A DNA stretch of 41,277 nt from Eubacteriales Family XIII. Incertae Sedis bacterium (GTDB lineage Bacteria; Bacillota; Clostridia; Peptostreptococcales; Anaerovoracaceae), in assembly GCA_031276515.1 (NCBI GenBank), contig JAISMX010000040.1:1-41277 (forward strand). Direction: 5' to 3'. The number at the start of each line of letters is the position of its first letter. Positions within the stretch are counted from its first letter, which is position 1. The translations under genes were made by a program, and so were the position numbers. A model generated the notes under the pieces. The model did no database searches. It was not told the DNA's origin and saw only the letters and a list, made by a program, of their open reading frames with translations. This document shows, in pieces, positions 1-41,277 of the stretch.

Positions 1-615
1 TCTATATTTTTTTAATTTTGATACGGATACCCGATCCCCATTTTTTTCAGATATTTTAAGCATATAATCATAAGCTGTTTTTACCGACTCAAATTGATTC
101 GATACTTGAGAAATACCAATGTACGCATAAAAAAGATCCGGGCGCAAAGAAGCGACATAAGCCCCAATCAGGCTGCCCCAGGATGATCCCATAAGATATA
201 TTTTTTCTTTGTCGAATCGTTTGCGCAAATAGTTTGCAACTTCGATTGTGTCATTTATCATCTGATTTAGGGTCATGGTTTCTCCGGGAATTTTCGGATG
301 ATAGGATATGCCCGCCCCACGTTCTTCCCACCAGCAAATAGTACACTCCTGTTCCAACAAAATTCTAAACTTTGAACCGAAAGCATATTCCGGTATACCG
401 GGACCGCCATGCACATATAAGATCACCGGATTTTTACTGTTTCTTCCTCGTATAATCATTCCTTGACTCATACCGCCAATAATCATGTGAGTGATTTCTG
501 AAACGCTTTCCGGAAGCATTTTGCCGTTTTCATCACGGAATGGATTGATTTTTCCCAATTGTATTACCTCTTGCATATCAAGCGCAGTGTTTTTTTCGTT
601 TGCGTTTACGGTCAT
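1..615 (-). CDS. Proline iminopeptidase-like alpha/beta hydrolase (partial, C-terminus beyond window)
   Basis: Read on the minus strand from an ATG at 615; the frame stays open to base 1, so 205 residues are visible and the end is outside the window (hence absent from the ORF track). An in-frame TGA lies three codons upstream of the ATG, fixing the 5' limit. The oxyanion-hole motif VHGGPG and the nucleophile elbow GSSWGS are present, typical of the proline iminopeptidase/epoxide-hydrolase-like alpha/beta hydrolases. The Asp and His of the triad would be in the missing part. No signal peptide is seen, so it is probably cytoplasmic. Base composition is much more AT-rich than the genes to the right, which suggests separate ancestry. 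The exact substrate (N-terminal proline peptides or another ester/amide) is not determinable. Confidence 0.85.
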   Translation of the reverse strand, partial: MTVNANEKNTALDMQEVIQLGKINPFRDENGKMLPESVSEITHMIIGGMSQGMIIRGRNSKNPVILYVHGGPGIPEYAFGSKFRILLEQECTICWWEERGAGISYHPKIPGETMTLNQMINDTIEVANYLRKRFDKEKIYLMGSSWGSLIGAYVASLRPDLFYAYIGISQVSNQFESVKTAYDYMLKISEKNGDRVSVSKLKKYR

Positions 616-639
616 CTCGATTCACATTCCTATGGACAC

Positions 640-669
640 AGTATAGCACAAGATGGCCAATATGCGCAA
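640..669 (-). promoter_or_regulatory. Candidate sigma-A promoter for the alpha/beta hydrolase
   Basis: On the minus strand TTGCGC (664-669) is followed after 18 bases by TATACT (640-645), about 25 bases upstream of the ATG at 615. The -10 is good and the -35 is only moderate. Confidence 0.5.
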
Positions 670-804
670 CGCAACCCTTTCTTTTCCGGCAATTCGTGAA
701 ACGCAAGGGGGCGTGTGCAGAGCGCGCGGCGCGAAGCGCTTGCAAACGCCGGATTCCGTCCCCAAAAAACATAAAAATTCTCTCGAAAAAAATCAAAAAA
801 TGTC

Positions 805-833
805 TTGCAATATTTTTATTCGTGTAATATACT
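805..833 (+). promoter_or_regulatory. Sigma-A promoter of the S10 ribosomal operon
   Basis: TTGCAA (805-810), a 17-base spacer and TATACT (828-833) form a near-consensus vegetative promoter. Predicted transcription start is near 840, giving a leader of about 108 bases before rpsJ. No other strong promoter was seen before argF, so it may drive the whole block. Confidence 0.8.
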
Positions 834-854
834 GAAAAGGCTTGCGAAGAAAAC

Positions 855-904
855 CGCCGAAAAAGCGGCTTTTCGGCGCGCGGGACGCGGCAAACGGCGC
901 GCCG
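855..904 (+). promoter_or_regulatory. S10 operon leader with two overlapping alternative hairpins
   Basis: The arms CGCCGAAAA (855-863) and TTTTCGGCG (870-878) form a perfect 9-bp hairpin. The arms CGGCGCGC (874-881) and GCGCGCCG (897-904) form a second 8-bp stem. They share bases 874-878 and so cannot both form. This is the geometry of an attenuator or ribosomal-protein autoregulatory leader. L4 is the classic regulator of S10 leaders in Gammaproteobacteria; whether that applies here is inference. Confidence 0.45.
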
Positions 905-947
905 GCGCACGCGGCGAGACGGAAAGGTGCGAAAGCGGGAGGATGCA

Positions 948-1259
948 ATGAGCGAAAAGCAAAAGATCAGAATCAGACTGAAGGCCTACGACCACAAGAC
1001 GCTGGATCAGTCGGCGGCGCGCATCGTGGAAACGGCGAAAAAAACGGGCGCCGACGTCTCCGGACCCATTCCCCTTCCCACGGAGAAGGAGGTCGTGACG
1101 GTGCTGCGGGCCGTTCACAAGTACAAGGACTCCAGAGAGCAGTTCGAGCAGCGCACGCACAAGCGCCTGATCGACATTTACCATACGACTCCCAAGACGG
1201 TGGATTCGCTGATGAAGTTGGATCTGCCGGCCGGCGTGGATATAGAAATCAAATTATAA
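948..1259 (+). CDS. rpsJ: 30S ribosomal protein S10
   Basis: The 103-residue product starts [15 protein letters not shown] and carries the S10 signature, including the loop that also serves NusB/NusG antitermination complexes. The ORF track begins at 927, but GGGAGG at 937-942 is correctly spaced for the ATG at 948. It is the first gene of the S10-spc-alpha block. No tuf or fus gene precedes it in the window. Confidence 0.96.
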
Positions 1260-1349
1260 GACTTGTTTTTCACCTTAGTATGATTGACGCGCGCGCGAAA
1301 CGCGGCGCGAGCGGCAATCCGCTGCAAGAAAGGAATCGCAACCGGAATC

Positions 1350-1988
1350 ATGAAGACAATCTTGGGCAAGAAAATCGGGATGACGCAGATATTCGCGGAG
1401 AACGGCGAGGTCGTCCCCGTAACGGTCATCGAAGCCGGCCCCGTGTCGGTGATCCAAATCAAAACGAAGGAGACCGACGGCTACGACGCCGTGCAGGTCG
1501 GATACGGAGAGGTGAAGGAGCAGCGGCTCAACAAGCCGGAAAAGGGGCATTTCGCCAGATGGCGGGCGCCTTTCAAGAAGCACCTCGCCGAGATTCGTCT
1601 CGGCGAAGGCGAGAGCTACGAGCCGAACGCGGTCATCACGGTCGCCGACTTCGAGGCGGGAAGAAAGCTCGACGTCACGGGCATTTCCAAGGGCAAGGGT
1701 ACGCAGGGCAACATCAAGCGGCACGGCCATCACAGAGGACCCACGACGCACGGCTCGAAGCACAAGAGGCTGGCCGGCGCTCTGGCCGCCGGAACCTACC
1801 CCTCCCGCGTGTTCAAAGGCAACAAGGGCCCCGGCAGAATGGGCCGCGATACGGTCACGGTTCAAAACCTCCTGCTCGTGAAGGTCATACCGGAGAGGAA
1901 CCTCCTGCTCGTCAAGGGCGCGGTTCCCGGCAACAAAGGCGGCTTGCTGCGCATTCGATATGCGGTAAAAGGACAGGAGGATAAGTAG
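1350..1988 (+). CDS. rplC: 50S ribosomal protein L3
   Basis: The 212-residue product begins MKTILGKKIGMTQIF, the conserved L3 N-terminus. The 22 extra residues in the ORF track come from an upstream in-frame codon and match no L3. The ribosome binding site is weak (AAGGA lies ~16 bases upstream). The central HRGPTTHGSKHKR segment is the L3 extension that reaches the peptidyl-transferase region. L3 is a primary 23S rRNA binder in early 50S assembly. The stop is 2 bases from rplD. Confidence 0.96.
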   Translation: MKTILGKKIGMTQIFAENGEVVPVTVIEAGPVSVIQIKTKETDGYDAVQVGYGEVKEQRLNKPEKGHFARWRAPFKKHLAEIRLGEGESYEPNAVITVADFEAGRKLDVTGISKGKGTQGNIKRHGHHRGPTTHGSKHKRLAGALAAGTYPSRVFKGNKGPGRMGRDTVTVQNLLLVKVIPERNLLLVKGAVPGNKGGLLRIRYAVKGQEDK

Positions 1989-1990
1989 CG

Positions 1991-2647
1991 ATGGCAAAGG
2001 TACAGGTATTGACCATGTCCGGCGAGGCCGCGGGAGAGATTGAATTAAAGGATGAAGTCTTCGGCGTTGAAATCAACCAAAACGCCGTGTATGCCGTGGT
2101 CAAGAACTATCTGGCGAACCAAAGGCAGGGTACGCAATCCGCCAAGACGCGCGGCGAGGTTCGGGGCGGCGGCAAGAAACCCTTCCGTCAGAAGGGTACG
2201 GGCCGCGCGCGTCAGGGCAGCCGCGTATCGCCGAATCACATCGGCGGCGGCGTCGTGTTCGCGCCCAAGCCGCGCGACTACCGCTACACCCTGCCCAAGA
2301 AGCTGCGGCGGCTCGCGATGCGCTCGGCGCTGTCCTCAAAGGTCGCGGAAAAGGAGATCATCGTGCTGGACAGCTTGCACTTTGAGGCCCCCAAGACGAA
2401 GGACATGATCCGCGTTCTCGAAAACATCGGCGCCGCGAAAAAATCCTTGATCGTGCTGCCGGAAAAGGATGAAAACGTCATCCGTTCCGCGCACAACATC
2501 CCCGGCGTGCGAACGGCTCTCGTGACCACGATGAACGTGTACGAGATCATCCATCACACGAGCTTCATCGTCACGAAGGACGCCGTGGCCGGAATCGAAA
2601 CGCTGTTTTCCAAAAAGGATAGGTTCGAGGAGGTGTCGTCCGTATGA
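1991..2647 (+). CDS. rplD: 50S ribosomal protein L4
   Basis: The 218-residue product is slightly longer than the usual ~207. The Arg/Gly-rich loop with [16 protein letters not shown], which lines the nascent-peptide exit tunnel, is present. GGAGG lies upstream in the end of rplC. L4 is a candidate autoregulator of this operon by analogy with other bacteria. Its stop overlaps the start of rplW by four bases (ATGA), implying translational coupling. Confidence 0.96.
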
Positions 2648-2934
2648 AATTGGCCTACGATATCATATTGAAGCCCGTAATCTCCGAGAGGAGCATGGAC
2701 GAGGCGCAGAACAAAAAATACACATTTAAGGTGGCGGTCGACGCGAACAAGACGGAAGTCAAACACGCGCTTGAGGAGATCTTCGGCATAGAGGTCAAGA
2801 AGGTCAACATCATGAACGTGAAAGGCAAGGTCAAGCGCATGGGCAAGAACGTCGGACGCACCGCCGCTTCCAAGAAAGCGATCGTAACCCTTACTCCCAA
2901 GAGCAAGGAGATCGAATTCTTCCAGGGCTTGTAA
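2644..2934 (+). CDS. rplW: 50S ribosomal protein L23
   Basis: The 96-residue product has the L23 pattern ([20 protein letters not shown] at the N-terminus, [14 protein letters not shown] in the loop). L23 sits at the tunnel exit and forms part of the docking site for SRP, trigger factor and SecYEG. It is coupled to rplD through an ATGA overlap. Confidence 0.96.
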
Positions 2935-2951
2935 AAGGAGGGACGCGCGAT

Positions 2952-3785
2952 ATGGGCATAAGAAAATACAATCCGACCACCCCGGGACGCAGGGGCATGA
3001 CGGTTCTCACCTTCGATGAGATTACGACGGACAAGCCGCACAAGCCGCTTACGGTTACGCTGAAAAAGCACGCGGGCCGGAACGTGCGCGGCAAGATCAC
3101 CGTCCGCCACAGGGGCGGCGGCGTGCGCCACAAGTACAGGATCATAGATTTCAAGAGGAAAAAGGACGGCGTGCCGGGCCGCGTCGCGACGATAGAGTAC
3201 GATCCCAACAGGAGCGCCAACATCGCGCTGATCTTTTACGCGGACGGCGACAAGCGCTACATCATCGCGCCGAACAAGCTCAAGCCCGGCGACACGGTCG
3301 TATCGGGTCCGGACGCGGACATCCAGATCGGAAACGCGCTCCCGCTGAGCAACATACCCGTCGGCACCGTCATACACTGCATAGAGATGAAGCCCGGCAA
3401 GGGCGCGCAGATGGTGCGCGCGGCGGGCAACGGCGCGCAGCTCATGGCCAAGGAGGGCGATTACGCCTCGGTGCGGCTCCCCTCGGGCGAGGTCAGGCGC
3501 GTGCGCATAGAGTGCAGGGCCACCATCGGCGAGGTCGGCAATCTCGATCACGAGAACGTCAAGCTCGGCAAGGCCGGCAGAAAGCGCCACATGGGCTGGA
3601 GGCCCACCGTCAGAGGCAGCGTCATGAACCCGAACGACCATCCGCACGGCGGCGGCGAAGGCAAGGCGGGCATCGGGCGCGTCGGCCCCGTGACGCCGTG
3701 GGGACGCCCGGCGTTGGGGTACAAGACGAGGAAGAAGAATAAGCCTTCTGATAAATACATAGTCAAGAGGCGCAACCAGAAATAA
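2952..3785 (+). CDS. rplB: 50S ribosomal protein L2
   Basis: The 277-residue product has the normal family length. Conserved landmarks are [16 protein letters not shown] near residue 55 and the C-terminal segment [18 protein letters not shown], which holds the histidine near the peptidyl-transferase centre. A GGAGG precedes the ATG. L2 is a core 23S rRNA binder needed for subunit joining. Confidence 0.97.
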
Positions 3786-3807
3786 GTAACCAAAGGAGCG
3801 GGGAATC

Positions 3808-4089
3808 ATGAGCAGATCCTTGAAGAAGGGCCCATTCGTACATAAGAAGCTGCTGAAAGTCATAGACGCGATGAACGCGGCCAACGAGAAGAAGGTGATC
3901 AAGACCTGGTCGAGGCCTTCGACGATCTTTCCGCAGATGGTCGGACACACGATAGCCGTTCACGACGGGCGGCGCCACGTGCCGGTGTACATCACCGAGG
4001 ACATGGTGGGCCACAGGCTCGGCGAATTCGCCCCCACGCGCAACTATCGCGGACACGCGTCGGACAAGTCGTCTAAGGTCAGAAGATGA
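3808..4089 (+). CDS. rpsS: 30S ribosomal protein S19
   Basis: The 93-residue product starts [11 protein letters not shown], the S19 signature, and keeps the conserved [11 protein letters not shown] segment. S19 sits in the 30S head with S13 and contacts tRNA and the intersubunit bridge. It is followed by an unusually long 99-base gap before rplV that contains a hairpin. Confidence 0.97.
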
Positions 4090-4099
4090 GCCGGAAGGC

Positions 4100-4116
4100 T
4101 TGGAACCGCGTTCCAA
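4100..4116. repeat. Short perfect hairpin between rpsS and rplV
   Basis: TTGGAAC-CGC-GTTCCAA is a perfect 7-bp stem with a 3-base loop, followed by ACCCCTTTTC. The T-run is too short and interrupted for a strong intrinsic terminator. It may be a weak internal attenuator or an RNA processing/stability element inside the operon. Confidence 0.4.
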
Positions 4117-4188
4117 ACCCCTTTTCACGGCGGTGAAACGATATATTTTCATGCGGATATGGGCCGAAAGGCCGCAATGGAGGCAAAT

Positions 4189-4527
4189 ATGGAAGCAAGG
4201 GCGATTGCCAAATACATCCGAGTCTCTCCGATCAAGCTCAAGCCCGTCGTCGATCTGGTGCGGGGCAAGGACTTGAAGGAAGCGTTGACCATACTCAAAT
4301 TTACCCCCGGAAAGGGTTCCGAAATCGTCGAGAAGGTTGTGAAATCCGCCGCGGCGAACGCGGAGAACAACTTCGACATGAACCCGGACGACCTGTACGT
4401 GGCGGAGGTGTACGCAAACAAGGGTCCCACGATGAAAAGATGGCGCGCGGGCGCGCAGGGCAGGGCGTCCAAAATTCTGAAAAGAAGCAGCCATGTGGGC
4501 GTCACGCTGAAGGAGAAGGAGAGCTGA
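4189..4527 (+). CDS. rplV: 50S ribosomal protein L22
   Basis: The 112-residue product starts [14 protein letters not shown]. The ORF track starts ten codons earlier, but GGAGG at 4179-4183 is placed for the ATG at 4189. The C-terminal hairpin ([18 protein letters not shown]) is the L22 beta-hairpin that lines the exit tunnel, where macrolide-resistance changes can occur. It ends 1 base before rpsC. Confidence 0.95.
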
Positions 4528-4528
4528 T

Positions 4529-5440
4529 ATGGGTCAGAAGGTAAGCCCGCACGGTCTGAGAGTGGGGATCATAAAAGACTGGGATTCCAAGTGGTATGCG
4601 GACAAAGCGCATTTCGCGGATTTTCTGATCGAGGACAACAAAGTCAGGGAATACGTCAAAAGAAAACTCTATGCGGCGGGCGTATCGAGGGTTCTGATCG
4701 AGAGAGCGGCCGACAACAAGATCAAGCTGACGGTGCTCACGGACAAGCCGGGCATGGTGATCGGCCGGTCGGGCGACGGCGTCGATGAGCTGCGCAAGCC
4801 CATCGAGAAGATGACGAAAAAATCCGTCTCCATCAACATAGTGGAAATCCGCAGGGCCGAGCTCGACGCCAAGCTCACGGCGGAGAACATCGCGCAAGCG
4901 CTGGAAAAGAGGATATCCTTCAGGCGGGCCATGAAGCAGGCCATCGGACGCACGATGAAAGCCGGCGCCAAGGGCGTCAAGGTTCTCGTCGCGGGACGTC
5001 TCGGCGGCGCGGAAATCGCGCGGAGCGAAAAATACAGCGAGGGCAACGTCCCCCTGCACACGCTCAGGGCGGACATAGATTACGGATTCGCCGAAGCGGA
5101 CACGACCTACGGAAAGATCGGCGTCAAGGTGTGGATCAACCACGGAGAGATACTCGAAAAGGGCCTCAAAAACCCGATTCCCGAGGAGAAGCGCGAAGCG
5201 AGCGGAGGCCGGCGCGAACGAACGGATCGCGGCGAGCGCCGTCCGCGCAGGGACGGAGATCGCCCGCGCGGCGACCGCCCGCGCAGGGACGGCCCCGGCC
5301 GAAACGCGCGCGACGGCAGACCCGAGATTTCGCGGGCCGTGAATCCCAGAATGCGAAAGGCTCCGCCAAAGCCCGCTCCCGCGCCCGCGGAAGCCGCTCC
5401 CGCGGAAACCGCCGGACCCGAGACGGCGCCTAAGGAATAG
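4529..5440 (+). CDS. rpsC: 30S ribosomal protein S3 with long disordered C-terminal tail
   Basis: The 303-residue product contains a standard S3 core (type-2 KH domain with [18 protein letters not shown] near residues 77-94, then the S3_C domain to about residue 213). About 85 further residues make a low-complexity tail: an Arg/Asp/Gly-rich part with repeats like [12 protein letters not shown], then a Pro/Ala/Glu-rich end. The usual S3 length is ~210-230. The tail is in frame and ends with a normal stop 39 bases before rplP, so it is not an obvious frameshift. S3 helps form the mRNA entry tunnel and its helicase activity. Confidence 0.96.
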
Positions 5441-5479
5441 GAAGAACAACGCAGAACAGTTGAAGGAGGTACAACTATC

Positions 5480-5914
5480 ATGTTGATGCCAAAACGCGTA
5501 AAGCGCAGAAGGGTTCATCGCGGCAGAATGAAAGGCGTGGCCACGAAGGGCAATACGATCACATACGGCTCGTTCGGATTGATTGCGACGGATCGCGGCT
5601 GGATCACTTCCAACCAGATAGAGGCGGCCCGTATCGCGATGACGCGATCCATCAAGAGGGGCGGCAAGGTGTTCATCAAGATCTTCCCGCACAAGTCGGT
5701 CACGAAGAAGCCCGCCGAGGTTCGCATGGGTTCCGGCAAGGGCGCGCCCGAATTTTGGGTGGCGGTCGTGAAGCCGGGCCGCGTCATGTTTGAGCTCGAG
5801 GGCGTCACCGAGGCCCAGGCGCGAGAAGCCATGCGGCTTGCGGCTCACAAACTCCCTGTAAAGTGCAGATTTGCCTTGAAGGGCGAAGAATTGGCGGAGG
5901 GCGGTGAAGCGTAG
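5480..5914 (+). CDS. rplP: 50S ribosomal protein L16
   Basis: The 144-residue product starts [19 protein letters not shown] with an AAGGAGGT ribosome binding site 9 bases upstream. The conserved [20 protein letters not shown] segment is present. L16 helps position A-site tRNA. Its stop is immediately followed by the rpmC ATG with no gap. Confidence 0.96.
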
Positions 5915-6118
5915 ATGAAAATAGAGAAGATCAGGGAACTGAGCGCCGCGGAACTCAGCAACGAGCTTGTGAAGATGAAGAAGGAATTGTTCAACCTGCG
6001 TTTCCAGCACGTGACGGGGCAGCTCGAAAATCCCATCAAGATGCGCGATGTCAAAAAAGCCATAGCCCGGGTGAAGACCGTGATCCGGGAGAATGAGATC
6101 AAAAACGCGAAGGCCTGA
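5915..6118 (+). CDS. rpmC: 50S ribosomal protein L29
   Basis: The 67-residue helical hairpin protein begins [14 protein letters not shown] and has the [19 protein letters not shown] signature. It lies at the tunnel exit beside L23. It directly abuts rplP and so is probably translated by coupling. Confidence 0.95.
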
Positions 6119-6138
6119 TACGAGGGAGGATGTGCAAG

Positions 6139-6402
6139 ATGGTGGCGGAAGACAGAAACAGGAGAAAGACCAGAGTCGGCCTTGTCGTGAGCGACAAGAT
6201 GGACAAGACCATAGTCGTCGCGGTCGAGGACTTCGTCAGGCATTCCCTGTACGGAAAGGCCGTGAAGCGGACGAAGAAATTCAAGGCGCATGACGAGGAA
6301 AACCAATGCAACATCGGCGATAAGGTGAGAATTATGGAGACGAGGCCGCTGTCCAAGGACAAGCGCTGGCGCCTTGTGAACATAGTCGAAAAGGTGAAAT
6401 AG
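6139..6402 (+). CDS. rpsQ: 30S ribosomal protein S17
   Basis: The 87-residue product has the OB-fold S17 pattern ([38 protein letters not shown]). GGAGG at 6125-6129 is too close to the ORF-track ATG at 6130 and correctly spaced for the ATG at 6139, which is chosen here. S17 is a primary 16S rRNA binder. Confidence 0.94.
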
Positions 6403-6413
6403 GAGGCGTCACA

Positions 6414-6782
6414 ATGATTCAGACGGAAACCAGACTGCGCGTCGCCGACAATTCCGGAGCGAAGGAAGTCCTTTGCATCCGCATTCTCGGCGGAACCGGC
6501 CGCAAGTACGCGAACATCGGCGACATCATCGTGTGCGCCGTCAAGCAGGCCACGCCGGGCGGCGTCGTCAAGAAGGGCGAAGTCGTGAAAGCGGTCGTGG
6601 TGAGAACCAAGACCGGCGCCCGCCGCGCGGACGGCAGCTATGTGAAGTTCGACCAGAACGCGGCCGTCATCATCAAAGAGGACAAGAATCCCGTCGGCAC
6701 CCGCATATTCGGCCCTGTGGCGAGGGAACTTCGCGAGAAGAGCTTTATGAAAATCGTGTCCTTGGCGCCGGAAGTATTGTAG
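6414..6782 (+). CDS. rplN: 50S ribosomal protein L14
   Basis: The 122-residue product starts [18 protein letters not shown] and has the family's usual length and end ([20 protein letters not shown]). L14 forms intersubunit bridges and contacts L19. GGAG precedes the ATG; it is 11 bases from rpsQ and 13 from rplX. Confidence 0.97.
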
Positions 6783-6795
6783 GAGGTGCGAGGCG

Positions 6796-7101
6796 ATGCG
6801 AATTAAAAAGGACGACACCGTACAGGTCATTACGGGCAAGGACAAGGGCAAGCGGGGCAAGGTTCTGAAGGCGATGCCCAAGATACACAAGATCATCGTG
6901 GAAGGCGTGAACGTTCAGACGAAGCACGCGAAGCAGACGCGGAAGGCCCCGAGCGAGATCAAACATCAGGAAGGTCCGATCGACGTGTCAAACGTCATGT
7001 ACTACGACGGCAAGGCGAAGGCGCCGACGCGAATCGGTTACCGCTTTGAGGACGGCAAGAAGATCAGGATTTCCAAAAAAACGGGCGAGGCCATCGATTA
7101 G
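6796..7101 (+). CDS. rplX: 50S ribosomal protein L24
   Basis: The 101-residue product contains the KOW motif at its start ([19 protein letters not shown]). L24 initiates 50S assembly by binding 23S rRNA domain I. It lies 17 bases before the rplE start. Confidence 0.96.
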
Positions 7102-7118
7102 GAAGGGAGGAATGTGTC

Positions 7119-7661
7119 TTGGCGGCAAGAATGAAAGAAGCATATCTGAAAGAAGCCTTTCCTGCTTTGCGCGAAAAGTTTCATTACAAAAATCCGATGC
7201 AGGTTCCAAAATTGGAAAAGATCACGATCAACATGGGCCTCGGGGAAGCGAAGGACAACGCGAAGCTCATGGAGACGGCCGTGGAGGAGCTTGCGCTCAT
7301 CAGCGGACAGCGTCCCATCGTGACGAAAGCGAAGAAGTCAATAGCGAACTTCAAGGTGAGACAGGGCATGTCCGTGGGCTGCAAGGTTACGCTCCGGGGC
7401 GAAAACATGTATCTGTTCGCGGACAAGTTCTTCAATATCGTGCTGCCCCGCGTGCGCGACTTCAGAGGGGTGAACAAGAACTCCTTCGACGGGCGCGGCA
7501 ACTACGCGCTCGGCGTCAAAGAGCAGTCCATATTTCCCGAGATCGTCTACGACAGGGTGGACAAGGTCAAGGGCATGAACATCATCTTCACGACTTCGGC
7601 AAAAACCGACGAAGAAGCCGCCGCGCTGCTGTCTTTGCTCGGTATGCCGTTTGAGAAATAG
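7119..7661 (+). CDS. rplE: 50S ribosomal protein L5
   Basis: The 180-residue product has the L5 signature ([16 protein letters not shown] and the [21 protein letters not shown] region). Translation probably starts at a TTG at 7119: GGGAGG at 7105-7110 is spaced 8 bases from it, whereas the next ATG (7131) is too far. L5 binds 5S rRNA and contacts P-site tRNA. Confidence 0.95.
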
Positions 7662-7673
7662 GGAGGAAAGGTC

Positions 7674-7859
7674 ATGGCAAAGACTTCTCAAAAGGTCAGA
7701 CAGCAGAGAAAACCCAAGTTTCCGACGCGGGCGTACACGAGATGCCGCATATGCGGACGGCCGCATTCGGTGCTCAGGAAATACGGCATATGCAGGATCT
7801 GTTTCAGGGAACTTGCGTATAAAGGAGAAATTCCCGGCGTCAAGAAGGCGAGCTGGTAA
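7674..7859 (+). CDS. rpsZ: 30S ribosomal protein S14, zinc-binding (type Z)
   Basis: The 61-residue short form of S14 has two CxxC pairs (CRICGRP and CRICFRE) that form a zinc ribbon. This is the zinc-containing paralog; the longer zinc-free form used under zinc limitation in some Bacillota is not in the window. It is preceded by GGAGG. Confidence 0.96.
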
Positions 7860-7878
7860 TAGGTACATTAGGAGGTGC

Positions 7879-8283
7879 ATGGCAGTGACAATGACTGACC
7901 CCATTGCGGATATGCTCACAAGGATCCGGAACGCGAATACGGTGGGACACACGACCGTGGACGTTCCCTCGTCGAAGATGAAGAAATCCATAGCCGGAAT
8001 TTTGTCGGCCGAGGGTTATATCAAGGGCTTCGACGTGATCGAGGACGACAAGCAGGGCGTGTTGCGCATTCAGATGAAGTACGGCGCCGGCAAGGAAAAG
8101 GTGATCAGCGGCATCAAGAAAATATCGAAGCCGGGATTGAGGGTGTACGCCAAGGCGGACGACGTACCCAAGGTGCTCGGCGGTCTTGGCATAGCCATTA
8201 TTTCCACTTCCAACGGCGTAATCAGCGACAAGGAAGCCCGCAAACTCGGCGTGGGCGGCGAAGTGATCTGTTATGTTTGGTAG
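7879..8283 (+). CDS. rpsH: 30S ribosomal protein S8
   Basis: The 134-residue product contains [16 protein letters not shown] and the C-terminal [20 protein letters not shown] pattern. The ORF track's longer version runs through rpsZ in another frame and is wrong. Three starts are possible: ATG 7879 (3 bases after GGAGG), GTG 7885 (9 bases after) and ATG 7891. The GTG has the best spacing; the first ATG is given as the outer limit. S8 binds 16S rRNA and represses the spc operon in E. coli. Confidence 0.93.
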
Positions 8284-8294
8284 GAGGAACGGAA

Positions 8295-8837
8295 ATGTCG
8301 AGAATCGGTAAAATGCCCGTCGAGATCCCCGCCGGCGTAGAGATCAAGGTGGACGCGGACAATACGGTTTCCGTGAAGGGTCCAAAAGGGGAGCTGAAGG
8401 AGAAGATCAGCAAGCTGATCGGCGTCGAATTGAAGGACGGCGCGATTCTTGTGACGCGCGCGGGCGACGACAAGGCCGCTCGCTCCGCTCACGGGCTGTC
8501 GCGAAGTCTCATCGCCAACATGGTGACGGGCGTCACGGCGGGTTTTGAAAGAAAACTGCAGATCAGCGGGGTCGGCTACCAGGCCGAAAAGAAGGGAGAC
8601 GCGCTCGTTTTGAGCCTCGGCTACTCCCATCCCGTCGAACTCAAAGACCCCGAAGGAATTTCGACGGAGACGCCGAGCCCCACGGAAATCCTCGTGCGGG
8701 GGATCAGCAAGTCCGAGGTGGGCAACTACGCCGCCGTCGTGCGGGCCTGGCGTCCCCCGGAGCCTTACAAGGGCAAGGGCGTTCGCTATGAGAAAGAAGT
8801 GATCCGCAGAAAAGAAGGAAAGACCGGCAAGAAGTAG
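8295..8837 (+). CDS. rplF: 50S ribosomal protein L6
   Basis: The 180-residue product starts MSRIGKMPVEIPAGVEI. GGAGG at 8283-8287 serves the ATG at 8295 rather than the ORF-track start at 8277, which lies inside rpsH. The two L6 repeats and the C-terminal signature EPYKGKGVRYEKEVIRRKEGK are intact. L6 sits near the factor-binding site and the sarcin-ricin loop. Confidence 0.95.
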   Translation: MSRIGKMPVEIPAGVEIKVDADNTVSVKGPKGELKEKISKLIGVELKDGAILVTRAGDDKAARSAHGLSRSLIANMVTGVTAGFERKLQISGVGYQAEKKGDALVLSLGYSHPVELKDPEGISTETPSPTEILVRGISKSEVGNYAAVVRAWRPPEPYKGKGVRYEKEVIRRKEGKTGKK

Positions 8838-8851
8838 GAGGATGAGATAAG

Positions 8852-9217
8852 GTGGCGAAGGAAAGCAGAAACGACAAGCGCCTCGCGCGGCACAGGCGGA
8901 TCAGAAAGACCTTGCGCGGCACTCCCGAAAAGCCGAGGATGTGCGTGTTCAAAAGCCTGAAAAACATGTCCGTTCAGATCATAGACGACGTGAGCGGCTC
9001 GACGTTGGTAACGGCTTCCACGTTGGAAAAGGATATACGCGCCAAGATCAAAAGCGGCGGCAACAAAGAGGCCGCGGGGCTGGTCGGCGAGGCCATAGCG
9101 AAAAAATCGATAGAAAAAGGCATCCGCGAGGTCGCGTTCGACAGGGGCGGCTTCCTCTACCACGGCAGGGTGAAGGAGTTGGCCGACAAGGCGCGCGAAG
9201 CCGGGCTGAAATTCTAA
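8852..9217 (+). CDS. rplR: 50S ribosomal protein L18
   Basis: The 121-residue product begins at a GTG ([20 protein letters not shown]) after a GGAGG. The Arg/Lys-rich N-terminus and the C-terminal [20 protein letters not shown] match L18, which binds 5S rRNA with L5. Confidence 0.95.
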
Positions 9218-9229
9218 GGAGGGCATGTT

Positions 9230-9739
9230 ATGATACGGCAGAATACCATCGACGCGTCCGGCATGGAGCTCAAGGAGTCCATAGTCAGCATCAGGCGCGT
9301 CGCCAAGACGGTGAAGGGCGGCAGAAACATGCGGTTCAGCGTGACCGTCGCGGTCGGCGACGAGGCGGGACACGTGGGTGTCGGACTCGGAAAGGCGCGC
9401 GAGATACCGGAGGCCGTCCGCAAGGCCATAGAGGACGCGAAGAAGAAGCTGATACGCGTTCCGATGGTCGGCACCACGATTCCCCACAGGTCGCTCGGCA
9501 TATTCGGCGCGGGTCAAGTGCTCATTATCCCCGCGGCGCCCGGCACGGGCGTCATCGCGGGCAGTTCGGTGCGCACGGTGCTCGAACTCGCGGGCGTGAA
9601 GGATGTGCGCGCCAAGTCCATCGGCTCGAACAACGCGGGCAACATGGCCGGCGCGACGATAGAAGGCTTGCGCGAGCTCAAGACCGTCGAACAGATCAGC
9701 AGACTCAGAGGCAAGACGAAGGAAGAAATCTTAGGATAG
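9230..9739 (+). CDS. rpsE: 30S ribosomal protein S5
   Basis: The 169-residue product has the S5 double-stranded-RNA-binding fold and signature ([19 protein letters not shown], then [20 protein letters not shown]). S5 works in translational fidelity and mRNA entry with S3 and S4. AAGGAGG precedes the ATG. Confidence 0.96.
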
Positions 9740-9752
9740 GAGGTTGGGCGAA

Positions 9753-9947
9753 ATGTCGGACAAGCTCATCAGAATCAAGCTCACGAAGAGTACCATCGGC
9801 GCCCTTCCCACCCAGAGGAGGACGGTCGAAGCGCTGGGGCTGCGGAAGATGCAAAGCGAGGTCGAATTGCCGGATACGCCGCAGACGCGCGGCGCCGTCC
9901 GGAAGGTCAGGCATCTCGTCACGGTGACGGACGCGCCGGACGCGTAG
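9753..9947 (+). CDS. rpmD: 50S ribosomal protein L30
   Basis: The 64-residue product starts MSDKLIRIKLTKSTIG. The ORF track begins at a TTG directly abutting GGAGG (9739-9743); the ATG at 9753, 9 bases downstream, is the better start. The sequence KRTVEALGLRKM-like core (RRTVEALGLRKM) is the L30 signature. Confidence 0.94.
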   Translation: MSDKLIRIKLTKSTIGALPTQRRTVEALGLRKMQSEVELPDTPQTRGAVRKVRHLVTVTDAPDA

Positions 9948-9972
9948 CGGATAAGCAGTAAGGGGAAAGACT

Positions 9973-10473
9973 ATGAAATTGCATGAATTAAGAAAGCCGG
10001 CCGGCTCGACGAAGGCCCCCAAACGCAAGGGAAGAGGCAGGGCGACGGGTCAGGGCAAGACCGCCGGCCGCGGCATGAACGGCCAGAATTCGAGGAGCGG
10101 CGGCGGTACGCGGCCGGGCTTTGAGGGCGGTCAAATGCCTCTGTACAGGCGCATACCCAAGAGAGGCTTCACGAACATATGGAAGAAAGAGTACGCGATC
10201 GTGAACGTCGGAGATCTCAATCGCTTCGAGGACGGCTCGGTGATCACGCCGGAACTTCTGCTCAAATACCGCATCGTGCGGAAACCGCTCGACGGCGTAA
10301 AGATTCTCGGCGAAGGCAGCCTTGAAAAGAAGCTCACCGTAAAGGCGCACAAATTCAGCAAGAGCGCCTTGGAGAAGATCGAGGCCGCGGGCGGCAAGGC
10401 GGAGGAACTCGAGGTTCCCGCCGCCAAGGAAGGGACCGAGGCCGCCGGCAAGGCAGAGGTGGTCTCGGTATGA
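9973..10473 (+). CDS. rplO: 50S ribosomal protein L15
   Basis: The 166-residue product has the Gly/Arg-rich N-terminus ([19 protein letters not shown]) and the usual C-terminal domain. It ends with about 20 extra Ala/Glu/Lys residues compared with the common ~146. Its last codons overlap secY by four bases. L15 is a late-assembly 50S protein. Confidence 0.95.
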
Positions 10474-11759
10474 ATATGCTAAAGACGGTCGTGCAGGCGT
10501 GGAAGGTCGTCGACATACGGAGAAAGATGATCTTCACGCTCCTGATGCTACTCGTGTTTCGCGTGGGCGCCAACATACCCATACCCTTTATCGACAGGAG
10601 CCAGCTCGAAGGCTTGCTCGGCGGAGACGGAGGAGAAGGACTCTTTCAATTTTTCAACCTGTTTTCCGGCGGCGCGTTTAGCAATTTCACGATCTTTGCC
10701 CTGAGCATTACGCCCTACGTCACGGCTTCCATCATATTGCAGCTCTTGACCATAGCCATTCCGTACTTGGAAGCATTGGCAAAGGAGGGGACGGAAGGAA
10801 GAAAAAAAATCGCCCAGTACACGCGCTACCTCACGGTCATTTTGGCCTTCATTCAGGCCATAGGCATGACGCTGGGGCTGTTCCGCCCGGCGCTCACCCG
10901 CACGGACGTCTTCTCGCTCGCGGTCATCATACTGGCGCTGACGGCGGGAACGGCTTTCCTGATGTGGCTCGGCGAGCAGATCAACGAAAACGGCATAGGC
11001 AACGGCATATCGCTGATCATCTTCGGCGGCATCATCGCGCGCGCGCCCGCGGCCGTCTACGATTCCTTCGTGCAGTACAGGGCGGGGCAGGTTTCGCTGA
11101 TCTCCCTCGTTCTCTTCGCGGTCTTCGCGCTCATCGTCATCGTGGGCATCGTCGAGGTGCAGCAGGGCCAGCGGCGCATACCGGTGCAGTACGCCAAGCG
11201 CGTCGTCGGCCGGAAGATGTACGGCGGACAGAGCACGCACATTCCGATCAAGGTCAACCAAGCGGGCGTCATCCCCGTGATCTTTGCGCTCTCGATCCTG
11301 CAGTTTCCGCTCACGATTCAGTACTTCATGTCTCCCACTTCCGCTTTCGCGGAATGGGTGACGAAGTGGCTGTCGCCGGCGGGCAATCCCGGCGTGTGGT
11401 TCTACGGGGCGCTGAACGTCGTCTTGATTATGTTCTTCACGTATTTTTACACGGCCGTCACCTTCAATCCCAAGGAGGTTTCGGACAACATGCGGGCGAA
11501 CGGAGGCTTTGTTCCCGGCATTCGGCCCGGATGGGCGACGACGGAATATCTGAACAGGGTTATGACGCGGATCACCTTCGTCGGCGCCGTGTTCCTCGCC
11601 GTGGTCGCGACCATTCCCACGCTGATACAGAGCTTGACCGCGTTGGAGATCAGCTTCGGCGGCACCTCGCTGCTCATAGCGGTGGGCGTCGGTCTCGACA
11701 CGATGAAGCAGCTCGAATCGCAGATGGTCATGCGCAATTACCAAGGATTCCTGAAATGA
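10470..11759 (+). CDS. secY: Protein translocase subunit SecY
   Basis: The 429-residue integral membrane protein has ten hydrophobic segments. It forms the SecYEG channel for protein export and membrane insertion. Recognisable landmarks are [13 protein letters not shown] in the first segment, [14 protein letters not shown], and [10 protein letters not shown] in the cytosolic loop that contacts SecA and the ribosome. It overlaps rplO by four bases upstream and adk by four bases downstream, the usual spc-operon arrangement. Confidence 0.97.
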
Positions 11760-12418
11760 CGAAGCAAAGCAAGAATCTCATCCTGCTGGGCGCGCCGGGT
11801 TCGGGCAAGGGTACGCAGGCCGCGAAGCTCACGAAGCGCTTGGGCGTCCCCGCCATTTCCACAGGAGATATATTCAGGGAAAATATAGCGAAGGGAACGG
11901 CGCTCGGCAAGGAAGCCAAATCCTATATGGACAGGGGAGAGCTGGTACCCGACGCGGTGGTGATCGCCATCGCGCTGGACAGGCTCGACGCGCCGGACTG
12001 CAAGGACGGTTTTCTGCTCGACGGCTTCCCGCGGACGACGGCGCAGGCGGACGCCTTGGGCGCGCATCTCGCCGCGTCCGGCAGGGCGATCGACAGGGTT
12101 CTCCTGATGGACGTTTCGACGGAGGAACTCGTGCGGAGGATCACGGGGCGCCTCGTGTGCAAGGCTTGCGGCGCGTCCTATCACGAGACGGACATCCCGC
12201 CCGCGCGGGAGGGTCTGTGCGACGCCTGCGGAGGCGCGCTCACAAAGCGCGGCGACGACGAGGAAGCGACGGTCAGGAACCGCATCGAGGTGTACAACGC
12301 GAACACCGCTCCGCTCGCCGCCTACTACGAGGAGAGAAAGCTTCTCGTCCGCGTGGCGTCCGGCGCGGCGACTCCCGACGCCGTATTCGCGGACATCGTC
12401 AAGGTCTTGGGCGAATGA
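11756..12418 (+). CDS. adk: Adenylate kinase (zinc-type LID)
   Basis: The 220-residue product converts ATP + AMP to 2 ADP. The P-loop GAPGSGKGTQ is at residues ~11-20, the NMP-binding region (STGDIFRENI) follows, and the LID has four cysteines (CKACG and CDACG pairs), the structural zinc form common in Gram-positive bacteria. The start ATG overlaps the secY stop (ATGA). The ORF track's longer version is a shadow extension through secY. Confidence 0.96.
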   Translation: MTKQSKNLILLGAPGSGKGTQAAKLTKRLGVPAISTGDIFRENIAKGTALGKEAKSYMDRGELVPDAVVIAIALDRLDAPDCKDGFLLDGFPRTTAQADALGAHLAASGRAIDRVLLMDVSTEELVRRITGRLVCKACGASYHETDIPPAREGLCDACGGALTKRGDDEEATVRNRIEVYNANTAPLAAYYEERKLLVRVASGAATPDAVFADIVKVLGE

Positions 12419-13164
12419 TCATCATCAAATCGTCCGAGGAGATACGGCTGATGCGGGAATCGGGCAAGGTGACGGCTTTCGTGCTGCGCTCGCTCGCCGA
12501 GCTGATCAAGCCCGGGATCAGCACGAAGGACATAAGCGATTACGTCGAGGAAACGATATTGAAAAACGGCATGACGCCGACTTTCAAAGGATACAACGGC
12601 TATCCCGCCGGCGCCTGCGTTTCCGTAAACGAAGAGGTGATTCACGGGATACCGAGAAGCTCGCGGCTGCTGCGCGAAGGCGACATCGTCAGCGTGGACA
12701 TCGGATCCACGTGGAAGGGCTACGTCAGCGACGCGGCGCGGACCTATGCGGTTGGAGCGGTAAGCGATGCGGCGCGCCGTCTCATCGACGTCACGGAAGC
12801 CTGTTTTTTCGAAGGGCTTGCGTTTTGCCGCGTCGGGTGCAGGCTGTCGGATATCTCGCACGCGATTCAAAGCAAGGCCGAATCGGAAGGGTTTTCGGTC
12901 GTGCGGGATTTTGTGGGACACGGCATCGGGCGAGATATGCACGAAGAGCCGCAGATTCCCAATTACGGCAAACCCGGAAGGGGGCCGAGGCTCGCGAAGG
13001 GCATGGTGTTCGCCATAGAGCCCATGGTCAGCGCGGGTTCCCACGAGGTGGAGGTGCTTTTGGACAATTGGACGGCCGTGACGAGGGACGGAAGTTTGGC
13101 GGCGCACTATGAGAATACCGTGGTGATCACGGAAGACCGGCCGGAACCGCTTACGCTGGAATAA
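12415..13164 (+). CDS. map: Type I methionine aminopeptidase
   Basis: The 249-residue enzyme removes N-terminal Met from nascent proteins. All five metal ligands of the pita-bread fold are visible: Asp in SVDIGST, Asp in YVSDAART, His in [12 protein letters not shown], Glu in FAIEPMV and Glu in YENTVVIT. The start overlaps the adk stop (ATGA). The ORF track's version from 12157 reads through adk in another frame. Confidence 0.96.
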
Positions 13165-13180
13165 AGGAGTCTTATACATT

Positions 13181-13402
13181 ATGGCGAAAAAGGATGTCAT
13201 AGAGGTGTTCGGCGCCGTGATAGAGGCCCAGCCAAACGCCATGTTCATCGTAAAGCTGGAAAACGGCCATGAAATTCTCGCGCATATCTCGGGCAAGATA
13301 CGGATGAACTTCATCCGAATCCTGCCGGGAGACCGCGTCAAGGTTGAATTGTCGCCTTACGACCTGACAAGGGGCCGTATCACGTGGCGCGACAAGGGAT
13401 GA
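13181..13402 (+). CDS. infA: Translation initiation factor IF-1
   Basis: The 73-residue OB-fold protein starts [22 protein letters not shown] and has the conserved [20 protein letters not shown] core. It binds the 30S A site during initiation. AAAGGAG precedes the ATG. The KOW-domain gene often found between map and infA in Clostridia is absent here. Confidence 0.97.
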
Positions 13403-13418
13403 TGGTAGGAGGAGCAAG

Positions 13419-13532
13419 ATGAAGGTCAGAAGTTCGGTAAAGCCGATTTGCGAGAAATGCAAGGTGATCAAGCGCAGGGGCAAGGTCATGGTGATCTGCG
13501 AAAACCCCAAACACAAGCAGACACAGGGTTGA
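13419..13532 (+). CDS. rpmJ: 50S ribosomal protein L36
   Basis: The 37-residue protein [20 protein letters not shown]... is too short for the ORF track. It keeps the zinc-binding residues of the C+ form: CxxC (CEKC), then a third Cys and a His (ICENPKH). GGAGG precedes the ATG. It lies in its usual place between infA and rpsM. Confidence 0.97.
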
Positions 13533-13557
13533 ATCTTTTGGAAAGGAGAATTTTGGC

Positions 13558-13935
13558 ATGGCGCGTATAGCCGGTGTAGACTTACCACGCGACAAGAGAA
13601 TCGAGATCGGGCTGACGTATATCTACGGCATAGGCCGCTCGACGGCGACCGAGATTTTAAAAAAGGCCGGCGTCAATCCGGACACGAGAGTAAAGGATCT
13701 CTCGGAGGATGAGGCCGGTTCGATCAGAAAGATCATAGATTCCGATTACATGGTGGAAGGCGACCTTCGCAGGGAGGTCTCGCTGAACATCAAGCGGCTC
13801 ATGGAGATCGGCTGCTACAGGGGCATCCGTCACAGGCGGGGACTCCCCGTGCGGGGCCAGAACACGAAGACGAACGCGAGAACGCGGAAGGGTCCCAAGA
13901 AGACCGTGGGCAGGAAAAAGAAGGCCGCGAGGTAA
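13558..13935 (+). CDS. rpsM: 30S ribosomal protein S13
   Basis: The 125-residue product begins [26 protein letters not shown] and has the basic C-terminal tail that contacts P-site tRNA ([15 protein letters not shown]). It partners S19 in the 30S head. AAAGGAG precedes the ATG. Confidence 0.97.
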
Positions 13936-13947
13936 GGAGGCGATACA

Positions 13948-14346
13948 ATGGCTAAGGCTATGAAAAAGACCGTTCGCAAGAAGAGGAGAGAACGCAAAAA
14001 TATAGAAAGAGGCCAGGCGCACATCCAGTCCACATTCAACAACACGCTGGTGACGCTCACGGATCTCTCGGGCAACGCCCTCTCGTGGTCAAGCGCGGGT
14101 TCGCTGGGCTTCAAGGGCTCGCGGAAATCCACGCCTTTCGCCGCGCAGATGGCGGCGACGGAGGCCGCGAAGGGTGCGATGGAGCACGGCTTGAAGAACA
14201 TCGAGGTGTACGTCAAGGGGCCGGGCTCGGGGCGCGAGGCGGCGATCCGGGCGCTCCAGTCGGCGGGTCTCGAAATCAGCATGATCAAGGACATCACGCC
14301 GATTCCCCACAACGGATGCAGACCCCCCAAGAGAAGAAGAGTGTAA
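13948..14346 (+). CDS. rpsK: 30S ribosomal protein S11
   Basis: The 132-residue product has the signature [18 protein letters not shown] and the C-terminal [18 protein letters not shown]. It lies on the 30S platform next to the Shine-Dalgarno helix. GGAGG precedes the ATG. Confidence 0.97.
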
Positions 14347-14367
14347 GCCAAAGGAGGTGGATTTTAT

Positions 14368-14988
14368 ATGGCCAGATATACGGACGCTTCCTGCAGGCTT
14401 TGCAGGCGGGAAAGCCAGAAGCTGTTTTTGAAAGGCGAGCGCTGCTACAGCACGAAGTGCGCGCTCGAAAAGAGGAACTTCCCTCCCGGCCAGCACGGGC
14501 AGGGCAGGAAGAAGACCTCGGACTACGGATTGCAGCTGCGCGAGAAGCAGAAGGCAAAGCGCTTCTACGGGATGCTCGAAACGCAGTTCCGGAATACCTT
14601 CGACAAGGCCGCGCGCAAGAAGGGCATCACGGGCGACAACCTGCTGATCATGTTGGAGACGCGCATGGACAACGTCGTGTTCCGCATGGGCTTCGCCTCG
14701 TCGAGGAAGGAAGCGAGGCAGCTCGTCACGCACGGACACTTCCTCGTGAACGGGAAGAAGCTCGACATCCCCTCCGCCGAGGTCAAACCGGGCGCCGTCG
14801 TCAAGGTGAAGGAAAAGAGCCAGAGTTCGCCCAAGTTCAAGGAGATCAAGGACATGTCGATTTCCGTACCCGCGTGGATCAGCGTGGATGTGGAGAAGCT
14901 GGAAGGCAGGGTGCTCGCCCTGCCGAGACGAGAAGAAATAGATACGCCCGTCGCAGAGCACCTGATCGTTGAATTGTATTCCAAGTAA
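14368..14988 (+). CDS. rpsD: 30S ribosomal protein S4 (zinc-type)
   Basis: The 206-residue product has four Cys near the N-terminus (CRLCRRE and later CYSTKC), the zinc-binding type, followed by the S4 domain with [20 protein letters not shown]. It nucleates 30S assembly. Its place between rpsK and rpoA is the common clostridial order; in B. subtilis it is elsewhere. Confidence 0.97.
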
Positions 14989-14999
14989 TATATTCGCTT

Positions 15000-15034
15000 C
15001 GCCGCGCGCGTCGCGGCGGATCGGCCGTTCGGCC
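15000..15034. repeat. Two adjacent GC-rich hairpins in the rpsD-rpoA gap
   Basis: CGCCGCG-CGCGT-CGCGGCG (15000-15018) and GGCCG-TT-CGGCC (15023-15034) are perfect stems in the 84-base gap between rpsD and rpoA. No T-run follows, so they are not intrinsic terminators. They may modulate processing or relative expression of rpoA-rplQ. Confidence 0.45.
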
Positions 15035-15072
15035 TCCGGCGATTTTCGCGGGCCGTAAAGGGGGTTTTGCGC

Positions 15073-16020
15073 ATGATAGAAATAGAAAAACCGACCATAG
15101 ACTGCATTTTTTCGGATTCAGACACGAATTACGGGAAGTATGTGGTGGAACCCCTCGAGAGGGGTTACGGAACCACACTTGGCAACAGTCTCAGGCGGAT
15201 ACTCCTGAGCTCGCTTCCCGGAACTGCGGTCACCTCCGTGAAAATAGACGGGATTTTGCACGAGTTTTCGACGATCCCGGGCGTAAAGGAAGATGTTACC
15301 GAAATCATCCTTAATTTGAAAAGATTGGCCGTGAAGATCACGGGAGAACCCTTCAAGCAGGTGTTTATCAACGCCAAAGGCCCCATGGAGGTCACGGCGG
15401 GCGATATCGGCGTGGACGGAGAGGTGGAGATTTTCAATCCCGAGTTGCACATTGCGACGCTTGAGGAAGGCGCCTCGCTCTCGATGGAGATCAACCTCGC
15501 GCGCGGCCGGGGCTATGTCAGCGCCGAGCAGAACAAGACGGAAAACATGCCCATCGCGGTCATACCGGTGGATTCCATCTACAGCCCCGTGCGCAAGGTC
15601 AACTTCAACGTGGACAACACGCGCGTCGGGCAGGTGACGGACTACGACAGGCTGAGCCTGGAAGTGTGGACGGACGGCAGCGTTTCGCCCGGCGAGAGCG
15701 TTTCGATCGGCGCGAAGATCATGCAGGATCACTTGAAGCTTTTCATAGACCTGACGCACGGCGCCGAAACCATGGAAATCATGGTGGAAAAAGAGGAAGA
15801 TCAGAAGGGCAAGGCGCTCGAGATGACCATAGAGGAGCTCGAGCTTTCCGTCAGGTCGTTCAACTGCCTGAAGCGCGCTTCCATCAACACCGTCGAGGAG
15901 CTGACGCACAAGACGGAGGACGACATGATGAAGGTGCGGAACCTCGGCAAGAAGTCCCTCGAGGAAGTCAAATTTAAGCTGGAAGAACTCGGTCTCGGTT
16001 TGAAGCCGGGCGAGGAATGA
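15073..16020 (+). CDS. rpoA: RNA polymerase alpha subunit
   Basis: The 315-residue product has an intact N-terminal dimerisation domain ([20 protein letters not shown]) and a C-terminal domain ([39 protein letters not shown]), which binds UP elements and activators. AAAGGGGG ends 8 bases before the ATG at 15073; the TTG at 15067 in the ORF track is less likely. Confidence 0.97.
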
Positions 16021-16088
16021 ATTGCCGCTCAAATGGATCGTGGTGTTTGAACGGTGACAATAAATAGACAGAAAGGGGTGTGACGAAG

Positions 16089-16430
16089 ATGCCCGGATAC
16101 AGAAAATTGGGCAAACCGACCGCGCACAGAAAGGCCATGCTGCGAAACCTCGTGACGGATCTGCTGCGGGAGGGCCGCATCAGCACGACGGAGTGCAGGG
16201 CCAAGGAGGCCGGACGCGCGGCGGAGAAGATGATCACGCTGGGCAAGCGTGGCGACCTGCACGCGCGGCGGCAGGCGCTGGCCTACATATACGACGAGAC
16301 CGTCGTGAAAAAGCTGTTCGACGACATCGCGCCCAAGTACGCGGAGCGAAACGGCGGCTACACGCGCGTGCTGAAGCTCGGACCCAGGCGCGGCGACAGC
16401 GCCGAGACCGTGTTCTTGGAATTGGTCTAA
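16089..16430 (+). CDS. rplQ: 50S ribosomal protein L17
   Basis: The 113-residue product starts [20 protein letters not shown] and ends [12 protein letters not shown], both conserved L17 features. The ATG at 16089 lies 10 bases after AAAGGGG; the GTG at 16080 used by the ORF track is too close to it. It is the last ribosomal protein gene of the block. ecfA/ecfT/truA, which commonly follow in Clostridia, are absent. Confidence 0.96.
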
Positions 16431-16434
16431 GCTT

Positions 16435-17466
16435 GTGGAGCGCGCGCCCGCGGGTCTGAAAGGCCGCAGCTTTCTGAGCTTGCTCGACTTCACGCCCTTG
16501 GAGCTTCGCCGGCTTCTAAATCTGTCGGCGCGGCTCAAAGCGCGGCGCCGGGCGGGCGGAGCGGGCGGTCTTTTGGCGGGCAAGAACATCCTGCTGCTCT
16601 TCGAAAAGACTTCGTCGCGCACGCGATGCTCCTTTGAGCTCGGCGCGGCGGAGGAAGGGGCGCGCGTCACCTACGTCGGCCCCGGCACTTCCCAGTTCGG
16701 AAAGAAAGAATCGCTTGAAGACAGCGCGCGCCTCTTTGGGCGCTTTTACGACGCAATCGGTTTCAGGGGCTTCGGCAACCATGAAACGGTGCGCGATTTG
16801 GCGCGCTTTTCGGGCCTTCCCGTGTGGAACGGCCTGACGGACGACGACCATCCCACGCAGGTCTTGGCCGATCTCCTCACGATAGAGGAGCACGCGCGCA
16901 AGCCGCTCGCCGAAACCAAAATCGTATTCTGCGGCGACACGCGCAACAACATGGCCTACGCGTGGATATACGGCTGCGCGCGCATGGGCATGCGCTTTGT
17001 CGCCTACGGGCCAAGGGAATTGGCCCCCGACCCCGCCGTGCTCGCGCGGGCCGAAGCCGCCGCGCCGGGCGCGAAGCTATCGTTTTCCGACGATCCGGCC
17101 TGCCTCGAGGGCGCGGACGTGATCTACACGGACATCTGGGCGTCCATGGGCGAGGAGGATCGCGTCGCCGAACGCGTGAAGCTGCTCGCGCCCTTCAAGG
17201 TGACGGAGGAGTCGCTCGCGCGGACGGGCAATCCGGACGTGCTGTTCATGCACTGTCTGCCCGCCTTTCACGACTTTGAAACGGGCTTCGCGGCGGAGTG
17301 GCGCGCGCGCGGCCTCGACATACGCGAGGTCGAGGATTCGGTGTTCCGGGGGCCGCGCTCGGTCGTGTTCGACGAGGCCGAAAACAGGCTGCACACGATC
17401 AAGGCCGTGATGGTCGCGACGCTCGCGGAGCGCGCGGATTCGGTTTTTTCCGAGCATTCCGGATAG
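16435..17466 (+). CDS. argF: Ornithine carbamoyltransferase
   Basis: The 343-residue enzyme makes citrulline from ornithine and carbamoyl phosphate (arginine synthesis, or the reverse in the arginine deiminase pathway). The carbamoyl-phosphate loop is SSRTR instead of the common STRTR, HPTQVLADLLT is intact, and the ornithine-side motif MHCLPAFHD is perfect, as is SVVFDEAENRLHTIKAVM. It starts with GTG, has no clear own ribosome binding site and begins 4 bases after rplQ, so it appears translationally coupled to the ribosomal operon. No other arg gene is near. The C-terminal tail (after ATLAERAD) is slightly extended. Anabolic or catabolic direction cannot be decided. Confidence 0.93.
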   Translation: MERAPAGLKGRSFLSLLDFTPLELRRLLNLSARLKARRRAGGAGGLLAGKNILLLFEKTSSRTRCSFELGAAEEGARVTYVGPGTSQFGKKESLEDSARLFGRFYDAIGFRGFGNHETVRDLARFSGLPVWNGLTDDDHPTQVLADLLTIEEHARKPLAETKIVFCGDTRNNMAYAWIYGCARMGMRFVAYGPRELAPDPAVLARAEAAAPGAKLSFSDDPACLEGADVIYTDIWASMGEEDRVAERVKLLAPFKVTEESLARTGNPDVLFMHCLPAFHDFETGFAAEWRARGLDIREVEDSVFRGPRSVVFDEAENRLHTIKAVMVATLAERADSVFSEHSG

Positions 17467-17479
17467 CGTTAACCGTTCC

Positions 17480-19321
17480 TTAATTGAAAAATCTGTTTGA
17501 AATTACTTCCTGTCCCAATTCTCGTTCCGTCAACACGGAGTCGCGAGCCATATTCATCGCGCGTTCCACGATGTTCTCCAATTCTCGAATATTGCCCGGC
17601 CAATCGTATTCCATGATGTAGTTCATCGCCGCGGGCGTAAAACCCCGGACGCGCAGATCCATTTTCCGGTTGTGTTCTTGGATGAAATGTTCCACCAAGA
17701 CGGGGATGTCCTCTTTCCTCTGACGCAGAGCCGGCATATGAAAAGAGAGCACGTTGAGACGATAGTAAAGGTCTTTGCGAAAACTGCGATTTTCGATGTG
17801 TTCCGCGAGGTTTACATTGGTGGCCGCGATGATTCTCACGTCCACGTGTTTCGGCGCTTTGCCTCCTATGCGCAGAATTTCTCGCGTTTGAATAACGCGC
17901 AGCAAAAGAACCTGAATATCCAAAGGAATATCCCCGATCTCATCGAGGAAAATCGTACCGCCGTCGGCGAGTTCAAATTTTCCGGGACAACCGTCTTTGT
18001 TGGCGCCCGTGAAGGCTCCCGGCTCGTAACCGAACAGCTCGCTTTCCACGAGACTGCGCGGGAGCGAGCCGCAGTTGATCGCGACGAAAGGGAATTTCGC
18101 GCGCGGGCTCGCGTTGTGAATGGACTGGGCGAATATGTCCTTGCCCGTCCCGCTTTCACCGAGTATGAGAACGTTGCTTTCGCTGTGCGCCGCCAATTCG
18201 CCGAGCCGCTTAATGTCTTGTATGAGGTCGGAGACGCCCAGGATCCTGTCGAAATCGCAGTGTGCCACAAAACCGCCGACTTTTGACGCGATTTTTGTGA
18301 AGGTCTTGCGTTCCTCCATCATCAAAATAATTGAAATTCGATTGCCGTGTTCATCGTTCAGGACAGAGGCGGATATGGAAAGGTTGAGGGCGATTCCCAT
18401 ATTGTTCGTCACATTGAGCTCGCGGTGCGTTACGTTTTGCGTCAGCGACATAATGTCAAGCGTCGCCGTCTCCATTCTCAAAAGATTGCGTATGTTGACG
18501 CCCGTTATCGAAGATTCTTTTATCGAAGATTCCCTGAGTTTGAGCATGTCGTTCGCGCTCTTGTTGGCCTGTGTGATCACGCCGTTGTTGTCGATCATGA
18601 GCAATCCCTGCGACAGGGATTGTATCGTGGTGGAGAGTTTTTTGTTTATGAGGGATATTTCATTGTTGATTTCCAGCATCCGGAATTCTTTTTCAATCCC
18701 ATCGGCGGCGACGCAAACCATTGCGAAGGTATGCGGCGTCATGGCCGCGGACGGGCCGATTACGGCGATCACTCCGAGCAAATCGCCAAGTTTGCTCTTG
18801 ATCGGCGCGGCGTAACACACGTATCTGTGATGCGGTTGAATGAAATGTTCCTCGCCTATGATCTGAATGGGTTTTCCCGTCGCTATGCAAGTGCCGATTC
18901 CGCAGGTGCCGGATGTGCGTTCGCTTCGATTGCAGCCGATTGTGAGAGAGCTTTTCTCCGCGTGCTGTCCGATTTCCCCAAAGAGGCCCACCAAATCGAC
19001 GACATTGCCTTCTCTGTCGGACAAAGCGATCAGAAAATCCGAACCTTCGAGCATTGCGAACAGCTTCGTAAAGTAGGGATGGGTGAGAGAAATCAGCGTT
19101 TTGTTTTCTTTGAGTGCCGCTTCGAGGCGTTCCGGCGAAAGCAATTGGTCGCTTACCTCAAAGGGAGATACGCCAAATTCCTTGCTGCGTTTCCATGAAT
19201 GAAAAATGAAGGGCTTTATGCCCGGAGGCGTCTTTTTGGGAAAAGGCGCGTCGCCGGCGACATAAGTCTCCCATAAACGCGCAATCCCGCAATCTTTATC
19301 GCGATACGTTTTTTTATCCAT
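17480..19321 (-). CDS. Sigma-54-dependent transcriptional activator (AcoR-type), apparently lacking a C-terminal HTH
   Basis: The 613-residue protein starts at the ATG at 19321; the track's longer form would cover the promoter. A GAF-type sensory domain spans roughly residues 70-210, a PAS-like domain 225-335, then the AAA+ sigma-54 interaction domain ~345-575. The AAA+ part has Walker A GESGTGKD, the GAFTGA loop, Walker B TIFLDEIGD and the Arg-finger region FRKDLYYRLNV. The chain ends 36 residues after PGNIRELENIV with ISNRFFN. The Fis-type helix-turn-helix expected at the end of AcoR/PrpR relatives is not present, and only 13 bases separate this stop from argF. It is divergent from the twelve-gene operon, whose sigma-54 promoter it probably activates. 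The ligand sensed by the GAF domain is unknown. Confidence 0.92.
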   Translation of the reverse strand: MDKKTYRDKDCGIARLWETYVAGDAPFPKKTPPGIKPFIFHSWKRSKEFGVSPFEVSDQLLSPERLEAALKENKTLISLTHPYFTKLFAMLEGSDFLIALSDREGNVVDLVGLFGEIGQHAEKSSLTIGCNRSERTSGTCGIGTCIATGKPIQIIGEEHFIQPHHRYVCYAAPIKSKLGDLLGVIAVIGPSAAMTPHTFAMVCVAADGIEKEFRMLEINNEISLINKKLSTTIQSLSQGLLMIDNNGVITQANKSANDMLKLRESSIKESSITGVNIRNLLRMETATLDIMSLTQNVTHRELNVTNNMGIALNLSISASVLNDEHGNRISIILMMEERKTFTKIASKVGGFVAHCDFDRILGVSDLIQDIKRLGELAAHSESNVLILGESGTGKDIFAQSIHNASPRAKFPFVAINCGSLPRSLVESELFGYEPGAFTGANKDGCPGKFELADGGTIFLDEIGDIPLDIQVLLLRVIQTREILRIGGKAPKHVDVRIIAATNVNLAEHIENRSFRKDLYYRLNVLSFHMPALRQRKEDIPVLVEHFIQEHNRKMDLRVRGFTPAAMNYIMEYDWPGNIRELENIVERAMNMARDSVLTERELGQEVISNRFFN

Positions 19322-19343
19322 TGTCCTCAATCCCCTTTTTATC

Positions 19344-19371
19344 ATTATAGCACATATGTGCCAAGTGGCAA
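19344..19371 (-). promoter_or_regulatory. Sigma-A promoter of the activator gene
   Basis: On the minus strand TTGCCA (19366-19371), a 16-base spacer and TATAAT (19344-19349), ending 22 bases before the activator ATG. The spacer contains the 12-bp palindrome GCACATATGTGC, so a regulator bound there would block it; autoregulation is possible. Confidence 0.65.
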
Positions 19372-19393
19372 TATCTTTGGCACGTATTGGCAC
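19350..19393. promoter_or_regulatory. Cluster of TTGGCAC half-sites (candidate upstream activating sequence/operator)
   Basis: The palindrome GCACATATGTGC (19350-19361) is followed by GTGCCAA (19358-19364), then TTGGCAC at 19377-19383 and again at 19387-19393. The last two are direct repeats one helical turn (10 bp) apart, and the first is inverted to them. The cluster is ~130-175 bases upstream of the sigma-54 promoter, a normal distance for an enhancer site. Which protein binds is uncertain because the adjacent activator seems to lack an HTH. Confidence 0.5.
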
Positions 19394-19524
19394 ATAAATA
19401 TATTTGGCGGCGGTATTTTTGTGAATAATTCGACAATTGAGAAACGCAAAACGCGACAATCGCTTGCCGGCAAACAATAATTTTTATTGAAAAACAAATG
19501 CTTCGCAGAGATTCAGTCAATATC

Positions 19525-19540
19525 CGGCACGAAAGTTGCG
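19525..19540 (+). promoter_or_regulatory. Sigma-54 (-24/-12) promoter of the catabolic operon
   Basis: CGGCACGAAAGTTGCG matches the consensus TGGCACG-N4-TTGCW at all core positions: GG at 19526-19527 and GC at 19538-19539, exactly 12 bases apart. Transcription would start near 19551, 41 bases before the first ATG. A divergent sigma-54 activator gene next door strongly supports the call. Upstream lie the palindrome TTGCCGGCAA (19464-19473) and the AT-rich inverted repeat CAATAA-TTT-TTATTG (19475-19489), which could be protein-binding or bending sites. Confidence 0.8.
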
Positions 19541-19591
19541 TCATGTTATGCTTCAAAAGCTACTGTCTGTTTGCTTGTGAGGAGGGAAAAA

Positions 19592-20797
19592 ATGTCAGAA
19601 GGCTTTGCGGATTTCGAAATCACAAAAGAAGAATTTTACGGCCGACATCAAAAGTGCAGGGAATTCATCGAGGACAGGGGCTTGAAAGGGCTCGTCGTCG
19701 TATCCCCGGCGTCCGCTCCCGAAAACCTGAAATACCTGTCCAATCTCAATCTGGTGGGCGTTGATATACCGTCTTGGGCGGGCGGTTATGGCGCGGGCGG
19801 CGAATACGCGGCAATCCTGATCGGCCCCGGCTCGGAACCCACGCTGGCCATAGCCCATCATTGGTACGAGGATGTCGCGTCTCGTCAAAGCGTCGTTTCG
19901 GATATTCGAGCGAGTACCGATCTGTGGGGTCTCATAGCCGAAATCGCGGCGGAAAAGGGCATGGATCGGGGTCGCGTCGGCGTGGCGGTGGACGGGGTTC
20001 CGCTCCTTCAATACAACGCGTTGACGAAGACTCTGCCGGGCGTGGAATGGGTGGACTGCGACGACGCGCTGATCAAGCTCAAGGTCATTAAGAGCCCGGC
20101 GGAGATAGCCGTAATAGAAAGCTGTGTCGACAGGCAATGCGCCGCGCTGGCGCCGGTTGTGGACATGGTTAAGGACGGGATGCGGGAGTGGGAATTGTCC
20201 TTGGAGATCAAGCGGCGTTTGATGGAAAACGGGGCGGAATACGCGACCTGTCTGTACGTTCAAAGCGGCCCCAACACGGAAATGGCGCTTACGAGCCCGC
20301 AATCGAGCCCCAGGCGGGTCGGAATCGGAGAAATGGTTTCATTTTCCATCTTTTCGGTCTATCGAGGCTACACCGCCGGACTCGACAGGGCGACGGTTTG
20401 CGGAAAACCGAGCGACAAGCAGAAGCGGCTCGCGGAGATCGAATTGGAGGGATGCCAACGCGCGATAAGCCTGATCGAACCCGGGCGTCCCTGTTCGGAA
20501 TTCATGAAGCTTGTATACGAGGACTGCGTTGTTCCCAAACTCGAACAATACGGATTTTCGGACTATCTCATACAGGGTTACGTCGGACACGGAGTGGGCC
20601 TTTCCATCACGGAAAGACCTCTGTTGACGCGCGCCGACGACATGGTTCTCAGCCCCGGAATGGTGATCGACGTCGAACCCGGCATTTATGTAAAGGGCGG
20701 AGCGATGGGACTTCGAACCGCCCAAATCGTTGCGGTTACGGAAACGGGATCGAGGGTATTGACAAAGCTGCCGCCCAGAGTCGGCACTCTGGTTTAA
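19592..20797 (+). CDS. M24-family (creatinase/Xaa-Pro dipeptidase-like) protein with altered metal-ligand positions
   Basis: The 401-residue protein starts at the ATG 6 bases after GGAGG. An N-terminal creatinase_N-type domain (to ~residue 170) is followed by a pita-bread catalytic domain. Canonical M24 peptidases have two Asp, one His and two Glu ligands. Here the first Asp region reads MVSFSIFSVYRGYTAGLDRA with no Asp at either usual position, His is kept in GHGVGLSITERP, the first Glu is kept in VEPGIY and the second is replaced (RTAQ instead of R-x-E). Loss of metal ligands and the QSGPNT segment resemble creatinase, a metal-free C-N hydrolase of this fold, but creatinase's catalytic His (NTDGAH) is not conserved. 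It is probably a hydrolase of a C-N bond acting on the imported substrate; peptidase activity is doubtful. First gene of the sigma-54 operon. Confidence 0.8.
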   Translation: MSEGFADFEITKEEFYGRHQKCREFIEDRGLKGLVVVSPASAPENLKYLSNLNLVGVDIPSWAGGYGAGGEYAAILIGPGSEPTLAIAHHWYEDVASRQSVVSDIRASTDLWGLIAEIAAEKGMDRGRVGVAVDGVPLLQYNALTKTLPGVEWVDCDDALIKLKVIKSPAEIAVIESCVDRQCAALAPVVDMVKDGMREWELSLEIKRRLMENGAEYATCLYVQSGPNTEMALTSPQSSPRRVGIGEMVSFSIFSVYRGYTAGLDRATVCGKPSDKQKRLAEIELEGCQRAISLIEPGRPCSEFMKLVYEDCVVPKLEQYGFSDYLIQGYVGHGVGLSITERPLLTRADDMVLSPGMVIDVEPGIYVKGGAMGLRTAQIVAVTETGSRVLTKLPPRVGTLV

Positions 20798-20803
20798 GGA
20801 GCG

Positions 20804-20846
20804 GTTCAAAAATGACCCGCATATTGCGCTTGCCGTATTTTTGAAC
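20804..20846. repeat. Perfect 10-bp inverted repeat after the M24 gene
   Basis: GTTCAAAAAT (20804-20813) and ATTTTTGAAC (20837-20846) are exact complements separated by 23 bases. The stem starts 6 bases after the M24 stop. It is AT-rich and lacks a following T-run, so it is not a classic terminator; it may stabilise or divide the polycistronic mRNA. Confidence 0.55.
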
Positions 20847-20889
20847 TGTTTCTAAGTGTGTTGTTTAAATAAAGGAGGAGGTGAGAAAG

Positions 20890-21084
20890 ATGCCCGTTGT
20901 GCAAATCGAACTTTTCGGAAACAAGACCTTGGACCAAAAACGCGTGCTTGTGGATAAGGTAACCCAAGCGATCGCGGATTCGCTGAACTATCCCACGGAC
21001 TGCATTACAATCATTCTGCGGGAAATGAAAAAAGACGAATATGCGTTGGGCGGCAAATTGTATATCGATGATCCGAAATATTGA
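20890..21084 (+). CDS. 4-oxalocrotonate tautomerase-like protein
   Basis: The 64-residue product is MPVVQIELFGNKTLDQKR... after Met removal Pro-1 becomes the N-terminus, the catalytic base of the tautomerase superfamily. The perfect AGGAGGTGA 5 bases upstream of the start region supports the ATG at 20890 over the GTG at 20881. Family members are ~62 residues and hexameric, and interconvert enol and keto forms or hydrate/dehalogenate small acids. Residues around 11 and 39 that assist catalysis in 4-OT (Arg) are not clearly the same here, so the substrate is likely different. It lies between the M24 gene and the importer, which suggests a pathway step on a 2-oxo or enol intermediate. Confidence 0.82.
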   Translation: MPVVQIELFGNKTLDQKRVLVDKVTQAIADSLNYPTDCITIILREMKKDEYALGGKLYIDDPKY

Positions 21085-21120
21085 TGGACGATGCGATCGC
21101 CAAGAAAGATGAGGTTTGAA

Positions 21121-22437
21121 ATGAAGAGAAGCAAATTGTTGATCTCGATTGTGATTCTGTGTACGTTCGCTCTCGCGTTTGCGGGTTGCGGAGGCGGGAA
21201 CGAAAGCGCAAGCAACGAGGAAGCCGCGACCGAAACCGCCGCGGAAGGCGAGGGCGAAGGCGAAGGCGCCGGCACTGCGGACGCGATCAAAATCGGCGTC
21301 ATATTGCCGTTCTCGGGTCTGACCGCGACGGTTGGCGCGGACGTTCGCAATGGCCTCGAATTGGCCATCAATGAAATCAACGAAGCCGGTGGCGTCAGTT
21401 CCATGGGCGGCGCCAAGTTCGAATTGATCTTCGCCGACAGCAAGGGCGATCCGAAGACCGGCATGTCGGAGGCGGAGCGCCTGATTCTGAAAGAGGAAGT
21501 CGCGGTGTTGATGGGCGCGTACCACAGTTCGGTCACTTTTACCGCGTCTGAGATCGCGGAAAAATATCAGTGTCCCTTCCTGACATTGGTGGCGGTCGCC
21601 GACGACATCACCAATCGCGGCTTCAAATACACCTTCCGGATCAACGCCAGATCGAGCGACTGCACGAAGCTCCCGCCGGAGTTCGTCACGAGACTCGGCG
21701 AGACGACGGGCGTCAAGGCGAAAACGGTGGCCATCATCTACGAGGATTCCGAGTGGGGGCAGACGAACGCGGCGCAGTGGCGCGAAGGTTTGGCGGCCCA
21801 AAATCTTGAAATCGTGCTCGACGAGAGCTATCCCGCCAGCACGACCGATATGGTCCCCCTCGTAACGAAGGTCAAAAACGTGAAACCGGATCTTCTGTTC
21901 TCGGCCATAATGGTTTCGGACGGAATTCTTCTGGCGCAGACCTTGGATCAAATGGATGTGAATCTGATGGGTTGGTTCGGCGGCGGCAGCGGCGAACTGG
22001 ACGTCTCATACGTTCCCGCGGTGGGAGATATCGCCGACGGCATGTTCTCGCCCACAGGCGCTTGCGACGATATGCTCGACACGAAGGTGGGTTTGAAGGA
22101 ATTGAACGAAGCGTTCATCGCCAAATACGGCGGCGACAGCATCAGCAACGGCGCCGCGGTCGCCTATTGCAACGGCTATGTCCTCTTGGACGTGTTCGAG
22201 CGGGCGGGTACGACCGATCACGAAGCGATTCGGCAGGCGTTTGTGGATACGGACATCCAGGGCGGCAAAGCCGTCAGCGGCATGACCATGGATCGAATCG
22301 TCTTCGGCCCGGACGGTCACAACAGCGAGAGCTTTATCGTCATGGTGCAGTTGAGCGGCGGCAAATGGAAGGTCGCATATCCGGAAAATCTTGTAAAGCC
22401 CGATTTTACGGTCAAGTGGCCTCTGGGTGAAATATAG
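21121..22437 (+). CDS. livK: Liv-type ABC transporter substrate-binding lipoprotein
   Basis: The 438-residue product has a lipoprotein signal peptide (MKRSKLLISIVILCTFALAFAGC, with Cys23 as the lipid anchor), a Gly/Glu/Ala-rich linker and a periplasmic-binding-protein type 1 (Peripla_BP_6) domain starting IKIGVILPFSGLTATVGADV. The start at 21121 is used because it begins the signal peptide; the ORF track start 30 bases upstream has no good site. This family binds branched-chain amino acids, amides, urea, aromatic acids and others, so the ligand is open. It is followed by a strong hairpin and the rest of the importer. Confidence 0.92.
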   Translation: MKRSKLLISIVILCTFALAFAGCGGGNESASNEEAATETAAEGEGEGEGAGTADAIKIGVILPFSGLTATVGADVRNGLELAINEINEAGGVSSMGGAKFELIFADSKGDPKTGMSEAERLILKEEVAVLMGAYHSSVTFTASEIAEKYQCPFLTLVAVADDITNRGFKYTFRINARSSDCTKLPPEFVTRLGETTGVKAKTVAIIYEDSEWGQTNAAQWREGLAAQNLEIVLDESYPASTTDMVPLVTKVKNVKPDLLFSAIMVSDGILLAQTLDQMDVNLMGWFGGGSGELDVSYVPAVGDIADGMFSPTGACDDMLDTKVGLKELNEAFIAKYGGDSISNGAAVAYCNGYVLLDVFERAGTTDHEAIRQAFVDTDIQGGKAVSGMTMDRIVFGPDGHNSESFIVMVQLSGGKWKVAYPENLVKPDFTVKWPLGEI

Positions 22438-22466
22438 GGTACGAAGCACAAATCGGCTCTTCATGT

Positions 22467-22492
22467 CCGCAGGCGGGGCGTCTCGCCTGCGG
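22467..22492. repeat. GC-rich hairpin between livK and livH
   Basis: CCGCAGGCG (22467-22475) and CGCCTGCGG (22484-22492) form a perfect 9-bp stem with an 8-base loop in the 126-base gap. The bases after it (CTTGATTACGGCTTTTC) contain no clean T-run. Such stems after binding-protein genes often protect the upstream mRNA and give it higher expression than the permease genes; that role is inferred. Confidence 0.6.
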
Positions 22493-22563
22493 CTTGATTA
22501 CGGCTTTTCGAACGAGTGGTTTTCCCGCAATAAAGACAAAAATGGAAGTAAGGAGAAGCGACT

Positions 22564-23433
22564 ATGCTTACGCAGGGCTTGGTAAACGGAATTTTGATGG
22601 GAGGGCTTTACGGAATCGCGGCGCTTGGCTTGAGTTTGATTTACGGCGTGCTCAACGTCGTGAACTTTGCCCACGGCGGTTTGTTGATGACGGGCATGTT
22701 CTTGGGATACTGGTTGTGGGTGTTCACGCAATTCAATATATATTTCATATTGATTCCGGTTTTTCTGGGCTTGTTCCTTCTTGGAATGCTGATAGAGAGT
22801 TCCATCATAAATCCGGTTTTGGCGAGAGAAAAGGAACAGCACGTCAACATCATCTTCATCACATCCGGCGTGATGATGGTTTTGGAGAATCTGGCGCTTT
22901 TGCTGTTTGGCCCCGAATATCGCGTCGCGGACACGTCCGTGAGCGGATTGACGCTGAAAATGGGCGAAATCGTCGTGAGCACGCCCAGGGTGCTCGGTTT
23001 CATCCTCGCGGCCATTCTTGCGGCAGCCGTCCATTCCATGCTGAGAATGACGGATTTGGGCAGGGCGATACGAGCTACGGCGGACGACGAGGACGCGGCG
23101 GCGGTCGCCGGCATCAACACGCGCAAGGTGTTTAATTTCGCGTTCGCCCTCGGATGCGCCATCACGGGCGTCGCGGGCGCTCTTTTGATACCGATTTTCT
23201 ATGTGCAGCCCACCGTTGGCGGCGTATTCAACGTCAAAGCCTTTATCATCGTGGTTCTGGGCGGAATGGGAAGTCTCAACGGCGCCATGATCGGGGGCCT
23301 CATCGTCGGTCTGATCGAATCGCTTGTGACGCTCTATTATCGGAACACCATGGCGGACATGGTCGTTTTCTTGATTTTCATCGTATTCTTACTGTTCCGT
23401 CCATCCGGATTGTTGGGCAAAAAGGAGGCTTGA
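22564..23433 (+). CDS. livH: Liv-type ABC transporter permease, LivH family
   Basis: The 289-residue membrane protein begins MLTQGLVNGILMGGLYGIAALGLSLIYGV, the LivH-type pattern, and has about eight hydrophobic segments. The EAA-like cytoplasmic loop (GRAIRATADDEDAAAVAGIN) contacts the ATPases. It ends 1 base before livM. Confidence 0.95.
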   Translation: MLTQGLVNGILMGGLYGIAALGLSLIYGVLNVVNFAHGGLLMTGMFLGYWLWVFTQFNIYFILIPVFLGLFLLGMLIESSIINPVLAREKEQHVNIIFITSGVMMVLENLALLLFGPEYRVADTSVSGLTLKMGEIVVSTPRVLGFILAAILAAAVHSMLRMTDLGRAIRATADDEDAAAVAGINTRKVFNFAFALGCAITGVAGALLIPIFYVQPTVGGVFNVKAFIIVVLGGMGSLNGAMIGGLIVGLIESLVTLYYRNTMADMVVFLIFIVFLLFRPSGLLGKKEA

Positions 23434-23434
23434 G

Positions 23435-24448
23435 ATGAGAGTACCGGGTTTGGGGAAGCAGTATTTAAAATGGATTCTTGTCGCTCTCATCGTCATCCTG
23501 CTTCCGCTTGTCATACGCGATCCATTTTCCATCCATATAGTGATCATGGTGCTGTTCATGGCGTATCTCGGCATGTGCTGGAATCTGATGGGCGGTTTGG
23601 CGGGACAGTTTTCGCTGGGACACAGCGCGTTTTTCGGTCTCGGCGCGTACACGTCCACGATCTTGTTCTACAATTTGGGAATCAGCCCTCTCGTCGGAAT
23701 CTTTGCGGGCGGAATTGTCGCGGCCGTCGCCAGCCTTTTTGTCGGATATTCGTCTCTCCGCTTAAAGAACCATTATTTCGCTCTTGCGACCCTGGCGTTT
23801 TCGCAGGTTTTGCGCGTTTTTTTCGTCGACACGCGAGAGCTTTTCGGTTTGGAGGTGCGCGGCGCGCAGGGACTGCTGCTGCCCTTGGTCGGGAATTCGC
23901 CCTTGATGCTGCAATTCGATTCAAAGACGGGCTACTATTACTTCATCGTCATACTGGTCTGCGTCATTTTGGTCGTCAGCAAAGCGGTGATGGACTCCCG
24001 TCTCGGATATTACTTGAAAGCCACGCGCGACCAAGAGCAGGCGGCCGAGTGCGTCGGGGTGCGCACCACGCGCGCCAAGGTGAGCGTTGGGGCGATCAGC
24101 GCCTTTTTTACGGCTCTCGGCGGAACGTTTTACGCGCAGTTTCTGTATTACATCGACCCGGGCGTATTCGGCCTTTCCTGGGGAATAGAGATTTTATCCA
24201 TCGTCATCATCGGCGGCATCGGCTCTTTCTGGGGACCCCTGCTGGGCGCGATCATCCTCGTTCCGCTCGGCGAAGTCACGCGGATCTATCTGAGCGGCAA
24301 TCTGGCGGGTCTGCATTTGGTGATTTACGGTCTGGTCATCATATTGGTGATGCTTTTGATCCCCAAAGGGATTGTCAGTCTGCTCGATTGGAAGAAATTC
24401 ATAAAGAAAGGGGGTGGCGGCGATGGAACAGTGCTTGCGCGTGAATAA
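23435..24448 (+). CDS. livM: Liv-type ABC transporter permease, LivM family
   Basis: The 337-residue membrane protein contains GLAGQFSLGHSAFFGLGAY, the conserved LivM segment, and the coupling loop YYLKATRDQEQAAECVGV. It pairs with LivH in the membrane. Its 3' end overlaps livG by 26 bases. Confidence 0.95.
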   Translation: MRVPGLGKQYLKWILVALIVILLPLVIRDPFSIHIVIMVLFMAYLGMCWNLMGGLAGQFSLGHSAFFGLGAYTSTILFYNLGISPLVGIFAGGIVAAVASLFVGYSSLRLKNHYFALATLAFSQVLRVFFVDTRELFGLEVRGAQGLLLPLVGNSPLMLQFDSKTGYYYFIVILVCVILVVSKAVMDSRLGYYLKATRDQEQAAECVGVRTTRAKVSVGAISAFFTALGGTFYAQFLYYIDPGVFGLSWGIEILSIVIIGGIGSFWGPLLGAIILVPLGEVTRIYLSGNLAGLHLVIYGLVIILVMLLIPKGIVSLLDWKKFIKKGGGGDGTVLARE

Positions 24449-25154
24449 TATCACAAAGAAATTCGGCGGAATGCTTGCCCTGAAAGACGTGAGCTTTCAA
24501 ACCGAAACGGGAGAGATACTCGGCTTGATCGGGCCGAACGGCGCGGGAAAGACGACATTGTTCAACATCATCTCCGGCGTGCTGCGGCAGACCGAGGGAG
24601 AGATCCTTTTTCACGGGAAATCGGTGTCGCATATGGCGCCGCACAAAATCTGCAAGTTGGGAATCGCGCGCACATTTCAGATCGTGAAACCCTTTTACAG
24701 CATGACGCTGCGAGACAATGTCGCCGTCGGCGTTATGGCGGTCGGCCACAGCAAAAACAAGGCCTTGGAAAAAGCGGATGAGGTTCTCTCCTTTCTGGGA
24801 CTGGATCAAAAATCCGACAAATTCCCCGGAGAGTTGACGCTGGCGGAGAAAAAACGTCTCGAATTGTCGCGCGCGCTCGCGACCGATCCCAAACTGCTCA
24901 TTCTCGACGAGGTGATGGCGGGCCTAAACACCAGAGAAATGCTGGATTTTACCGAGATCATCAAGACGATCCGGCAGAGAGACATCACGATCATCATGGT
25001 CGAGCATGTCATGCAGGCAATTCTGACGCTTTGTCACAGGGTCGTCGTTCTCAATTTCGGAGAGATATTGGCCATCGGCACGCCGGAGGAGGTCATCAAC
25101 GATCCGAAGGTGATAGAAGCTTATTTGGGGGACGGATACAATGCTCAAAATTGA
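24423..25154 (+). CDS. livG: Liv-type ABC transporter ATP-binding protein LivG
   Basis: The 243-residue ATPase has Walker A GPNGAGKTT, the Liv-specific RTFQIVKPFYSMTL region and Walker B LLILDEVMAGLN. The signature segment reads LTLAEKKRLELSRAL where canonical LSGGQ is expected; LivG proteins often deviate here. The ATG at 24423 lies after AAAGGGGG; the GTG at 24414 is in the ribosome binding site. It overlaps livM and livF, showing tight coupling. Confidence 0.94.
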   Translation: MEQCLRVNNITKKFGGMLALKDVSFQTETGEILGLIGPNGAGKTTLFNIISGVLRQTEGEILFHGKSVSHMAPHKICKLGIARTFQIVKPFYSMTLRDNVAVGVMAVGHSKNKALEKADEVLSFLGLDQKSDKFPGELTLAEKKRLELSRALATDPKLLILDEVMAGLNTREMLDFTEIIKTIRQRDITIIMVEHVMQAILTLCHRVVVLNFGEILAIGTPEEVINDPKVIEAYLGDGYNAQN

Positions 25155-25875
25155 GAATATGCATTCCGGTTACAAAGATGTTCCCGTTTTGCGAGAAGTG
25201 TCCCTGTTTGCGGGAGAAAACGAGATCATCGGCGTCGTCGGGTCCAACGGGGCGGGCAAAACGACGCTCTTGAAGACGATCATGGGCCTGATTCATCCGA
25301 CGGCCGGCAAGATCGAATTTCGCGGCGAGGACATCGCTTCCCTGGGGACGCATCAGATTTCGGACCTCGGCTTGGGATTGGTGTTCGAGGGTCGCAGGTT
25401 GTTTACCGGCATGACGATCGTCGAGAATCTCATGGTGGGCGGCGGCACGAAGCGAACCAAGCCGTATCGGCGGGACAAGATGGCCGAGGTTTTTGACCTG
25501 TTTCCGATCTTGAAGGAGAGAAGGAAGCAATTGGCCGGCTCTTTGAGCGGAGGCGAGCAGCAGATGCTCGCGATCGCCAGGAGTTTGATGGGTTGTCCCA
25601 AACTGCTCATGATAGACGAGGTGAGCCTCGGTCTCGCGCCGCGCGTTGTGGAATCGATCTATGAAATGCTGAATGTGATCAAAAAGGCGGATATGACGCT
25701 GATCGTCGTCGAGCAGAACATCAATCTGTGTCTCAATTTCGCCGACCGCGCCTACGTTATGGAAAACGGAAGAATCGTGGCGGAAGGCGGCGGAAAGGAA
25801 CTGTTGCAAGATCGCGGAATCAGAGACAAATATATGGGAATAAAGCCGCTGTCCGATGCGGAACGCGGCGCGTAA
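25141..25875 (+). CDS. livF: Liv-type ABC transporter ATP-binding protein LivF
   Basis: The 244-residue ATPase has Walker A GSNGAGKTT, signature LSGGEQQMLAIARSL and Walker B KLLMIDEVSLGLAP. It overlaps livG by 14 bases and completes the five-part importer. The order K-H-M-G-F is the standard one. Confidence 0.95.
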   Translation: MLKIENMHSGYKDVPVLREVSLFAGENEIIGVVGSNGAGKTTLLKTIMGLIHPTAGKIEFRGEDIASLGTHQISDLGLGLVFEGRRLFTGMTIVENLMVGGGTKRTKPYRRDKMAEVFDLFPILKERRKQLAGSLSGGEQQMLAIARSLMGCPKLLMIDEVSLGLAPRVVESIYEMLNVIKKADMTLIVVEQNINLCLNFADRAYVMENGRIVAEGGGKELLQDRGIRDKYMGIKPLSDAERGA

Positions 25876-25910
25876 AACGTAAAACCGCCAAGGGAGAAAG
25901 GAGAACCAAA

Positions 25911-26684
25911 ATGACGAACTTCAAAGATCGCACAGTGCTCGTGACCGGCGCTTCAAAGGGAATAGGCTACGTCATAGCCAAATCGTTTGCGCAGCGCGGC
26001 GCCAAGGTCGCGCTGAACGCGACAAATCAAGAGCGCTTGCGGGAGGCCTGTGAATCCCTGCGCAAGGAGACGGGCGGCGAAATTTTCGCGGCGCCGGGAG
26101 CGGTGCAGATCGCGGGCGATGCGAAGAAGATCATAGAGGACACGATCGCGCATTTCGGACAAATAGACATTCTCGTCAACAATGCGGGCGTATATCCGAC
26201 CTGCGAGGTCCGTCGCATCACCGAAGAAGAATGGGATCGCGTAATGGCGATCAACGCGAAGGGAAGCTTCTTGATGTGCCGGGACGTCGTCAACCATATG
26301 ATCGACAAAGGCATCCGGGGCCGCATCATCAATATATCTTCCGGAAATTACAAGTCGGCCATGATTGGATTCGCCCATTACTGCGCGTCGAAGGCCGCCG
26401 TGGTGATGCTGACCAAGACGCTCGCTTTGGAGGTCGCCCATCTGGGCATCACCGTGAACAGCGTGTCGCCCGGGATCGTCGATGTGGGCGCGAGCGAAGA
26501 AATCATGCCGCAGGCCTACAAGGACGCGTTTTGCAAGCAGGTTCCGAACGGCCGGCTCGGATTGCCCGAGGACATCGCGGCGGCCACGATTTTCTTGGCG
26601 TCCGACGCGGCGAACTACATCAACGGAGACGTCATACATGTGGACGGCGCGCTTGGCGCCGGAAGATACACGGTAAAGAAATAA
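25911..26684 (+). CDS. Short-chain dehydrogenase/reductase
   Basis: The 257-residue classical SDR has the cofactor motif TGASKGIG near residue 13, NNAG near residue 90, catalytic Ser in NISSGNYKS and YCASK as the YxxxK pair. The C-terminus (PGIVDVGASEEIM...ASDAANYINGDVIHVDGALG) is typical of 3-oxoacyl-ACP-reductase-like and sugar/diol dehydrogenases. The start at 25911 follows GGAGA; the ORF track version from 25728 overlaps livF in another frame. In context it probably oxidises a hydroxyl of the imported compound, or a product of it, to a ketone for the downstream complex. Cofactor choice (NAD or NADP) is not certain. Confidence 0.9.
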   Translation: MTNFKDRTVLVTGASKGIGYVIAKSFAQRGAKVALNATNQERLREACESLRKETGGEIFAAPGAVQIAGDAKKIIEDTIAHFGQIDILVNNAGVYPTCEVRRITEEEWDRVMAINAKGSFLMCRDVVNHMIDKGIRGRIINISSGNYKSAMIGFAHYCASKAAVVMLTKTLALEVAHLGITVNSVSPGIVDVGASEEIMPQAYKDAFCKQVPNGRLGLPEDIAAATIFLASDAANYINGDVIHVDGALGAGRYTVKK

Positions 26685-26724
26685 GAAAGGCAAAATCGTT
26701 CCTTTTGCCCCCGTAGGAGGTTTC

Positions 26725-27711
26725 ATGAACAACGTTTTTGCGAAAACACAAAAGGCGCGGCTGCTAAATTTTTACCGAGTCATGTATCGGATGCGCAGAT
26801 TTGAGGAAGAGGTCTTCGAGTTTTATAAAAAGGGGATGATGCCCGGTCTTGCGCATTTGTATTTGGGCGAAGAAGCCATTGCCGCCGGCGTCTGCGCCGC
26901 GCTGAACGAATCGGATTATATCGGAAGCTCGCACAGGGGCCATGGGCATCTCGTCGCGCGCGGCGCGCGGCTCGACAAGATGATGGCGGAAATCCTCGGA
27001 AAGAAGGACGGCTACTGCAAAGGCAAAGGCGGTTCCATGCACATCATGGCGATGGACAAGGGCATATTGGGCGCGAACGGGATTGTCGGCGGGGAAATTC
27101 CCATTGCGACGGGCGCCGCTTACGCCGCGAAATACAGAGGAACAAAGCAGGTGGCCGTTTCGTTTTTTGGAGATGCCGCGAGCAATGAGGGTACCTTTCA
27201 CGAGAGCGTCAACATGGCGGCGGCTTGGGATCTTCCCGTCATTTACGTAATTGAGAACAATTTGTACGGCATTTCGGTCGACATTCGCGATGTGACCAAC
27301 ACCGAAAACCTTGCGGACAGGGCAAAAGCCTACGGGATTCCGGGCGTTGTGGTGGACGGCATGGATGTGATCGCGGTTTTCGAGGCGAGCGCGAAAGCCG
27401 TGAAACGCGCGCGCGACGGCAAGGGTCCCACGATCATCGAATGCAAGAGTTATCGTTGGCAGGGACACCACGTGGGCGACCCCGGCGAATACAGATCGAG
27501 GAAGGACAAGAACGAGAAGGCGCTGTGGATGGAGCGCTGCCCGGTGAAGAACTATCGCGCGCGGCTTTTGTCCCGCGGCGATTCGATAGACGAAAAGGAT
27601 TTGCTCGACATTGAAGCGAGCGTCGAAGAAGAAATAAAGGACGCGGTGCGCTTTGCGTCGGACAGTCCGTATCCCGACGCGTCGGAAGCGTTTGAGGACC
27701 TCTTCGCGTAG
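26725..27711 (+). CDS. TPP-dependent dehydrogenase E1 alpha subunit (acetoin/2-oxoacid type)
   Basis: The 328-residue subunit resembles AcoA/PdhA. The thiamine diphosphate motif starts GDAASNEGTFHE and ends IENN about 28 residues later; the third residue is Ala instead of the usual Gly (GDG). GSSHRGHGHLVARG and the KGKGGSMH segment (phospho/active-site loops) are conserved. With E1 beta it would decarboxylate or cleave an alpha-keto or alpha-hydroxyketone substrate and pass the acyl group to a lipoyl domain. A GTAGGAGGT ribosome binding site lies just before the ATG. Acetoin is suggested by the AcoR-like neighbour but not proved. Confidence 0.88.
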   Translation: MNNVFAKTQKARLLNFYRVMYRMRRFEEEVFEFYKKGMMPGLAHLYLGEEAIAAGVCAALNESDYIGSSHRGHGHLVARGARLDKMMAEILGKKDGYCKGKGGSMHIMAMDKGILGANGIVGGEIPIATGAAYAAKYRGTKQVAVSFFGDAASNEGTFHESVNMAAAWDLPVIYVIENNLYGISVDIRDVTNTENLADRAKAYGIPGVVVDGMDVIAVFEASAKAVKRARDGKGPTIIECKSYRWQGHHVGDPGEYRSRKDKNEKALWMERCPVKNYRARLLSRGDSIDEKDLLDIEASVEEEIKDAVRFASDSPYPDASEAFEDLFA

Positions 27712-27818
27712 ACGGCGGAAAAGGGTCCGCGCATCAAACGAGAGGCATTGCGCCGCCGCGCGCGGCATGAAAGAAACGCCGCGCGTGATTTGCCGCGCAA
27801 AGCGAAACGGAGGCGAAA

Positions 27819-28799
27819 ATGGCAAAGGAGATTCTTTACAGGGATGCGATCCGCGAGGCGCTCGATGAGGAGATGGAGCGGGACGAGAACGTGCTGCTGC
27901 TCGGAGAAGATGTGGCGTACATCGGCGGAAATTTCAAGACCTCCGTCGGACTTTACGACAAGTACGGGGATCTGCGCGTAAAAGACACGCCCATATCCGA
28001 AGCCGGGTTTCTCGGCATGGCCGTCGGCATGGCGTTGACGGGTCTCCGCCCCGTGGTCGAGCTGATGTTTTCGGATTTTCTGCTGGTGGCGGGCGATCAA
28101 GCGTTCAACCAGATGGCGAAGATCCGCTACATGTCGGGGGGACAGGCGACCGTGCCGATGGTCGTGCGAATGCCCATAGGCGCGGGCCGATCTTCGGCGG
28201 CGCAGCATTCGCAGAGCATGCAGGCCATGGCCGCGCATTTCCCGGGCGCGAAGGTGGTCTTGCCCTCCACGGCGCAGGAGGCGAAGGGTCTCCTGAAAAC
28301 GGCCGTGCGAGACGACAATCCCGTGCTGTTTTTTGAACACAAGATGGAGTACTCGAATAAATTCGTCATAGACGACGAAGTCGAGCCCATTCCGTTCGGG
28401 AAGGCCAACATCGTCATGGAAGGCCGCGACGTGAGCATAGCGGCGACATCCTCTCAGGTCATGAAGTCCGTTCGCGCCGCGGAAAAATTGCGGTCCGAAG
28501 GCATATCGTGCGAAGTGATCGATTTGAGGACCTTGGTTCCCTTCGACAGAGAAAGCGTAATCGAATCGGTGAAAAAGACGGGAAGGCTGCTGGTGGTGGA
28601 CGAGGCTTACGAGTTTTGCGGAGTGGGCGCCGAGATTGGCATGAATGTGATGAAAGACGTGTTCTACTATCTCGACGCGCCCATAGGGCGGATTTCCACG
28701 CCCAACGTCCCGCTTCCCTTCAGTCCCGCTCTCGAATTCCCGATCCTGCCCTCCGAAGAGAAGATCCTGCGGGCTGTGCTTTCCTTGATGGGCAAATAG
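27819..28799 (+). CDS. TPP-dependent dehydrogenase E1 beta subunit (acetoin/2-oxoacid type)
   Basis: The 326-residue transketolase-type beta subunit begins MAKEILYRDAIREALDEEMERDENV. Conserved points are LLGEDVA, the TPP-side Glu region DTPISEAGFLG, and the C-terminal transketolase_C domain. It forms the alpha2beta2 E1 with the gene before it. A 107-base gap without a gene separates the two; GGAGG precedes the ATG. Confidence 0.92.
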   Translation: MAKEILYRDAIREALDEEMERDENVLLLGEDVAYIGGNFKTSVGLYDKYGDLRVKDTPISEAGFLGMAVGMALTGLRPVVELMFSDFLLVAGDQAFNQMAKIRYMSGGQATVPMVVRMPIGAGRSSAAQHSQSMQAMAAHFPGAKVVLPSTAQEAKGLLKTAVRDDNPVLFFEHKMEYSNKFVIDDEVEPIPFGKANIVMEGRDVSIAATSSQVMKSVRAAEKLRSEGISCEVIDLRTLVPFDRESVIESVKKTGRLLVVDEAYEFCGVGAEIGMNVMKDVFYYLDAPIGRISTPNVPLPFSPALEFPILPSEEKILRAVLSLMGK

Positions 28800-28815
28800 A
28801 GTTTGGTGGAAAATT

Positions 28816-29877
28816 ATGGAAAACGGCAGATTGAAGATTACGCCGCGCGCTCGGAGCGCCGCGCTTCGGCGGGGGATTGCGGCGAATGAAATTCCCGCTT
28901 CCGGCACGGGTTTTGCGGGAGGCGTATGCGAAAAGGACATATTGCGATTGCCCGCCGGCGAAGGCCCGAAAGAAGAAGCGCCGAACGGCGATGTTTTCGC
29001 GCTTCGCTGTACGCCGCTCGCGCGGCGGGTCGCCGCGTCGAAAGGCGTTGACATCTCGAAAATCGCGGGAAGCGGCGCGCGCGGCAAGGTGATGAAAGCG
29101 GACGTCGAGTCCGCCGTTTCCGCCCGGCAATCCGCGAAAGAAGCCGCGGAGCTTCCCGCCGCGCGGACTTCGGACGGCAAGGCGATTCGGGAAACCAAGC
29201 CCTACGCGGGCATACGCAAGATAATCGGAACGCGTCTCGCGTCAAGCAAATTCACCGCGCCGCACCTGTATTTCACGCAGAAGGTTGACATGAAAGCCCT
29301 GCTCGCGCTCAGAAAACAGGTGAACGCGATTCTGACGAACAAGGCTTCCGTCACGGATTTCATCGTGCGCGCGGTCGCGCGCTGTTTGATCAAATATCCC
29401 GACATGAACGCGTCGCTCGCGGGGGACGTCATTGAGCTGTACGAAAGCGTAAATGTGGGCGTTGCCGTAGCGGCGCCCGCGGGTTTGATCGTTCCCGTGC
29501 TGCGCGATTGCGAAAAGAAATCGCTCGAGCGGATCGCGGAGGAATCGGCCGCTTTGGTGGCGAAGGCGCGAGACAATAAATTGAAACCCGACGAGTACAG
29601 CGGAGGCACCTTCACCGTTTCCAACCTCGGCATGTTCGGCATCGAAAACTTCACCGCCATAATCAATCCGCCGGAATCGGCCATACTCGCCGTGAGCGCC
29701 ACGAAGGATGAGGTCGTCGCCGCGGACGACGGCAGCGGAGGCAAAACGGTCGACATCCGGCCAATGATGCATATCACGCTGACCGTGGACCACAGGATCA
29801 TCGACGGCTTATTGGCGGCGCGCTTCGTGACGGACGTAAAGACGATTCTCGAAAACCCGCTCGAAACGCTTATATAA
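28816..29877 (+). CDS. Dihydrolipoamide acyltransferase E2 without a lipoyl domain
   Basis: The 353-residue protein is an E2 core. It starts directly with two peripheral-subunit-binding-like segments: about residues 7-44 (KITPRARSAALRRGI...) and 62-99 (CTPLARRVAASKGVDISKIA). The catalytic domain from ~125 ends with the active-site motif DHRIIDG (His and Asp). The usual N-terminal lipoyl domain with its DK motif is absent; the only one in the locus is on E3. The first segment is degenerate, so the count of two is a tentative reading. E2 transfers the acyl group from lipoate to CoA and forms the core of the complex. Confidence 0.86.
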   Translation: MENGRLKITPRARSAALRRGIAANEIPASGTGFAGGVCEKDILRLPAGEGPKEEAPNGDVFALRCTPLARRVAASKGVDISKIAGSGARGKVMKADVESAVSARQSAKEAAELPAARTSDGKAIRETKPYAGIRKIIGTRLASSKFTAPHLYFTQKVDMKALLALRKQVNAILTNKASVTDFIVRAVARCLIKYPDMNASLAGDVIELYESVNVGVAVAAPAGLIVPVLRDCEKKSLERIAEESAALVAKARDNKLKPDEYSGGTFTVSNLGMFGIENFTAIINPPESAILAVSATKDEVVAADDGSGGKTVDIRPMMHITLTVDHRIIDGLLAARFVTDVKTILENPLETLI

Positions 29878-29925
29878 TTCTATTGCCCGGCGCCGGCAAA
29901 GCAAGGAAAAGGGAGGATGTTTCAA

Positions 29926-31683
29926 ATGGTTGAAGCCATTATAATGCCCAAATTGGGTTTCAATATGAGCGAAGGCAAGCTCGTGTGCTGGTATAAAAAA
30001 GAAGGCGATGCCATCGGCAAAGGAGAGCCGTTTTTTTCCATTGAAACGGACAAAACGACGATCGACGTGGAGGCGACGCGGGACGGCATCGTCCGCAGTC
30101 TTCTTTTTCGCGAGAACGAAACGGTCCCCGTAATGCTTCCGATAGCGATCGTTTCCGACGCGGACGAGAATATTGAGGCCGAATTGAAAGCCGCCAAGGA
30201 GCGTTTGGCGGGCATCTCCTCGCCCGGACAAACGCCTTCGCTTTCCGCGTCCGGCGCGCCTTCGGTTCCCGCGCGATCGGATCAACCCGCGCCTTCCGGC
30301 GGCGCGCGCCGCAGGGAGTATGACGTCATTGTCATCGGAGGGGGTCCCGGGGGCTACGTGGCGGCAATCAGATCCGCTCAACTCGGGAAACGCGTCGCTT
30401 TGGTCGAAAAAGACAAAATGGGAGGCGTCTGTTTGAACCGAGGCTGCATTCCCACAAAGACCTTTCTGCGCGGCGTCGAAGCGCTGAGAGAAGTGAGAGA
30501 TTGTGAGCGATACGGCGTTTCCTGCGCGGACGCGCATCTGGCCGGCATCGATATGGAAAAATTGCAAAAACGGAAAAACGAAATCGTCGCCCAATTGGTC
30601 GGGGGCGTGGAAAGCCTCTTGAAAAAGAACGGCGTGGAGAAGTTCGACGGAACCGGCGCGATAGTTGACGCGAATTCCGTGGAAGTAAACGGAAAAACAT
30701 ACACATCGGAACACATCATAATCGCCACGGGTTCCCTTGCAAAGACACTTCCGGTTCCGACGGACGACGACATGCGTCCGCTCACGTCGGACGACCTGCT
30801 TTCAATGACGGCCTTGCCGCAGGACATGCTGATCGTCGGCGGCGGTGTGGTTGGCGTGGAATTGGCGTATTTTCTCGTTTCCGCGGGCGTCAAGGTGAGA
30901 ATCGTGGAGTTTTTGGATCGCATATTGCCGATGATCGATGAGGAGATCGCCGAATTGGCCTCGAAAAAACTCAAAAACTTGGGCGTGATCGTGGACACGG
31001 GAGCGCGCGTGACGAGGATTGCCGAAGGCGCCGTCTTCTTTGAGAGCGATGGACGCGAACACAGGGCGGAGACGCGGAATGTGCTGATGGCCGTCGGCAG
31101 GGAGGCGAATCTCGGCGGGATCGATTGCGAGAAGCTCGGAATAGAGCTTGATCGCGGCGCCATCGCCACGGACGCGTCCCTCAGAACATCCGTTCCGAAC
31201 ATTTTCGCGATTGGCGACGTCAACGGAAAGAACATGCTTGCGCACACGGCTTCGATGGAGGGGATTGTTGCGGCCGAAACCATTGCGGGCCATGCATGCG
31301 CCATGAATTACGACAGGATTCCAAGCGTCGTTTACTTGCGTCCGGAGTTGGCGAGCGTTGGCTTGACCGAGGAGCGGGCGCGCGAAAAATACGCGTCCGT
31401 GAAGGTCGGGCGTTTTCCTTTGGCCGCGAACGGCAAGGCGAAGGTGGCGGGCGAGAGCGAGGGTTTGGCAAAGATCATAATCGAGGAAGAATACGGAGAA
31501 ATCGTGGGCGCGCATCTCTACTGCGCCCACGCCACGGATATGATCGCGGAAATCGTAACCGCAATGAACCTTGAAGCGACGGCGGATGAGATTGCGATGA
31601 CGGTGCATCCGCATCCGACGATTTCCGAAGTCATTCAGGAGGCGGCGCACGCCATCCGCGGGAAAGCGATTCATTTCGCCTGA
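29926..31683 (+). CDS. lpdA: Dihydrolipoamide dehydrogenase E3 with N-terminal lipoyl domain
   Basis: The 585-residue fusion carries a lipoyl domain at residues 1-75 (IMPKLGFNMSEG, lipoyl Lys43 in ETDKTTID), an Ala/Pro/Ser linker to ~120 and a full E3 flavoenzyme. E3 features are FAD motif GGGPGGYVAA, redox disulfide CLNRGCIP, the NAD-binding GGGVVGVELA and the C-terminal HPHPTISE with the catalytic His/Glu. GGAGG at 29912-29916 serves the ATG at 29926, not the one at 29917. E3 reoxidises dihydrolipoamide with NAD+. Lipoyl-bearing E3s are known from acetoin and pyruvate dehydrogenase systems; here it seems to be the only lipoyl carrier. Last gene of the operon. Confidence 0.94.
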   Translation: MVEAIIMPKLGFNMSEGKLVCWYKKEGDAIGKGEPFFSIETDKTTIDVEATRDGIVRSLLFRENETVPVMLPIAIVSDADENIEAELKAAKERLAGISSPGQTPSLSASGAPSVPARSDQPAPSGGARRREYDVIVIGGGPGGYVAAIRSAQLGKRVALVEKDKMGGVCLNRGCIPTKTFLRGVEALREVRDCERYGVSCADAHLAGIDMEKLQKRKNEIVAQLVGGVESLLKKNGVEKFDGTGAIVDANSVEVNGKTYTSEHIIIATGSLAKTLPVPTDDDMRPLTSDDLLSMTALPQDMLIVGGGVVGVELAYFLVSAGVKVRIVEFLDRILPMIDEEIAELASKKLKNLGVIVDTGARVTRIAEGAVFFESDGREHRAETRNVLMAVGREANLGGIDCEKLGIELDRGAIATDASLRTSVPNIFAIGDVNGKNMLAHTASMEGIVAAETIAGHACAMNYDRIPSVVYLRPELASVGLTEERAREKYASVKVGRFPLAANGKAKVAGESEGLAKIIIEEEYGEIVGAHLYCAHATDMIAEIVTAMNLEATADEIAMTVHPHPTISEVIQEAAHAIRGKAIHFA

Positions 31684-31742
31684 GCGGGAATTCGGAAAGC
31701 GCAAAATGCCGCCAAATTCCCGCGCAGACAAAAGCTTTTTTC
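31684..31742. terminator. Terminator region between the operon and the convergent SLH gene
   Basis: GCGGGAATT (31684-31692) and AATTCCCGC (31715-31723) form a 9-bp stem with a 22-base loop. AAAAGCTTTTTT follows at ~31731-31742, with a T-run on the plus strand and a short A-run read from the other side. It is placed between two convergent transcription units, so a plus-strand terminator that may also work in reverse is likely, although the T-run is 12 bases from the stem. Confidence 0.5.
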
Positions 31743-34011
31743 ACGGAGTCTGTTTTGTGATGTGGAGCGTGAAGACGGCCTCGTCGCCGCCGTTTGCGGG
31801 ACCCTTGAGGTTTAAGGCGATCGTGGTCGTCGAGCCTTCTCCCTCAACCAAGTTTATGGTCCGCTTCTCGCCGCTGCGTATGGCGGCGCTCTTTCCGTCC
31901 TGCGTGAGCGTGGCCGTGAATTCCGCGCCGAAGCCGAAGGACACGTTCACGCTCTTGTAGTTGGCGGGTACGGTGCATGCGTAGGTCTTGCCGTCGGCCC
32001 CTCCGGCCGTCGGATTTTCGGGCGTCGCTCCCGACACGTACACGCTGTCCGGCAGAGGTGCGTTTTCGCGCACGGTGATCGTGTATCGCTGCTTGCTCTT
32101 GCCCGACTCGGAGGTTTCGACGACGATGGTGTGCGGAATTCCCGGCGTCGCGGGCAGTTCTATGCGCTCCGAGTTCGCGCCGCTCGCCACGATGCGCCCG
32201 TTCACGATGATGTCCGTGGACGCGTATGCCGTGGGCCGCACGACGATGTGGGAGCTGCCGTTGCTCACGGCGACGCTCGGGTAATCGCGCGCGTTCGCGT
32301 CGAAAGCGAAGCCGCCGGTGACGCGGCCGCCATCCACGGCGATGGAGAGACCCGTCAATCCTCCGGATTGCGTCGTCTTCTCCACGATTCCCGTGTAGGA
32401 GACGGAGGAGAGCGCCCCGGACGGACCTTCCAGACAGGCGTAGACGCGGTATTTGGTGTTCATCGATATCGCGGCGCTCGTCGCCGTGTACGTGTTCTCC
32501 ACGTTCGGAACGCTGCCCTTGTCCACGACCTTCTGGTTTTCGTTGGCGGTTCCCGCTTTGACCTTTTCGGGCGTGGGCGGCAGCGCGCCGCCGCTCTCGG
32601 CCACGGCGATCCAGTGGAAGGTCCCCTTCGCGTTGACGCTGACCGTTATTTCGAGCGCATTGCCGGCGTTGATGCCGGCGTTCAAACTGCGGATGGTCGG
32701 CGTGCCGACGCCGGCGGTCGTGAAGGATCGCGCTTCGACCCTGGAAAATTCATTCGCGTTCTTGGAAACATAACCATAAACATCATAGGATGTTCCAACT
32801 TTGAGTTCCGTTATGTCGATGTTCAGGCTCCTGTTCCTTTCGATGGGAACACTGCCCGATTTCAATGCCTTGTCTCCGCCCCTGTCGTTGCCGGCGGCGA
32901 TGTTCGTCTGCGACGGCCTGCCCGCGCTGTTCTCAACGAGCACCCAGTAGAAGGTTCCTTTTTCGGTGGAGCTGACGGTCAGGAGGGCGGTTTTTTCGGT
33001 GATCGTCCCGACGCTGAAATTGCTGATCCAGTTTTCGCCGATGTCGGCTTCGTCCTCGGTGTTGAAATGCAGACTGCGCACGTTGGAGAGTTTGCCGTCG
33101 CCGCCCTTCACGGTCGCGTACATCGTGTAAGGCTTCGCGGCCGTGAGCCCGTCCATGGTGACGGACGCCCGCTCGTACGCCTTGACCTTGACGCTGCCCT
33201 TCTTGAAGGCGGCCGCGCCGGCGGAGTCCTTGCCCTGCGATATCTGCTGCGCCGTCGGTTCGGAACGCGGTTTTTCGAGCAGAACCCAGTACAGGGTGCC
33301 GCCGGTTCGCGATGTGGCGTTTACGACCGCGCGCACGTTGTCGTAATCCGAAATGGCGAATTCCGTGATGGCCCTGGAATCTTGATCTATGCCCAACACC
33401 TTGTTGATGACTTTGACGGTTTCCGCCCGCGTCAGATTGCGATTGGGATAAAAATTGCCGTCGGGATAGCCGGTCAGATAGCCCTTGGTGTAGGCGGAAT
33501 TGACGGCCTCCGTCGCCCAGGCGCCTATCTCTTTCGCGTCCAAAAGCCCCTTTGGCGTCTTCTTCGTGCTTTCGCCCGGCGATATCCGAAAGAGCACCGT
33601 CGCGACCTCCTGACGCGTGATGGGGCTGTCCGGGGCGAACCACGTGCCGCCGTCGTAGCCCGCTATGTAGCCGGCCGCGGCGGCCTTTCTCACCTCATCG
33701 TAATACCATTCGTGCGGAGGCACGTCGACGAAGGCGATGTTGCCGAAAGCCGTATAACCCATCGCCGCGTTGATTACCTTGACGAACTCGGAGCGCTTGA
33801 TGGCCGCGTCGGGCAGGAATCGGCCGTCGGCGTAGCCGTTGATGTAGCCTCGGTCGACGGCGCTGCGGATTTCCTCGTCGGCCCAGTGTCCCACCGTGTC
33901 CACGAAATTGGACGCGCCATGAGCGGACGTTCCGGGCCAAAGCGCGGCGGCCGGCGCGGACGCGAGCAGAGAGAGGGCGGCGATTGACAAGATTCTCGAA
34001 ACTGTTTTCAT
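31741..34011 (-). CDS. S-layer-homology domain surface protein
   Basis: The 756-residue secreted protein has a signal peptide (MKTVSRILSIAALSLLASAPAAA), with the ATG at 34011 chosen from GGAG 9 bases upstream. Three SLH domains follow at about residues 37-205 (HWADEEIRSAVDRGYINGYADG; WYYDEVRKAAAAGYIAGYDGG; WATEAVNSAYTKGYLTGYPDG), which attach proteins to pyruvylated cell-wall polymer. Three similar ~105-residue fibronectin-like repeats lie at about 215-545, each with a GTxYWVLxE-like start. Next is a cadherin-like beta-sandwich segment (~550-650) and a final one to the end. No catalytic domain is visible, so it is probably structural or adhesive. It is preceded by the small 111-residue gene 57 bases away. 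Confidence 0.92.
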   Translation of the reverse strand: MKTVSRILSIAALSLLASAPAAALWPGTSAHGASNFVDTVGHWADEEIRSAVDRGYINGYADGRFLPDAAIKRSEFVKVINAAMGYTAFGNIAFVDVPPHEWYYDEVRKAAAAGYIAGYDGGTWFAPDSPITRQEVATVLFRISPGESTKKTPKGLLDAKEIGAWATEAVNSAYTKGYLTGYPDGNFYPNRNLTRAETVKVINKVLGIDQDSRAITEFAISDYDNVRAVVNATSRTGGTLYWVLLEKPRSEPTAQQISQGKDSAGAAAFKKGSVKVKAYERASVTMDGLTAAKPYTMYATVKGGDGKLSNVRSLHFNTEDEADIGENWISNFSVGTITEKTALLTVSSTEKGTFYWVLVENSAGRPSQTNIAAGNDRGGDKALKSGSVPIERNRSLNIDITELKVGTSYDVYGYVSKNANEFSRVEARSFTTAGVGTPTIRSLNAGINAGNALEITVSVNAKGTFHWIAVAESGGALPPTPEKVKAGTANENQKVVDKGSVPNVENTYTATSAAISMNTKYRVYACLEGPSGALSSVSYTGIVEKTTQSGGLTGLSIAVDGGRVTGGFAFDANARDYPSVAVSNGSSHIVVRPTAYASTDIIVNGRIVASGANSERIELPATPGIPHTIVVETSESGKSKQRYTITVRENAPLPDSVYVSGATPENPTAGGADGKTYACTVPANYKSVNVSFGFGAEFTATLTQDGKSAAIRSGEKRTINLVEGEGSTTTIALNLKGPANGGDEAVFTLHITKQTP

Positions 34012-34068
34012 AAATCGATCTCCGTACCAAAGCAAGCGCGTCGCGGCGACATGAGAGACGCGCTCGCG

Positions 34069-34404
34069 TCATCCGACGACGGCGCGGATGCTCCTCTGCA
34101 TCTTGAGCCGTTCCGCTTCCACGTTGATCCGCACCGTCATGTTGCCTATCGCGGATCGTATGTCGGCGGGGTTTTCTATGGGTTCTTCCACCGAGAACAT
34201 GGGAACACCCGTATCGCGGGATTCTATAACGCCACGCACCGCGGTTTTGTTGCATTTTTTGATCGCGGCGATGGACGGCGCGTACAGCACGCTTTCGACC
34301 TCGATGCGCGGGAGATGCGACATGTAATTGCCCAAGGCGGCGACCAGCAGGCCGTCGTGATATATTTCTACGCGAATGTTTGCGTTTGTCCTTTCCTCTT
34401 CCAT
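34069..34404 (-). CDS. Small protein of unknown function, probably leaderless
   Basis: The 111-residue product starts MEEERTNANIRVEIYHDG. It has mixed composition, no signal peptide and no membrane segment, and resembles no family I can name. The track ORF is longer, but its N-terminal part reads antisense-like Arg-rich sequence. The sigma-A promoter just upstream would start transcription at or within a base or two of the ATG, and no ribosome binding site is present. It may be co-transcribed with the SLH gene downstream. Confidence 0.65.
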   Translation of the reverse strand: MEEERTNANIRVEIYHDGLLVAALGNYMSHLPRIEVESVLYAPSIAAIKKCNKTAVRGVIESRDTGVPMFSVEEPIENPADIRSAIGNMTVRINVEAERLKMQRSIRAVVG

Positions 34405-34410
34405 GATTCT

Positions 34411-34439
34411 ATTATACCGCATCGGCGCGGGATTGTCCA
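34411..34439 (-). promoter_or_regulatory. Sigma-A promoter for the small 111-residue gene
   Basis: On the minus strand TGGACA (34434-34439), a 17-base spacer and TATAAT (34411-34416). The expected start point, ~7 bases past the -10, coincides with the ATG at 34404, giving essentially no leader. Confidence 0.7.
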
Positions 34440-34464
34440 CAGCCGGGCGCGACGTTCGGCTCGA

Positions 34465-34490
34465 TCGTTTACAAAGGTCGTTTACAAACG
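34465..34490. repeat. 13-bp tandem duplication at the end of the TIR gene
   Basis: TCGTTTACAAA occurs at 34465-34475 and again at 34478-34488, with a period of 13 bases. The second copy includes the TIR gene stop codon (34482-34484), so it looks like a small slip duplication at the gene's 3' edge. Confidence 0.7.
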
Positions 34491-35288
34491 CAGGGCCGGC
34501 GCGTCGGAGACGGAAGGCGGATTGGGCCACAGCAAGCGCACGACATCGTTGACAATGGCGGGAATGCCGCCGGCGCCCGGATTCTCCGGGATGAAGCGTT
34601 CGATGACCGGAAGAAAGTTCGCGAGATCGTTTCTTGTGATGTTGTGCCACACCGGGTATATGTCATTGTACTCGGAGGACAGTTCGTCGTACAGGCATCG
34701 TATGCCGGAAACCTGCCAGCCGATGCGCACGAAGGCGCGGGAGAGGATCGCGATGCCGAATTTGTATTTTGTGATGCCGTTTCGTATCCTGTCTTCGAGA
34801 TCGTCTCCGGGTTCCAGCATGAAATCGTCGTGGAAAACGGGCAGGCCTTCGGCTTCGAGCGCGCGCGCGAGCGGCAGAGCCATGCTTTCGCGGTCCTTGT
34901 AGTAATGCAGGATGAAAGCTCGCAGCTTATAGCGCTTTACCGCTTCGGCGAAGTTGTTGACGGGGGCGTTTTTTTCGGAAACCCGCTCGCATATGGAGGG
35001 TTCAACCGCGACCGGCGCGCCGCCGTCTGCGGGGAGGAATCGCACGGAAGCGCGGATCTTGGAGAAAAAGCTGCCCGAGTCGATGATCGTAAACCAATGC
35101 CCGCTTTCCGGCAGAATGACCTTGAAAGGCGAACGCTCTATGTAACCGCCCGTGAAGCGGTGCGGCTTGTTCTCTTTGTAGAAGGCGTAGTTTTCCTCGT
35201 TCATGACCAACACGTTGGCCGCGTAGCCGAGCGTCACTTCCGCCGTGCCGCCGTCAACCGTTCCAAGGTCGTACAATAGATAGCGCAT
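34482..35288 (-). CDS. DUF1883-TIR domain protein
   Basis: The 268-residue protein starts MRYLLYDLGTVDGGTAEV after GAGGAG. Residues ~1-95 match the DUF1883 pattern (YAANVLVMNEENYAFYK, FTGGYIERSPFKVILPESGHW). Residues ~125-265 form a TIR domain (KLRAFILHYYKDRESMALPLA; GLPVFHDDFMLEPGDDLEDRI; YPVWHNIT). Many prokaryotic TIRs are NAD-consuming effectors in anti-phage systems. The usual catalytic Glu is four residues after a conserved Trp (WxxxE); here that stretch is GWQVSGIRCLYDEL, so the Glu seems missing or shifted. No transmembrane segment. It follows the 172-residue unknown gene by 23 bases on the same strand. Confidence 0.87.
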   Translation of the reverse strand: MRYLLYDLGTVDGGTAEVTLGYAANVLVMNEENYAFYKENKPHRFTGGYIERSPFKVILPESGHWFTIIDSGSFFSKIRASVRFLPADGGAPVAVEPSICERVSEKNAPVNNFAEAVKRYKLRAFILHYYKDRESMALPLARALEAEGLPVFHDDFMLEPGDDLEDRIRNGITKYKFGIAILSRAFVRIGWQVSGIRCLYDELSSEYNDIYPVWHNITRNDLANFLPVIERFIPENPGAGGIPAIVNDVVRLLWPNPPSVSDAPALRL

Positions 35289-35311
35289 AGTCTCTCCTCG
35301 AATCAATTCAA

Positions 35312-35830
35312 TCAGACTTTCCGATACAAGCGGCGGCTCGCCGCAACGCCGCCGCGCGCCGCTTCAAAGGCCGGCGCGTAGATGTTCATGAAGTTCTCCA
35401 CGAGGCGCGCCTCCGCCTTTGTCAGGTCGTACTCCCACATACCGTTCACGTTTCGCATATTGCTGCCGTCGCCGGCGTTGTAGGCTTCGAGTTTGTCGCC
35501 GTAACGGTCGAACAGGATCTCGTACATGCGCCTGCGGTCGGGAGAGCGCTGCGAAACGTAGTCCACGAGCAGCCTTTCGGATTGCCCCGACATGGCCCTG
35601 CCGTGGGCGGCGTCCCTGATCGCGGACGCCTCTATGAGTTTCTCCCATTCGTCCTCGCGCAGGGGGATGTCCTTCTTTGTCGGAATTTTGCTCCAATTTG
35701 GCTTGCCGGGCGGTCGGTCTCCCATTCTTCTGCGCACGACGCGGCAGCGAATCTCGCCGCTCGCGCCCGCGCCGTCCTTGCCGCGAAAGCTCGGGATGGG
35801 CGCCAATTTGTCCCTTGACAACACGCGCAT
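35312..35830 (-). CDS. Protein of unknown function upstream of the TIR gene
   Basis: The 172-residue product starts MRVLSRDKLAPIPSF with GAAAGGA about 10 bases before the ATG at 35830; the track ORF is 16 codons longer without a good site. It is charged (Arg/Asp/Glu-rich), has no signal or membrane segment, and has a helical C-terminal half (ERLLVDYVSQRSPDRRRMYE; EARLVENFMNIYAPAFE). I do not recognise the family. It is first in a two-gene operon with the TIR gene behind its own promoter, so it may be its partner. Confidence 0.75.
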   Translation of the reverse strand: MRVLSRDKLAPIPSFRGKDGAGASGEIRCRVVRRRMGDRPPGKPNWSKIPTKKDIPLREDEWEKLIEASAIRDAAHGRAMSGQSERLLVDYVSQRSPDRRRMYEILFDRYGDKLEAYNAGDGSNMRNVNGMWEYDLTKAEARLVENFMNIYAPAFEAARGGVAASRRLYRKV

Positions 35831-35910
35831 TGTGAAAAAATCCTTTCCGGCTGCGGGGAAGGCGCGCGGATTGCGCACACTCCCGCCCTGAGACCTTGTT
35901 TGATAATAGT

Positions 35911-35939
35911 ATATTACTATTTTATCGCGCGTATTTCAA
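35911..35939 (-). promoter_or_regulatory. Sigma-A promoter of the unknown-TIR operon
   Basis: On the minus strand TTGAAA (35934-35939), 17-base spacer, TAATAT (35911-35916). It overlaps the perfect inverted repeat AATAGTA-TAT-TACTATT (35905-35921), which could be an operator. Confidence 0.6.
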
Positions 35940-35948
35940 TAGGCAATC

Positions 35949-35978
35949 TTGAAAGCGCCGGCGCCGGCGTGGTATACT
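35949..35978 (+). promoter_or_regulatory. Sigma-A promoter of the aromatic-acid-exporter-family gene
   Basis: TTGAAA (35949-35954), an 18-base spacer containing GCGCCGGCGCCGGCG, and TATACT (35973-35978). It is divergent from the promoter of the unknown-TIR operon, only 9 bases away at their -35 boxes. Confidence 0.6.
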
Positions 35979-36072
35979 GATTCATCGGACTTTCGCAGCG
36001 CTTTGCGCCGCGACGGGGAACGCGGGCGCAAGTTTTATTGTAAAATATGGGGTATTGAGGAAATTTATTGGA

Positions 36073-36585
36073 ATGAGCGATCAAAACGAAAAAAAACATC
36101 CTCTGATGGTCGGCATGCGGACGCTGAAGACGGCGCTGTCCGTGCTCATCTGCATGGCGGCGTATCACCTCGCGGCGCCACTGGGCCACACCACGGATTT
36201 CGACGCCTTTTTGGCGTGTACGGCCGCCGTCATCTGCATGCAGGACAGCTTGGAAAAATCCTTCAAAAGCGGGCGCAACCGCATGGCGGGTACGGGAATC
36301 GGCGCTCTGCTCGGCATGATATTTCTGTATATCGACATGTTTTTCAGCAACGAATACTTGGTTCTCGCGATGACGGCGCTCGGCGTCGTCGTGCTCATCA
36401 CCGTCTGCAATCTGCTGCGACTGAGCGAGGCCATCGTCATAGCCTGCGTGGTGTTCCTGATCATCGCGCTGGGGCAGACCGTGACGGGACCCTTCGTGTC
36501 GAGCGTGCAGCGCCTTCTCGACACCGCCGTGGGTGTGGGGATTGCCATCGCGGTGAATCATCTCGTGAAAAAACCCAATAAGTAA
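36073..36585 (+). CDS. FUSC/aromatic acid exporter family membrane protein
   Basis: The 170-residue product starts MSDQNEKKHPLMVGMRTLKTALSV. It has about four to five hydrophobic segments and the short ArAE_1-like architecture (VGMRTLKTALSV, then FDAFLACTAAVICMQDS with SFKSGRNRMAGTGIGALLG). The family includes small Bacillota inner-membrane proteins related to aromatic acid exporters; the substrate is unknown. The ATG at 36073 is chosen over a TTG at 36055; the ribosome binding site is weak. Followed by the metY promoter. Confidence 0.82.
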   Translation: MSDQNEKKHPLMVGMRTLKTALSVLICMAAYHLAAPLGHTTDFDAFLACTAAVICMQDSLEKSFKSGRNRMAGTGIGALLGMIFLYIDMFFSNEYLVLAMTALGVVVLITVCNLLRLSEAIVIACVVFLIIALGQTVTGPFVSSVQRLLDTAVGVGIAIAVNHLVKKPNK

Positions 36586-36619
36586 TGTCCGGAGCGTGAA
36601 AATATTTAAATTTTTGCGC

Positions 36620-36648
36620 TTGACAAGGCGGGCGGAGAGCGATATAAT
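36620..36648 (+). promoter_or_regulatory. Perfect-consensus sigma-A promoter of metY, with repeats behind it
   Basis: TTGACA (36620-36625), 17 bases, TATAAT (36643-36648). Immediately after, CATATAA (36649-36655) is inverted relative to TTATATG (36668-36674), which is repeated directly at 36675-36681; this may be an operator. The leader is ~100 bases. It ends with CTTCCCTT and AAGGGGGAAG segments that could pair near the ribosome binding site. Confidence 0.85.
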
Positions 36649-36757
36649 CATATAAATCAGATATGTTTTATATGTTATATGCGGAAAGCACAGCACAGCG
36701 CAGCCTTCCCTTCGGCGCTCACGGGCGGAAAGGGGGAAGCGGAGAAAGGAAAGAGAA

Positions 36758-38047
36758 ATGGCCGAAAAGAACACCGCGTCTTGGGCATTTGAAACCAAGC
36801 AAATCCACATCGGGCAGGAATTCGCCGACCCCACAACGGACGCCAGAGCGGTTCCCATCTACCAGACCACGTCCTTCGTGTTCCACAACGCCGACCACGC
36901 GGCGGCGCGCTTTGGACTCGCCGACGCGGGCAATATCTACACGCGCCTGACCAATCCGACCCAAGACATACTCGAAAGGCGCGTGGCGGCGCTCGAAGGC
37001 GGTTCGGCGGCCTTGGCCGTGGGCTCCGGCGCGGCGGCGCTGACCTACGCGATCTTGAATCTGGCGCGGGCCGGGGATCACATCGTGTCCGCCAAAACCA
37101 TCTACGGAGGCAGCTTCAACCTGCTCGACCAGACGCTTCCGAGCTACGGCGTCACGACCACATTCGTGGATCCCGACGTGGAAGGAAGTTTCCAAAACGC
37201 CATTCGGTCGAACACCAAGGCCATCCTGATCGAATCGCTCGGCAATCCCAATTCCAACGTCATCGACATCGAGAAAGTGGCGAAGATCGCCCACGACAAC
37301 CGCATTCCCCTCATCGTGGACAATACCTTCACATCGCCCTATCTGCTTCGCCCCTTCGAATACGGCGCGGACATCGTGGTTCATTCCGCCACGAAATTCC
37401 TCGGAGGACACGGCACGACGTTGGGCGGCGTCATCGTCGAGAGCGGCAAATTCGATTGGGAAGCGAGCGGCAAATTTCCGCAGATCACCGAGCCCAACGC
37501 GAGCTACCACGGCGTTTCGTTCTCGGCCGCCGCGGGTCCCGCCGCCTTCGTGACGCGCATTCGCGCCGTGCTGCTGCGCGACACGGGCGCGGCCCTCGCG
37601 CCGTTCAACGCTTTCCTGCTGCTGCAGGGCATAGAAACGCTTTCGCTGCGCGTCGAAAGGCACGTGGAAAACACGCTCAAGGTCATCGACTATCTGAAGA
37701 CCCGGCCCGAGGTCGAGCGCATCAATCATCCCTCCCTGCCGGATCAGCCGAGCCACGCGATCTATAAGAAGTATTTTCCGAATGGCGCGGGCTCGATTTT
37801 CACCTTTGAAATCAAGGGCGGCGCGGACGAGGCCAAGGCTTTTATCGACAAGCTGCAAATATTCTCGCTGCTCGCCAATGTCGCGGACGTCAAATCCCTC
37901 GTGATTCACCCCGCGAGCACGACGCATTCGCAGCTGTCGGCGGAGGATCTTCTCGATCAGGGCATCAAGCCCAACACCGTGCGGCTTTCGATAGGCACGG
38001 AGAATATAAAAGACATCATCGCGGATCTCGACCAAGCCTTCGCGTAA
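36758..38047 (+). CDS. metY: O-acetylhomoserine sulfhydrylase (aminocarboxypropyltransferase)
   Basis: The 429-residue PLP enzyme of the Cys/Met metabolism family makes homocysteine from O-acetylhomoserine and sulfide. The start region ETKQIHIGQEFADPTTDARAVPIYQTTSF, the PLP lysine in SATKFLGGHG and VDNTFTSPYLLRP are characteristic. Length and C-terminal STTHSQLS...RLSIGTENIKDI fit the MetY group better than cystathionine gamma-synthase (~380 residues). GGAG/AAAGGA precedes the ATG. It stands alone between its promoter and a stem-loop. Confidence 0.93.
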   Translation: MAEKNTASWAFETKQIHIGQEFADPTTDARAVPIYQTTSFVFHNADHAAARFGLADAGNIYTRLTNPTQDILERRVAALEGGSAALAVGSGAAALTYAILNLARAGDHIVSAKTIYGGSFNLLDQTLPSYGVTTTFVDPDVEGSFQNAIRSNTKAILIESLGNPNSNVIDIEKVAKIAHDNRIPLIVDNTFTSPYLLRPFEYGADIVVHSATKFLGGHGTTLGGVIVESGKFDWEASGKFPQITEPNASYHGVSFSAAAGPAAFVTRIRAVLLRDTGAALAPFNAFLLLQGIETLSLRVERHVENTLKVIDYLKTRPEVERINHPSLPDQPSHAIYKKYFPNGAGSIFTFEIKGGADEAKAFIDKLQIFSLLANVADVKSLVIHPASTTHSQLSAEDLLDQGIKPNTVRLSIGTENIKDIIADLDQAFA

Positions 38048-38057
38048 GCCAAGTATG

Positions 38058-38109
38058 CAAACGCCGCGTCTGCTTTGCCCGGTCGCGGACAAAATCAACG
38101 CGGCGTTTG
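38058..38109. terminator. Stem-loop after metY
   Basis: CAAACGCCGCGT (38058-38069) and ACGCGGCGTTTG (38098-38109) are perfect 12-bp arms with a 28-base loop, starting 10 bases after the metY stop. The plus-strand tail is GCGCGGTTTTGATT, a weak T-run. It probably ends metY transcription and may serve the convergent hydrolase gene too. Confidence 0.6.
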
Positions 38110-38151
38110 CGCGGTTTTGATTGGTGTCTTTAGAACTGTGACGCGCAGCGG

Positions 38152-38976
38152 TCACTCGGTCAAAAAGGCTTCCAACTCGGCGTTGAATGCGTCCGGCGCA
38201 TCCAAAAACGGACCGTGTCCGCAACCGGGGAAAAGCACGAGTTTGCTGTTTTTGATGTTCTGCTCCATATACTCGCCGTGCGCGCGGGTATGCAGCAAGC
38301 CGTCGCCGCCGAAAGCGAGCAGGGTCGGCACCGCAATGTCCTTCAACACGGGGCGAAAATCCTCGACCGACATGGAGAGCCACATGAAAGCCATCACGTG
38401 CGGCACGTTCTTTCTCGCCTCGCCCAAGGACCACTTGAACAGTTCGGAATCCTTGGGATAGCCCTTGCCAAAGATGTTGGGCGTAAAGTGTTCGACGAGG
38501 GTGTTCCAATCCGCGGCGATCATAGACAGCCAATTCAGGTTGTCGGCGTGGGTAAACGAGCTCATCGTACCCAACTTCCATTCGTCGTCGGTGATCAGCT
38601 TCGGTATCATGTCGATGATGCACAGCTTGTTTATGTATTGGCATCCGAATTTGCGGATATACGCAAACAGCGTGCTCGTTCCCATCGACCAGCCGACCAA
38701 GTTCGCCTTGTCAATGCCCAAGCCCTCGATCAATTCGTGCAGATCTTCCCCGAAACGGGCGAGGTTCATGTTTTGCTCGGTCACCTCTCCCTTGTCGGAT
38801 TCTCCGTGTCCGCGCAGATCGTAGGCGACCACCCGGTATTTCTTTGAAAAATACGCAACCTGTTTCTTGAAGTATTTCGAGTTGCACGACCAGCCGTGGA
38901 TGAAAATGAGAGGCTCTCCTTTTCCGTGTTCTTCGTAATACAGTTTGCAACCGTCCGCCGTGGTGAAATAGCTCAT
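38152..38976 (-). CDS. Alpha/beta hydrolase
   Basis: The 274-residue product starts MSYFTTADGCKLYYEEHG after AAGGAG (7 bases upstream); the track ORF adds 21 residues that cover the leader. The oxyanion motif FIHGWS, nucleophile elbow GWSMGTS and terminal His in GCGHGPFL complete a standard catalytic set, and the LACxxx Asp lies before VPTLLAFGGDG. It is cytoplasmic and similar to haloperoxidase/esterase-type hydrolases. The substrate is unknown. Confidence 0.9.
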   Translation of the reverse strand: MSYFTTADGCKLYYEEHGKGEPLIFIHGWSCNSKYFKKQVAYFSKKYRVVAYDLRGHGESDKGEVTEQNMNLARFGEDLHELIEGLGIDKANLVGWSMGTSTLFAYIRKFGCQYINKLCIIDMIPKLITDDEWKLGTMSSFTHADNLNWLSMIAADWNTLVEHFTPNIFGKGYPKDSELFKWSLGEARKNVPHVMAFMWLSMSVEDFRPVLKDIAVPTLLAFGGDGLLHTRAHGEYMEQNIKNSKLVLFPGCGHGPFLDAPDAFNAELEAFLTE

Positions 38977-39005
38977 TTGAAACTCCTTTCTCCAATAAAC
39001 GCGTT

Positions 39006-39040
39006 CTTGCGTGTGCCGGAAAAACATCCGAACACGCAAG
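39006..39040. repeat. Long imperfect hairpin between motB and the hydrolase gene
   Basis: CTTGCGTGT (39006-39014) pairs perfectly with ACACGCAAG (39032-39040), and CGGA/TCCG inside extends the stem around an AAAACA loop. It lies in the hydrolase leader. Plausibly it is the transcription end of motAB read on the minus strand, but no T-run follows on that strand, so it may be a processing element. Confidence 0.45.
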
Positions 39041-39095
39041 GACAGGTATTCCGTCCCCTCCCGCGGCGTTTTTTGCGCAAGGCGTCCGCGGGCGG

Positions 39096-40001
39096 TTATT
39101 CGGCTTCCGGTGTGGCGTTCTCCTTGGCGGGCGCGGCTTTTGCGTCCACGGCGTCGCTGCCAAGGCGCTCCCGCAGCGCGTCGATGAGCAGGTTGTCGGG
39201 CGGCGAGATGATCTTCGGGCGCGAGATGAGCAGTTCGACGCGGCGGTTCAGCTTGCGGCCCTCCGGCGTGTCGTTGCTCGCGATGGGCCGCGTCTCTCCG
39301 TAGGGGCGCACGCTAAAGCGCTCCGAGCTGAGGTCGCCGTCCTCAAGAAGCGCGGCGAGGAAGTTCACGGCGCGCGCCAAGCTCAGATACCAGTTTGAGG
39401 GATAGCGGGCGGAGTTCGACGGGACGTTGTCCGTGTGGCCCGCGACGACGACCTCCAAAGGCTCCTCCGGCGTCTGGTTCGCCTGAATCAGATCGGCCAG
39501 CATGCCGACCTGCGCGTACATGGTCGGCGTAAGCTCCGCGCTGCCCGACTCGAACCACACGTCGTTCTTCAGCACGACGAGCACGCTTTCGCCCTGAAAT
39601 TCGACGGCGATGGTGTTTTCGAGGTTGTTCTCCGTCACGTATTCCGACAAGGACTCGAACAGATTGCCGAGCTGCATGGCGGCCGCCTCGGCGGCGGCCT
39701 GTTCGGCCTCGGCCCGCGCCTGCGCCTCCTCGTTCTCCTTGCCGGCTTCGGGATAGGGGAGTTTTAAATCGCCCATGTCGCCCGAGCCGTCTCCGCCGAT
39801 GCCTTGAGACATGACATCGCTGAAATAGCCGTTGAAGGCCGTGTAGAAGGCTTCCGCGATGGAGTTGTATTTCTCCTCATTGACCGAACTCGACGCGAAG
39901 AGTACGATGAACAGCGCGAGCAGCAATGTGAGCAGATCCGCGTAGGGAATCAGCCAGCTTTCGTCGGCGTGTTCCTCGTGCTGTTCATGTCTCTTTGCCA
40001 T
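39096..40001 (-). CDS. motB: Flagellar stator protein MotB
   Basis: The 301-residue protein has one N-terminal transmembrane helix with the proton-binding Asp in SWLIPYADLLTLLLALFIVLF and a C-terminal OmpA-like peptidoglycan-binding domain (GHTDNVPSNSARYPSNWYLS; NRRVELLI). The plug/linker region is Ala/Glu-rich. With MotA it makes the ion-driven torque generator. It lies 104 bases after motA on the same strand. Confidence 0.96.
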   Translation of the reverse strand: MAKRHEQHEEHADESWLIPYADLLTLLLALFIVLFASSSVNEEKYNSIAEAFYTAFNGYFSDVMSQGIGGDGSGDMGDLKLPYPEAGKENEEAQARAEAEQAAAEAAAMQLGNLFESLSEYVTENNLENTIAVEFQGESVLVVLKNDVWFESGSAELTPTMYAQVGMLADLIQANQTPEEPLEVVVAGHTDNVPSNSARYPSNWYLSLARAVNFLAALLEDGDLSSERFSVRPYGETRPIASNDTPEGRKLNRRVELLISRPKIISPPDNLLIDALRERLGSDAVDAKAAPAKENATPEAE

Positions 40002-40021
40002 ATCGTTTCTCCTGTGATGCG

Positions 40022-40067
40022 AACCGAAGCGCTTGCCGCGAAACGCGGAAAAATCCGCGCGTCGGTT
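40022..40067. repeat. Structured motA-motB intergenic segment with alternative hairpins
   Basis: Outer arms AACCGA (40022-40027) and TCGGTT (40062-40067) enclose two competing stems: CCGCG-AAA-CGCGG (40036-40048) and CGCGG-AAAAAT-CCGCG (40044-40059), which share CGCGG. The 104-base gap is long for motAB, which is usually tightly coupled; the structure may set the MotA:MotB ratio. Confidence 0.45.
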
Positions 40068-40105
40068 AAAAAGTCACGTCTATGGGAATTGGACGCGACC
40101 CCGAG

Positions 40106-40870
40106 CTAACTTGTTTCGCGTTCGCGCGCGGAAATGTAGTTGGAAAGATTGTCCTTCAGCATGCGCGGGTTCATGCCGCGGCATATGCCGACGATGCCCT
40201 CCATGATGATGGTGCGCACCAACACCTCCTGCTTCGTCTTGCGCTTGAGCTTGTTGGCCATGGGATGCCACAGCACGTAGCCCGTGAAAATGCCGAGCAG
40301 CGTCGCGATGAAGGCGGCGGCGATCGCGTGTCCGAGGGCCTCCGTGTCCTCCATGTTGCCGAGCGCCGCGATCAGCCCGAGCACGGCGCCGAGCACGCCC
40401 AGGGTCGGCGCGTAGGTACCGGCCTGGGTGAATATGTTGGCGTTGGCCGCGTGCCGGCCCTCCATCGCCGCGATGTCGGCTTCCATGGATTCGGCGAGCT
40501 GGTCGCTGTCCACGCCGTCCACGAGCAGCTGCAGACCGCGCGTCAGAAAGGGGTCGCTCTCGTCCGCTATGCGCGCTTCGAGCACCAGCAGACCTTCCCG
40601 CCTGGCCATTTCCGCGAATTCGAGTATCTTCTCTATGGCCTCCTGCGGCGACATGAATTTGGTGCCGCCGAATATGATCCCAAACAATCGACCGATATTT
40701 TTCAGCTCGTTCATCGGTGTGGCGATGGTCACGGCGCCCACCGTTCCCATGATGATGATCAGGAATGCGGCGGGGTTCAACAGATTATCGAGAGCCACGC
40801 CTTTGAGAACCATTCCCACGCCGACCGCCAGAACGCCGATGATAATGCCGGCAAGTGATGATATATCCAC
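40106..40870 (-). CDS. motA: Flagellar stator protein MotA
   Basis: The 254-residue membrane protein starts MDISSLAGIIIGVLAVGVG and has four hydrophobic helices. The cytoplasmic loop with the PQEAIEKILEFAEMARREGLLVLE segment contacts the rotor FliG, and the GTYAPTLGVLGAVLGLI segment carries the conserved Pro of the third helix. Four MotA with two MotB form one stator. A leader of ~110 bases separates it from its promoter. Confidence 0.96.
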   Translation of the reverse strand: MDISSLAGIIIGVLAVGVGMVLKGVALDNLLNPAAFLIIIMGTVGAVTIATPMNELKNIGRLFGIIFGGTKFMSPQEAIEKILEFAEMARREGLLVLEARIADESDPFLTRGLQLLVDGVDSDQLAESMEADIAAMEGRHAANANIFTQAGTYAPTLGVLGAVLGLIAALGNMEDTEALGHAIAAAFIATLLGIFTGYVLWHPMANKLKRKTKQEVLVRTIIMEGIVGICRGMNPRMLKDNLSNYISARERETS

Positions 40871-40987
40871 GTGATTTACACTTCCTTTCCTTCGGCAGGA
40901 ACAAAAATCGCCAAAAAGCGCAAAATGACACCTTTGCGGTTTGGAACAAACGGAAACGAGGCTTCGCCATGCAAAGCACTCGTTTAT

Positions 40988-41016
40988 ATTTTACCTTGAT
41001 TTGTTATGATTGTCAA
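40988..41016 (-). promoter_or_regulatory. Sigma-A promoter of motAB
   Basis: On the minus strand TTGACA (41011-41016), 17 bases, TAAAAT (40988-40993). This is vegetative-type rather than the flagellar sigma-28 pattern, so the stator genes seem to be transcribed by the housekeeping sigma. Confidence 0.75.
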
Positions 41017-41077
41017 TCGCCGCGCGCAGGTTTTAAAAATACTCGACCGCTACGGTTACATAGGCGGGGCCGACGGC

Positions 41078-41277
41078 TTATTCGTCTGCTTTTTGTTCGT
41101 CCGAAGCGCTCCCGCCGGCGGCTCGCGCCTTTTTCCGCCGCTTCACGCATTCCGTCAGCAGATACTCGATCTGTCCGTTCACGGAGCGAAACTCGTCCTC
41201 CGCCCAGGCGGCGATCTCCGCGTAGAGCCGGCCGGACAGCCGCAGCGGTATCTGTTTCTTTTCTCCGTCCTTCTTTT
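41078..41277 (-). CDS. Arc-type ribbon-helix-helix DNA-binding protein (partial, N-terminus beyond window)
   Basis: The frame is open to the right edge, giving ~66 visible residues. KKQIPLRLSGRLYAEIAAW and EFRSVNGQIEYLLTECVKRR match the beta strand and two helices of the Arc/MetJ ribbon-helix-helix fold. A charged tail (KKARAAGGSASDEQKADE) follows. Small proteins of this kind are common in Clostridia; the regulated target is unknown. It lies upstream of motAB on the same strand, but a promoter separates them. Confidence 0.8.
   Translation of the reverse strand, partial: KKDGEKKQIPLRLSGRLYAEIAAWAEDEFRSVNGQIEYLLTECVKRRKKARAAGGSASDEQKADE

Follow-up and report, generated by a model that had tools for sequence, protein, structure and literature searches.

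A catalytic M24 metallopeptidase carries five metal ligands (Asp, Asp, His, Glu, and Glu, or DDHEE; below, Asp1, Asp2, His, Glu, and the last Glu). Creatinase (1CHM, 7YTO, 1KP0) has a pita-bread fold with an N-terminal domain and is metal-free. It keeps the ligand His and Glu but has Asn, Ala, and His in place of Asp1, Asp2, and the last Glu. Ectoine hydrolase (DoeA/EutD; 6TWJ, 6TWK) has the fold and altered ligand positions as well, but its pattern is E/P/Y/M/T, so that neither the His nor the Glu is kept. Here we compare these systems with a locus in a 41,277-nucleotide stretch of DNA (the window), where an initial annotation had noted an M24 protein that has lost most of its metal ligands.

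The segment that the initial annotation singled out (20260-20740) and the peptides that it quoted lie inside a longer gene (Table 1). This gene starts with ATG, has a good ribosome-binding site (GAGGAGGG) just 5' of it, and has a codon-position GC pattern that resembles that of its neighbors. Its reading frame is open over all 401 codons. The protein has both a Peptidase_M24 domain (PF00557, 1.8e-34) and a Creatinase_N domain (PF01321, 5.5e-12), each above the Pfam cut-off. The AlphaFold model, from a 32-row alignment, has a mean pLDDT of 90.2. In Foldseek searches its top matches were prolidases (TM of 0.71-0.81 by query length), and creatinase and EutD matched with a TM of 0.76-0.79 by query length. 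By its domains and its prolidase/creatinase fold, the protein belongs to the M24 superfamily. Its best matches by both sequence and fold are Xaa-Pro dipeptidases (PepQ/prolidase; 1PV9, 1WY2), but the D/D/E ligands that are present in those enzymes are missing here, and the protein scores only 125 bits against the NCBIfam model for PepQ (NF040821, cut-off 630).

Table 1. Features of the locus, with positions in the window.
Feature	Position	Strand	Basis or remark
Sigma-54-dependent activator (GAF, PAS, AAA+)	17480..19321	-	PF00158 7e-66, PF01590, PF13188; divergent to the M24 gene
Palindromic operator-like site, TATGTGCCAA-N12-TTGGCACGTATTGGCACATA	19355..19396		Between the activator gene and the M24 gene
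Candidate -24/-12 promoter element, CGGCACGAAAGTTGCG	19525..19540	+	Sole GG-N10-GC of the intergenic region
M24/creatinase-fold protein without the Asp1, Asp2, and last Glu ligands	19592..20797	+	401 aa, full-length
Ser252 codon TCC	20345-20347	+	Ligand Asp1 position; creatinase Asn249
Gly263 codon GGA	20378-20380	+	Ligand Asp2 position; creatinase Ala260
Asp265 codon	20384..20386	+	Creatinase Glu262 position
His333 codon	20588-20590	+	Ligand His, kept; creatinase His324
Glu362 codon	20675-20677	+	Ligand Glu, kept; creatinase Glu358
Ala377 codon GCC	20720-20722	+	Last ligand Glu position; creatinase His376
4-Oxalocrotonate-tautomerase-type protein	20890..21084	+	PF01361 6e-15; 64 aa, Pro directly after Met
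Liv-type ABC substrate-binding lipoprotein (start set by eye)	21121..22437	+	PF13458 1.3e-54; PDB 8wch 7.8e-52
Liv-type permeases	22564-23433, 23435-24448	+	PF02653
Liv-type ATPases	24414-25154, 25141-25875	+	PF00005, PF12399; LivF-like
Short-chain dehydrogenase/reductase (SDR; start approximate)	25920..26684	+	PF13561 8.5e-61
2-Oxoacid/acetoin-dehydrogenase-like complex (E1-alpha, E1-beta, E2, lipoyl-E3)	26725..31683	+

We set the ligand positions by aligning the protein with some 165 M24 sequences besides the Pyrococcus prolidase 1PV9. They read Ser252, Gly263, His333, Glu362, and Ala377 (SGHEA), with phmmer and MAFFT in agreement, and neither placed intact ligands elsewhere in the open frame. 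The protein lacks the five-ligand set of the catalytic metallopeptidases, and the initial annotation was right that both Asp and the last Glu are replaced while the His and one Glu are kept. DDHEE is intact in 140 of the 166 distinct M24 sequences that we collected, and SGHEA is found in our protein only, although this collection is not a census because its members were chosen by similarity to the query. The loss is real, but it is less special than it had first seemed: the proteins without DDHEE comprise creatinase, a set of Micromonospora proteins, an Oscillospiraceae protein (L162), the DoeA group, L059, L061, an E/D/H/E/E group, and one D/C/H/E/E protein. As these departures form a few separate groups, ligand loss is recurrent in the M24 fold, and it is the SGHEA combination that is unique within the collected set.

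The likeness to creatinase that the initial annotation had pointed out also held up, in that the same three positions are replaced and the same two are kept (N/A/H/E/H in creatinase). There is a further likeness that it missed: Asp265 occupies the position of creatinase Glu262 (numbered as in 1CHM, from the alignment), so that both proteins have an acid there. This strengthens the case for a creatinase-like mode of action. Each collected group in which only the His and the Glu are left of the five ligands has an acid at this position, and among the metal-intact proteins only one clade does. The acid may be a shared way to fill the emptied metal pocket, to judge from this handful of lineages. 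Several of the collected proteins show the feature: seven Micromonospora proteins (L122, L124, L127, L150, L156, L161, and L167) and L162, from an Oscillospiraceae MAG, lack Asp1, Asp2, and the last Glu and have the His, the Glu, and the acid. Like our protein, L162 (G/E/H/E/S) and the Micromonospora group (S/E/H/E/S in L122, L124, L127, and L150) have an acid at the 262 position (Glu in their case), but they differ in that they keep the "PH" histidine, have Glu at the second site, and stand apart in the tree.

Despite these likenesses, we consider it highly improbable that the protein is a true but very diverged creatinase or ectoine hydrolase. The fold matches, and the AU test does not reject a creatinase clade (p of 0.11), though it does not favor one either. 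But it is only about 26% identical to creatinase, and creatinase's His232 aligns with Leu233, with a small gap nearby and no His in the segment, which bears out the earlier remark that this His is absent. Also, no Arg aligns with either Arg64 or Arg335, which we take to be carboxylate-binding in creatinase (the alignment is loose around 64). Given the absence of these three residues, creatine is an unlikely substrate. The protein lies in a different part of the tree from creatinase, there are no creatinine genes around it, and a creatininase gene was not found in the genome (77% complete). Glycine/sarcosine reductase B gave no hit either, but as that search was silent in every control genome, the result carries no weight. 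As for ectoine hydrolase, the protein scores far below the cut-offs of the NCBIfam models (67.3 bits against 613 for TIGR02993 and 61.8 against 575 for NF038259), and there are no doeB-like or other ectoine genes beside it in the window.

No relative above 36% identity turned up in about 800 genomes (the best was 32% in 351 genomes of the family and 36% in 399 of the phylum). The best match in a plasmid collection was about 28% identical, peptide patterns found no close orthologue among genome contigs, and SGHEA was absent from all 80 loci found with a profile of the nearest relatives. In a maximum-likelihood tree of 60 rows, the protein clusters (98/98) with three groups, L058/L152, L094/L107/L113/L155, and L038/L066, and creatinase, the Micromonospora proteins, and DoeA are placed elsewhere. 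The three groups are only 25-32% identical to our protein, and unlike it they have intact ligands or just a Glu at Asp1; L058 shares with it an adjacent Liv-type transporter. The group with Glu at Asp1 (L094, L107, L113, and L155, E/D/H/E/E) is mostly encoded beside peptide-type ABC transporters and M20/M28 peptidases. As the branch of our protein is long (1.53) and sits beside mostly metal-intact proteins, its ligand loss looks independent of that in creatinase. We favor this origin but do not regard it as proven, as the AU test rejects neither the creatinase clade (p of 0.11, as above) nor a Micromonospora/L162 clade (p of 0.08).

The long branch and the lack of a found orthologue would also fit a former metallopeptidase that is degenerating, with selection on its active site relaxed and the gene being lost, and the changes at Asp2 and at the last Glu are each reachable by a single-base change from an Asp or Glu codon. 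We think that this is quite unlikely. The frame is open over its full length, with a good start site and neighbor-like codon-position GC, and the complete fold is predicted confidently. Also, the protein retains 23 of the 30 columns that are at least 90% conserved in metal-intact M24 members. Of its seven mismatches, five fall at ligands, at a ligand neighbor (254), or at the His of the prolidase "HE" motif (Thr340), and the remaining ones are R164K and A178C. This retention is only a mild argument against general decay, because most of the best-conserved columns belong to the active site anyway. The full-length fold, the open frame, and the concentration of substitutions in the active site speak instead for a hydrolase.

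The surroundings of the gene, which the initial annotation had missed, speak for a catabolic enzyme more than for a binding protein that stands alone: a sigma-54-dependent activator is encoded divergently, and the tautomerase (58.6 bits against TIGR00013, cut-off 56.9), Liv-type transporter, SDR, and dehydrogenase complex all follow on the M24 gene's strand. The M24 gene is probably the first of an inducible uptake-and-breakdown operon. The activator and the operator-like site are clear. The 10-nucleotide arms of the palindrome are 100% complementary, and the half-site TTGGCACRTA has three copies in the window, all at this site, versus 0.09 expected. The GG-N10-GC element is a candidate promoter only, but it is well placed, about 52 nucleotides 5' of the ATG; its support comes from this position, because GG-N10-GC is no more frequent in the window than expected by chance. 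A hairpin with an 18-bp stem (20797-20853; z of −1.5, not significant) lies between the M24 and tautomerase genes; it may be an attenuator or belong to a repeat element. Because it could attenuate read-through, a single M24-tautomerase transcript is not certain, and the operon genes may have separate promoters, which would count against the reading that we favor.

That reading, to which we give just under an even chance, makes the protein a C-N hydrolase that resembles creatinase, needs no metal, and acts on an imported compound. The sigma-54 activator would turn the operon on and the Liv-type transporter would bring the substrate in. The former metal pocket would now bind an organic ligand: Asp265 and Glu362 might hold its C-N group, which would be cationic or polar (amidino, ureido, or cyclic amide), and His333 would be the remaining acid/base residue. 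The protein would then cut the C-N bond, and the tautomerase, the SDR, and the 2-oxoacid-dehydrogenase-like complex would handle the carbon product. Against this reading, we cannot assign the general base confidently, because His232 is replaced by Leu233 and the "HE" His of prolidase by Thr340, and we found no orthologue in which Asp265, His333, and Glu362 could be seen to be conserved as a set. A more specific version is possible but rather doubtful: a metal-free M24 hydrolase of separate origin from both creatinase and ectoine hydrolase. Its catalytic set would be new (Asp265, His333, and Glu362, and no His232), as would its substrate, which would enter a tautomerase/dehydrogenase pathway.

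A second possibility is that the protein is a non-catalytic pseudoenzyme, which uses its M24 fold either to bind a ligand or an intermediate of the operon or to modulate another protein (the activator or a different enzyme). Ebp1/PA2G4 is an M24-fold protein that acts without chemistry, and our protein has lost both of the other conserved active-site histidines as well as three ligands. The existence of non-peptidase M24 members (PMC3888471) counts for this possibility too. However, inducible transporter/catabolism operons usually carry enzymes, and in a pseudoenzyme His333, Glu362, and Asp265 would have no need to persist as a set, so we consider a pseudoenzyme unlikely. Third, the same three residues are potential ligands left in or near the site, and His333 and Glu362, with Asp265 or a residue from the other subunit, could hold a single metal. 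A mononuclear metalloenzyme of this kind seems very improbable to us, as both Asp and the last Glu are gone and creatinase, with the same combination lost, does without metal.

The pairing of an activator with an M24 gene is an established arrangement in this bacterial family. Relatives of the activator (41-65% identity) are present in 27 of 349 family genomes, and in 17 of the 20 regions that we fetched from related genomes, the activator gene adjoins an M24 gene. Most of the fetched regions also have a dehydrogenase complex near the pair, and GTGCCAA/TTGGCAC inverted repeats were present in three of the six paralogous activator-M24 intergenic regions that we inspected. The M24 proteins of the 17 regions are at least 77% identical to L003, a second M24 protein of the same genome as our protein. 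In one such pair, our protein takes the place of the usual M24 partner, to which it is only some 22% identical. Its place in a recurrent pair supports a regulated metabolic role. The second M24 protein (L189:768-2003 on contig C97 of this genome, and L190-L208) has Cys at ligand Asp2 (D/C/H/E/E, "GYKTCYYRTF"). Its gene diverges from that of a sigma-54 activator, and genes for a hydroxyacid dehydrogenase, transporters, and a 2-oxoacid-dehydrogenase complex are close by. The best NCBIfam match of this second protein, far below the cut-off, is the DMSP lyase DddP.

If our favored reading of an enzyme is correct, then another M24 metallopeptidase scaffold would have been converted to a metal-free C-N hydrolase, and the locus would point to an uncharacterized inducible pathway for a nitrogen compound in uncultured Clostridia. 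The signature (loss of Asp1, Asp2, and the last Glu together with an acid at the creatinase-262 position) could then be used to find more such proteins; relatives of this kind carry the annotation "Xaa-Pro peptidase" even without the metal ligands. Our literature search found no paper that links M24, a Liv transporter, and a tautomerase, and no match to the Liv-type substrate-binding protein at E ≤ 1e-60 was found in 60 genomes.

The 5' part of the window encodes ribosomal proteins, SecY, a methionine-aminopeptidase-type M24 protein, RpoA, and ornithine carbamoyltransferase. Because of the ribosomal-protein/secY/rpoA setting and a fairly even GC content, the locus looks chromosomal. Directly after the dehydrogenase genes, on the opposite strand, is a gene for a protein with S-layer homology and cadherin-like domains (31741-34035), and a further minus-strand gene (34482-35306) encodes DUF1883 and TIR domains and is possibly a defense effector.
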